Shown here: piece after piece, positions 1-64,000 of the stretch
Numbering within the stretch: the stretch's first letter is position 1
How the letters are laid out: every line of letters starts with the position of its first letter
Assembly (NCBI GenBank): GCA_033065855.1
Contig: JAVXUO010001651.1
Span: forward strand, 62,001-126,000
Source of the DNA: Escallonia rubra
Taxonomy: Eukaryota; Streptophyta; Magnoliopsida; Escalloniales; Escalloniaceae
Length of the DNA stretch: 64,000 nucleotides
Direction: 5' to 3'
The notes under the pieces: model-generated
What the model saw: only the letters and a program-made list of their open reading frames with translations
Database searches by the model: none
What the model was told of the DNA's origin: nothing
Position numbers and translations under genes: made by a program

Positions 1-1696
1 AAAGATACTTGAATAGATTAGCTGCCGCAGTTTGTGCTAAACTTTGTTGTCCATATACTTTGCAATATGTAATTCCACAGTTGTAGTCAGCTTGTTGACG
101 AGATCTACCAAATATGTATTAGGAAAAATAAAAATACTTATCAGCCCCAATCTGAAATTCATACTCTTTGTAATCACGATCTCTTAGTATCTTTGGGATG
201 CATGCTCCAAAGGCTTCACCAGTACACTATGTTCTTCATGACAATTAGGCCTTACCATACATATTTCTTGCTGATTGTTTTTATCTTCCGTGGGCTCACA
301 AACCATTAAACATTCTATTGCCATGCCTTTGATGCTAATTTTTTCTAACTGTACTTCCACGACAGTAGAACAATTTCTTATTGCACAACTTCAAGTCTTC
401 GATGCAAAATTTCTTCCTTGCACTCGATAACTTCATGACTGCTGATGTCACCTTAAAAATTGCATTACGAACTTCTATCTCAACGACTTTGCAGAATTTA
501 TTCTCTCTTGGTAGTTTTCGTCTTCGACATCAATTTCGTCGCTATTCTTCTCGCATTGCGGAACCAAGTTGTTGCCATTTCTCAGAAAGGTGATTCTAAT
601 GCAACAACCATGAAGTTTATTCTTTCTAGCGTCTCATCGACATCATGGGGAAAGAACTTTGTAAATATCAATTTTTCATTGGTTGGCAGTTTTGCTCCTA
701 TCAAACCCCAACATGCACTCTACCTTGCAAGTGTCCTTGCAGCAATATTATCATTTTCTTCGAATTCAATATGCGCACCAATAATATAACGCTAGCTCTA
801 TTGCCATTTGCTCTTGCCAAAGCAATTATTGTTTTAGGGTGGCTGTACCACCTGCTTCTGACATTAGGGCTAGCCATGTAACTACTAATCTCTATCAACC
901 CAGTTTAGGACAAATTTCCTACCAGATTCACCATTAAAGCATGGAATCTATTCGTAGTATTGGCTGTTACACGTGCCAATTGCTCTCAATTGCCTCCATG
1001 CCAAACTGAGCATGAACTGCTGCTTGATAGAGCTGTCTCTGCCACCCGCAAAACCTCCACGATTCCTAAATTGACCACTGAGGCCACCCAATCTACCACT
1101 ATGGTTGTTACTCTGATTTCTGACATGCCCTCGGCCATTACCAACATGAACGTGCCATGCAGACGCAGACTTTCAAATTGAGCAAGTTGCAACTTGCATT
1201 TTCTGCAACTTCGTTTGCATATCCTGATTGACTTGCTTTAAGTAGGCTAGATCCGCCTCATAGATCTCTGAGATACGATGATCAACAGAAGCAAAAGCAA
1301 TAGGATCCTCGAGAATTCGCTTCAGTACTTACACTACTGCTTGTAAGATTGGGTTTCAAGTATCTCAATTAGAGGTGAGAATGTAGTTCGCTGCATAATT
1401 GGGGGAAGATCTTTGACATCCATGCCCCAACTCTTCACTTCATGTACATTTGGGTCTATAATTTACTAATTTCAGTTTCTTCCAATGATCCCCATGAAAG
1501 TGACTTGCAGATGCGTCTTTAGTTGGTCCTCAAATTTGTTTAGCTCGAGGATCACCCATTCGGCAATGGAATTATTGATGAAAGATTGCTTATACAATTG
1601 TCCAAAACCCTAATCAACTTGAAAGAATCTAAAGACAGCTTCCTAGTAGACTCATATGTACTTACCTTAGGCTTAACTTTTAATATTCTCTTAAAC
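1..1696. other. Unresolved sequence, possibly decayed retroelement
   Basis: No syndetin exon was recognised here. On the - strand, broken frames between about 1650 and 150 give RGG-like, Gln/Asn-rich and charged stretches that could come from a decayed retrotransposon gag, but no diagnostic motif is intact. It probably lies in the syndetin intron before exon 3766 or in upstream intron/TE sequence. Confidence 0.3.
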
Positions 1697-1835
1697 TGTA
1701 ACAACCCAGTCCACGGGCCCACCACAGGGCAATGCCTCCCTCTAAAGGACTAGCCAAGTAGGTACTTTTGAGTTCATGAGCATGGTCTTATAAGGCCAAT
1801 CACAAACTATCCCATATCCAATGTGGGATATTACA
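1697..1835 (-). repeat. TRIM 3' LTR
   Basis: TG...CA terminal repeat sharing the central segment from caccacagggcaatgcc to gggatattaca with the second copy at 2057-2185. It is the 3' LTR when read on the - strand. Confidence 0.85.
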
Positions 1836-1848
1836 ATCTCCCCTCCTT
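1836..1848 (-). promoter_or_regulatory. Polypurine tract of TRIM
   Basis: The - strand reads AAGGAGGGGAGAT directly upstream of the 3' LTR, the expected plus-strand primer position. Confidence 0.7.
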
Positions 1849-2040
1849 ATGCCTTAGTGTCCTCGCTAAGGCTCGATCACACATAGCCCAGAATCTTCCT
1901 CTCTAGCCGATGTGGGGTATACCCGTCTCATCCTTCATTGTCCCAACCATCCTCTTGATGTGGGATATAGCTGGGCTTGCCTTCGTTTCCCTCAACCATC
2001 GGCAACCCGATTGGATAGCTCAGCCCGAGCTTTCGAGGGT

Positions 2041-2054
2041 TGGCTCTGATACCA
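2041..2054 (-). promoter_or_regulatory. Primer binding site of TRIM (initiator tRNA-Met type)
   Basis: The - strand reads TGGTATCAGAGCCA, two bases inside the 5' LTR, matching the usual plant retrotransposon site complementary to the 3' end of initiator tRNA-Met. Confidence 0.85.
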
Positions 2055-2056
2055 TC

Positions 2057-2185
2057 TGTAATAACTTGGTCCACGGCCTCACCACAGGGCAATGCCTTCC
2101 TCAAAAGGGCTAGCCAAGTAGGTACTTGGGCAGGGTCTTATAAGGCCAATCACAAACTATCCTACATCCAATGCGGGATATTACA
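2057..2185 (-). repeat. TRIM 5' LTR
   Basis: The second copy of the terminal repeat, next to the primer binding site, so it is the 5' LTR on the - strand. It is about 10 bp shorter than its partner. Confidence 0.85.
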
Positions 2186-3765
2186 TAATCTGCTAAGAAA
2201 AGGCTACAAGTTTGTTGAAATGCTATTATTGGAAGGCCAGATGATGCGACCTGAGATGGACACTGATATGGGATCTGTGTCAGACTTGTCGTTTGTCGAA
2301 ATGGACGACATGTCGACACTTGTGTTGGACAAAGATGGTGGGAGAAAAAGATCAAGGAAAGAAGGGCTGCAGATCTGGTTTTCTCGGGAGGGAGGGAGAA
2401 GCTTCTTTCTTCTTGCTTTCTTTTGGGAAAAATATCATCATTGGCAACAAGTTTCATACCGACATCGTATAGAACTGGAATTCAGTACAAATCTTCAGTG
2501 TAACCCATGTAAAATTCATAACATTACATGTATACCCTGAATATTAACTCTCAATCCTATAAGTTCAGACATGTCCCATGTCCGTGTCCTACTTCGGATC
2601 CGTGTCCCTGTGTCCTTAAATAAAAATTGGCGAGTCCGACACTTGGACACATCCAATCTGGACGCCGACACTTAGCCCATGTAACATGTAACATAGGCTG
2701 CTGGGAAGGGCATTTAACAGAGATGAGATTAGAAGATAGAACACATAGAGAGAAAGGCGGAAGAACAAACGAGAGAAGAGAAGCAAACCTTAGGAGGTAA
2801 ATTGGAAAGATGGAACCCTAGGGCGGGAGATTGACAGAACAAATAGTTCTCAGTAGCCTAAACATGTATCTGTTATCAAGTGACTAACAAAATACATAAT
2901 TCTATTTACACATGCAAAATATGTAACTCTAAATATGAATGCAGCATTAATCAATTTTAATAGGCCAACCTGCATCCATTCATATAATGAGTGCTATGAT
3001 CATTATCACCTTGTTTTTATAACTTGAGATTACAAGTTATAAATTGAAAGTCCATCCCCCCCTCCCCTCCCCTCCCCCCGAAATTATCTGTAAAGGAAAT
3101 CAGTTGCCTTAAAAAGTCTTACAGATGTATATGCTGCGCGTTATCTGATTTGAATGGGAGCGAATAACACCATTTCTCACTGTACAGTGTCCTCCCTCTT
3201 GTTCAATGATATGTGCTAGAATGTGAAATACTGGCCGCACTATGCATAATATTTTTGGAACAGTTTTCTGTGTTTGTATTGTTACAATCTAACATAACAG
3301 GAGCACGTTGATTTAGTACGTTCAGATTAGGAGAAGAACGAGCTTAGACTTAGCGACTAAAGCCATGGTCTGTGTTTGTGATGGAAGTTTTTAGTTCTAA
3401 TCTATATAATAGTTTGTATGTGAGACCTATTGCATAGGACACATAAACAATGACACATGCTAGAATCACATACGTTGGACATGATCTGTGGGTTACTAAG
3501 AAGGCCCATGACCATGACCTAGGTTAGTTGTCCCAGGACACTTTCTGGTGCTTGCCACCCAGGTGGGACTTCTCTCTCTCCGAATATATATTCTGTGCAT
3601 GAGATGCATTATTATGTGGTCTTTCTCTCTGCTTCTAGCTGATTTTCTTTTTTTTGCTGTTTATACTACCACGGCGCTAGTAGAGTGAGCCCATTAAACA
3701 GTTGTTTCTTGTTCTGTGGTTCTTGCTTTTCCGTATGAATCTTGTCTTTATTTCCTGTTTGACAG
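2186..3765. other. Intron or upstream sequence of syndetin
   Basis: No exon was recognised. At 2560-2690 there are many gtccgacac/gtgtcc motifs like those near the ends of the hAT elements further right, suggesting a decayed copy. A C-rich run lies at 3055-3079. The stretch ends with the pyrimidine-rich acceptor of the exon at 3766. Confidence 0.5.
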
Positions 3766-3885
3766 GTGGTTGATGCTTATGCATTAATTGGAGATGTTTC
3801 CGGCCTGGCTGAAAAAGTACAAAGTTTCTTTATGCAGGAGGTTCTATCTGAAACTCACGCTGCATTGAAGAATATTTTGCAAGAG
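3766..3885 (+). CDS. VPS50: Syndetin exon 1 of window
   Basis: The exon follows an acceptor ending in gacag and is followed by gtatgt. It encodes 40 residues, VVDAYALIGDVSGLAEKV and onward, ending NILQE, in phase 0 at both ends. This is the helical region before the conserved YSDLC segment. It is internal, since it lacks a start codon, so earlier exons are outside the window. Confidence 0.9.
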
Positions 3886-6800
3886 GTATGTTGTTGTAAG
3901 TAGTGTCTTACTACTGGTTAAGTAACTGAAGCAGGAAAAGATTAGCGGAAAAAGAAATTGTGGTAGTGATTGGCAAAGTCAACCTTTTGGTGATGCTACA
4001 TTGTGTGCTTGCTTTTAGTAACCAAGTGTGAGATGATATGTAAACATTGGTTACTGTTTACATCATTTTACTACCGCTTATATCACTTCAACTCTACCTC
4101 ATTAAATCCACGACTACCTATAATCATAGTATTGTAAATGGTGTTTGACTTTATACGCTTTATGCCTGCCTCCTACTATCTTTGCATGTGAAGGTATAGT
4201 TATGAAACCCCTTCGGTGTTGGCCAGTACAACGAGCATTACAATGCATGCCGTTGAACATTTTGGAAATTACTAGTCGTTCTGGCCCAAATGATGTGTAC
4301 CGGTTGCAATGCCTGTACCACTAGTTATTGAAACCCAGATCTTTCTCTCAAATCATGCTCTGAACTCTAGATTGTTATGTGTTGATCTTCAACTTGCAAT
4401 TATATAGAGAATAACGTTGTTTTATAGCTTCATCAGAACGGCATAAATATTTAGTCTAAAACACTTCAAAAATAACATCACGCTGTCACAAGACTATTGA
4501 TTAAACTTATTTTCCATCGTTCCACTGCTCAAGCGCCAAGCATGTGTAAATTTGCTAGATAAAGAAGAAGAGGGGTGGCGGGTGATGGAGTAATGGTGCT
4601 CACGAGTCAAACATGAGTGCCTGTCCTTGTGCGACCAAGTGTTGTCTTCCCTTTGAGACCTTTGCTTTGACTTCTGGGTAATACCTCTATACTCCTTGAG
4701 GTTGGGGGTAATCCCAGTCAACTCCATCGACTTTAAAAATGCGACATGTCCGTCCAGAATTCAATGTTTCTGACAGATATGCCCCTCCATTATAACGCTG
4801 TCAGTAGTAAAACGTTTTTGGTTTATGTCAGCATACTGTATTTGGGGAAGTTCCAACAGAAAACCTCTGCTCACTACCCTTCGTCCTTTTCCAGTGGGTT
4901 GACTCACTGCAAGCACACCTGGGTTTCAACCCCATCTCCATATCTCAAAATACCACAATTTCATAGTTAAATCTGCTGAATCAAAACGAAAAGAGATTGA
5001 AAACAAATGGCACAATATTGTTTCACAAATCAGGATCTCCGTCATATATCACGAGGACATTCCCATGAGCATAGATCCGTCGATGATAGGGATGGAGATC
5101 TTGCCAGAACCGATCCTATTGAAGGAGATTCGGTAAATAAGATACACCCACACACAGTCACACACACAGACACACAGATAACACTCACGTATAGGCATGC
5201 ACATATTTCCTAATCTTTTTTGTATCCATTTACATTTATTTGGACAAATTTACACATTGATAAAGGGTGGAAGTTTTCCCTGCATATCCAGATCTGATGC
5301 TAATGGTGATGGTCATGGTGAAGAGGAAGAGGATAAGAAAAAAGGATAAAAAGAAATGATGCTAGTGGGGACGGTGAAGAAGAAAAGGATGAGAACATGA
5401 AAAATATAATAAAAGAAATAGCAAGAAAAGTGCAGATCTGATGCTAATGGTGATGGTGAAGAAGAAGAAGAAGATGAAGAAGACGAAGAAGAAGAAGAAG
5501 AAGAAGAAAAAGAGGTATGAAATGAAATAAAAGGGATAAAGGGACGAAGCTGTTCAGAGGGACTAGGGAGAGCGAAAGGAAAATTAAGATGAACATAGGG
5601 TTAAATGAGTCATTTCACAAATTCTGTCACCTCCATTTGTATACCGTCCGGTCAATGGGCGTATTTGGTATATGTCAGTGGATATATCTCTAATTACCCC
5701 CTTAACTTCAAGGAGTTTAGGGGTGTTATCCTTAAACTTTTTGTTTAGGCTTCCATTGAAATCTGATCTAAGAATAAATGCATATTTCTTCTACTTTCAT
5801 TTCTTTTTTTTTTCTTTGCTTAATACCAAGAGTAAATACATATGATGATTTTCCATCACTGATTATTTGCTACTTCGAATACAAATATACTTTTCTTCTT
5901 AATTTTTATTACAAGTTTGCTTCATGGAATATCCTTTTTATACTGAATTAATTAAGTGTAATGGTACTAACCAATACTGAAGTTCATTGCCATCAAGGAA
6001 TTTGGTGATACTCTAGGAACTGCATGAAGAAGTAGTTCTTCTGGTTTGGTTTAACTTGGGTTTTTGTAGTCTTATGATATCATGAACGCGAGGTGCGATG
6101 GTTCGTTCTTCTCGAATGGGCCGGCTGATTGGGATTGGATGTGTTCTATTTCTTTGGTAGACCTTCTGGGGTCCTGGTCTTGACCGTCGGGTGAGAGAAC
6201 TCCCCCGCTGTCTCTTGACGACGCCAACAGTCCGCTTTTTGTAGCATACATGACTTGGACTGGTGTACCTAAAATTAGGTTGGGCTTTCTCTTGTAACTC
6301 AGGGATGTACTCATTTTTATGTAAGCTATGCGACAAGAAAGAACAGCAGAAGATATAAGTTTTTAAATTATTTTTTTATCTCTCTATATCACCGATATGA
6401 AATATGTTGCAAATTTGCGAGAAGTTCCGAAATGATACCTCTATTGCACTGCTATTGAAGCGTACGATTTTGATGGGCAAACTGGTATGCTTACCTATGC
6501 AATATATATAACTGTGTGAAAGACCACAAATATTTCTTAAAATCTATCAATTCCCTCAACTTATTTTGAGTTGACTTTTCTTTTCTTGTTCACAAAGCAT
6601 TGTGCCTTGACCATATTTTTGAGACAAATTGGGGGGCGGCATATGCAAGTTTGCTGTACTCATATGAACTCCCTGTTAATATGAGTTGGAAGTTAGTGTA
6701 TACGGGTATGTGAAAACTGACGTAATAACTTCTGCTATACACAAAACTTACCCAATTCTGAAAACTCTGTAGAAGAATTTTAAGTTCAATACCAGTTATT

Positions 6801-9800
6801 ATCTTATGCTCTGTGAATAGATTAGCACATATAGACCTAATCACGGAGGCGAGTGAGCATGCACCTATGCCCTCACAGACATATGATTTTCTGTATGAAA
6901 ATGTTGATGCAACATTGGCTGTAAGAAACATATCATTTAAGTTTTTTGTTTTGTGAACAAATTCTCGTATTGTTTGGTTACAAGAACCTTAAGAGTGTTG
7001 TGTTAGTAGTTATTCTCATTATCTTTTGATACTGCAACTTGCTTGATTGGCAGGATCTGGAAACTCCTGATAAACAAAGTAACAGGTAGAACTCTTCTAT
7101 CCTGGCATCCCTTCTTGGGCTTATGTTCCATCTACTCTCATTTTTTGGTTCTTGATTTATCTTTGACTTCCAGTTACAGATTTACCTACAGTGATCTATG
7201 CCATCGGATACCTGAATCCAAGTTTAGGCAGTGCTTGTTGGCCACACTAGCAGTCCTTTTTAAGTTGATGTGTTCGTATTACTCTATCCTGAGTCTCCAG
7301 CCGGAGCTTAAGGTCAGTTAATATAGTTGCTCCTATACATGTACTATAATGAAACGCATGCATATAGGTAAAAGGTTGTACTTCATAAAATTTAGCTTAA
7401 CAACCGGTGCCAAGTAACAAGATTTGATATTTTGCCTTTTGAAAAGTAACCAACAATTTTGTTTAAGGACTTGAATGCTTATATACACAAGCGCAATGGT
7501 ACCTTTCCAATGTACTTTCATTTGCTCAATCCTTAGTTGCACAAAGCGGGGGCGGGGACGGGAGCGAGAGCAGGAACGGGGGCGGGGAGCGTAAGCATCA
7601 AGAAGAATCTGAGGTTGGGAGCGGCTTGAATAAATAAATGCGTAAAGAGTATTATCATTTGTTTAGTATAGTTTACATAGCCAGCAACAACAAACAAGGA
7701 GGCTTTAAGGACTTGAAGGAGGAGAGAAACAAGGAATTGAGTTGAAAAGGGCTTGATTTTCATGTATTCTCTCACTTGTCCATGCATCTCTATTCAGCTA
7801 ACGGGATCGAGTTCCTATATTAGCTTGGGACGAGATCCCATGGAGCTCCTAACCTGGGATCGCAAAAGCGAGTTTCCGAGAGAGAAACGTCACCTTATTA
7901 AGAGTTTCCTGCAACTAAGGCTCAATCACTTAAAGATAACGGTGTTGTCTCTAGTGACGCTCTCCCTCCTTGCTCCAGAGTCTTGCACCCACTCCCGCTC
8001 CCACTGTAAGACCCACTATACTGGTCATGCTCCGCTCTGCGGGACCTCACACCTGCTCCTGCTCCCACCCACACTTCGTGCAACTAAGGAAACACTACGT
8101 GCACACTCACGCAGGCACACATAATATGGAATAGCCAGTCAGTCAGTACTAGCATCCTGAAATAGCTAATGAATACGCTTCAATGTCTTGGTGCATTTTT
8201 CTGGCCTTTCTAGCTCATATGATTTGAGCACTTCATTTGGTGCATTGTTCTCGCCGCATTGGATTTTCTCCAGTTTTATATCTTTTCACAGGGTTCCGCA
8301 TGCTCCACAGCACCTGTGAAGCAGAAAGAAGACGACAATTCTGGACATTCTGATGATGTTCAGGGTGTTGATCCAGTATCAGTGAAGTCTCATACTACTC
8401 AGGCCAATGAGGTTTTGCCCTCTGAAACAGTAGATAGACTGCCCATTCTAACATCAACAGAGGAACCCACAACTACTGCATTATCTTTATCTGGTGCTAA
8501 TGGCTCCACATATGTAGACTGTTATGATTCAGAGGCAAGGGATGGTGGTAGTGAAGCATCAAGCAGTGGATCTCCATGGTTTCAGCTGCGGAAAGATGCA
8601 ACATCATATGTATCACAAACCTTGCAGAGAGGCAGCAAGAACCTTTGGCAACTTACAGCAAGCCGTGTATCAGTATTGCTTTCTTCTCCTGCCGTTTGTT
8701 CTACCAGCATACATCAATTTTTGAAAAATTACGAAGATCTGAATATCTTCATCTTGGCTGGGGAAGCTTTTTGTGGGTTCGAAGCAGCTGAGTTCAGACA
8801 TAAAGTGAAAGCCATCTGTGAAAATTATTTTGCAGCTTTTCATCGGCAAAATATTTATGTAAGCTGACTTCTCGACTTCTTCTGTTTGAATATTCTGCAT
8901 TGTTTAGTAATCTGGAGCCAAAACTATTTTTCACATTCTTATTGCTAATGCTTTGCGTTCCATATTTCCTCGGCTTTTTTTTTTCTTGGTCATAATCCTG
9001 GATACTAGCATCATCAGTATGCTTATTATATCTATTCTTTGTTGTATGAGTATGACTGTTCTTTTGAGCTTTCATTGGTCACTAGTACACTGTTCCTAAT
9101 TTATCCATCTATCTTTTGATAAGTCGTATGTACAAGAATATTTAGGGATTGAGCGGCGATATCCACAATTAGATTTGCTCACCGCTCCTATTTAGTCATT
9201 GATGATACTATCCTTTAGTCCACATGGCACTGTTCTTGTTCAATAGGTGCCAATTCGTCGAGGATCAGTTCTTCATTCTTTTAATTTGAGGAAATCATTG
9301 GATATTTGTTCATCACGATTCCGTCATAGTGAGGTATCCAGTTTTAGCACCCTGCATGAGGAAAAGTGAGTTGTGCCAAGGTCATGGGGCTGGACAAGCT
9401 AGGGGTATGCCGAGGATAACTTGAAAGTAGTGAGAAAGTCTTGAGCACTAAAAATTTGCAGAGGACATGTGTTTGGAGGACGAAAAATATTCATTTGGCC
9501 TACCACCACTAATTCGGGACAAAGGTTTAGTAAATGACCTGAGTTTGTCATGATTTTCAGTACTAGTCGTGATAAGGTGTAAAGAGATCACCAATCACAT
9601 TTTGCCATATCTAAAGGAAGAGTTTAGCATATGACAAAGGGTTGGTTTTCCACCATTTTATTTTATTTTGATAATCACAATTGCAGGAAGCACAAAGAAG
9701 GAAGGTATAAGCTTTTGTTTAGCTAGAGCTAAAACAAAAGATGCGGAGGCCCCCCTGGGATATGACCAGATCCCCCCATGGATTAAAACTGAAACCATCA

Positions 9801-12800
9801 GCTAAGCCATTAGAGTAGCCTGGAATGATCCTCCATTTGCTAGGCAGGAAATCTTACCTGATCTTATTTCGCTGCTCTCTCAAGCTATCGCTCGCTTTAC
9901 TGGTGCAACCAAATTGATTTCAGTATCTCCTCAGTAAACCACTAAGATATGCTCGCATGCATATATTCTTTATAGACGTTCCACAATCCACTAATAAGCC
10001 TTCGCCTCCTGATCACGTTTGACAAACCCAGTTTGTCCCTGTATGAACATTGATCATTGTTATCTTTGTAACTGTGTGTACATATAAATACGTAACACAT
10101 GCTTTTCTATTACGTAACTAAGCAGGTTGGAGGTGTCCACGAAAACAGGCTATGGCTAGGGTTGATGTAATTTACCGTTCACTTGATGGTAGGTGGGGAA
10201 GCGGTCACTCTGTCATATGTTTGCCCTCAGATTTCCTTCGGCTGATGTCTAAGATGATGCATTTTTGAGATTCTTTTGACCTTGATGATTTCTGTAGTCC
10301 TTTTGGGCTAATACTTATATCTATGCTGTATCTCGAGATAGCGCACTAATAGGATGGGTACGACTACTTATTACAGGCGCTGAAAATGGTAATGGAAAAG
10401 GAAACGTGGTTGCCAATGCCACCTGACACAATACAAGTAGTAAGTTTCGCTGGCCTTGTTGGTGATGGAGCAGCCCCGATTGTTCCGTCTGATAACTCTC
10501 CTAATGCTCGTGCATCGCGTCCTATTGAATCAGCAGATTCCGTTGAAAATGGCTCTAAGAAGGGTGGATTTTCCCATTGGATTAAAAATGGAAATCCATT
10601 TTTTCTGAAGCTAAGTTGTACTTCAAAGGACTATCATGATTCCATTCATAACGGGTCAGCAGTCTCTGAAGAATGTGATGGAAAAATCAGCAAGAATTCC
10701 GGAAACAACCAGTATTCTCCGCAGAATAGTGATACAAATCATGTTAATGGGATCAACTCTCTTTCAGAAGAGGAAAATGAAGATCTTCATGCGGACTTCA
10801 TTGATGAAGACAGTCAACTTCCAAGTCGTATTTCCAAACCCAAGCATTCAACAGCTCCCTCTTCTCATTGGAATGATGAAGAAATGAGAGCACAGACAGG
10901 ATCGTCACTTTGTCTTCTAAGGTGAACACTTTTTTCAGAAACTGGATTGTTAAATGCGTCATTGATGCACTAAGCTGAAGTCAAGTTTACATAATAGGCT
11001 GATGGATAAATATGCACGGCTAATGCTAAAACTAGAGATTATCAACGTCGAGTTTTTTAAGGTATGTTCATACCCGTAAGTGTTTTCTTTCCGCTTTCTT
11101 GTTTATATCTGCATAGCCTATGATACTCTTATAGAGATGCTTTTAGTTGTCCCTTACTTTTGTCTAATATATTTAACTCTGACAGGGAATGTGCCAGTTG
11201 TTTGGGATTTTTTTCCATTTTCTTTTTGAAAGCTTTAGTCAACCAAACTCTTACCCCAATGGCAAAGGCTTAAGTGACCCTCTAACTTGTAAGTATTGGT
11301 TGGTTCTCTCTCTCAAGGAAAGGAAATGAAAAACATATTTATAGATTTTTTGCGTTTCTTCGTTTTTTTATTTTTCATTATTTAGTTCTTTTTCAATTCT
11401 TCCATTTTCTTAAAGCTTATTTTATTTGAGCTGAATTATAAATTTAACTAAAGATACCTATTTGCCTTCTGCATGCTCAGATCGGTTGAAGAACGCCTTA
11501 TCCAGAATAATGCAAGATTGTGATCAGTGGGTAAAATCGTTTTCCTCCTCTTCGCCCACCTCTTTGAATAGCTCCTTCACTTATATGGACGTCATGCCTG
11601 TGAGTCCATCCAGTACAAGTTTTAATCACTTGCCCAGCACATCTTTTGGCCTCAAGGTATCGTAGCAGATAAAGTAATTGCTTAAATTCCATAATGACCA
11701 TTTTTTCATGCTTGCAAGTTTAGTTAGACGCAGTCTCTGTCTGAAATTTTCCCAAGCTATATATGTATATTATCTTGTGTAAAGAAAGGCCACCCGAAGC
11801 AATGTCTGGCCAAGTAAGTAAGAATTGTAACAAGCTGTTTAATAGTCTTTGCTGTATCTCCTTATATATGCTACATGGACTCTGTAACGACCCGGAAATC
11901 CGGAGTTCCATCGCCCCGAACTCCCAGAGCGTTAATTTATCACATCACATCACATCAAATCACATCAAACCGTGCTTACTAACACATACTTCAGAGCGTC
12001 TAACTAGACATTAACTCAAATTCTTCAAAATACAAGATTACAAAAAGAACTGCTTAAACTTAAACTATCAAAGCTTATGTTCTTTACAAACTCAAGTTCT
12101 TTTAAAATAAGTTAGCAGTACCGACCTATGCAGGGGTCTTACTATACAGTAGTGGTGGGCTCTCTGAAATCTCACACAAACTTTAAACCCATTCCCCAAC
12201 ATTCTACAACTGATCATTACCTGCAGAAGGGAATCAAACGAAGGGTGAGCTTTTGAGAGCTGAGTAAGATCGTTCAAGGAACAACCGAAGAAATTACAAA
12301 ATGATTCAGGAGTCTATACAATGATATTTTCCAAACATTTCAAACAGTCATAAACAATTTGATAATTTTTCAAAAATGATCATAGGCAATCATAAACAGA
12401 TTTCAAGACGATCATTTGAAGATCATTTTCAAAATCATCATTTTAAAATGCAATGATGATTTTTCAAAGGGTTTCAAAACGAACACAGATACTTCAAAGG
12501 GTAATATGGGGAAGGGTTTCAGATAATCACAAACAGTTTGATCACAATATGGGAAAGAGTTTCAACTTATGAAGCACGGATGTGGCACTTTGGGTAAAGC
12601 ATCAGCACCAGGTGCGCTCGGGTGCTGCGTGGGTGCAACGGTGCGTGTTCGTTTTTTCTGATTTATTTATTTGATGTCTTAAATACCGTGATGAATCTGA
12701 GAGGGGAGAGGAGACTCGAGAAGAAGAAGAAGAAGCAGCATAAGGAGAAGGAGAAGGAAGAAGTACTCACTGGCGGGCAGCAACCCAAGCAGCGTTGCGG

Positions 12801-15800
12801 CGTATCGTGTTGTTCCAGACTTCCAGAGAAGAAGAATGAATAGCCGATGTTCTTTATGTGGCTGATCAATATTTAATTGTTTGACTTTTTGACACTTTTT
12901 ACCCACAACTTTGGTACTCTATCTAAGTACCCACTCCATAACTTAGGTATTTTATTTAAGTATCCATTTATTATCTTATTACTTAAACCAGCCCCAATAC
13001 TTCAATAAATAAAAATAATACCACATACAAGTTGAGCTATACAATTCTAATATTTAAAAAGCAGCCCATTAAACTTAACAAACTCTTACTAATTTGGCTG
13101 AAAACTTCAAAATTCACCAAGCATCCCATTAAACCTAAAAACTCATTACTTTGGTTGGAATATTAATATTTTTTTATCTCATACATATTAAGAGTCAAAT
13201 TCTTTAGAAATTCAATACTAAGTGTACATAGTTAAAAAAATATTTACCAAATTCGCCGTATCCCCGCCGCACTCGTATCCTAAAATTTTCAAAACTACCG
13301 TATCCGCGAATCCGCACCCTTATCCGTTCTTCATAGGTTTTAATTCAATCGCCTTCAATCAGATATCAAGACATTCATTTTCAATCATTTAAAAAACAAG
13401 GGCTAATTACACCTATGTCCCTGAGGTTAGGGGGTAATTACAGTCAAGGACACAAAGTTTCAAAATGTAACATTCCGTGACCAAACGTGTTTCAAATGTA
13501 TCAGCCGTGTCCATCCGTTAGGGTTCAGTCCAAAAAGTGTATTTTTTGCTGATGTCATCAATACATATTTTTAAAATGACGATACTACCCCTTGTACTGT
13601 ATATGTTGAATATTTTTAAAAATTTTAAATTAGGAATTCAAGCCTTAATTAAAGATTAGGGCTTTAAAACCCAAAATTAGGGTTTTGTTGAAACCCTAAT
13701 TTGCAAATTAGGGTTTTCCCGAAACCCTAATTTCCAAATTAGGTCCAATCCCTCCCCCCCGGCAGCCCCTTCCCTCCCCGCCGGCAGTCCCCTTCCCCGC
13801 CGGTAGCCCCTTCCCTCCCCGCCGGCAGTCCCCTTACCCGCCGACAGCCCCTTCCCTCACCTCGACAGCCTCTTCCCTCCCCGCCGACAGCCCCTTCCCT
13901 CACCCGGCAGCCTCTTCCCTCCCCGTCGGCAGTCCCCTTCCCCGCCAATAGCCCCTTCCCTCACCCCGGCAGCCCCCTTCTCCTCCGGCAGTCCCTTCTG
14001 TTATTCGCCGAACAAAGCAGATCCACCACCCGCGACGTCGCCGTCGCTCTTCCCCCTCCATCTCTTCTCTCCTCCCCTGCAGCAGAGGTGTGGCGATTGG
14101 GGGCTGTCCTTGACCCCGTTCATGCAGAAGTGACAGAAATGGGTTTGGGGGCGAGGGGGGGGGGGGGGGGGCGCGGGGGGGGGGTGGATGCTGGGTGTGG
14201 GGAGAGGAAGAATAAACAGTAAATTAAGTGGGTAATTTATTTTAAAGTCAGGGGCAATCAAGTCTTTTTGTCAAAACCGTTAAGTATTTTTGTATTCTGT
14301 TTGTCAATGGACATAAGTGTTACATTTTGAAACTTTGTGTCCTCGCGTGTAATTACCCCCAAACCTCAGGGACATAGGTGTAATTAGCCCTTAAAACAAT
14401 CATTGTAAGATACAGTGTAAGCCAATTCAAAGATATTGATCCTGGCAGAGGCAATGCCATTCAGGCAATGCACATAAAGTGTACATATGCATGATATTAG
14501 CCCTGCATAATTATGCAGGTTTAGACCCCTTATAATGCCTCCCCACAGAACAGATTCCCAGGTCAATACAGAAAACAACAATCATAGAATCAACAAGAAA
14601 TTCAATGCTTGACATGCAATAAAAATAAGCATCAACATGAATTCAAATAACCGAAATCAATCAAGGTTTCAATGACAATTGAGCATGCGCATATAATTCA
14701 TCACTCAGAATTCCAGAATAACCACAAACAAATAGCAAGAATAAATACGAGCAGTTATCGAAAGAATGCAAACAATTATCGAATTTGCTAAGCATGTGAT
14801 ACAAGGCGAGCATCGATAAGATTTTCAAACAACCGATTCAAGTTCAATTTTAGGGTTTGCTTGACAATGACATGCTGATATCAATGCATATCTCAGTGTT
14901 CGACAATAGCCATAAGCAAATCGAAAGAATACTTATGAACACAAGTTATCAAAATTAGGGTTCGGATAAAAATCTTTACCCAGGGTTTAGATAGAAACCC
15001 TTACTTGGATCTCAAGCTAAATTATCCTAACGGGAAAGTTTTTTGCTTTAATCTAAATGGAACAATCAAATGATCAGAATACAGTCTACACTACGATGTT
15101 ATAAACTCAATAATGACATGCATACGCCCAAAATGAATCCCCTGACTGGGTAGGTAAAATTACCAAAAGCACCCCTCTAATACTTTAATTACCAAAACGT
15201 CCTTCATGTAAGTAGAATCACTTATGTGAATTTACCCAAAAATACTTTTTATAGGTAAAAAAAATACCCCCTCTGGTTGGTAAATTACCAAAATACCCCC
15301 TGGGGATTCCCGCACTGAAAAAATTTCAAAAACACATTAAAACACTATTTTAAGCATCCTGAAGTCATTTTTTGGGCTAAAAAGTCTCAAGGAATTTTCG
15401 CGTGAAAACCCCAAACCTGTATCCTGATCGAGCGCTCAGAAGTTGGTTCTGCTAAGAATAGCTATTGACCTTGGAATGGCACGGAATTTTAGGAAATGAA
15501 ACATATCAGTAATTTAAGGTTTCACTAAAAATTTCAGACTAAAATAACTTGGTTTACTATGTTAAATAATTCGAGAATCCTTTTAAATGATACCCTAATT
15601 TAGCATCATTTGCGGACACCGAAAAATTCCAAAATATTTCACAGCATGTCTCGTAAAAATAACGGGGGTTACTGTTTTGAACTTTGTTAGATTTTGATCG
15701 TAACTATTTATAAAAATTCGTATAAAACTGCTAATATAACCAACCCCCCCTCCCCCTCCCTTTAGTGACAATTACAGTCACTATTCAAATTGAGGCACAC

Positions 15801-18800
15801 TATACACACACACTCACTCTTGTCTTCAACCTCATTGCCGCACAAACCCATTTACATAATTCACATAACTCATGCACACACACACACACACTGCCACACA
15901 TAATTACACATATCTATACCTAAAACACACACTTTAAACACAATTACACACACTACCACACTGCACAACACACACCTCACTTACTGAACACACACACACC
16001 TACCTGCTACATGCGCGCACACTGTGTAACACGCACACACTGCACTATGTTCTTACACACACACACAACCTTTCACACTAACCCACTACCTTCCACACAC
16101 ACATTAACACGTGATTACCACACCCACACACAGGCTGTGTATTCACACACACAGCTGCACACACATAAACACTCTTCGCACACAACACCTACTGTATCCC
16201 CTCTCCCTTACCTATACGCAAACACACAGACACAGTAAGAACACACTGAAGCACACACTAAATTATAGCTGTTAGTGCAGCCCCCCTCCTCCCTTCTTCA
16301 CGCACAAAAAGTCACACACAGTTCTACCCACACACGCACACACACTGAACTCTCACACACTCAAAGCACACACAAACTATAATTACACCCAAAATTGACA
16401 CACAGATTACAGAGAAACTAAATAGAGATTTCACCTTGAGAAAGTTTCTTCGATTTCTCCCTCTCTCTCTCTCTCTCTGTTTCTGCCCGAACTTCCCATC
16501 TGTTCCTATTTTTCCCCGTTTTCTTTTCTGATCTCTTCCGACTTTTCTTTTTCTTTTTTTTAATTCTTTTCATTTAATTCCCTAAACATTTAAATAATTC
16601 ACTAGTTTATAATTTAAATGATTTGTCATCAAATAAACAAAGAGGTGGCATCCTCTTAACACAAATTTCACAACAATTTGATACATAACATGCCATTTTC
16701 CAAAATTTGCAATATAGCTCCCAAACTTTTCCAAAATTACAAAATGGCCCCAAAAGTCTCAAAATTACATTTTGAGCCCAAAATCGTTTTATGCTTCCAT
16801 ACTTTACTAATACTCGAGCAATGCTCAAAATTATCACCCGCTTATTTTTCGGAGCACAAATGATCATTTTAAGCCGCTCGAAAAGTACCGGATATTATAG
16901 ACTCGGTACAAGTGTTCGAGTCGGATACGTGTCCAAGTGTCGGATTTGTCTAATTTTCACAACCCAAGACACGGGGACATGGCAAAATATTCCTATCTCT
17001 TGTTACTTTTAATTTTTCCTTAGTTAACATGGTGTTTTATGTGGCGCATGTTGTCTTACTTTGAAACTTATATCATCTCAAAGCAATAATGAACTAAAAA
17101 GAAACACTATGAGATAGTGTTCATAGTGACATATTCTATGAGACGTGTCGGACACATCCCATACCCATGTTCGAGTGTCGAGTGTCCGACACGGGTACTT
17201 CATGCATTTTGAAGAGTCCATGTAACATAGTTCCTTATGTAGAAAATCACCAAGGGCACCACTAAGCTTGGTTGGCTCCACTAGGAGAATTTGTTAGGTT
17301 ATGCCCTTTGCATAAGTATCTCATCAAGGTTATTAAGGCATGCATCATCCGGGAGATAAAATGCCACTAGCAGAAGGAAATTGCCGAAATGACCCAAGTC
17401 TCTTATCTCAACTCCTTAGACGGCAGGGCCTTGAGTTTGACACTCATCTGCATCATTACTTACCACAACATGTACGCAAGAAACAAGAACATGATCTTGC
17501 TTTTTATTTTGCTGGTGAACATAGTGTAATTGGCCTGTCTGCTTTTGTACCCAAATTTCACCATGACCCTTGGGTAACATATGAAACTGGCAAATGATGC
17601 TTAAGTTGGTTATAAGAAACTAGTCACCAATTCCATCACAATACAAGAAGCCTTTCAACTATACAAACTTATATAGTCTTGATGTCAAGAGGAGAAGTGC
17701 AGATATTGTGGTCTCCTCCTTTTTTGGTCTGAGCATTGAGGTCTAAAAATGAGTCTAAAGCGCGACTCTTTTATCAGAAGAAAGGAACTGGCTTCTTACA
17801 TAATTTTGAACTATAGCAACTTGGTAGTGTATCACCTGAAGCATTAACATATGAACTGATGCGGTGGTACATTTATGTCTAATGCATGTCCCCCTTCCCC
17901 TCTCTCAAAGTGGGTTGAGTTGCGCATATTACTTTAGTTGTCAAGTGCTATGCGTCTTAATTGTTGCACCGTGTGTGTTTTAAATCAAAGTCATGCTGCA
18001 GGAAAGATGTGCAGGTGCTGACACTATAACTCTTGTTGCTCGGTTGTTGCATAGATCTAAAAGTCATCTTCAGTTGATGCTTCTGCAAAGCAATGCAACT
18101 ATTGTGGAAGAATTTTATGTGCATTTGGTACGTCTCTTGTACTATGTTTAATATCCTCCAAATTCTTGGCTTGAGGGGCTGCTATATCATATGAATAAAG
18201 CTGTTATCTGGCCTCCTTTTTTAAGATATATTTGGTTATTAACTTGGGTCAAGTAAAACTTCAGTATCAAGTTTGTACATATGTTTCAAATTGTTGCAAA
18301 TCAATGAAAAAATGGTACTGTGGCTTCTGGATTGACATAATGTAGTCACTGCTTACTGAAAAGTTAAGGCTTTGTTTGGTTAGCCTCTTTTTTGCTTTTT
18401 TCATGTATGCAAAATAGTTCTTGTATGGTTAATTTCGCAACCCATTTTCGAAGAAAAGACCTATTCACTATACTGTTCCGGGCAATTGTTTCCCATCCCT
18501 ACCTAGGAATCACTCACCTCCTCTTTGTTTATGGGCAATATACTTTCTCTTTAAGCATAGCTCTAGGTTAACCAAATGTTCCAGTCTCCAATGGATTTTT
18601 GCTTTACCCAGATTGTTCTTAATCCGATTCATCCTAGCTCACGTATTCGTGAAACTAGGGGGTAAGACTCTGTACATCTAGCCTATCCAGTCTTGCTAGG
18701 TTGCATCAATATTTCTATCTAATGACAACCCACAAACTAGTTAATTCATCTAACCAGGATAAAATACTCTGTATCTAGTATTTGGAAGGATTTGAGTGTT

Positions 18801-21800
18801 GAATAGGTGACAATCACAAAAGCCTATCTTAATTAGGAATGACAAATATGTGTATGCTGTGTCTTTAACTGACACTTTTTTTTAATTTTTCTGCGTACTG
18901 TATTATCACTGATTTGACACTCAACAATTCTTGACCCCAGACACAATAATTCAAGCCTTCTACATGTACATGGGGTAGAGATGCTTCCAGGCCCTACCTT
19001 GGTTCTTAGAAATAATATTTCTGACTTAGTTATTGGATTTCACTTCTTATGTTGGTTTAATATGTTTCCCTAAGATGCCATGGCTTACCTTAGCATAGCC
19101 TATGATGTCGGGACATTGTGGCTATGCGTAATGTAGCTTACACTGCATGACAAATGATGATACAACAGATTTTTATCATGTAATGGAGTTGATTTGTGTT
19201 TGTATTTTGAGTGTCTCGCTTCATGCAATGTTTCTCCTGTTTAAATGGTTGTGTTTTAACTGGAATGTTTAGTGGATACATGCCTGCACATTTAATTCCT
19301 TTATTTAGTTGAAAAGTTTCTGAATCACCAGTTAATTTTCAACTTGGTTCTTAACAAATGTTGGTAAATGATAGTGGTCACCAGCACCAAGGATGCATTT
19401 TATGCTTTTAGTTATTATATTTGTAAAAGCTTCCGTTCTTGCTATAAAGTTGGAAGTGAAATATTTTGGGATCCTATCAGGTGGATTCTGTACCAGATCT
19501 GGTTGAGCATATTCACAGAACAACTTCAAGAGTGCTCCTCCATATTGATGGGTGAGAGCTCTGTCGTTTATATTAAAATCTACTTACTGAGTAACTATTG
19601 CAGTCTTACTGTTTATAATTTTTACAGATTGTGCTTTTGACAAATTGACGTTGACAAGATGATTTTGTAGCTCTTCTAGTTTCTAATTTTGTATTGTATC
19701 TTTCGTTTTAGGTTTTCTGTTGTACAAGATGCACTAATGTCTTGAGTCTTTATGCTGTTTTACGGTTGGCATCTTGGTTCGCCCTTCAAGTCCAAATTGT
19801 TAAAAACTGTAAAGTCATGGTCACAGTCCTAAACCTTGGCACTAATGATGAAAGAAGAGTAGAATTGTCACTCGATTTCTTTCTCGTTGTTTCAATCTTG
19901 ATTTCCGATAAGCAAAAAGTTTCCAATAAACCTCTCAATCCAGGGCAAGACAGGGTGCACGTGGAGCATTCTAAGAAAAGCGACAGGCCCTGATGCTCTG
20001 TAAAGAAATCAGCAAACAGGCACTTGTATTTGGAGGATTATCATATTTAGAATAGGGGTCCCGAGATATAATATCAATCAGGGGATGGCAGAATAAATCA
20101 CAGCCCGAAACGAGGGTTACTCGTCCAAACCTCTCACCAATATAAACACTGTTGGAGAATTTCTCAATTTTGATAACATTAAAAGGGATTACGGCTGCTT
20201 ATATAGAAAATCTAGAGTAAAACACAAAAATACCCCATAATAATAAGAAATTCTGGAATATATTAAATACTAGTATCCTAAATAAAGTGATTGCACTAAA
20301 ATTCCAATTTACACCTGTAATTGAGGACATGAAAGCTAGATATGGTTTGAGCAGTAAACTTGGGCTTCCTCCTGTTCAAACTGCCTCAATAGTATACATA
20401 GCAAATACGGGACAAAGTATGCTATACTTGTGAAACTATGAAGAGGAGCAGCGGTGACCCGTGAATTTACAAGTCACAGTTGTTGCATAATTTTCGGGCT
20501 TTATTATGATGTCAAGCAAATTTGCGGAATTAAACACGGCATTAACTTAGTGAACTAACCAACATGAAAATGAAAATGGAAAATCATAGACGTTTTAAGT
20601 TGTAAAGACAGTACTGAGAATAATGAGTAGATACTTGTGTAGCCAATTCTTTGTATGTCACAAAGTAGAATGTAAAGGCTACTAAATTAGCCAAGGGAAA
20701 ATGTATTTGCTACTCAAGGATGTTGCCGCAGCATAATGGGATCTAATCAGTCAAGTAAAACTAGCTAGAATGAGTATTTGATGACGGTGTATACATAGCA
20801 AAGACGGGACAAAGTACGGTTTACTTGTGAAACTATGAAGAGGAGCAGTGCTGGCCTGTGAATCTACGAGTAACAGTTGCACATTTTCTCTTTGATTGCA
20901 AAACCAGCCGTTTGCCGCGTTTTCGGGCTTTGTTTTGATATTTAGCAAATTTTGCAGAATTAAGCATAACTTAGTGCACTAACCGAGATGAAAATGAAAA
21001 TGGAAAATCATAGACGTTTCAAGTTGTAAAGACAGAGCTGAGAATAATAAGTAGATGGATACTTGTGTAGCCAATTCTTCGCATGTCAAAAAGTAGAATG
21101 TAAAGAGAACAAAATTATCAAAGGGAAAATGTATTTGCTACTCAAGGACGATGCAGCAGAATAGTGGGATCTAATCAGTCAAGTAAAACTAGCTAGAAGG
21201 AGTATCTGATGACGGCGTATTCTAGAATTACCTACAGGAAGCTTTTGACAAGTAAAGTTTGACCAGAAGTGATATTAGCAGGTATGCTGATCGAATTGCG
21301 AATGCTAAATGGGAAGTCAAGGAGATCGGAGTAGACCATAATGGGTATGTTTCTATGCATTTTTCCCGTGGTTCTCTGAATTATGTTGTTCTCATAGTTT
21401 CTTACCTGTGTAGGTTCTAGGTTGCTAATTATGTTTATTGAACAAGTTCATTGGTTATGGCAGTTATTTTCATGTATGACCTGTTTAGGAGATTTCAACA
21501 GTTAATAGATGCCTGTCGGGTCTGCAAAACTTTTTCCAGTTATATAGTTCATATTTCATATTCATGCCATTCAGTCCTAAAATTTATCAATTATCTTGGT
21601 AGCCTCCTGTGTATTCTTCTTGGGCTCGTGTTTCATTATTCTGTTTGGACAGATATCTGCAAATGGTAAAATTTTTAAATTGAACATGCTTCATCAAATT
21701 ACTTTGCATGGCTAGGTGTTTATGTATGCATTAATCGATAGCTAAGATCTGAAAAAAGAAGCAATTTATGTTGGACCAATTTTATGAAGATGGAACTTTG

Positions 21801-24800
21801 GTAGTACATAGAGACCAAGTAGAAAGGGCAACCAGGAAATAAAGGAAGATATAGGCTTTACAATAGCCATAGATAACAAAATAAGAGTTCATGTCTATGA
21901 AGTACCTAGGAAGCACCGGCTCTAGTCAAATATGGATACGCGGATACGTCATTCTGGAAAAAAGATGATACGGGTGCGGTGTGATACGACGTATACACAC
22001 ATTTTTACATATACAATATATATGCATATATGTAATATATATAAGGGGCCGATCCACATCTACAGGTGCAGAATTACTTATTTCTTCAACTGTCATCTGG
22101 CTGTCCACGTGCGAAAGTTGACGACCCAGATTAATTTTTTTTGAAAACTTTAACTAGCTTGACCACTACACTTGTAGCGGTTAGGAATTGTGCCCAAATG
22201 TCCCTCGCGTGCCCTCCAAGACTCCCTCGCACCTAGGTAGCACAGACATAGAATCCGCCTCGGACACTGACACTGATCTTGACACCGGACACCGCAATTT
22301 CCAAAAAATCAAATTTTGGACATCGCAGGAAACCGCTATTTTTTAAATATAGTTTATTATATATATATATATATTTAATAAATATCAAATACATTCCATA
22401 ATCTAAAATAGCAAATAATAATGAATAACCACCAAAACAAGGAATTCAAATACAAGTCATACTTAAACGTTAAATCCAACATAGTACATAGTATATACCA
22501 TAAGAAACTTCTTAAGTCTTACAAAGTCATATGAATAGGAAACGGGAAAACAAGGAGACCTCCCCTTCGGCATACTTTGGAGCTTAGTTGCAGGAAACTC
22601 CTAATATGGTGACGTTTCTTTCTCGAAAACTCGCTGTTGCGATCCCCAGTTAGGAGCTCCATGGGATCTCGTCCCAAGCTAATATCGGAACTCGATCCCG
22701 TTAGCTGGATAGAGATGCATGGAACAAGTGAGAGAGTACCTGGAAATCAAGCCATTTTCAACTCAATTCCTTGTTTCTCTTCCTTCAAGTCCTTAAAGCG
22801 TCCTTGTCTGCTGTTGCTGGCTATGTAAACCATACTAAACAAATGATAATACTCTTTACGCATTTATTTACTCAAGCCGCTCCCAACCTCAAATTATTCT
22901 TGGTGCTTACGCTCCCCCGCCCCCGTTCCCGCTCCCGCTCCCGCCCCCGCTTTGTGCAACTAAGCTTTGGAGTCCTCCTTGACAAAAGACGGAGATTGCT
23001 ATGAACAAAAACCAAGTCTTCCGCATGTTGGGGTATCATCTTGTTCCTTCTCACCGAGTGAATAAATGAATATGTGCTCCAATTTCTTTCGGCACAAGAT
23101 AATGAAGAAGGTTGTGCAAGAAGTTTCAAGGCTATGGCTCGGAGCATAGGTGAACTTGCACAGTAAAGAAGCCACCAAGTCTTGGGATCCATACCATAGC
23201 GATTAGAGATGAAATCGTACTCTCTAAAATCTCCCCTAGGCCCAATAAATTCAGCATACTCCTCCAAGTTTGGAAAGTACTTCCGAAGACATTTCATTCG
23301 CTCCTTGTTTATCTCATTATCCTTGTGTGGAGGAACTCATGAGTATAGTACCTTATGAAAGAAAGCAATGAACACATTTAGATATATAAGTAAGGGGCGG
23401 CATTAGTAGAAGCCAAAAAAACAACTCTAATGCTAACGTTGGATAATATTACCTTGGGTTTGGAGTATGTGCCAAGCAGTGGAGTATTATTCTTGTTCCA
23501 ACGATCTACAAGAATATTGCGCACCACGTCAAAGAAGGTGGACTCCTCGTCGGGTCTTTTCACTTCATACCTATATATGTTCTTCTTAACCTTTGCAATC
23601 ATAGAATCCCACATGTCATAGACTAGGTGAAGACTAGGCCTATCGGTATCACAAATCCTAGTCATGTCATACATAGGCATTGTGAAAGAAAGTATGTAAT
23701 CAATGGAATCCCACCATTCATCATTCAATACCTTCTCCTTAACAAACCTAGCCTTTGTTACATCATCATCCCCGATAAAAATTCCAACGATCACTAAGTT
23801 CCATGGCTTGAAGACCACCCTTAAGGAGCTTAATCCTCCGAAGCATCACAATAGCAGCAGCAAATCGAGTTTCGGCCACAGAAAGCAACTTCATATTTAC
23901 AAACTCATTAAACATTGCCAATCACATTGAATGATTCATGATGAAATTCTTAACTTGCCAAACATAACCACCAACATTGGTAATCCAAAAACATTCCATA
24001 TAAGTAATTTCATTATTATCCGCATTCTTGGTTGCACATATGTTCCTCAATGCTAAGTTAAGAGTATGAACAACACATGGTGTCCAAACAATGCCCGGAA
24101 AGTGTTGCTGAAGAAGCTGCCTAGCAGCCTTACAAACTGGAGCATTCTCCGTAGCAACTTGGACCACCTTCTCATGCCCAACCTCCATTATCACTTCCTT
24201 CAACAACGCAGTAATGAAATGTTTGTCCTCATTTCCACCCGAACAATTTATTGCTCTAAAAAACATAGGATGACCATCAAAGACAGCCTTGATATTAATG
24301 AGTGGCCTCCTTTGCGAGTCACTCCACCCATCACTAACAATACTTATACCCTTCTCACTCCACATGGCTCGCATTGGTGCTAACCACTTATACATAGGAT
24401 CACCATCAAAGACAGCCATGATATTGATGAGTGGCCTCCTTTGCGATTCACTCCACCCATCACTAACAATACTAATACCCTTTTCACTCCACATGGCTCG
24501 CGTTGGTGCTAACCACCTATCAACATTGCTTTTCTCCTTTTGCAAAAGAGTGGTCCTTAACTTATTATAACCTGGTGGATTATAACCCCCAAGCTTATGA
24601 TAAGCGGCGAAAGTATATGAGTTTTGATAGTCTGGTTCCTCGCTAAGTTGAATGGCACTCCTTCTCGTATAAAACATCCTAGCAATTTCATGATCTAATT
24701 GCTCACGCTCCCCTTTGTTAAAAGCATCTTCAAGTTTATTTGCCCCCTTTATTTTTTTATTCTCTTGCATGGACATTAGACTTACACCAACATTTGAACC

Positions 24801-27800
24801 AGCTCCACTAGTAGGGGGTAAAGGTACCTGAAAATTAGAAGCATTTTTTACTCTCTTTGCGGCTTCCTCCTCTAACCTTTTGGAACTCTAATATGTCCTT
24901 TTTTGTCACTTTCGAGCAAGGTTTGGCCCCGGTATTGGTTATCCCTAGCAGATGTGCCCTCACCCTTGTATACGATCCTTTCTTCTGCACTTTGCACAAA
25001 GTGCATTCCCAAGGAAAGTTTCCTCCCCCTTGTGCTGCCTTCCACACCTTACTACGAATCTCTACAACAGTTTTAGTGGTGATCCATACTAGTTGTTGCA
25101 GATGAACTTAGTGCACTACTAGCTTCATCCATTTCTGAAATTGAGTAACAATAAATAAACAAGGGATGAGAAATTGAAAGCTTCAATGATTTGGGTAAGA
25201 AAAGATAAAGAGTGAAAAAAGGAAGATGGGAGCAAGGTGTCCAACAGCCTTGCCTAGACACCAATTTCTGAAATTCATTTATACTTTAACTTTTAGTGTC
25301 AAATTGTCAATAAGGGAATCTGTTAAGGGGCTGTTAAATTAATCACACATGAATCATCAATTTCATGTTAAAGTTCCATCATATTTGGCCAAGGTACAGT
25401 TCATACAAGCAACATTTAATTGGTCATACATGTACAGGACAAAAATTTAACTCAAATATCAAATATTCAGCAAAAAGTGTGCCAAGCAGTTTAGCCGTTC
25501 CACAAATATGCACCACAGAGAAAAAAAGGAAAGAAATGAGTGTTTCAAGCTAAACGTGGTTTTAGTATAAAAGAAAAAAGAAAGAGATGATGGTACAGAG
25601 AGAAGAAGGGCACCTGTTGGTCAGTGACAATGGCAAGATCGTCAGGTGACGGTGACGAGATCTTCCAGCAACAACGGCGAGACCTCTGGCGACAGCAGCA
25701 ACAACCCTTGATGTCTTCCTTGTGGTCGGCATACAGCAGCCGCGAGGAGAGAGAAAGAGAGACGGTAATGGCTCCAATAAATTGGGGAATACTTAGTATT
25801 TGTTTTGGTAAAAGAGCCCCATATATTGTATTTATTACAGATTGACCCCCAAAATTAATTCAAAAAATCTCATATTGGCCCCAAACCGTCCGAAACTTCA
25901 CTATGCAGTGTCTGACACTCCTTGATGCAGTGTCCAACACGGTGTCGGAAATAAAAAAATTCAGACACCGATGAGAGGTGTCCGACACGTGTCCGGCGGT
26001 GTTGGGAGAGTGTCAGTAGGTTTAGGACACCATATCTCCACCTAGGAGAGGTGTCGGTGCTTCCTAGCCTCGCACGCTGCCCAAGACAACATATATTGTC
26101 TAATTTCTACTACGTGTAGCGGTTAACCTCTACACTTAGTAGCGGTTAGTAGCACAGACCATCCTTCCCCATTTCAGTCTTTCTATCCCTCTTTGTCTAT
26201 CTCTCGTTCTATCCCTCTCCGTAATTCAAACTCAAAATCAAACGATCTAATTCAAAACTCCAATCTCATTTAATCTATGTCAAATAAAATTAACCAATTA
26301 CATGTCAAACTTAACAGATTAACCGATTCAAAACAAAATAAAACAATCTAAGTCAAACTCCACTCTCATCCATCACCAAACCCAATTACATGTCAATTAC
26401 GCCAAAACTTAACCAAACCAATCTAATTCAAAACTAAATAATGATACAAATTGGAACATTGAAATAGATCTGAAGAAAAGGAAAAAGGAAAAAAAATGTA
26501 TCTTCAACTCCTAACTCCTAGGGCTGGATGAAGGGTAAATGCGGTGGTCGGAGGCGGCAGTCGGGGATGGTGTTGTGGTGGCAATGGATGTGGTGGCAGC
26601 ATGGACTATAGCCAAATTCGGCAGCGTTGATATGAGCAAAAGGCAGGGTGGCGACGGTGGCGGGATCGGGGATGGGCAGATGCGACGGCGATTGTGGTGG
26701 CATCAGCGATGAGATGCGACTGTGGTGGCATGGGGAAGAGCAAGTGCGGCGGTGGTTGGAGGAGCTGCAGAGGCTGTTGGAGGAGCAGGATGCGATGGTG
26801 ACGTTATGGCTGTGGTGGTTTCATCAGGCTGTGGTGGTGTCGTTGGGCAGAGTCTTTGCCTCGAAGGCTGCTGGTTCGAGGGTTCAAAATGAAGAGGCCA
26901 CAGAAGTGAGGAGGGAGGGGGAGGAGGGGGGGGGGAAGGGAGGGGGGAAAGCAATCTTGGGAATTAGGGATGGGATTAAAGGGAAGAGATAGAGAGCAAT
27001 CTTGGGAATTAGGGATGGGATTAAAGGGAAGACTTGGAAAAATGACTAACCGTCTCTAAAATAAAACAAAAGTGATCTGAACCGACTATTGTGCGCGTGG
27101 ATGGTCTCAGATCCAGTGGAGAAATAGCTATTTCTCCACTGGTAGATAGGAATCGGCTCCCATATATATATGTGTGTGTGTGTGTTTGTGTCTATATATA
27201 TATATATATATATATGATCAAATAACTGTGTTATTTAACCTTCAATCCATCACGCATGGATGAGTTAGATCTGTTTTTTTAAGTAAACTTTACTGTCAGC
27301 TGATCAAATAACTGCACTATTTGGCTGTCCATCCATCAGCATTGACGGGTTAGATCTGTTTGTTTGTAAACTAAACTTCACTGTCCGCTACATTATGTAG
27401 CAGACGGTGAAAATTACATCCCCCTACCCCCACCATTACCTACAAATCCCTCGAACTCATTGAATCCCTCCGAGACATTTTGATCAAAATCGCCGTCCAC
27501 CACATTATATAGCAGACCATGCGATTTTTTTAAAAAAAAAGTCAGATCTGGTTCGTCCATCCGTCATCCTTGACGGCTAGATGGCATTGGTAACTTAAGT
27601 TGCTTGTGCGGGCAAGGGATCAGCTCTCTCTCTCTCTACACACACAAACATAAACTCGCGCGCGTATACTTATATGTATAGCCATATAGACGTATATATA
27701 CATGTACATACATACATATATATAAATACACACACACACACACACATATATACATATACGTATATAGGAGGGCTAATATCAAACCTGTTCCCTAAAGTAT

Positions 27801-30800
27801 CAGCCTTGTATAACTTAAGTTCCCTTTTTAAGAGTACCAAATCACTACCTAAATTACTATTTTTGAACCAAATTAGTCTGATGGTAGACGGTCAGTGGAA
27901 GTCGTTAAAAAGCCGAAGGATATGACTTTCTAGATGAAAAAATGTACGACGTGGCGACCCTTCTCTCCAACTTTCTTCGTCTCCCTCTTCCCCCTCCCAC
28001 TCTTCACTCACTCCCACACATGCGACCCAGCCACGATCGACCTCCGCCGCCTCGATCGTGCAGCCACGACCCATCTCTCCAACCCACCCCAACCGCCTCC
28101 TTCGTGCAGTCGTATCGTCTAAACCCACAACCACCATCGCCTCTTGATTTGCACCGTTGGCAGCCACCATAACATGGCCGATCAGGTTGTAGCCCACTCT
28201 CAACATTAACCTTAAGCAGCTCCAATCGATTACCTAACTTTCACATTCAAAATCCAACTACCCACCATTGAAATCTCAATAAATAGTGAAACTAAATTAC
28301 CAATTAAAACCCATTCTCAAATTTGATTTTTACAGAGGATTGCCTTGATTGTAGATGTGATAAATCGTGTTAGTTCAAAGAGGCATATTTGCCAATATTA
28401 CATCAAAGTCTGATATATCTCCCTGTGGTTTGTGTGTGTAACATGTGCATGTGCGTGTTTAACTGTGCGTTTATGTGACTGTGTTTTTTTTTTTTTTGGG
28501 GGGGGGGGTGTATCTCTTTGTGCGTGTGCGTGCTCTGCCTGTGTAACTGTGTGGGTATTTTGTGTGGGTGTGCGTGTAGTTATATTTGTTGTGTGGGTGT
28601 GCATGTGAAGTTATATTTGTGTGCGCTCTTTGCCTACGTAATTGTTTGTGTTGGCGGGGGGGTGGGTTGTGTGTGTCTTTCTGCGTGCTCTGCCTGTGTA
28701 ACTGTGTGCGTATGTTGTATTTGTTGTGTGGGTGTGCGTGTAGTTATATTTGTGGTGTTAGATGTGTGTCTAACTGTGTATGTGCGTGTAATTGTGTGTG
28801 GTGTGAGTAACTGTGTTGTGGTGTTAGTATGTGTAACTTTGTGTGTATGTTTATGTTGTATTTGTGGTATGTTGCGTGTATAACTACATGTATGTGTATG
28901 TGTCATATTAGCTAGGTAGCACGGACACGGTGTCGTTCGACACAGACACCGGACACCGCAATTTCAAAAAAATCAGATTTTGGACACCGCTATTTTTTAA
29001 TATATATATTTAATAAATATCAAATATATTCCACAATCTAAAATAACAAACAATAATGAAAAACTATCAAAACAAGGAATTCAAATACAAGTCATAATTT
29101 ATTTGGTCAATATTTATTTAGTCCAATGTACTGGAAATGCAACGACAAAGGGAGAAAATAAAAAAAAGAAAAGAAAGAAACGAGAGGACAAAGGGAGAAA
29201 AGAAAAAAGAACAGGAAAGAAACGAGAGGGAGTGAGGGAAAGGAGACGAGATGAGGATAAGAGAAGAAAGAGATATGTGGGTCAGCGACGGTGGCAGAGG
29301 ACCTCCGGCGATGACGACGAGACCTCTGGCGACAGCGGCAGCAGCTGGCTTCTCTTCCTTCGGCGACTGTAGCCGTCAGATCCGTTGGCTTCGGCTTCGG
29401 ATCTTCGTCGACTGAGCTCCGACAACACCACCGACACTGGCGACAACCTTGATGTGGTCGGCAGACAGCAGTCGTGAGGTGAGAGAGAAGAAGACGGCCG
29501 TGAGGTGAGAGAGAAGAAGACGGTAATAGTTCAAAAAATTTGAAATTGGCCCCAAACGGTCCAATACTGCTCCATGCCGTGTCTGACACTCGTCGATGAA
29601 GTGTCCGACATGGTGTCGGAAATTAAAAAAAAAATTCCGACACCGATTAGCCGTGTCCGACACGTGTCGGCCGGTGTCCGGAGGGTATCGGGGTGTCCGT
29701 CTGTTAAGGACACCATACCTCCACCTAGGAGAGGTGTCCGTGCTACCTAGCATATTAGGATGACATGGACTAATCAACTAGGAAAAGGATGGGCCACATG
29801 GACATTTTTCCATAATGATGGTCAACTCCCTGGACTTTATACGGCTTACACCATCCGTCTGCCTTTGGGCTGATTTTGTTCATCTGGATTTGATCCATAC
29901 TCCCCCCCCCCCCCCCCCCCCCCCGGGCACCCTCACCCTTGTATCCCTTTGCTTCTTAAGATCCCTTCTGTTGGTGGGCTCCTAACTGCCACTAGATGGG
30001 GAAATTTTGAAAAGAAGTAACCCGTGAGTGTGTGTTATGCTACTAGTATTTGTAACACAATTATTAATCCATCTAATCAAATTAATGGAAAGTTTGTTAA
30101 ATTGGTAGGCTGTTTTGAAATTATTGAACTTATATAGTTGAATATGATTCTGTTTATATGAGCTTGGGTATTTCGATAAACTTATGGCGCTAGTTTAGAT
30201 AGTAAGTTAATAGGTGGGTACCAAAGGAATAGAGAGTTGGAAATTCACAAAGCAATATAACCGCATCGACAACATCGAGGAGGGAGCTGTCTTCTTCTTT
30301 TTCTTCTTCCATGATAGCAAAGTTTGTCATTCTTCGAAGACAAGGCCATCCAGGTACCGTCTTCTTCATTCTTCTTCTTGGAAACCACACACTGTCAAAC
30401 ATCATTGCTACAGCCGAGGACACGCTCATCACTGCTTCCTGTTGTTACTGCTTCCTTCTTTTTTCTGTCTCTCTTCTCTGCCCAGATGATCAGAAATCCT
30501 AGGTCACGAATCATTTCTATGACGCTGAGAAACTCTTCCCTGATTAGACTTTGAGCCCTCAAGCACCTGGTGCGTGTCCCAGCCGTGTCGAAGCGGCACC
30601 CGAAATTCAGCAAATTAGTTGAAAAAACAAACAATTATTGACACGCACCCTGTGCGCACCCAGCCGCAACCAAGCCACACTTGCACCCGACCCGCACCTG
30701 GTGCTAGTGCTGGTGCATCGACCAAACGCCACATGTGTGCTTCATAGGCGGACACCTCTTAGGGGTCGAGGTGTCGTTTCCAACTTCGACCGAGGCCCCC

Positions 30801-33800
30801 AGCACTTCACCACCGGACATGTATTGGACACCTCTGGGAGGTGTCCGAAATTCCTTTAATTAATGGGCACTGTGTTCAACAGTTATTGAGTGTTGGATAT
30901 GGGGTTGTACGTAATATTTAAAACTCACTTTGGGAGTCGGGATATAATTCTAGGGAAAATTGGGGCTTTTCTCAGGAATAGAATTAGGCAAACCCTAATA
31001 TATTGACAGATCTATCTCCCTTGGTTCTAATCGAGTCCTGCAGTGCTGTTGGTGGAGATAAACATGATTGGCTTGAAGAATTTGGATGCTTCAATTGGCA
31101 GATCTCTCACTTGATGAGCCAGAGATGGAGGCTGAGGTGTGTACGGAAGAGGTTAATGATGGAGATCGAGAGGGCAATGAAGTTGATGATACACGTGATG
31201 TTGATCGAGTTCTTGGTGCGTGAAAGGATGAAAATTGAAAGCTGTTTTCTAATTTTCTTTATTTCGTTTCCATTCGATCTTGCATCACTTTGTTAAGAAT
31301 TAAGTCACGAACTATGTTTAGTAAGACTATAACTTCATTTAGGTATGGTTTTTATTAAGTTACTCGTTTTGTGGTTAAGTCGGTGTTCTACTAATTTAGT
31401 GGTGGAATGTACTTGAAACTTAGTAAAAGCACGCACACACACACAGAGGCACGTAGTTAGGGGTGCAACTTGGGCCGGGCAACCCGTAGACAACCTGTGC
31501 TAGCCCGTATAAACATGGAAATATACTTACTTTTTGGTGACCGTGGTGGACGACTGGACGTGAGCTCAAAATTTTAGACCTGTAAAAAATATGGGCTGGA
31601 CATGGGTAAAGGTTTCGACAAGCCCGTCCAGCCCGTGGGAAAAGCAGCCCGTCTAACTATTATATATATATATGTGTGTGTGTGTGTTTTGTTTCCTTTA
31701 GTCTTTTTCTCTCATTTTGTCCCAAACATTTGTTTCCATGCTTATATTTAAGTTCATTTTGAGACTTTAATGTACTTTTTTTCATTATCATGACTAAATT
31801 ATAGAGTTGAATGATCAATGATATGTTTTGAAATTGTTCTGAAAAAATGTAGTTCGTAACCATGGATAACCCGTGTCCACTAAAATTTTAATGGGCTCGG
31901 CATAGACAGATATTAGTAGGCCCGTAGATGGGCTGGGCTTGACATGGGCCACGACTTTTGAAGAGTGGGCTGGGCATGGTCTGACCCTTAAGCCCGTCCG
32001 CCCCTCCCAAGTTGCACCCCTACACGTAGTCGCTGTGTGTGTTTGCGTGTAAACATTCTGCGGTTTCCCGGAATGTCTAGAATTTGGGTTTTGGAAATTG
32101 TGATGTCCGGTATCCCGGTCGGTGTCGATATCAGACACTGTCCTTGTTACCTAGTTGTATATGTGCCATTGTTTTACAGATGGTGGGACAAAATACTTAG
32201 CTAATAACATGAGGTCTGTGCCTCGCCGTCTTCCTTTGAGAAGTCACGTCCCTCACAATAATCAAGTGCCAGCTAAACAATTCTCATCAAGATTCTTGTT
32301 ATTTGTATCCTAGGTTTCATCAAGGTAGTTTTCAAGGTAGGGATATTAACCCTCCGGCCTCTGCGAGCTTAGAAAGCCACGAATGAAATTGTCCATTGTG
32401 GAGCATTAGTGTTAGAGCTCTTTGGAAACCAAAATAAGTCCACCCTACTAATTTTCACGTGGTATTGACCCTCGTATTGAATTGAATGGTAGTAAAAAGG
32501 TGTTATTGAATGTTCTTAAGCAAAAGTCAAAGGAAAGTATACAAATATGAAACGTAAGCTTGGCCATTTTGAATGGGTTGTGTGCTGTGGTTTGGGTGGT
32601 TACAAGTGGTATTGAAGTCAACTATGGGAAGGAGATTGAGTTGGCTTAGGTGTAATTTTCCCGTCTGAGGGATGGAGTTCTGAGCTATATGACAAAAATG
32701 TTAAGATCGGCCTTAACAAGGACTCTGACTTAACAGAAAGAAAGTGACACCTGGATGTCACCAATCTGACGTGTGTGGGGGGTGTTTTGTTGGGGGGTGG
32801 GGGGTTGTGGTGGAATTGGCTTTCAACGCCCTGCTTCAGATTTCAAATGTACCTACCTAATTAGCCTTTCTAATACGCAATGCCATATGGTGAGACTGTT
32901 GATTAATTTTTTTAGAAGTGGTATTAGGAGCAGACTATTGAAAACTTGACCAGTTATTGTGTCGGGCTACTTACTGAGTGAAGGGGTGAGGCAGTGTCCT
33001 AGCTTGGCAAGAGAGACTTCTGGTTATGCAACAATGGTAGAGCCTTAACAAGGACGCTAAGGCTCAAAGGGTACGTAGGGGAATTCTGATTCCCGATGAT
33101 CCCACATTGGAATGACTTTGCTTTAAGGAGATCCTCCCAAGGATCATAAGATCACCAACTTTGCCAGCCCTTAAAAGTGAGACCATGCCCTCTTTTACAT
33201 CTGAATTTCTTGTAACATATGTTATTGAAGTCGCAAAATGTTCAGATTGGCCTTAGAAATTCTTAGGGATTTTTTAAGCGTTTGGGGAGGGGGAAGAGGG
33301 TACATAAGGGATAGCCCTCTGATAGAAAAGAATACCTACTTGCATAGCCCTTTTAGGTGATATCGGGACGTATGGGATAGTATAGGGATGGAAACTTGAG
33401 CAGCATAGGAGAGTACGCTTCTTGAAACTTAACAGCATATAGATAAAATATTTCTCCAGTGTTCTGTTATTAAGCTATATTCTTGGATCCATCTCTCTTC
33501 ATGTGAATCCAAGGACGTGTGTGTCTTCACTGTAATATTTGCAAGGAATGAAATTTCTAGGGTTGCAGTGTAAATTGATCAGGTGATCAAACTCCTGCAT
33601 TGGAGGACAAGATAATAGTGAGGAATGACCGAGTGTTATGTAATACCGACATGAATACTACATCTCACTGCTAGGTTGTTTCCTGACTAAACTACTGTCA
33701 TCTATTTTTTGGAGTTCAATGTGTCACATATGCCTATATGGATGGGTTCTTAATATTCTTAGTACGCATCTGATGCAAAGGAATTCTCTCGTTGTGAAAA

Positions 33801-34954
33801 AGTTTACAACCAAAATTAATATGCGGTGTAACCTTGTTCTAACAGATATGTTGATTTGTTATTGGGAGAATTCAAGCACTACAAAACAAGGCTTGCTCAT
33901 GGGGGTATTAAGAAAGAGGTAGTTGCTGGCACTCTGAATGCGATCAAACATCATCTGCTTAATTATATTACAGCTGATGAGATTAGCCTCCTTATATAGG
34001 GGCATTGCAGTACTTTTCTTACTAAGTTGTACTAGCATGCACTGTACATACCAAAAGTAGTTCTCTTCAGCCACTAACATGCCGTATAAACTCTTTGAAC
34101 TTGAACATTGACAATGTTCTCTCTTCTGCATTGAACTAAGGTAGTTCAAGTACCACAATGGAGGCTTTTGCAGTTTCACAAGGCCACAGTAGCTTATCTT
34201 TTCATTGTGACTAGTATAAACATATGTGATCTTAGTAATCCATGGAAAACTTATGGTAGAACATCTTCAATTTTGTGTACATCAACTCTCCTGAGACCTT
34301 GCAATGGCATGAGTCTTGTCCACTTGGGCCCCTTTTTAATTCTTGAAGCCTAGTGCTATAGTTTTGGTCCGAGCATCAAAGACCATGATGCGAACTTCAT
34401 AATATGTTGAGCCAAAAATGTGTTGTTCCCCTAATATGAATGCTCCATCATTGGGTACGATATATTGGTTATTCAGTCTAAAACAACCGACGAGGATTTG
34501 TCGCTTCAGCTCTACTTGATTGTGTTCAATTTATGTGATATCCATTGGCTTGGTTAAAGTTCTACCTTTTGATAATTTTAGATCAAAATATTGCTGACAA
34601 CATGGTCAAATATAAAGATAAGGTTCGGGAATTTTTGGACAACTCCTAAAATGTTGTGGTGGGGCCTTCTCTGACTTGATTCATATTGGAAGTGTTACAC
34701 ATGACTAGCCTATTCTTTTTTGCCTTACCTACCTCTGCTCTTGTAAACCCAGGTTCAAGACCTTCTCTTAGAATACGGAGTTGAAAATCTAGCTGAAACT
34801 CTTGTTGAAGGGCTATCACGTGTGAAGAAGTGCACTGACGAGGGTCGAGCTCTTATGTCACTAGATCTTCAGGTTTCCTTTGATTTAACAGGATGCTCCA
34901 TATATCTTTTCATGGCTTGTTGAAATCAGTTGTTATTAAGTACACTAAAAATTG

Positions 34955-34991
<37 letters not shown>

Positions 34992-35496
34992 CTCTTTTAG
35001 GTTCTGATCAATGGCCTAAAGCATTTTGTCTCCATGAATGTAAAACCCAAGCTACAAATTGTTGAAACTTTCATCAAGGTATGCATACAGGTCTTTCGTA
35101 TTAGTAGATATTTGTGACTTGAAAAGTTGCAGCCTATCATTTGCTTTTCTTGAATAACGCACTATTACTGTAGAATGCAGCATGGCTTTGCCCATTTATA
35201 TTTTTTGTTGTGGTCTAAATGCAGGCGTATTACCTTCCGGAAACTGAATATATGCACTGGGCGCATGCTCATCCGGTAAGAGAATTGTGCTTTCGAGGCT
35301 AGAACAAATATTCTAACAAACTTCTGATGCTCGGTACAATATCAAGACATGCACAATGAACCCCAGTTTTTTTACCTCGCAGGAATACAGTAAAAGTCAA
35401 ATCATCGGGTTGATCAACCTTGTGGCGACAGTAAAAGGTTGGAAAAGGAAAACCAAGCTGGAAGTGTTAGAAAAAATAGAGTCAGCCAGCATGTAG
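3766..35496 (+). CDS. VPS50: Syndetin (VPS50-like), C-terminal 813 residues, 16 exons
   Basis: Syndetin is the EARP-specific subunit that joins VPS51, VPS52 and VPS53 to tether vesicles for endosomal recycling; this role is known for the family and not tested here. Exons (start..end): 3766..3885, 7054..7085, 7174..7312, 8292..8858, 10377..10921, 10998..11061, 11186..11288, 11481..11656, 18002..18127, 19481..19551, 21282..21344, 33846..33918, 34753..34872, 35001..35078, 35225..35275, 35383..35496. They sum to 2442 bp, which is 813 residues plus TAG. All introns are GT-AG and phases match at every junction. Family-typical stretches include YSDLCHRIPESKFRQCLL (about residues 60-80), TGSSLCLLR before residue 468, DQWVK, NAKWEVKE, LLLGEFKHYKTRL, and a C-terminus with TKLEVLEKIESASM. 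Roughly the last 230 residues match the conserved syndetin C-terminal domain (DUF2451). The plant protein is about 1100 residues, so some 300 N-terminal residues lie off the left edge. The middle (about 98-470) is Ser/Asn-rich and probably disordered. The frame is intact despite heavy transposon load in introns, so the gene is probably functional. Confidence 0.93.
4676..5731. mobile_element. Mutator-like MITE
   Basis: It lies in the 3.2-kb first intron. The left end GGGTAATACCTC followed by ACTCCTTGAGGTTGGGGGTA is matched in inverted orientation by the right end (about 5690-5731). The termini resemble those of the elements at 13400-14390 and 48391-49350. The interior holds a CA run (5149-5185) and a GAA/GAT-rich stretch (5290-5520) in which a gatctgatgctaatggtgatgg unit occurs twice. 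Flanking 9-mers match only 5/9, so exact ends are uncertain. Confidence 0.6.
5732..7053. other. Intron remainder with unidentified coding-like fragments
   Basis: The rest of the first intron. Two + strand stretches read like exons but match nothing I know: about 6595-6707 (ALCLDHIFETNWGAAYASLL and on, ending at a GT) and about 6817-6921 (HIDLITEASEHAPMPSQTYD and on). They are not syndetin, because exon 3766-3885 joins exon 7054 directly in phase. A - strand open frame at 6013-6336 has no recognisable domain. Confidence 0.35.
7054..7085 (+). CDS. VPS50: Syndetin exon 2 of window
   Basis: A 32-bp micro-exon encodes DLETPDKQSN plus two bases of a split codon. The acceptor is ggcag and the donor gtagaa. 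It joins in frame to both neighbours, and the next intron is only 88 bp. Confidence 0.85.
7174..7312 (+). CDS. VPS50: Syndetin exon 3 of window
   Basis: It encodes YRFTYSDLCHRIPESKFRQ and onward to QPELK, one of the most conserved stretches of plant syndetins. The acceptor is ttccag and the donor gtcagt. It ends in phase 0. Confidence 0.93.
7532..7919. mobile_element. hAT-type MITE, copy 1
   Basis: A 388-bp element bounded by inverted CTTAGTTGCA and TGCAACTAAG, with a perfect 8-bp target duplication gctcaatc at 7524-7531 and 7920-7927. It is non-coding. It is the same family, in inverse orientation, as 22583-22964, sharing the GC-rich run beside the caaagcg end and most of the interior. It lies in the intron between exons 7312 and 8292. 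Confidence 0.92.
7928..8291. other. Intron remainder with older MITE-like end
   Basis: At 8060-8088 the sequence again runs from a GC-rich tract into cgtgcaactaag, the MITE terminus. A fragment of an older copy may therefore sit next to the intact one. Otherwise it is intron ending at the exon 8292 acceptor. Confidence 0.4.
8292..8858 (+). CDS. VPS50: Syndetin exon 4 of window
   Basis: This 567-bp exon (189 codons, phase 0 to 0) follows a ttcacag acceptor and ends before gtaagc. The first half is acidic and Ser/Thr-rich, a probable linker. The second half (WFQLRKDATSYVSQTLQRG, then SIHQFLKNYEDLNIFILAGEAF) is the conserved helical part ending in HRQNIY. Confidence 0.92.
8859..10376. other. 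Syndetin intron, 1518 bp
   Basis: AT-rich sequence without a recognised element or open frame of interest, spliced gtaagc to ttacag. Confidence 0.7.
10377..10921 (+). CDS. VPS50: Syndetin exon 5 of window
   Basis: The longest linker exon after exon 4 (545 bp). It starts ALKMVMEKETWLPMPPDTIQ after a ttacag acceptor and ends in phase 2 within an Arg codon (SSLCLLR) before gtgaac. It carries the conserved FAGLVGDGA and SRISKP segments separated by low-complexity Asn/Ser/Glu sequence. Confidence 0.93.
10998..11061 (+). CDS. VPS50: Syndetin exon 6 of window
   Basis: This 64-bp exon completes the split Arg codon and encodes LMDKYARLMLKLEIINVEFF followed by K. The acceptor is aatag and the donor gtatgt. 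It begins the helical C-terminal part. Confidence 0.9.
11186..11288 (+). CDS. VPS50: Syndetin exon 7 of window
   Basis: It encodes GMCQLFGIFFHFLFESF followed by a short polar stretch, ending in phase 1 before gtaagt. The acceptor is gacag. The hydrophobic segment is a conserved helix and not a predicted signal sequence. Confidence 0.9.
11481..11656 (+). CDS. VPS50: Syndetin exon 8 of window
   Basis: The exon completes a Tyr codon and encodes RLKNALSRIMQDCDQWVK, a Ser-rich spacer, and SFGLK before gtatcg. The acceptor is gctcag. The following intron is 6.3 kb and holds a solo LTR. Confidence 0.92.
12568..13336. mobile_element. Probable hAT-like MITE nested in solo LTR
   Basis: The inverted termini are TATGAAGCACGGAT on the left and TATGAAGAACGGAT read from the right end. 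The flanks gtttcaact (12559-12567) and gttttaatt (13337-13345) match 7/9. The span accounts for sequence absent from the sister solo LTR at 56211-59432. The interior includes a GAAGAA-rich stretch (about 12719-12765) and cgtatccgcg-type repeats near the right end. It is non-coding. Confidence 0.6.
13400..14390. mobile_element. Mutator-like MITE nested in solo LTR
   Basis: Long inverted termini of about 70 bp begin GGGCTAATTACACCTATGTC at both ends and include GGACACAAAGTTTCAAAATG. The flanking 9-mers aaaaaacaa and ttaaaacaa match 7/9. The interior holds a GC-rich imperfect repeat of about 20 bp (ccggcagccccttccctccc units, about 13745-13995) and long G runs (14155-14180). The - strand Gly/Arg-rich open frame across the GC-rich part is most likely a repeat artefact. 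Family members lie at 4676-5731 and 48391-49350. Confidence 0.85.
13745..13995. repeat. GC-rich imperfect minisatellite
   Basis: About twelve degenerate copies of a unit close to ccggcagccccttccctccc in tandem, inside the nested Mutator-like element. Confidence 0.75.
15790..16400. repeat. CA-rich low-complexity block
   Basis: Interspersed cacaca runs within the solo LTR. The sister LTR has the same kind of block at about 58500-58740, so it is an original part of the LTR family and not a later expansion. The 75-codon open frame in it is low complexity and not called. Confidence 0.7.
16905..18001. other. Intron remainder with unidentified 85-codon open frame
   Basis: At 16905-17200 there are gtgtccgacac-type motifs as in decayed hAT ends. 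The + strand frame 17340-17597 encodes 85 residues that look protein-like (NCRNDPSLLSQLLRRQGLEF, then EHDLAFYFAGEHSVIGLSAF) with no low complexity. I do not recognise the family. It is not part of syndetin, since exons 11656 and 18002 join in phase. It could be a captured gene fragment. Confidence 0.4.
18002..18127 (+). CDS. VPS50: Syndetin exon 9 of window
   Basis: 42 codons, phase 0 to 0: ERCAGADTITLVARLLHRSK and onward to EEFYVHL. The acceptor is ctgcag and the donor gtacgt. It lies in the conserved C-terminal domain. Confidence 0.93.
18128..19480. other. Syndetin intron, 1353 bp
   Basis: AT-rich intron, gtacgt to atcag. No element was recognised. Confidence 0.7.
19481..19551 (+). CDS. 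VPS50: Syndetin exon 10 of window
   Basis: It encodes VDSVPDLVEHIHRTTSRVLL then HID and the first two bases of a Gly codon. The acceptor is atcag and the donor gtgaga. Confidence 0.92.
19552..20391. other. Left part of the 1730-bp syndetin intron
   Basis: From the gtgaga donor at 19552 to the tandem duplication at 20392. It is AT-rich, with no recognised element or significant coding frame. After the duplication, 21218-21281 runs into the agcag acceptor of exon 21282. Confidence 0.6.
20392..21217. repeat. Tandem duplication of about 400-430 bp in intron
   Basis: Copy 1 is 20392-20788 and copy 2 is 20789-21217, both starting gtatacatagcaaa and ending near gatgacgg. They share long near-identical blocks such as gtgaaactatgaagaggagc and tggaaaatcatagacgtt. 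Copy 2 carries an extra segment (about 20877-20920). It ends 64 bp before exon 21282. Confidence 0.88.
21282..21344 (+). CDS. VPS50: Syndetin exon 11 of window
   Basis: It encodes YADRIANAKWEVKEIGVDHN after completing the split Gly codon, and ends in phase 2 before gtatgt. The next intron is 12,501 bp, the largest in the window. Confidence 0.92.
21345..22044. other. Start of 12.5-kb syndetin intron
   Basis: AT-rich intron. Near 21900-21990, cctaggaagcaccgg and ggatacgcggatacg resemble hAT termini and sub-terminal repeats, a likely decayed copy. Short (TA)n runs precede the next element. Confidence 0.4.
22583..22964. mobile_element. hAT-type MITE, copy 2, nested in hAT transposase
   Basis: A 382-bp element with ends CTTAGTTGCA and TGCAACTAAG and a perfect 8-bp duplication ctttggag at 22575-22582 and 22965-22972. 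It is the inverse-orientation sister of 7532-7919. It interrupts the transposase C-terminus between TPK and YAEGE, so it landed after the hAT arrived. Confidence 0.93.
24265..24522 (-). repeat. 129-bp in-frame duplication inside hAT transposase
   Basis: Units 24265-24393 and 24394-24522 both encode WLAP.RAMWSEKGISIVSDG and onward, 43 codons each, differing by a few residues. The IVSDGWS motif is thereby doubled. Confidence 0.9.
27162..28426. other. Intron segment with simple repeats and possible TIR element
   Basis: TG and TA runs at 27170-27222. A duplicated gatcaaataactg unit lies at 27212 and about 27301, each followed by a ccatc...gacg-like segment and ttagatctgttt. TA/CA-rich runs occur at 27640-27765. 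From 27768, gggctaatatcaaacctgtt resembles Mutator-like termini seen elsewhere, and GC-rich coding-like sequence follows (27950-28200), but I found no convincing right end. Confidence 0.35.
28427..28900. repeat. TG-rich minisatellite block
   Basis: Irregular tandem units such as tgtgtaactgtgtgcg and gtgtgggtgtgcgtgtagtt, with an internal poly-T/poly-G run near 28484-28508. Cys/Val-rich or Thr/His-rich open frames here are repeat artefacts. Confidence 0.75.
28912..29750. mobile_element. Internal-deletion derivative of the 22233-26067 hAT
   Basis: 839 bp with ends CTAGGTAGCACGGACA and the inverse CTAGGTAGCACGGACA, and a perfect 8-bp duplication catattag at 28904-28911 and 29751-29758. The left about 190 bp match 22233-22470 of the full element. 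The right about 530 bp match its 25590-26067 region, including gacctctggcgacagc. It lacks transposase and would depend on an autonomous relative. Confidence 0.93.
29759..31449. other. Intron segment with further hAT-like relics
   Basis: A 23-C run lies at 29902-29924. At 30560-30720, gcacctggtgc and gcacccg motifs recur, and at 30745-30845 ggacacctct and gaggtgtcc form inverted pairs like hAT ends. A + strand stretch near 31080-31230 reads DLSLDEPEMEAEVCTEEVND then an acidic tail in one frame, which is unidentified. No syndetin exon is present. Confidence 0.4.
31458..32022. mobile_element. hAT-type MITE, second family
   Basis: 565 bp with inverted termini TAGGGGTGCAACTTGGG and a perfect 8-bp duplication cacgtagt at 31450-31457 and 32023-32030. 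The interior carries inverted gcccgt/acgggc and gggctgg motifs on both sides. It is non-coding. Confidence 0.93.
32031..33845. other. End of 12.5-kb intron with TRIM-like relics
   Basis: At 33046-33070, gccttaacaaggacgctaag is the inverse of a segment in the TRIM interior (about 1850-1873), with 19/24 identity over the region. Similar text occurs at 32710-32730. This suggests decayed TRIM relatives, but no LTR pair could be drawn. The 3' end is the aacag acceptor of exon 33846. Confidence 0.4.
33846..33918 (+). CDS. VPS50: Syndetin exon 12 of window
   Basis: It encodes YVDLLLGEFKHYKTRLAHGG then IKKE, an almost invariant family stretch. The acceptor is aacag and the donor gtagtt. It restores phase 0 after the 12.5-kb intron. 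Confidence 0.93.
33919..34752. other. Syndetin intron, 834 bp
   Basis: Between exons 12 and 13 of the window, gtagtt to cccag. No element or coding sequence was recognised. Confidence 0.7.
34753..34872 (+). CDS. VPS50: Syndetin exon 13 of window
   Basis: 40 codons: VQDLLLEYGVENLAETLVEG, then LSRVKKCTDEGRALMSLDLQ. The acceptor is cccag and the donor gtttcc. Confidence 0.94.
34958..35000 (+). promoter_or_regulatory. CT microsatellite forming the splice acceptor tract
   Basis: An uninterrupted run of ct dinucleotides followed by gttctcttttag directly precedes exon 35001, so the polypyrimidine tract of this acceptor is a microsatellite that may vary in length. Confidence 0.75.
35001..35078 (+). 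CDS. VPS50: Syndetin exon 14 of window
   Basis: 26 codons: VLINGLKHFVSMNVKPKLQI then VETFIK. Its acceptor is preceded by a long CT dinucleotide run (from about 34960) that serves as the polypyrimidine tract. Confidence 0.94.
35225..35275 (+). CDS. VPS50: Syndetin exon 15 of window
   Basis: 17 codons encode AYYLPETEYMHWAHAHP between a tgcag acceptor and a gtaaga donor. Confidence 0.94.
35383..35496 (+). CDS. VPS50: Syndetin terminal exon
   Basis: It encodes EYSKSQIIGLINLVATVKGW, a basic KRKTK segment, then LEVLEKIESASM and TAG. The acceptor is cgcag. Confidence 0.94.
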   Translation, partial: EYSKSQIIGLINLVATVKGWKRKTKLEVLEKIESASM

Positions 35497-35839
35497 CTTC
35501 TGGTAATTTTGAAACCTCATATATAAATAGATATACACCTTTTTCTCTTTTCCCCCCTTGTATGGCCACGTCTATATAGTCTCACAATCTAAAAGTATAT
35601 CGTGCCTCCGTTGTAATATGACAGCTCCCCTGAAGGGAAACATCAAAATGCAATATGAGGTCACAGCATTCACGAAATAATAGCTTTTTGAGCATTGTAA
35701 AGGTCCAATATACCCTTTAAAGATACGCAAACAACTATTCTTTTGCATAATTATGTATGAGAAGGATGAAACATTCTTTTATGTCGGTTGCTATTAAAGA
35801 AAAATTGTTATTCATCAACCTCGTCATTTTGCTCCTTTA
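35497..35839 (+). other. Syndetin 3' UTR and downstream
   Basis: Sequence after the TAG. AT-rich atataaatag (about 35520) and ttgtaat motifs could serve 3'-end formation, but no cleavage site can be fixed from sequence alone. It ends where LINE-derived sequence begins. Confidence 0.5.
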
Positions 35840-36149
35840 ATGCTTAAGCGAGGAAAGGAGCAGTTCCAATGGTTCTTTTTATCATTAGCCATCTGGAAAA
35901 ATTTGATGAAAAACAAATCCTAACCAAAACCGCGGGAATGGGGTTGCACTGGCCGGTATGCAAGAGGAAATAAGGGGTTTCAATGGTTTTTTTTATTTTT
36001 GATAACATCGGGAATTGCATAGATAAAGAGCTCAGTGATGAGCATATTACAGGAAAGATGAGAATCATGACATGTTATGATTTAGCAAAGTTTAAACCAT
36101 CCAAAAGGAAAATATCAAAGCATACAGAAAGAACCCCTCATCGTGCCGA

Positions 36150-36640
36150 TTTTTCAATATACATTACAAAAATTGGTGGGTTCAAGGGCAGGCATCACGT
36201 GGTAGCAAAATAGTATCAATCCAGTCTTGATAATTCTAGCTTGACACGCAAAAGAAGCGAGGACCTTAGCCTCCTTAAGTTGTGATTTGCTGGCCCAGAA
36301 CATACTATAATAATGGAAATCAGAGATCATATAGCAAAAGTCATAAAACGTGGCTGCCACCGAGTCCATAATGTATTCAGTATCCGAAATCTGAGAGTAA
36401 AAAGGAAGAGGGCAGTATATACATTAATGTGAAGAAGTTCTTTTGTTAGGGCCCATTGTGATATAGTTAATAGGCCTTTCATAATAGCTGAATAACAGTC
36501 CGATGCTAAAGAAGGGAATGCAGTAGAACCACATCTCTTATGAATTGATGTTGTACAGGTAATGCCAACGCCAGTTCTAAGGTTAGACTTGTTGTATGAA
36601 ATGGCTAGGAAGATATTTACAGAGTTTCGAAGGTTATAAG
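36150..36640 (-). pseudogene. LINE RNase H domain (3' half of the inverted LINE)
   Basis: An RVT_3 type RNase H-like fragment beginning about NLRTGVGITCTTS and running to KEAKVLASFACQARI, with one frameshift near 36340. Its partner in the neighbouring LINE (40618-41004) has the same order, including HINV and KEARSLALFACHARL. Confidence 0.75.
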
Positions 36641-36734
36641 AACAAAGAGGGATTTGGGGTTGTATGACGAGAGGGTACTGTGTATTATCATTTAGATACT
36701 TGGTTGTAGATTTGGTATTTCGGAGAGAGGTATT

Positions 36735-39700
36735 GTAGTTGATTATCCTTTGTCCCATAAGGATAATATGTCTGATCGTATTTTCTGGCTTATCGTTAGA
36801 GTTTCGGAAGATTTGTTGGTTCTGGTTCAACTATGGACAACCCAACCTTTCTAAAAGACAAGCAACATGGCTCAGGCTATCTGGAGCCATTGAGCACATT
36901 TCTTTACCTCTAATGTTGCTCGGTGACTTCAATCAAGTTCTCTCACCATCAGATAAATGTGGTTATAATAATCTCTGCATCCAGAGCCACAAATTTTTGG
37001 CGAACTTCCTGGAAACGCATCACCTCACAGATTTAAAATGGGTGGGACCCCATTTACTTGGACAAATAACCGCGCTAAGAATGCTTGTACCTATGAGCGA
37101 CTTGATCGTGGTTTTGCCAACCCTGACTGGATTATGAGATTTCCAAATGCCCAAATCCGTAACCTAGGAATTCAAACTTCGGATCATGCCCCCATTCTTC
37201 TTATCATCAGACTTGATCAACATTTTTTACCTCGGCCAAAGCGCTTTGAATCTATGTGGCTTAAACACCCTCAAGAGTAACAAATCATAAGGATTGCCTG
37301 GTCCACTTTCGTCCCTGGCTCTCCTTTGTTTAAAGTAATGGCCTGAGGAAAAATCATGATGGAAATTATGAGGTTATGGAAGAAAGAGCGCTTTGGAAAT
37401 CTTGACGCTCAAATTCAACAGACCCAAGCACAAATTACACATTTTCAGTCAAGATGCACAGTTATTAGATCAGAATGCTAGAAGACAACTCTCTTGGCTA
37501 CTTGAATGCGAAGAAATACATTGGGCTCAGAAATCCAAGATTAAATGGCTTCAGTACAGAGATAGAAACACGAAGTTTTTTCACGCTTCTACTCTAATTT
37601 GAAAGCAATCCAATTTCATATCTTCTTTACAAAACGCCTCGGGTCAGCTTTTAGAATCTCATGGCGATATTTCTCACTGTTTGGTCGAGCACTTTAAAGC
37701 TATCCTTAACCCGGGCATCATGGCAGAGCATCAGTCCCTGATATCACAGAGTGTGGCCTCTATCACCAAAAGACTCCTTCCCCGCTAATCTGAGTGGATT
37801 GATCGACCTTTTACTGTCTTGATGGTATTCCTGCAGTGGTCTATCAGCAATGTTGTCACTTTTTGGAATGACAAATCACTGCGGCAGCTCTGTCCTTCTT
37901 TCGATCGGGACATATGCTTACAGAGGTCAATAACTCCTTTATTGTGCTCATCCCTAAAGTACCCTCACCGTCAAATGCAGATGACTTCAGACCTATTTCC
38001 CTTTAAAACACCATATATAAAGTGATTGCTAAAACTCTAGCTAACAGGATCAAACCAGTCCTCAACCTACTCATTTATGAAGATTAGAATGCCTTTGTCC
38101 ATGGATGTCACATAACTGATAATCTCTTTATTGCCCAAGAACTCACAAACAAGATTCGTAAGCATAGTACATGCAATCTTCACCTTGGGGTAATCAAAAT
38201 GGATATGAGTAAAGCGTATGACCGTGTTAACTGGGCTTTCCTGATAGCACTGCTCACAAGAATGAATTTCCCGAGGCATTTGATCAGTCTCATTATGACT
38301 TGTGTAACATCGGTCTCTTATCAAATTTTAGTGAACGGATCGCCTTCATCAGTTTTCAAACCTTCTTGTGGGTTACGACAGGGAGATCCGATATCCCCAT
38401 ATCTCATCATACTCTGTGCAGAAGCTCTATCTGCAGCTTTGGACTTAGCAAAGACACAAGGAGTAATTAAGTTATAAAACCTGGACCTCGCAGCCCTCCA
38501 ATCAACCATTTATTTTTTGCTGATGACACCTTGACCTTTTCAGAGCTAAATTACATGTCTTGCAAAGCTATCAAAAAGCTTTTAGACATTTATTGCGGAG
38601 CCTCAGGTCAAATGATCAACCATAAAAAATCAGCCATCACCTTAAGTCCATCATCCACCCTTGTACTCTATCAGCAGGTCTCCAAATACTTAGGCTTCAA
38701 AATTTTGGACTCCTTTGGAAAATATCTGGGTGCTACGCTGGATACACACCGGAAATAATTTTTTCTTTAGCTTCTTAAAAGGCTACGGAAAAAATGCGTT
38801 GGATGGAAAAGTATCCTTCTTAAAAAAGCTGGACGTGCAACTCTCATTCAATCGACCCTCTCGGCTCTTCTTATATACCACATGCAGGTATATCTTTTCC
38901 CTAAATACGTTTGTAAACAGATAAACTCTGTTATTTCCAACTTATGGTGCTCATGGGACGATTACCGAAAAGGTATGCATTGGATCAATTGGCACTCCAT
39001 TTGTGCTCCAAAAGCAATGGGTGGTCTTGGTTTTAAGGACACACATCTCTTCAACTTGGCATTATTAGCCAAATCAAGTTGGAAAATTCTGACGGATCCG
39101 GATTGCCTTTTTTCCAGAGTTCTGACTGGCAAGTATTGTGTCCGCTAAGTTTTTGAAGTCTGCCCTGTCATTGGTAACTTCTCTTAGGGTTGGAGGAGTA
39201 TCCTTGCGGGCCGCCAAGTCTTAAATCGTGGACTCTGATGGCAAGTAGGTACATGGTCTAAAATATCTATTTGGTCTGATGATTGGATTCCGGGTTTGGG
39301 CGAGAAACTGGATCACCTATTGGGTATTCAAAATCTTCGGCCTAATCATCCTACTTTGGTGAAAGATCTTATTACCCAAAATTCATGGAATACTCCTTTG
39401 GTTCGGGAACTCTTCCTGCCTAACATAGCTAACCAAATTCTCGCTATTTACCTTTCCAAACATCCTTTGGCTGACCAAAAATTATGGAAATCTACTCGGT
39501 CAGGCAACTTCTATGTTCTCTCTGCCTATAACCTTTTATACTTCAACTGCCAGAATGAACGAGTGGCACGAGGCCAAAGTACATGTGTGAATGTTATTGA
39601 AACTCCAATTTGGTACACCTTATGGTCCCTTCCTATCCCTCAAAAAATTACCTTTCTCCTCTGACAAATTCTTTGGAACCGACTACCAACCCGAGAAAAA

Positions 39701-39934
39701 CTTCATAAACTCAGAACTATTGATTCACCGTACTGCCCCATGTGTAACTTACAGGAGGAATCTATTGATCACTTGTTCTTTCATTGTCCTTAAGTTCGGC
39801 CTGTTTCGTTTGGCGGCCATCTAGGCGTTAAAACTGACCAGTTTCAGTCCTCTTTCAGAGTCTGGCTTATTGCTTGGCTCACCAACATTTCTCCCGCCAA
39901 CAAACATCTTTACTACAATACATTCATTTCTTCT
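36735..39934 (+). pseudogene. LINE ORF2 (endonuclease, reverse transcriptase, zinc domain)
   Basis: The decayed ORF2 of the inverted half. Order: the C-terminal half of the apurinic-type endonuclease (LLGDFNQVLSPSDK at 36910, FTWTNNRAKNACTYERLDRG at 37050, then TSDHAPILL); reverse transcriptase (IKMDMSKAYDRVNWAFL at 38195, GLRQGDPISPYL at 38370, FADDT at 38515); and the zf-RVT region (WSLPIPQKITFLL, with CPMCNLQEESIDHLFFHCP at about 39735-39790). Motif A aspartate and the ADD pair are present, but many stops and frameshifts break the frame. Confidence 0.85.
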
Positions 39935-40617
39935 GGGGTTTCAATGGTTATAGCTCAGATCCATATTCAACTTCTTGTCATGGTCTAAGAGATTAGACAA
40001 GTTTTATCAGTGTAAGTTCAAACAACACCATTTGAAAAGTGGAGTGGGAATTTGTGTCATGAATACTTTGGGAGTACAGAAGGACTAAGTAGCTATTTCT
40101 TATGATCCAACGGGCCCTTTTCTGTCAGAAGCAACACTAATAGTTTTGAAGGCTTTGAATCGGGTGAAGCATGAAGATTTTTGCATATCATAATATACAC
40201 CAATTCAAAACGCCTGCATAATCATATTATAGGGTTGTTGAACTTATACAATGTTTGTTATGATTGTACTGTTTTCACTCGTGCAAGATGATTTTCGAAC
40301 ACTCATGCAAGATGATTATCAAGCAAGAGACTATTGTTTGAAGCAAGTTAACTAATTACTTTTGCATGCAAAGTAAGGTCACGAGTATCTATGGAATTGA
40401 CCACTCTTGAATTAGTTGCTTGTAGACTCGAACTTTGTTGATGTTAATAGTTTTTAGCTTTAAATATTAAGTTTATGTACAAGACCGGCCTTAGGGCCAT
40501 ACAACAAATAGGAAACGTCTAGAAACAGTATGTAAATATAACTAGAGATTAGAACATGGAGACGTAAACCCAAACTATACTAGGAAAAAACACTTACCAA
40601 CATAGACTGTCCAAAAC

Positions 40618-41004
40618 CTAGTCTTGGTAAACCGATAACCGAGCATGGCAAGCAAAAAGTGCTAATGAACGTGCTTCCTTCAAAAGGTGTGGGTCGGCCC
40701 TGTTCATACAGTAGTAGTGGAATTTATTCAGCAGGTGACAGAGATCATATATAATAGGTGCCACCGTATCCACAATATCCTCGGATCCCAACATCTGAGA
40801 TAGAAGGAAATAAGAATCTGTTAGCACATTTATATGAAAGAAATTGTGTTTTAGAGCCCACGTTGAAGCAAATAATAAGTAATGTGATAAGGCAGAAAAG
40901 ATGTCACATGATGAGGTAGAAAAAGAGGCCGAGGCACATCGTGTTGCGAGATGATAGCACGAGACCCCGATCCCTGCACGAAGCCGGATGGAATCAAAAA
41001 ACAT
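40618..41004 (-). pseudogene. LINE RNase H-like domain
   Basis: A 128-codon open frame with RAGIGVSCYHLATRCASASF, WALKHNFFHINVLTDSYFLL and LLKEARSLALFACHARL. This is the RVT_3 type RNase H found at the end of many plant LINE ORF2 proteins, and the best-preserved of the three copies in this region. Confidence 0.8.
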
Positions 41005-41582
41005 ATATATCTACATGGTAATCGTCTTGGGTTTTATGCAGTGACAAGGAGATGTATGGATCACCGAAGCCTCTGGGTTAAGAGAGTAGACCCGATGGAG
41101 AGGCGAAGGTGAGCAATTTGTTTGTGGTAACTGTCTTGGAGAACTAGGTAGTTTCTTGGAGAAATGAGAGATATACTAGTTAAGTGGTTTATTTGGTCTA
41201 TTGCGAACGTAGGGTTAAAAGGTATTTGGTTAAAGACGGCGTTGTTCCTGTGGGTCCAAATAGTCCAAAGGGAAGTGGAAAAATAAACTACTGCAAGCCT
41301 GGATCTTCCGGGTCCGTAGCCGGGATTAATCCAAGCAATAAGCTATTCTCGGAAAGAAGTCCCAATATTTGTCGTTTGTATGTCAAGAGGTACCCCAAAC
41401 CAAATCGGTCTAATTTTTGGGCACAAGAGGAAAGCATGGCTTGCATCTTCCGGTTGTAAGTGGTACAACAGGCATAATTATGAGTTGACTACCTTGAGCC
41501 GGTGAAGATTCTTGTAAAGGGGTAATCTTTCCCACAACATTTGCTAGACTAAGAAATTAAATATGAAGGGTAGGGACAACCT

Positions 41583-44190
41583 TTAGACTTTACTCCAGGA
41601 TAATTCAGGATTTGGTCTAGAGGGGGGGTTAGGTAAATTCCATAGAAGCTGAGACGAGTGTTCATATAGTAACTTATATGCCGAGGCTACCGAGAAAATT
41701 CCATCCTTTGTGTGCCCCCAAACCTGTTGGTCGTCGTAATCATTCTGAGCAATATAAATAGCAGTGATCCACTTGCCTATATCTCGAGGAAAGATTATGT
41801 CAATCTTACTTTGATCCCAAGATCCATTGCAGATCAGGTCACAGACTAGGACATCAGACAGATTATCGCCTGTCAAGGGAAGAGCATTTAGTGGAGAGGT
41901 ATTCGGGATCTAGCTATCCTGCCATGTTTTAATGTCTTCCATTTTCGACCTGCCATCTAAGACCCAAACTTACCGTCTGTCTACCAATTAGAATTCCTCG
42001 CCAAACGCCAGATGACGGGGATTGAAGAAAAGTCTAGTAGACACAGTATTTCCCACAGTACACTCGAGCCATGAGGGAGTCCGGTTCACACCAAATTCTC
42101 CAGGCAACTTTAGCAAGTAGTGCCTGATTTAGAAGTTGTGATTTTTGAAAGGCAAGGCCCCCTGACGACAGAGGACCACATAAAACATGCCAATTTGCCC
42201 AGTGTATGCCCCGAGATCCCTATTTACCTGACCATAAAAAATTGCTAAGAATAGTATCAATTTTTCGACAAATTTTTTTGGAAATAGCCACACATGCATG
42301 TGATAAATAAGAAGATAATTAAGCACATATTTAATTAGGGTAGCCCTTCCTGCTTTGTTGAGTAATGCTCCTTTCTAGGCCGCGCATCTTGATTTTATCC
42401 AGTTCAAGAGTTCCTAAAAGAAAGCTGTCCATTTTGATAGATCCCAAACCCCCTTTTTTCCTTCCGAGTCATTCTAATTTTATTGGTCAATTCCTGAGCA
42501 ATAAGGATATTGTCTATGATATGGCGCTGAGCTACAAAAGCATTCTGATACGGGAATACTAGGTCACTGAGCACACCTTTAATTCGGTTGGCAAGCATCT
42601 TGGAGATAATCTTATAGATGATATTGCAGAAACTAATTGGTCTAAAATTACTCGGTCTAATTGGGTGTGTACATTTAGGGATAAGCACAATAAATGCTTT
42701 ATTGGCAACACTTAACATGTGACCGGAGCGAAGGAACAATAATACAGCCGCTGTAATGGGTCTTGTCATAAAATCCCAGCATTTTTGGTAAACAACTGCA
42801 GGGATACCATCCGGTCCAGGTGCTTTAAGGGGCTTAATTTGAAAGGGCCAGTTTAACTTCCTTGGCGGTGAAAGGTTTTGATAAAGAATATCGTTGGCTA
42901 TCAGAGAGGTGTTGCGTTATGTTCTCCATCGAATTATAGCTATCCCTCGTCACTGGCTCCATTGTTGAGGAGCAAAAGATATTTTTGAAGTAATTAACCA
43001 AACAAAGAACAATATCAGGGTAAAAGGTATGAGTGATATTGTTCTCATCAGTATTGGAGGTGATACGATTAAGATTACTTTGAACAACTGTCAAAGTGTG
43101 GAAAATTTTATTATTCCGATCCCTCAGCTTTAACCAGTGAATTTTAGCTTTCTAAGCCCAGAAGACCTCCTCACACTCCATAAGCCAATCTAAATGGCGG
43201 CGGGCCTGTTGGTCCAAGAGTTGCGCCTCCAAGTTAGGCAGCAGGCCTTGGCATTTATTTATCTGATCTAGAGTATCCTTTATCTGAGAGCCGAGATGGC
43301 CAAAATAAGATTTATTCCAAACAGCTAACTCCTTCATCATAAGTGTCCCCTAAAAGCTGACCCGGAATAGCGGGGATCCATTAACAGTGGTTTGCCAGGC
43401 TTTATAACCTTGCCCAAAGGGTGCTTCAGCCATATTGCTTCAAATCGTTTTGGCTTCATATTCTGAAATAATACTGGGTGGGTATCAAGGAGTAAAGGGG
43501 CGTGGTCAGATGTTTGGATTCCTAGGTTAGTAATGGTGGCCAAAGGAAACAAAAGTGTCCAGGCGGTATTTACAAAGCCCCAATCAATACGCCCGTAAGT
43601 ACAAGCCAAACTATGGCGGTTATTCGTCCATGTGAACGTGGGGCCTACCCCTTTGATATCAATCAGCTGATGTTTTTGTATAAAATCCTCTAGGATGGTA
43701 GCACCAGGTGTATGTAAATGATGAGAGCCAGATTTATCTGCCGACCTAAAGACTTTGTTAAAATCACCCATAAGAACGATAGGGGAATCTGGGGAGGATA
43801 TCGAAACATATATGCAGGCCCAAGTTTGTTGTCGTTTAGCTTAGACATAATGACCATAAATGAACCCTAACACCCAGGTTTCCCTTCCGCCCAAGGTAAA
43901 GCGAACCAGGATGCAGTTCTTATCCCGGTGAAGCGATGTCCCCTGGATATCATTCCTCCACTCTACCCAAAGGCCACCTTTTGTTCCCAGAATACCCATC
44001 GGATCAACACCCACAGCAGAAATGAAACCTTGTTTCAAGAAAAAGGAAGAGATTCTATCTACAGATAGTTTTGTTTCCTGTAAGAATATACACGATGGTT
44101 GATGGAGCCGGATCATCTTTAATACTGCATGAACTGATAGGGCATGACCGAGCTCACGACAGTTCCAGGTCAGAACTTTCATTGAGTCTC
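41583..44190 (-). pseudogene. LINE ORF2, endonuclease plus RT with internal deletion
   Basis: It starts at the Met near 44181 (MKVLTWNCRELGHALSVHAV), the endonuclease N-terminus. The catalytic-type QETKLSVD, MGDFNKVF (43771), FTWTNNRHSLACTYGRIDWG and TSDHAPLLL segments follow. The RT fingers are present (AFIVLIPKCTHPIRPSNFRP, YQNAFVAQRHIIDN). At about 42420 the sequence runs from IKMD straight into a connection-like segment with SFLLGTLELDKIKMRGLE, so the palm including the ADD motif is absent. The zinc region (41876-41583) is broken by stops. Confidence 0.82.
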
Positions 44191-44869
44191 GGGGGGTTGT
44201 TCTGGTACAACGCCCAAAACCTGATAAACTAGACCCCCCGAGCAAAAGGGGGGCTCCGTAACTACTAGTCTTCGCTTTCGAGAGGGAGACAAGATCTCTG
44301 GTATATCTAGAGACCCTATTTTATTCTTTTCTTTGTACCAAATCATGTCATAGTTAGGGAGGCATCGACGATCCACCAACTGGCGGTGTCGTTTAAGCTT
44401 GGGGTTGCTATCCCAAGAAGAAAATATTTCCAGTTCCAAGACCCCATTCACAAAGGGAGGAGGTGGTCCCAGCCACCACTTCGGCCATCTCGACTGTTTT
44501 CGGGTGAGAGAGAAACGGGGATCTTGCATTGAGGCATTAGCAGCCCCCACCGGTAATTTATTTCGTGAAGAGTGTTTGTTTTTATAAGCATGCAAGTTCC
44601 GTATGACATGTAGAGGAAGAATATTTACAGCATGATGTTGGAAAATTGAATTGACATAGGAGAAAAGTTGAGGACTGTGACCTGGGGACGAAGATTCTGA
44701 GCCAGATCCCCTAGATTTTTTCCCACGAGCGTCGTCTTCATTAATATGATCATCCATGAGGCCACATTTCCCTGTATATATAGTATTTATCGAGACAACA
44801 AAGTCTTCAGAGATCATCTGGAGACCATTGTTCATGTTTGAAACTTGATCAGTAGATAGCACCGTCTCC

Positions 44870-47122
44870 ATGTTAGAGTCATACTCAAGGAGCTGAGAAA
44901 CGAGTGCCTCTTAGTTGTGTCTGCTCCTCCTCCACATTTGATTTCTCCTTAATTGCTATGTTCATATTTTCCAGTAAGTGCACGGAACTAACAGAAGGTA
45001 GAAGATTATTTTCCAGAGGTGTATAAACTTGTAGACTGAGATCAGTTCTAAGTTGTTCCAATGTAGAGTGTATAGAATCATCCAAACCCATAGGCAAGCC
45101 TCGCGGCCAAGTAGAAAACTGAGGCATATATCATCGACCCCCCCCCCTCCCTCAGATTTAGCATATTAGCCTTTTCCTTCCCATGATCGCAGTCATTCAC
45201 CAACATAGCCTTAGATGAATCATGTTCATATTCTAGTTTGTTGATAATTATGGGACCCTGTAAGATGTCTAGGGGATTTTCCGACAAGGATGAACCATCT
45301 ACATTCATCGGTGCTAAAACCATACTCAAATCAATGCTAGACAGGACGATAGTGGATGTCTGTGGGAAAGGATGGGTCTTTGGGCCTAAGAAAATTTGCA
45401 GCCCATACGCAAAGAGATTTGTAAATAATTTTTAAAGATGCTGATTGAAAAAAAGGGGCGATGGGCCCGGCCCAAGAGCATTGGCTGTGATTACAGAAGT
45501 ACTAAGTGGGCCGCCCACATCCGGAGATATGAGGTCCAAACCCGCATCAGAGGTAGAGGGGTCCAAGTCACATGATATTTTGGGTTGAGAGATAAGGGAA
45601 AGGGATTCTGGGGATCACTCCCCTATTTGGCAATCCTTAGGGGTCAGAGCTAGTGGGGCGGTGGGTGTTGACGTGGCATCCATCCGAGGGTTGCTTGCAC
45701 CAAGTGGCATATGGGGTAATGAATGAAAATCATGTAAGGTTATTGTAGGATCTCTGGCAGATATTATGGTCGGCGCATGAGCACACATATTTTTGGAGTT
45801 TGTCCCCAGCACTTCTTCCGGTAGGATCTCGACATCAGAGTCAGAAAATTTCGGTGAGTTTTCCATATCAGAAAAATCATTGACACTAAATTCTTCTTGC
45901 TCTTCTTGATCCTCCTTGTTTACTTGAGCATCAGATAGGTTTGCCACCAGTGCATCAAACTTCTCAAGTTCCTCACCATCAGGTATTTCTAGTAATTTTT
46001 GGAGGAAAATGGTCAATATCAATGTCCTTATCTTGTTCTTGGTCAGGCACCGGATTTTCTTCCATGTGTGCATTACCATTTATTTCCTCATTTTCATCAA
46101 CAAACCCATACGGCTCCTCTCCAGGGAGCTGGTAATCCACCTCTACATCAGCGTCCTCATTGGCATTTTTCGAGGCAAAGGATTGGGAGGCCGTAACAAA
46201 AGCCATTTCGTCACTTGACCCATTAGAGAGGGCCGGGGAGAAAACGTCGTAGAGATGAGTGAGATGTGTGCCCTCATGATCCATAGAGATTGAGATTCGC
46301 GAGGAACAGTTCCCATCCGAGTTTGGTAGAGCACGAAGGGGATGGGCAAACATTTGTTGTCCTGCCAGAAAATATGTTGGGTATAGATTTGGACCCGGGA
46401 GAGCAGCAGTGCGACGTGACAACAGTTCCACCACCTCCGTGAGAGGGACATGGCAGTTTGAATTATCATGACCAATCTGGCCACATCGATGGCATGCAAT
46501 AAAAAACCTTTCGTAATTGCATCTCATCATCACCCACCCCACACCATCTAGTAAGGTAATGTACACGGCTGGCAGAAGAGGTAGATCAACCATTACGCGA
46601 ACCTTGATGTGGAAATAATCTGTGTTAGTCACACGCTTTTCCGACCAGTCAATATCCAAGACCGTATCCGTCGCAACACCGATCATCTTAGCAAGTGAGT
46701 AGATATAGCAGTCACTTGGGATGTTGTTAACTTGCATCCTTAAATCATTCGTGGGGAATTTTAGAGCCGAGTAGATAACATGTGGGAAACAAGGTTGTAG
46801 AAGGAGTAAAGTTCCAAATAAATTCCATGGTCCATTGTTACACACTAGTAACGCATCCGAAGTTGTGGAAAAAGGTGAAGAGGAAGACATGTGGTAGTTT
46901 TTGGGCATGAACAAATCCTTGCAGGAACTAGCAGTGGTTCACCCTATTCTGGATTTTTTTCTCAGAGAAGTTATGGGAGTCAATAAACTTGCCAATCAAG
47001 ACTTTGTCCTTATCAATCCGCATATTTTGGACATGGGTGGGGTTTATGGGAAGCATGACCGTACGTAGATCTAAATTCTCCGCATCAATAAGGTTTCCAT
47101 CATAATGGAAAGGGTCAGCCAT
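44870..47122 (-). pseudogene. LINE ORF1 (gag-like, DUF4283 and zinc knuckle)
   Basis: It encodes the nucleic-acid-binding protein of the LINE. Start codon at 47122 (MADPFHYDGNLIDAENLDLR). A frameshift near 46925 leads to the long frame 46914-45979 with the domain core (NNGPWNLFGTLLLLQPC, DLRMQVNNIPSDCY) and a CCHC knuckle, CHRCGQIGHDNSNC. An acidic Asp/Glu-rich tail follows (46079-45615), then broken frames to about 44870. The - strand frame 44871-44179 (230 codons, with WLGPPPPFVNGVLELEIFSS) runs on toward ORF2 and may be the ORF1 C-terminus. Confidence 0.8.
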
Positions 47123-47560
47123 GTTCCACCAAACAGGAATAAATACCCAGAGGTTAGTGGTCCACGCAGTACAAGTGAAGTAAAGAGCATGATGGATAAG
47201 GACAGTTGTAGGAGAGAATCCAGACAGAAAGTATAAAGGTATCCGTGAATGCAGGTGGAAAGGTGACTATGCTACTGGAAAATGGACTATGTTTACATCA
47301 GCGGTACAAGGACGGGGAAGGGAGTATTTCAGTAGAAAACAACCATAGGAAACATGAGGATAGATTCTGATAATAGTTCAGATAATGGAAACATGGGTGA
47401 CGCACAATAAGGACATGCAAGAAGATAGATTACATGAACCCATTCCAAGGTGGGAGATAAGTCAGTGTAGAGTAAAGGATACGAAGCCAGAGAGAATTTG
47501 ACACTGTAGCGCTACTCTCGAGACAGTTTACGTTGTTTAATCGCTAAATCGGCCCTTTGG

Positions 47561-48390
47561 AGGTGAACCTGTGACTTCAACTGAAAGCCCCAACTATAGA
47601 TGGAATTTCAGTCGGGACGACTTTGACAACTCTTTATTATCGCTTTTAATATTTACTTTAAAAAAATCCGCTTATAATACAGTGGTACTGTACAATGGTA
47701 AAAATATATTTAGTTGACACCAAATCTGTCATTTTCCACTTGAGACGACTCTATACGGCACAAAAGACGAGCTTTGTCTGAAGCAATGTTTTAAAGGGTA
47801 GGATGAAACGTCTGATCGTCCACAAGGCAAGGAATTGAAGCGTAAGCCTTTCCATTATTAATTCCTTTTTGTTTAGAGAATATTACGTCATAAAACAAGT
47901 AGAAACAAGAGTGCGCCACCCTATTCATAATAATTAGCTCAGACCAAGAAATTCGAATATGTATACCATTACATAAATTAAACGTGTGTGCGACTCTTAA
48001 AGTATAAGATAAATATATAATTGTTACGGCATATTTTTTCAGATTTCGACTCGCCGGATTATCATCATGACTCACTTAAATTTGATCATCTTCCTCTCAA
48101 CCTCTGACTCATTGTCTCATCTACTCACCAGAGCCATTACAACCGTCCAATACAACCCCCACCACTATCCAACACATGAACAAAGGTGCTGCAGGTAAAA
48201 AAATTAGGGTTCATTTTGGTTCGTCACCGTTGCGTCGATGGCGGTGGGGGCAAATTTGATTAAAAAGGAAAGAGGGAAAAATAGTTGATCGAGGTGCGGC
48301 TTCCTTATGACATAGCATGGCGACTTGGCATATCATGTTTTATAATCAAATTTTTTTGGTTAAATGGTGTGAACATCAAATTAAAAAAAA
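47561..48390. other. Intergenic, unassigned
   Basis: AT-rich sequence between the LINE and the next element. A - strand frame 47791-48075 has no recognised domain. Confidence 0.4.
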
Positions 48391-49350
48391 ATTTAATTAC
48401 ACCAAGTCCTTGGGGTTAGAATAAAATTACAGCCGATGACACAAAGTTTGAAAAGGTAACAGATCTTAACCATTAACTTTGAAAAGATATCAGCCATATC
48501 CATCCATCGTTGATTTGTTAAAATGTCAATACAACCCTTATTTAGTACATACATAGTATATACACAAAATAATTTCAAACTGTAATTATTTGAGGATTTG
48601 GATTTACATGTGTGTAATTTAACTGATTTGGATTTAGAGTTTGCGTAGATTAAGGGAATCACGTTGCTTTAGGTGGGGTTTGAGTAGCAACTTTTAGTTG
48701 ATGAGGCGGCAAAGGGACAGGAGTGGAGACGGCGACAGTTGTGTGATTGGGCAATTTGGTGTTGACGACAATGCCGATGAAATCGAGGTGGCCTTGTAGC
48801 TCATCGTAGTGGCGGTGGAAGCTGGAGACTGCAGTTGAGAGGTTGAAGAGCTGCGCGACGAAATAGGTAAAAGGTGGTGATGGTTGTTGATTGGTTGAGA
48901 CTGGGTCTTTCAATTGTTGTTTGACGATGGCTAGAAGTGGCTTAACTAGCAGGGCTGTTGTGTAGAGGTGGCGGTGGGAGCGGACATGTTGTGTGGGCTT
49001 GCACGCTGTTCAGAGGAGGCGGTAGTGGTGGTGATGATGTACTAGATTTGCTAGTGATCATGTACTTGTAGACACTAGTGTCTGCGTGGGGGTGGTTGGT
49101 GGTGGGTAATGTCAAGAGAAAATAGGAAAATAGAGGAGGATAAAGGTGCCGTCACTGTGTCGATAGTGCTTAAACAGTGGGTCCTTGAAGAGGAAGAGGA
49201 GAAAAAATGGATGGCTTTTGAAGAATTACCTTACAAATGATGGGCAGTAAAATTAGTTTGCTAAAACCGTTCGATATAAATGCTATATGTCCAACTAATG
49301 GACATACATATAGTGTCATCCTAACCTCTGAAAAATAAGTGTATTTAACC
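48391..49350. mobile_element. Mutator-like element with possible captured coding sequence
   Basis: The left end tttaattacacc, followed by ggggttag, gacacaaagttt and atcagcc, parallels the element at 13400-14390, as does the total length (960 vs 991 bp). The right end read inversely (ggttaaatacactta, gaggttagg) is a diverged partner. The interior differs completely from that relative. Confidence 0.6.
48659..48913 (-). pseudogene. Coding-like cargo, possibly FRIGIDA-like fragment
   Basis: An 84-codon frame inside the Mutator-like element with FVAQLFNLSTAVSSFHRHYD then ELQGHLDFIGI, followed by a Pro/Thr/Val-rich tail. The helical part with DELQ.HLDFI reminds me of the coiled region of FRIGIDA-like proteins, but the match is short and from memory. 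A captured fragment is a reasonable inference; function is not expected. Confidence 0.3.
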
Positions 49351-49736
49351 TAATTAAAAATCATTTAAAGATAACTGAGAAAAGTTTTGATCAAGGAAAA
49401 TTTTCAAATGATCTTTTTTTATTTTTTTAATATAGAGGGAACAAGCTTTAATTTTCTAAAGGGCTAAATGCACTTTGGGCTGGGAGCGATATGGCCCCAT
49501 ATTCTTTAAAAAGTTTATCTAAACCTACTTGTACTCCTTTAAAGTGGTCATATTGGATAGGGCTATGACAGAGCGAGTTGGAATGTCATAACTATTCCTG
49601 AGTTGGAATGTCATAACTATTCCTTTTTATACCAAAAATTTTCAAACCAAACCATGTTCTTACCTCCCCTCCCTCCCCCCCCCCCTCCCCCCCAACTCAC
49701 CCAAAACAACTAGCACACACACAACCCACTGCCTCC
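49351..49736. other. Spacer with a 26-bp tandem duplication and C-rich run
   Basis: gagttggaatgtcataacta occurs twice in tandem (about 49580-49625), followed by C-rich sequence at 49662-49694. Confidence 0.5.
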
Positions 49737-50879
49737 CACTATAAGAAAAACGGTCTTTAACAACGGACTTTAACAACGGACTACAACCCACTACAATCCC
49801 CCACATTTAGCGACGGAAAGCCCCGTCAGTAAAGATTGGTCACTAAAGGTTTTTACCAACGAAAAGGTCTGTTGGTAAAAACGTGTAGCTCTGTCAGTAA
49901 AAACATTTAGCAACGGATTTTTACTGACGGGGCAATACCGACAGAGTATCCGTCACTAAAAGCTTCTTCCAAATTTACTATTTTCAGTCGAATTATTAAA
50001 ATACTTTTGGTAAATATTTAGCCACGAATTATTAGCTATGGATTTTTATTCCGTCGCTAAAGGTAATATTTGTAATTTTTTAATGAACCTATGTCTGTCA
50101 CTAAAAAGCTGTCGATAAAAGTAATCAAATAATTTGAAAATGGGACTTTAGCGACAGGTTGTTCCGTCGCTAAAAGTACCATTTTAGCAACGGACCACAC
50201 CCATCGCTAGGTCCGTTACTTAAAGTCATTAAAAGTTTGAAAATAGGACTTTTAGCGACGGACCTTTAGTGACGGGCATGGTCCATCGCTAAAAGTCCTG
50301 AGTCAATAACCCTAATTAACTCTTTCTCCCCATCGCTTTCTCTTCCCTTTTTTTTCTCTTATCTTTCTATTATTGCTGGCAACAACCGTCCTCCATCCAG
50401 TTGCCCGCCGTCCTCCCTCCCCACCAACAAGTACTCGTCCCACACTGTGCAACACAATCACTACCACTCCACTGTCACCTCTGTGGCAAGTACCCTGCAA
50501 TCACCTCGCTGGAGAAGCAACCGCTGCCGCCACCTACCACTGCCGTCGCCCACCGCTCCCACTTGTGCGTATTTAATTTTTACAATTAACCATTATAATC
50601 ACATCATAGAATTTTTATTTTTGATGTTAGAATTATTATATTTTAGAAGTTATTTTTGTTACGGTGTTAGAATTATATTGTATGAATAATTACATGTTAG
50701 AAATAATTTCATGTTAGAATTATGTGTTAGAATTACATGTTACAATATTCTTTTTTTTTTTTTTTTTTTTGATTATAATTAAATATTATTTTTTTTTTAT
50801 AATGTATAGTGTAATTGTTTTTAATTTGTTATAATTGTTATAATATATAATTGTGGTGATAGTTAGAAAAATTAATCCT

Positions 50880-51360
50880 AAGTTACCGTAATTAACCCCA
50901 AGTAACCCTAACTAAACCTAATTAACCCTAATTAAACCTAATTTACCCTTAATACATCCCTAATTAACCCTAATAACCCTTATTTACCCTAATCAACCCC
51001 TAATACATTCCTAATTAATCCTAAGTGGCCATAATTAAACCTAATGAACCCTAATAAATCCCTAATTAACCCTAATAAGACCTAATTAAACCTTAATGCA
51101 TCCCTGATTAACCCTAATAAGCCCTAACTAAATCTAATTAACCCTAATTAAACCCTGATTAAACCCTAATACATCATAGTAATCCTAATAAACCCGAATT
51201 AAACCTAATTAAAGCGTGATTAAACCTTATCCCTAACCCTAAACTCTAATGAACCTTAAACCGTAACCCTAAATATAAACCTACTCCTCCTTAAGTCGTA
51301 TCTCCTAAAAATTGAACCCTAAATACAACTCTAACCCTAATAAACTGTAAACCCTATCAC
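50880..51360. repeat. Degenerate telomere-like repeat block
   Basis: About 480 bp dominated by variants of aaccctaatt, aacctaattaa and ccctaataa, related to the plant telomere unit CCCTAAA but irregular in spacing. It lies inside the CACTA element. Confidence 0.65.
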
Positions 51361-52179
51361 ATCTTTATGAAATTTTGATATTTTGGAAATATTCTTGCAT
51401 ATTACCAATTTTTGAACGCATACATGAATAAAAACCCTTAGTTCCCGTTCAAAGGTACTCACTACAAAGTAATGCTTTGTAATGAGCCTGTGGATATCCA
51501 GTTTGGACACTTTGAAAAAGATAAATGTTTATAAAACAGTGTATCGGCTCATGCTCGGTATTTTATGTCTTGGATATTTAGTACACTTCGTCTACTGTTT
51601 CTCCGGGTGCATAAAGATATGGTGTGCATACATATCTAGTGTCCTACATCCGTTTAATCGTGCAAGAGAAAGATTAGATGGATGTTAGAAAACCTAATCG
51701 ATGTCGTATACTTGGAGAAAAATAAGGAGGTGTTGCCGAATTTTTTGTAGACATAAGACAAAGCATGAATCAATAACTGTCTTATAAACATGTGTTTTTC
51801 GGAATGTGATAGGACCATTACCTATTAGAGAATGGAGGAGGTATAGAAATGTTATCACATCCATGCATTTATTTACATAGTAGTCCTAGTCGTCAAATGT
51901 GATACATAGTTATTGGTTTTAATTCAAATGTGATACATAGTAGTCCTAGTCGTCATGTCGGTCGATCGAAACTGGATGGAAAGGAAAAATGATGATGATT
52001 TCGAGGACTGCATCAAGTTTTGTGTTGTTATTTTTACGTGTTAATTTCTTTGGACTTCCTCTATACAAAATCAGTTTCGTGTTCATCCGCTTCATAGCAG
52101 AGGATCTAATTACTAACATAATATTCATTGTGAGTTTCTATTATCAGTTATGGATAGATTACGGGCCATTCAAGGTCGC

Positions 52180-53670
52180 GTCTATTCCAATGGCTGGGTC
52201 CTCGACATTACCTGCTAATCACGAGGCACATAGCATGAGCATTCAACAGGCTCGGCCCCAGCCCCAATCATAGCCACAACCCTAGCCCCAGGCCGAGCCC
52301 TCCCAGCCATACACTGGTTCTCATTCTTCAGCGGGTTCGACGACATCATGTATATTTTCTATTTACATTTAGTCACCATGTCTACCTTATATTTAAATTA
52401 TATTTGAACTGCATTAATGTTGGTATTTTGTAGGATCTCATCGAGGCCGTGGACCCACACGCGGGGTGCGTATTGATCCTCAGCGGAAATATTGACTTAT
52501 TCTCACTGAAGATGGCTAGTAAGTAAAAAATCACATAACACAATACTTGACACTTTAATGATTCCAATAGTTATTACTGTTCACTTATTTAATGATATTA
52601 ATGCTATTCTTTATATAGATCCTGAAGTGTCCGGAAAAAAATGAGGATCGGCGTCCTTGTGAAGGGCTGTTCTTTTTAGCCACTGCTATACAGGAAAGAC
52701 TGGAATGCCGGGAGGAGGGAGGCCCTGTGGGAGGAGTGGCTGCTATGGTTCGATAAATTGTCAGCTAATATTTGTTTAATTAGTATCTTATATTTAAATT
52801 AATGTAATGATTGTGTAATTGGATCCATTGTAGGAGAGGTTTGAGTTTGAGTAGCCTGAGCAGCAGATATTGGGAAGATGGGCTTTTTTTGCCTTCATTG
52901 CAAAAAGTTACCTGTAATGGCTGCACGACGCACGGGAGCAGGCGAGGAAGTTGCTGCCAGAGGGTGCCCCAATGGAGAAGTGAAAGGGGTATCCCCTTAT
53001 TGGATCTCACCATATGTATGGGGGCAAATGGACCTAGATCGATGATCCATCTTGGGAGGTGAAGAGTAAGAGTGAGAGGGCTCAGGATCCTACGCACATA
53101 GAAGTCACGGCGTCGTCCGACATAAGAATGTGATTGAGCACCCGCATCTCTAGAAGGATGAGGTGTGTGCTTTGATATACATGATGACACACGTGAGGAA
53201 AAAGAATAAAGATGATGCACATCGGGCGGGGGAGTTCGTTTCACAGGTTGCACGGCAGATCGATATAAGTTACAAATTAATTTATTTGTAGTTAAAATTT
53301 TGATAATGTCTTCAATGTCTATTGCCTTAATGTCTTCAATGTCTATTGCCTTAATGTCTTCAATGTCAAATCACTGTTTTGTAGGCCTCGTATGAACATA
53401 TTAGGGGGTCTGGGCAGCAGTCGGGTCAGCCATCAACATCCATGAGTACGAGTACCGAGGGATTGAAGTAGTGGCTGGATACACCGGGGGTCGTCATAGA
53501 AGGAAAGGGCGAGTACGTGGCCTACCCAGCGTGACTGCACGTGCCGTGATGCAAGCAACCCCACCCTCTACTGCCCCTCCACAGACACAGACATAGACAC
53601 TGACCGCGTAACAGCAGTTACACCTGAAGGATGTTTGTCACATTGCTCGAGAGATGGTCAGGATGAGATA
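52180..53670 (+). pseudogene. Decayed CACTA transposase-type exons
   Basis: Broken + strand frames suggest an En/Spm-associated protein (plant transposase, Ptta/En/Spm type). They include a Pro/Gln-rich stretch (52190-52300), GSHRGRGPTRGVRIDPQRKY near 52437-52495, RFEFE and ILGRWAFFAFIAKSYL near 52836-52912, and a Ser/Thr stretch (GQQSGQPSTSMSTSTEGLK) near 53413. Stops are frequent. The assignment rests mainly on position in a CACTA element and general composition. Confidence 0.4.
53306..53370. repeat. Minisatellite, unit about 25 bp
   Basis: Close to three tandem copies of aatgtcttcaatgtctattg plus cctt within the CACTA interior. Confidence 0.8.
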
Positions 53671-54603
53671 CAAAACAATTATTTTATGAAGTCAATATAC
53701 GTGAATAAACAGAATAACGAGAATGCTTGCATGCTTTTAGTGTAGGACATTATTATTGGACAGTTCGAGCCGGATCTGGATGACACCCTTGTGGACGATG
53801 ATGAGTAGGGTCCAGATCCTGGTCTTGGCTAGACCTGAGCCCTTCCTTTCTTTCCTTCCCATGCCGTCTTGGAATTATGCTGCCCTCCCCTCCCTTATTT
53901 TTATCCCCCTCTCGCTCTTGTCCCCACCCCATGTTATATTTGTTTCACAACTAGACAATGTTTATATATTTTTTGTTCAATTATAATGAATGTGTACTTT
54001 ATGTTTGAGGGTTATATAATTGCTGTCAATGTGGATTAAGAATTGTTTATTGATGGATGTCGATTGGTTGGGATTGTATAATTGAATTGAGATTTGAATT
54101 GCTGGTTTGGGTATAAAAAAAACATTTTCAGCGATGAATTTTTTCTCGTCGCTTATAAATCTATAGGACAGTGTTGTGAAAAAAAAGTTAGCGATGAAAA
54201 TTTTCATCGCTAAAGGTTTTGTTGACGGACCTTTAGTAAAACGGGCAGTCATCGCTATAGGTCCATTATTTTTAATGACGGCCTTTTAGCGGCAAAAATT
54301 CCGTCGCTAAAATCTTTAGTGACGGAATTTTCCGTGGCTAAATATTTTTTCAAATTAATAGTTAAAAAAAATAATTTAAAATACGGAAATTATGTTTAGC
54401 TACGGAAATTCCGTCACTAAAGGAATTTAGTGTTTGTCGATAAAAATTGGACTTTTGGCGAAGGAATTTTAAAATCCGTTGCCAAACTTTTAGTGACGGA
54501 CTTTTAGCGAAGGGGTGCTGTCACTAAAAGTCTTTGGCAATGGAATAAGGACTTTTAGCACCGAAATTGTCTGTCGCTAAAAGTCATTTTTCTTGTAGTG
54601 TCC

Positions 54604-55590
54604 TTCCCCAACCCCAACCACTTCGTCTATACACATAGACACACAACATACCCCACACATGGTGCAACCACCCTGACATCTGCCCCCACATTCACCCACC
54701 ACACACACACACACAAACACGAGCACACACATTCAACACGCACAACACACACACTGTAAAACACGCACAACACACACACACACACACAGCATATACTATT
54801 ATGCACTATAAAACATGTACTCCCTCCTCTACACCCTATGACTGATCCGATCAAACAACCGATTCTCCCATTATTGCTGAAACCATCACCTACATTAATT
54901 AAACCCAAGCCTCGTCACAAAAATGAACTGGCCTTGATTGAAGAACCATTGAAACCCATACTCGAATAAATTTGAACCATTAACACTACCACAATTAGTG
55001 GTTCTGACATCAACATAATTAATACAGAGACCTGCAAGCCATACACCATGTCAACACTTACAGCTTCAGATCAGCAAACCCAATAACCTCGATATACTAA
55101 CTTTCACAATTTTGATCTTGACTAAATCACTGAACAAACACACTGCGTAAACACATTGTGTGTGTGTGTGTGTTCTAGAGTATGTGTGTGTGTGTGTGTG
55201 CGCGCGCGCGCGTGCAGTCGTGATTGTGATTTCGTATGTTTCTAATGTGTGTAGTTGCGTGTGTGGGTGGGTGTATGTTTTTCAGTGTGATTGTGTGTGT
55301 ATGTACATATGTCTCTGTGTGTGTGTGTGTGTGTGGATGGATGGTGTGTGTGTGTGTGTGTGTGGATGGATGGTGCTAGGTAATGGAAAAATGGTGGGGG
55401 TGGAGGAGGGAACCCGTAGTATGTGTGGCCATGTGTGTGTGCTGGGTGCAGGGGTTTGTGGGTGATGGGGGAAAGGGGACAACTGTGGTGTTGTGTGTGT
55501 TTGTGGATGGGGGGGGGGGGGGGGGGGGCAACCATGGGGGTGTGTGTAAAAAAATGGTGTTTTGGTATTTAAAGAGCGCCAAGTAGTTCA
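54604..55590. repeat. CA-rich then TG-rich low-complexity block
   Basis: cacacaca runs (54630-54790), about 350 bp of ordinary sequence, then tgtgtg runs (55155-55510) and a 20-G run (55509-55528). The CA and TG halves could pair on one strand. Open frames here are low-complexity artefacts. Confidence 0.7.
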
Positions 55591-56210
55591 TGTTGACTTA
55601 TGGGTCTAGATTCGTTATTTTGATAATTCTAACATTATCATTCTGAAATTAATCGAACTGTGTTATCAAGTATGATTTCAAGAAAAATTATAGCGAGGAC
55701 AAATCTTTGATGAAGACTTTGGATTTAGACTAGATTCATTTCTATTGTTTCTAAAATCTTAAGCTAAGCTTTCTTAAAGATCCACCGAAAAATAAAAAAG
55801 AACAAAAACAAGAAGCTTTGGCTACAAAATGTTTTCATTCGAAGCTTTCTCTAATCCTTTGATCGAATTTATCAAAAACTTCTTTGTTGGAACTAAAAAT
55901 ATTTTCATTCGAAGCTTTCTCAAAACCTTCGATCGAATTCAGCAAAAACTTCTTGTTGGAACTAAAAATGTTTTCATTCGAAGCTTTCTCAAAACCTTCG
56001 GCCGAATCCGTTCTTCCATTCTGTTTTAAAAAAGGTTTTTATTCGAAGGAACTTGGGTTTCATTCGAAGGATACCTTTTCATTTGAGGTTTCGCTTTTTG
56101 GATTGAAAGATTCCATTTGTTAGTACGTATCTCAATCTAAAATCTTTTTCATTCCAAACTTAGAATTTTCATTCGAAGCCTACGTTTTTCATTCGATTGA
56201 ATCCTTCAGT

Positions 56211-59200
56211 TGTAACATCCCCGGAAATCCGTAGCTCCGCCTCCCCGAACTCCCGGGTCGTTAGCCTATCGGATCACATCAAACCTGTCAAATCTGTTCA
56301 CTAACACATACTACAAAATATCAAATCCGACACCATCTTAAATTCTTCAAATACAAGCTTACAAGACTGCATAAGCTCAAACTGTTAAAATCTAAGTTCT
56401 TTACAAACTCGAGTCCTTATGAATGAATCGACAGTACCGACCCGCACAGGGGCCACATTACCTAGTAGTGATGGGCTCACCGGAACCTCACGCAGACTCT
56501 AACCCATTCCCGAACCTGTTACATCTTATCACCACCTGCAGAAGGGAGCCAAACGGAGGGTGAGCTTTTAAAAGCTCAGTAAGGTCGTACAAAAGGACCA
56601 ACGAAAGAATTACAAACGATTCCAAGAATCCAACTGACAAAGATTTCCAGAACACTTCAAACGGTCAAAGACTCAATGATTTCCAAAAAGAATCAAAATT
56701 CATCAAAAATAACTAGCAAAATAGACAAATACCATCACGATGGGTTCCAAAATGATCAACAAAAGATTATTTCCATAGTCATCATTTCAAAATACAATGC
56801 TGGTTTTCCAAAAGATTTCAAAACGCGTACGGATCATCTGAAATAGTTCTTTCCAAAATACAATGATGACTTGTCAAGGGATTTCAACCCAAGTACAAAT
56901 CATGATACATATGACGCGAATAAAATCAAAAATCAACGTTGACCATGGGCAAAGTTAGTAGTGTACACATGCATGATGTACCAAAATATTAGTCCACTTG
57001 GGTACTAGCCTGCTTTTCCTTTAGGATTCAAACCAGCCTTATTACGTCCTCCCACAAAACAGAAACCCAGGTCAACAGAAGAATCAGCAATATCAGTGAG
57101 CGTTAACATATGCTCAAATCTCCGAAATCAATTCGGATTCCAATAACAATAATCATAATGACATAAGTCCGCATTCAGAATTTTCAGCAGAAAAATCACA
57201 AATAAACAACAAAACGATTGCGAATAATTATCGAATTTAAGCAAAACAATTCAGAAGAACGGATACAAACAATTGTCAAATTTTCTCAACATGCAATAAC
57301 AGGCGAGCATCACAGGATTTCCAAATAATCGATTCAGGTTCAATATTGGGGTTTTCTGGGCAATAATATGCTGATATGAATACACAATTCAGAGTTCGAC
57401 ATTAGTCATAAATATATCAAAGGAGTACTTATGAGTGCGAGTTATCAAAACGAGGGTTCGGACGGAAGTCCTTATCCAGGGTTCAGATAGAATCCCTTAC
57501 TTGGATCTGCAACTAAACTATCTAACCGGAAGTCTTTCACGTTAACCTAAACGGAATAATCGAACCATTAGAACACAGACTATAGTAAAATATTATAACT
57601 TAATACAGACTCACGCATACTCCCAAAATGAACCTCCCCTCACCGGGTATGTAAAATTATTGAAACGCCCCTAGCGTGTAAAATTACCAAAATGCCCCTC
57701 GGACTTAAATTACCAAAATGGTCTTCCCATAAGTAGAATCACTGAAATAATCTTCCCATATGTAAATTTATGCAAAAATACCTTTCTTAGGTCAAATTAC
57801 CAAAATACCTCTTCGGGGTGGCAAATTACCAAAATGCCCCTGGGGTTTCCGGCACCTGAAAAATCTCAAAAATATCTTAAAACACTATGTTAAGCATCCT
57901 GATATCATTTCTGGTCTAAAAAGCATTTTAAATAATTTTCGTCCGAAAATTCTGAACCGGTGTCCGGATCGAGTGCTAAAAGGCCTGTTTCACGAAAAAT
58001 ACTTATCGGCTTCAGAATGGTACAAAATTTTAGAATCTGATACCTATCAGTGAAATAAGATTTTACTAAAAATTTTAGATTAAAATAACTTGGTTTACTA
58101 GGTTAAATAATTCGCTAATTCTGTTAAATTGATGCCCTCATTTAGCGCTCTTCACGGATACCAAAAATTCCCGAAAAAATTCATAGCGTAGTTCTAATAA
58201 AAATATTTGGGGTTACAGTTTTGGACTTGCCTAATTTTAGCCCTAACTATTTATGAAAATTCGTTGAAAAACTGCCTAACAAATTTTACCTTTAGCGACG
58301 ATTACGCTTCCTATTCATATTAAGCACACACTAACTCACGTTTTTTGCACCTACTTCTCTTCTTCCTCCAGCTGCCATGACTCATCTACTTGCCTAACCC
58401 CCCAAGAATCAGACACCAACTCACAAAACCATTGCTAACCCACCAAAATACTCACATATGTTTACTTTCATCAAAAGAACCCATCCTAACACAATTTGGA
58501 CACACAATTATTTCCCCCACCACCTTACCCGTAATACTACACACACAAGAACACCCACAGTTTCACACACACACAAACTCACCCCTTACCCCTCGGAATT
58601 TCCTTAAAACTTCACAATTTCATTCACTAACTTCATAAACCCACACAACAACCTAAGATATTACACCTATATACACAACTATATGTGTGTATATATACAC
58701 ACCCTCGGTACACACTCACAGTTATACGCACACACACTAAGCACCCGAAACACTCACTATAAATACATACGAAGGTAGAAGAATCACCTTGCAAACTTTT
58801 TCCCAAATCTCTCTACTTTCCTCTTTCTTTCCTTTTCTTCTCCCTGTTTTCTTTCTCTTCTCTGTTTCTTCTTCTTCTTCTCTGTTTCTTGTTTCTGTCT
58901 TGATTCTTCTTTCTTTCCCGAAAGGGAAAGATTTCCCTTTTTGTTTTTTTTCTTCTTCTTTATCTTCCACCGAGACCTCCATTACCCACATATCCCATAT
59001 TTAAATATTTAACTAGCTTAGTCATTGTAACAAGGAGGAGGTGGCAACATTTTAAGGTATGGTTTCCCCAAATTGCAAATTAGCCCCCAGAATTTCCACA
59101 ATTACAAAATGACCCCAAACTTTTGAATGATTTACATCAAAGCCCCAAATCTTATTCCAACCTCCGTTAATCTAATTGAATGTCCCGAAAACATATATTT

Positions 59201-59432
59201 TCACTCGATTCATTATTTTTCATCACAAAAAACATTAACTACATTTATACCCCCAAAGTTTTCCAAAATTACATAAATGCCCTCAAAATTTCAAAAATTA
59301 AATTTTTGCCTCAAAATTATTTTAAGCTTCGATACTCTACTAGTACTCGAACCTTGTTCAGAATTATTGCCCGTTTATTTTTTTGGAGCCCGGATGATTA
59401 TTTAACCGGCTTTCGAAGTTCGGGGTATTACA
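56211..59432. mobile_element. Solo LTR (family A), copy 2, nested in copia LTR
   Basis: 3222 bp from TGTAACATCCCCGGAAATCC to TTCGGGGTATTACA, flanked by tcagt (56206-56210) and ttagt (59433-59437), a 4/5 match. It is homologous throughout to 11883-16899. It is the uninterrupted copy, so it defines the family length. No internal genes. Confidence 0.82.
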
Positions 59433-59633
59433 TTAGTGGCTCTAAGTTACTTCCGCTCTTCAATTTCATCCGAATGAATCTGGTATTCATTCGACCGACT
59501 TCTTCAAAGGTAACCTCAACCCTTCTTAAATGAAATTCCTCCGAACGATTTTAAATATTCATTCGAATTATTTTTTAAAAATATTCTCTGTCTTACCCTT
59601 TTAAATGCTCTTAAACGGTCATATACCCTCAAG

Positions 59634-59640
59634 TATAAAA
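59634..59640 (+). promoter_or_regulatory. Putative TATA box of copia LTR
   Basis: tataaaa in the context caagtataaaagggac, about 550 bp before the LTR end, the usual place for the LTR promoter. No transcript evidence. Confidence 0.55.
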
Positions 59641-60183
59641 GGGACCCTCAGAAAGTTTATTACTAACTTTTCTGATCTCTGAAAATTTCTTGAATCTCTC
59701 TAAAAGCTCTCTCAACATATTTATACATTATCACACAATTCTTTGAGTGAGTTCTTTGTTTGAGATCTTGTCAAGCAAGCTTTTTGGTTAAGTTCTTTAA
59801 GATCCAGATCTTCTCACATAAGAAAGCTTAGTTCATCTTTTTCATTGTAATATCTACTCTTTGAGGAGTGTGAATTTTATTTCAGTTATAAATCTACATT
59901 TCAATTGTAATTGTTGGAAATGTTGATGAGGTTTCAGAACTGTACTAAGGTTTGAGCTAGCACCTGAAGCTAGCTGTTTGGTGGAAGGCTCGAGTAGGTC
60001 TTTCTTGCATGGAGTGTTCAGGGACTGGACGTAGGCTAGTGGGGCCAAACCAGTATACATCTTTATGTCGATCTGCGATTGCTATTATCTTGTTAGTTAA
60101 GTCTTAAATTTCTGCTTAAAGTTGTAAGCACCTATTCACCCCCCCCCCCCCAAACTCTCTAGGTGTATTTAGGGACGTACAAG

Positions 60184-60195
60184 TGGAATCAGAGC
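60184..60195 (+). promoter_or_regulatory. Copia primer binding site
   Basis: TGGAATCAGAGC, one mismatch from the standard tRNA-Met initiator site, starting two bases after the LTR. Confidence 0.75.
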
Positions 60196-60269
60196 AATGT
60201 GGTCTATTTTTTCTTTTGTTACCTAACCGTCAAGAGCTAAAGGTTCAGCAACTAATTGACCACCTCTGC

Positions 60270-61250
60270 TGAAGAATGATAATTATAGCTACTGGAAGAA
60301 TCGAATGAGAAGCTTCTTGAAGCAGGAAACCTATGTGTGGAATGTCGTAGAAAATGGTTCGATCATTCCTATGAAGGATGGTCCAGAAGTGAACAAGATT
60401 CCCAAGAAAATTCTTGAAATGAATACTCAAGAGGCACATTTATTCTCTATAGACGATAGAGCAAAAGACACCATCAGATATGGTCTCGACGTAAATGAAT
60501 ATAATCGAGTCTCAGTGTGTGAAATAACACAAGAGATGTGGAGGCTACTAGAAGTTACTCATGAAGGTACAAATCAAGTAAAGGAGATTAGAATTGGCAT
60601 GCTAGTCCAGCAGTAAGAGGCCTTCAAGATGAAGGAAAATGAGTCCATTAATGAGATGTATTCCAGATTCACTCTCGTTATAAATGGACTTAAGCTTTTA
60701 GGGAAAAGTGTACCCTGAAAAGGACATGATTAAAAAAGTTCTCAGATCTCTTCCCCAGAGATGGGAAGCTAAAGTTATAGCCATTCAATAAGATATAGAC
60801 TTGAATAACCTCAATTTGGAAGAGTTGGTGGGATCTCTAATGATTCATGACATTACGATGAAGATTCATGATGAGGAAGAGACTACCTCGAAGATTCATG
60901 ATGAGGAAGAGACTACCTCGAAGAAGAAGAATCTAGCTCTCAAAGCTGAAGCCTCTCACGAACTTAAAGAGAGCAGCGATGATTCTGACAATTGCATGGC
61001 TTTCATCACTCCAAAGTTCAAGAAGTTCCTAACAAACCGGAGAGATGGAAAGATGAAAAGGAGTCAGTTAACCCAGTCATAACAAAGAAACAACAGTGAC
61101 TAGAGTTCAAGAGAAAATCCTGATGCTTATTATATGTGCGGCAAAACTGGACACATCAAGAAATATTGCCCGCAACTCAAGAATAAGTCGACAAGTAGCA
61201 GCAACTGAGATACAAAGGAAAAGAAGTTCAAATCCAGAAAAGCTCTGCTG
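60270..61250 (+). pseudogene. Copia gag
   Basis: Capsid-type protein of the retrotransposon. Frames: NYSYWKNRMRSFLKQETYVW near 60280, KDTIRYGLDVNEYNRVSVCE and LLEVTHEGTNQVKE (60465-60585), a stop at 60616, ESINEMYSRFTLVINGLKLL, a frameshift at about 60700, KKVLRSLPQRWEAKVIAIQ, a stop, then LNNLNLEELVGSLMIHDITM (60801 on). The zinc knuckle YMCGKTGHIKKYC (about 61131-61170) lacks its first Cys: the codon at 61128-61130 is TAT. Confidence 0.85.
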
Positions 61251-61904
61251 ACATGGGATGACTTTGACGAAAGTGATAAAGAGATGAGCGAAAATGATGA
61301 TGTAGCTTAGCTGTGCTTTATGGCCAAGGATGGTCACTCAAATAAGGTAATCCCTTCTGCCAATCTTAATTATTATAAAATTGAAATAGCCTTCGTTGAA
61401 TTAAGTTAAAACCATGAAAAATTGAAACTTAAAAATACTACTCTTAAAAAGAAAGCCCTTTTCTGGATCAACACTGTTGAAGAGTTGGCTACTCAAAAGG
61501 AAGAGCTAGATGAAAAGGTGAGTTTTATACCAACAAAAATACTTCTTTGAAAAATGATCTGATTGCTTCTAAAAAGGAAAAATCTGATTTGTCTTTAAAA
61601 ATCCAGTCTCTCAATTGTGTAAAAACCTTGTAGAAAATGAGTTTTTAAAATCTCAATTGGAAAAAATTTCTATTCAAAAGGGGAAATTAGAAAAGGAGAT
61701 CGAATTTATGAACTTTACTCTTTCAAAATTTACACAAAGAAGAGAGAACTGAAATATAATTTTGGGAATACAAAGGTGTGTCTTTGAAAAGACTGGATTG
61801 GTTATGATCCTTTTAGGAAGCAAAAGGATTACAAAATTTTCTTTAGCAAGAATCTAGCTTCACCATTCACACTTTGTATAACTTGTAATAAGAAGTGGCA
61901 CTTA

Positions 61905-62300
61905 GTGAAAAATTGTCTACATAAAGTAGCTAGAAATCAACAATCTTTTTCTATCGATAACTGTAGAATGAAGCAAGTTTGGGTGCTGAAATCTCGTACG
62001 TCTAATCTTCCAGGACACAAGAAAGTGTCGGTATCTAAAGCATCAAAACCAGAATCTATTGTAGGTATGCTTGAAAGAAAAGGTGGATCCTCGATAGTGG
62101 GTGCTCAAGGCACATGACAGGTGATAGTTCGCTATTCACACACCTCATTCCAAAGGATGGTGGTCTGGTTACCTTCGAAGATAACTCAAATGGTAAAATC
62201 ATAGGTAAAGGTAAAATTGGTAACAATTAGATCTCTATTGATAATGTGTCTTTAGTTGATGGCTTGAAATTTAATTTGATTAGCATCATTCAACTAATCG
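61905..62300 (+). pseudogene. Copia aspartic protease
   Basis: The retropepsin-type region. WILDSGCSRHMTGDSSLFTH with the catalytic DSG is readable from 62084 (Asp codon 62093-62095), one frame away from the upstream open frame (61905-62117), so a frameshift separates them. NVSLVDGLKFNLISIIQL follows (about 62240). Confidence 0.82.
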
Positions 62301-62379
62301 ATCGTGGGCACAAAGTATGTTTTGAAGGTGATCACTGTCTGATTCGTCATGTCTCAATGGAGGCACTTTGGTTGGTAAG

Positions 62380-63330
62380 CGAGATGGTAACATCTATACT
62401 CTCTCATTTGACGAATTTGGTTCTTCTCGAGAAATATGCCTTTCTGTTCAACAAGATGACAATTGGTTGTTGCATCATAGATTAGGTCATGTGCATATGG
62501 ACCTAATCAAGAAATTACTCTCAAAAGAATTTATTAGAGGCTTACCAAAGTAGAAGTTTGTCAAGTATAAGGTTTATGATGCCTATCAATACGGAAACAA
62601 TCAAAATCCTCGTTTCATGCCAAAAATGTTGTTTCTACCTCCCGTCTGCTTCAACTCTTTCATTTAGATCTTTTTGGCCCTACAAGGCATGCTAGCCTTG
62701 GTAAAAAAATTTATGCCTTCGTCATTGTTGACGATTTTTTTAGATAAACCTGGGTTCTATTTTTAACTCATAAGGATGAAACCTTCGGAAAAAAAATAGC
62801 CTTGTAAAGCTTCTAAAAAATGAGAAAGAGTTGAAACTTGTAAAAATTCGAAGCGATCATGGCGGCAAGTTTGAAAAATATTTTATTCCTTTTTGTGATG
62901 AAAATGGCATTGCTCAAGTTTTTTCTGCTCCTCGGACTCCCCAACAAAATGGGATAGTAGAGAGAGAATCGTACGCTTCAAGAGATGGCTATAACAAAGC
63001 TTCACGAAAACTCTTTGCCAAAATATTTTTGGGCCAAAGTCGTCAATACTTCTTGTTACGTTTTGAACAGGGTTCTTATTATATCCATTATTGACAAAAC
63101 TCCTTACGAAATTTTCTCTAATCGAAAACTAAAAATTGATTACTTCAAGGTTTTCGGTTGCAAATATTTTATTTTAAATAATCGTGAGAACTTAGGCAAG
63201 TTTGATGGAAAATTAGACGAGAGTAGCTTTCTTGGTTATTCCATGAAGGGTACATCATATAGAGTTTATAATTATAGGACTCTTGCTATTGAAGAGTCAA
63301 TGCATGCTGTTTTTGAGGAATCTAATGTTG
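62380..63330 (+). pseudogene. Copia integrase
   Basis: Integrates the copy into the genome. HHCC-type finger region: WLLHHRLGHVHMDLIKKLLS, but both expected Cys codons read TAT (62575-62577 and 62584-62586). The catalytic triad residues are visible: Asp in LHLDLFGP (about 62665), Asp in RSDHGGKF (about 62855), Glu in QNGIVERE (about 62960). The C-terminal part (VFGCKYFILNNRENLGKFDG, then SFLGYSMKGTSYRVYNYRTL) is open from 62985 to 63785. Stops and frameshifts lie between. Confidence 0.87.
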
Positions 63331-64000
63331 TAAATCAAAGTAAGCATACAGATGACAACAACGAGAGTCTCCAACTCAGCTTCAATAAATTAGATATTTC
63401 AACAGATGAAGGAGGCAGTTCAAATTCATTCGAAAAAACAAATGGTGAAACTCAATCCCTTCCCAAGAGCTGCATATACTCTTCTAACCACCCAAAGGAG
63501 CAAGTAATTGGTAATGTCGAACATGGGGTAACTACTCGATCTTTCGTAAAAAAAAATTGTGCCGATTTTGCTTTTCTCTCTCAAATTGAGCTTAAAAATA
63601 TTCATGAGGCTCTCAAAGATGATGGGTGGATTCTTGCCATAAAAGAAGAATTGAATCAATTTGAAAGAGGCAATGTTTGGACTCTAGTCCCGCCTCCAAT
63701 TCAACAAAAAGTCATCGGCACCAAGTGGGTTTTTCGAAACAAACTTGATGAAGATGCCACATTGTTCAAAACAAGGCTAGATTAGTAGCCCAGGGATACA
63801 TCAGGTGATTGGGTTGATTTTAACGAAACCTTTGCCCCTATTTCTCGACATAAAGCTATCCATATTCTTTTGGCATTTTCATATCATATGAATTTCAAAC
63901 TTTATCAAATAAATGTGAAAAGTGCTTTCTTGAATGGGGTCATTCAGAAGGAACTGTTTGTCAAACAACCTCCCGGTTTTGAAAATGAAAAATACCCCAA
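63330..64000 (+). pseudogene. Copia reverse transcriptase, N-terminal part
   Basis: After a Ser/Asn-rich linker, the RT opens with IKEELNQFERGNVWTLVPPP, VIGTKWVFRNKLDEDATLFK, a frameshift near 63775, then FNETFAPISRHKAIHILLAF and YQINVKSAFLNG. The family's catalytic motif A Asp is replaced by Asn (AAT at 63912-63914). The window ends at KQPPGFENEKYP, before the YxDD motif. Confidence 0.87.

Follow-up and report, generated by a model that had tools for sequence, protein, structure and literature searches.

A plant LINE copy in Escallonia rubra with its 5' part inverted, probably by twin priming

LINE sequence in two pieces of opposite orientation lies between the copies of a 15-bp direct repeat in the window, which is the whole 64,000-nucleotide stretch of Escallonia rubra DNA that we analysed. 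The block between the repeats is one real unit. It is very probably a single insertion of a plant L1-type LINE, the 5' part of which was inverted by twin priming. The initial annotation had proposed this reading, and our analysis supports it: the two halves lie at matching distances from a common relative, are near-adjacent in element coordinates and do not overlap extensively. A 5' inversion is a known kind of structure. Here it occurs in a plant LINE and is best explained by twin priming, and we make no claim that earlier reports are absent.

Target-site duplication and the two halves

A repeat search found the exact 15-bp sequence GGGGTTTCAATGGTT at 35974-35988 and at 39935-39949, the left and right target-site duplications. 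The duplicate flanking the unit had been annotated before, one base off these coordinates. Only one other match to GGGGTTTCAATGGTT with up to 2 mismatches was found on the two strands of the window (54944, - strand, 1 mismatch). Between a zone of 40 bp at the edge of the T-run and one of 60 bp at the end of the + strand half, 1.8e-6 exact 15-bp matches are expected by chance; these zones were chosen after the repeat was found, so the value is a guide only. The longest match among 4000 zone pairs simulated with an order-1 model was 12 bp. A T-run at 35987-36000, directly after the left repeat, is the A tail read on the - strand, and its part outside the duplication is 35989-36000. The + strand half has no A tail at 39934, where it borders on the right duplication. 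Two features of twin priming are thus present at the edges: one exact 15-bp duplication encloses both fragments at their outer ends, and the A tail is on the non-inverted 3' part and absent from the inverted one.

The relative used for all distance tests is a second, longer, decayed LINE on the - strand at 40450-47266, both ends being approximate. By tblastx and Pfam it contains ORF1, endonuclease, part of the reverse transcriptase (RT), zinc region and RNase H. Its ORF1 has DUF4283 and zinc knuckle matches, both just under the Pfam cut-offs, and its upstream part has an Exo_endo_phos match (E=8.3e-05) that is also just below the cut-off. Its RT core lacks about 550 nt. No target-site duplication was found for this element when 40380-40560 was compared with 46900-48500, where the longest exact match was 9 bp. 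In tblastx, the + half of the insertion matched 43864-41328 of the relative and the - half matched 40941-40636, so that the - half shares the orientation of the relative and the + half has the reverse one. The A tail marks the - half as the 3' part, which makes the + half the inverted 5' one. The DNA alignments of both end regions to the relative scored better than all 200 shuffles (128 versus 48 and 83 versus 47).

The non-inverted 3' part (36001-36741, - strand) was delimited with tblastx, DNA and protein alignments and an edge test. It comprises the 3' UTR, RNase H at about 36600-36224 and an upstream linker, and its right edge at 36741 is a probable position within bounds of 36600-36819. 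The RNase H aligned to that of the relative better than any of 60 shuffles, with 63 of 124 codons identical; its Pfam match to RVT_3 was below the cut-off (E=0.1). Disruptions occur in this half at a rate of 7.3 per 100 codons. With this alignment and the T-run, the annotated placement of RNase H and the A tail on the - strand was confirmed.

The inverted 5' part (36742-39934, + strand) was established with tblastx, Pfam and alignments, and its left edge at 36742 is likewise a probable one. It is truncated at the 5' end within the endonuclease domain and holds the end of that domain, the RT, the thumb and the zinc region. Homology to endonuclease, RT and zinc region spans about 36819-36826 to 39901 on the + strand, and the half ends before the linker from the zinc region to RNase H. 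Pfam identified the RT (RVT_1, E=1.2e-14) and the zinc region (zf-RVT, E=6.8e-17). For the endonuclease, Pfam found no match in the corresponding frames of this half itself, and the domain was called by homology to the relative. These results agree with the initial description of endonuclease, RT and zinc regions on the + strand that stop before RNase H. Parts of this half show 2.6 to 7.7 disruptions per 100 codons against the relative. Compared with an intact ORF2 on a contig from another collection (L002), it carries 15 stops and 32 frameshifts in 887 aligned codons. With RVT_1 and zf-RVT found by Pfam, and endonuclease and RNase H found by alignment to the relative, the copy has the features of RNase H-bearing plant L1-type LINEs, a group with zf-RVT and RVT_3 domains.

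L002 was the one match in a single scan of a genome contigs collection, and two scans of a viral contigs collection gave one weak match (L001); both are too distant for resolving the joints of the insertion. Positions 1-5567 of L002 contain an intact LINE-type ORF2 of 1111 aa without RNase H, preceded by a 563-aa frame. The contig is filed under a Paraburkholderia symbiont genome and is probably host DNA inside a bacterial assembly.

Common origin of the halves and the break between them

Alignment scores were compared with those of 60 to 1000 shuffles per test. The shuffles kept two-base units in most tests, and single-base shuffles were used for the DNA alignments of the end regions, for the overhang and for the comparison of the flank's linker with that of the relative. 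The DNA identity of the + half to the relative was 172/245 in the endonuclease, 220/332 in the RT, 254/401 in the thumb and 164/250 in the zinc region, and that of the - half was 226/339 in RNase H. The + half is therefore 63 to 70% and the - half 67% identical, an equal distance as measured against a single relative at about 66% identity. An origin of the halves from different LINE families would have contradicted the initial annotation, and the matching distances to a common relative show no such difference. Two fragments on opposite strands at the same distance from one relative are a further feature of twin priming. We infer that both halves were copied from a single RNA; equal distance also fits two RNAs of one family. 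The rates of frameshifts and stops do not show a common age of the two halves.

At the break, the + half aligned to position 41316 of the relative at 39901. The LWTIW motif expected next after the + half starts at 41270 of the relative. Extrapolated onto the relative, the + half reaches to about 41271. The - half aligned to 41001 at 36600, and extrapolation to 36741 gives 41142; a weak alignment puts its start at about 41171-41180. Its extrapolated beginning is at about 41142-41171. The length missing at the break is about 100 to 130 nt by extrapolation, about 50 to 280 nt within the bounds of significant homology and about 10 nt if the nonsignificant end of a free alignment is taken at face value, all measured across a linker that is not significantly alignable between the - half and the relative (23 of 60 shuffles as good).

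Significant homology places the internal joint within 36600-36819, an interval that takes in position 36730, near which microhomology had been predicted. Free protein alignments conflict at this joint, with the + half reaching to 36696 and the - half to 36812 (41261 of the relative). For short pieces beside the joint on either strand, 23, 28, 54 and 25 of 60 shuffles were as good. Extension of the + half upstream of 36826 added 4 points (15 to 61 of 200 shuffles as good), and extension of the - half upstream of 36549 gave no gain (200 of 200). Past 39877, extension of the + half was not significant (97 to 133 of 200). The initial annotation had expected halves that are adjacent or overlap by a few bases. 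They are near-adjacent and in the right order, as twin priming with a small deletion would leave them, and the expectation held to this extent; with an estimated 100 to 130 nt lost, the join is not a perfect one. Extensive overlap, which would have spoken against the reading, was not seen in the alignments to the relative.

Sequence around the insertion

The unit had also been described as inserted into an older LINE fragment whose two halves read on across the gap. On the right, protein alignment identified an older, more diverged LINE RNase H fragment on the + strand at 40017-40392, in the target region and outside the insertion (score 114, with none of 60 shuffles above 85). Pfam found nothing in a 66-aa piece of this fragment. 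Its disruption rate is 8.2 per 100 codons, and such rates do not separate the copies. A tandem pair of 24-bp units, 83% identical, lies within the fragment at 40276-40323.

A left half of the older LINE reading on across the unit was not supported. On the same strand, 59 of 60 shuffles were as good as the left flank when it was aligned to the relative's zinc-to-RNase H region, and 38 of 60 when it was aligned to the whole relative. Against the zinc region of the + half, 23 of 60 shuffles were as good, and 45 of 60 with a longer flank. The alignment to a composite of the - half exceeded the shuffles (63 versus a maximum of 58; 0 of 60) in the wrong register, and on the opposite strand 13 of 60 shuffles were as good. 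The left flank frame had no Pfam match, and joining the left flank to the right flank added nothing (60 of 60). Even the - half and the relative can hardly be aligned in the linker, so a short left piece of the older LINE could nevertheless lie in this flank.

Farther to the left, 34753-35496 contains exons, with limits set by eye, of a gene in which Pfam identified a Syndetin_C domain (E=5e-40). This gene ends near 35.5 kb, about 480 bp before the insertion, and LINE sequence comes next. The types of gene and LINE present suggest that the window is plant nuclear DNA. The 25 bp that end in the left duplication (35964-35988) are 80% identical to 35850-35874 in the left flank (score 30; 0 of 500 shuffles as good, for a similarity noticed before testing), and a T-run follows both stretches. 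This similarity could be what is left of an earlier insertion into a similar site. Elsewhere in the window, a 1-kb pair at 14760-15731 and 57257-58275 is 73% identical, and further blocks match in the same order (11891-12481 with 56220-56825 and 16720-16897 with 59252-59430). The pair and its accompanying blocks are another repeated element or a duplicated region.

Proposed mechanism and comparison with known elements

In twin priming, described by Ostertag and Kazazian in 2001 (cited in PMC4245944 and PMC2912911), both ends of the cut target prime on one RNA. For the Escallonia copy, the element's endonuclease would have cut the + strand behind ...CAATGGTT. Priming on the A tail of the RNA, the resulting + strand end would have started reverse transcription through the 3' UTR and RNase H. 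A second nick would have been made in the opposite strand, at a distance of 15 nt. The free 3' end of that strand (...GAAACCCC) may then have annealed to this RNA at a position just upstream of the RNase H linker, to be extended back through the zinc region and the RT into the endonuclease domain. The two cDNAs would have been joined near 36741, with about 100 to 130 nt between the copied stretches lost at joining, and filling in of the staggered cut would have produced the 15-bp duplication. The first nick would be at GGTT/AT, which has only TT/A in common with the preference TTTT/AA reported for the L1 endonuclease (PMC2912911).

An ordinary 5'-truncated LINE could instead have been inserted and its 5' part inverted later by recombination or break repair, which would give the same orientations and one family for both halves. 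However, one breakpoint would have to coincide with the duplication edge or lie no more than about 33 bp from it (39901 versus 39935), and a loss of about 100 to 130 nt would be needed in addition, whereas twin priming yields both in one step; we consider a later inversion unlikely. Alternatively, by dual priming or a template jump, the halves could have been copied at a single target site from separate RNAs of one family. Dual priming has been proposed for some primate L1 insertions (PMC2837659), and the equal distance to the relative cannot separate one RNA from two of one family. A near-adjacent break without extensive overlap is, however, what a single RNA would leave and two RNAs would not, which makes this origin quite unlikely.

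The + half and the RNase H at 40017-40392 might also belong to one ordinary LINE, with the - strand RNase H a separate insertion and the 15-bp repeat due to chance. Here RNase H follows the zinc region on the same strand, in the expected order and within about 90 bp, and free alignments of the + half cross the repeat, to 39947 in one case and to 39971 (+4 points) in another. The DNA identities and the extension test nevertheless led us to reject a continuous + strand LINE through the repeat. The + half is 63 to 70% identical to the relative at the DNA level, but the flank RNase H scored 26 against it, with a shuffle maximum of 40, and 24 against the - half, with a maximum of 33. Only 37 of 122 codons of the flank RNase H are identical, versus 63 of 124 for the - half. 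The flank RNase H is more distantly related and so does not continue the + half. The + half continued across the repeat gained no more than shuffles did (91 of 200 as good), and the chance of the 15-bp repeat is about 2e-6. Such a chance arrangement is the least credible of the readings.

Within twin priming, the second priming could have been guided by homology. If the target lay within an older + strand LINE copy, the overhang would be complementary in sense to LINE RNA and might have paired with the incoming related RNA near the matching position. If true, this would explain why the + half ends where the flank's same-strand RNase H follows. No support was found for it: for the 15-bp overhang against the relative near the break, 235 of 1000 shuffles were as good, with a relative only about 66% identical, and for the flank's linker against that of the relative, 484 of 500 were. 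We regard homology-guided priming as very unlikely.

The described product of twin priming is a target-site duplication around two opposite L1 fragments with an internal deletion (PMC2837659). The length of this duplication peaks near 15 bp for L1 5' inversions, and when three LINEs were assayed in human and chicken cells, all 5' inversions but one came from human L1 acting in human cells (PMC4245944). Of 2068 human- and chimpanzee-specific L1 insertions with duplications of 5 to 30 bp, 639 were inverted, and microhomology at the 5' junction was absent in 28 of 605 inverted ones (PMC2912911). For the Escallonia copy, the comparison of the 15-bp overhang with the relative near the break stayed within the range of shuffles (235 of 1000 as good). 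A passage on the plant non-LTR element Sadhu mentions 5' truncation and not inversion (PMC2848041), and PMC13174262 deals with mammals. Among the matches listed in openly licensed PMC articles, as judged by titles and the starts of abstracts, there was no report of twin priming or LINE inversion in plants. The Escallonia case suggests that priming from the second end is also open to plant L1-type elements, and the copy offers a template for genome-wide counts of inverted LINE copies.

The insertion resembles 5'-inverted L1 copies of human and chimpanzee in that a single duplication of about 15 bp encloses two oppositely oriented pieces of the same LINE, the A tail sits on the non-inverted part and sequence is lost at the break. 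It differs from them in being a plant-type LINE with RNase H, whose relative has a DUF4283-type ORF1, and in being old and decayed, with joints that are not at base resolution. In plant L1-type LINEs with an RNase H domain, which the intact LINE on L002 lacks at its end, the order is endonuclease, RT, zinc region, RNase H. The relative shows this order, and the copy does so piecewise. Unlike such elements, the copy is split into two opposite pieces.
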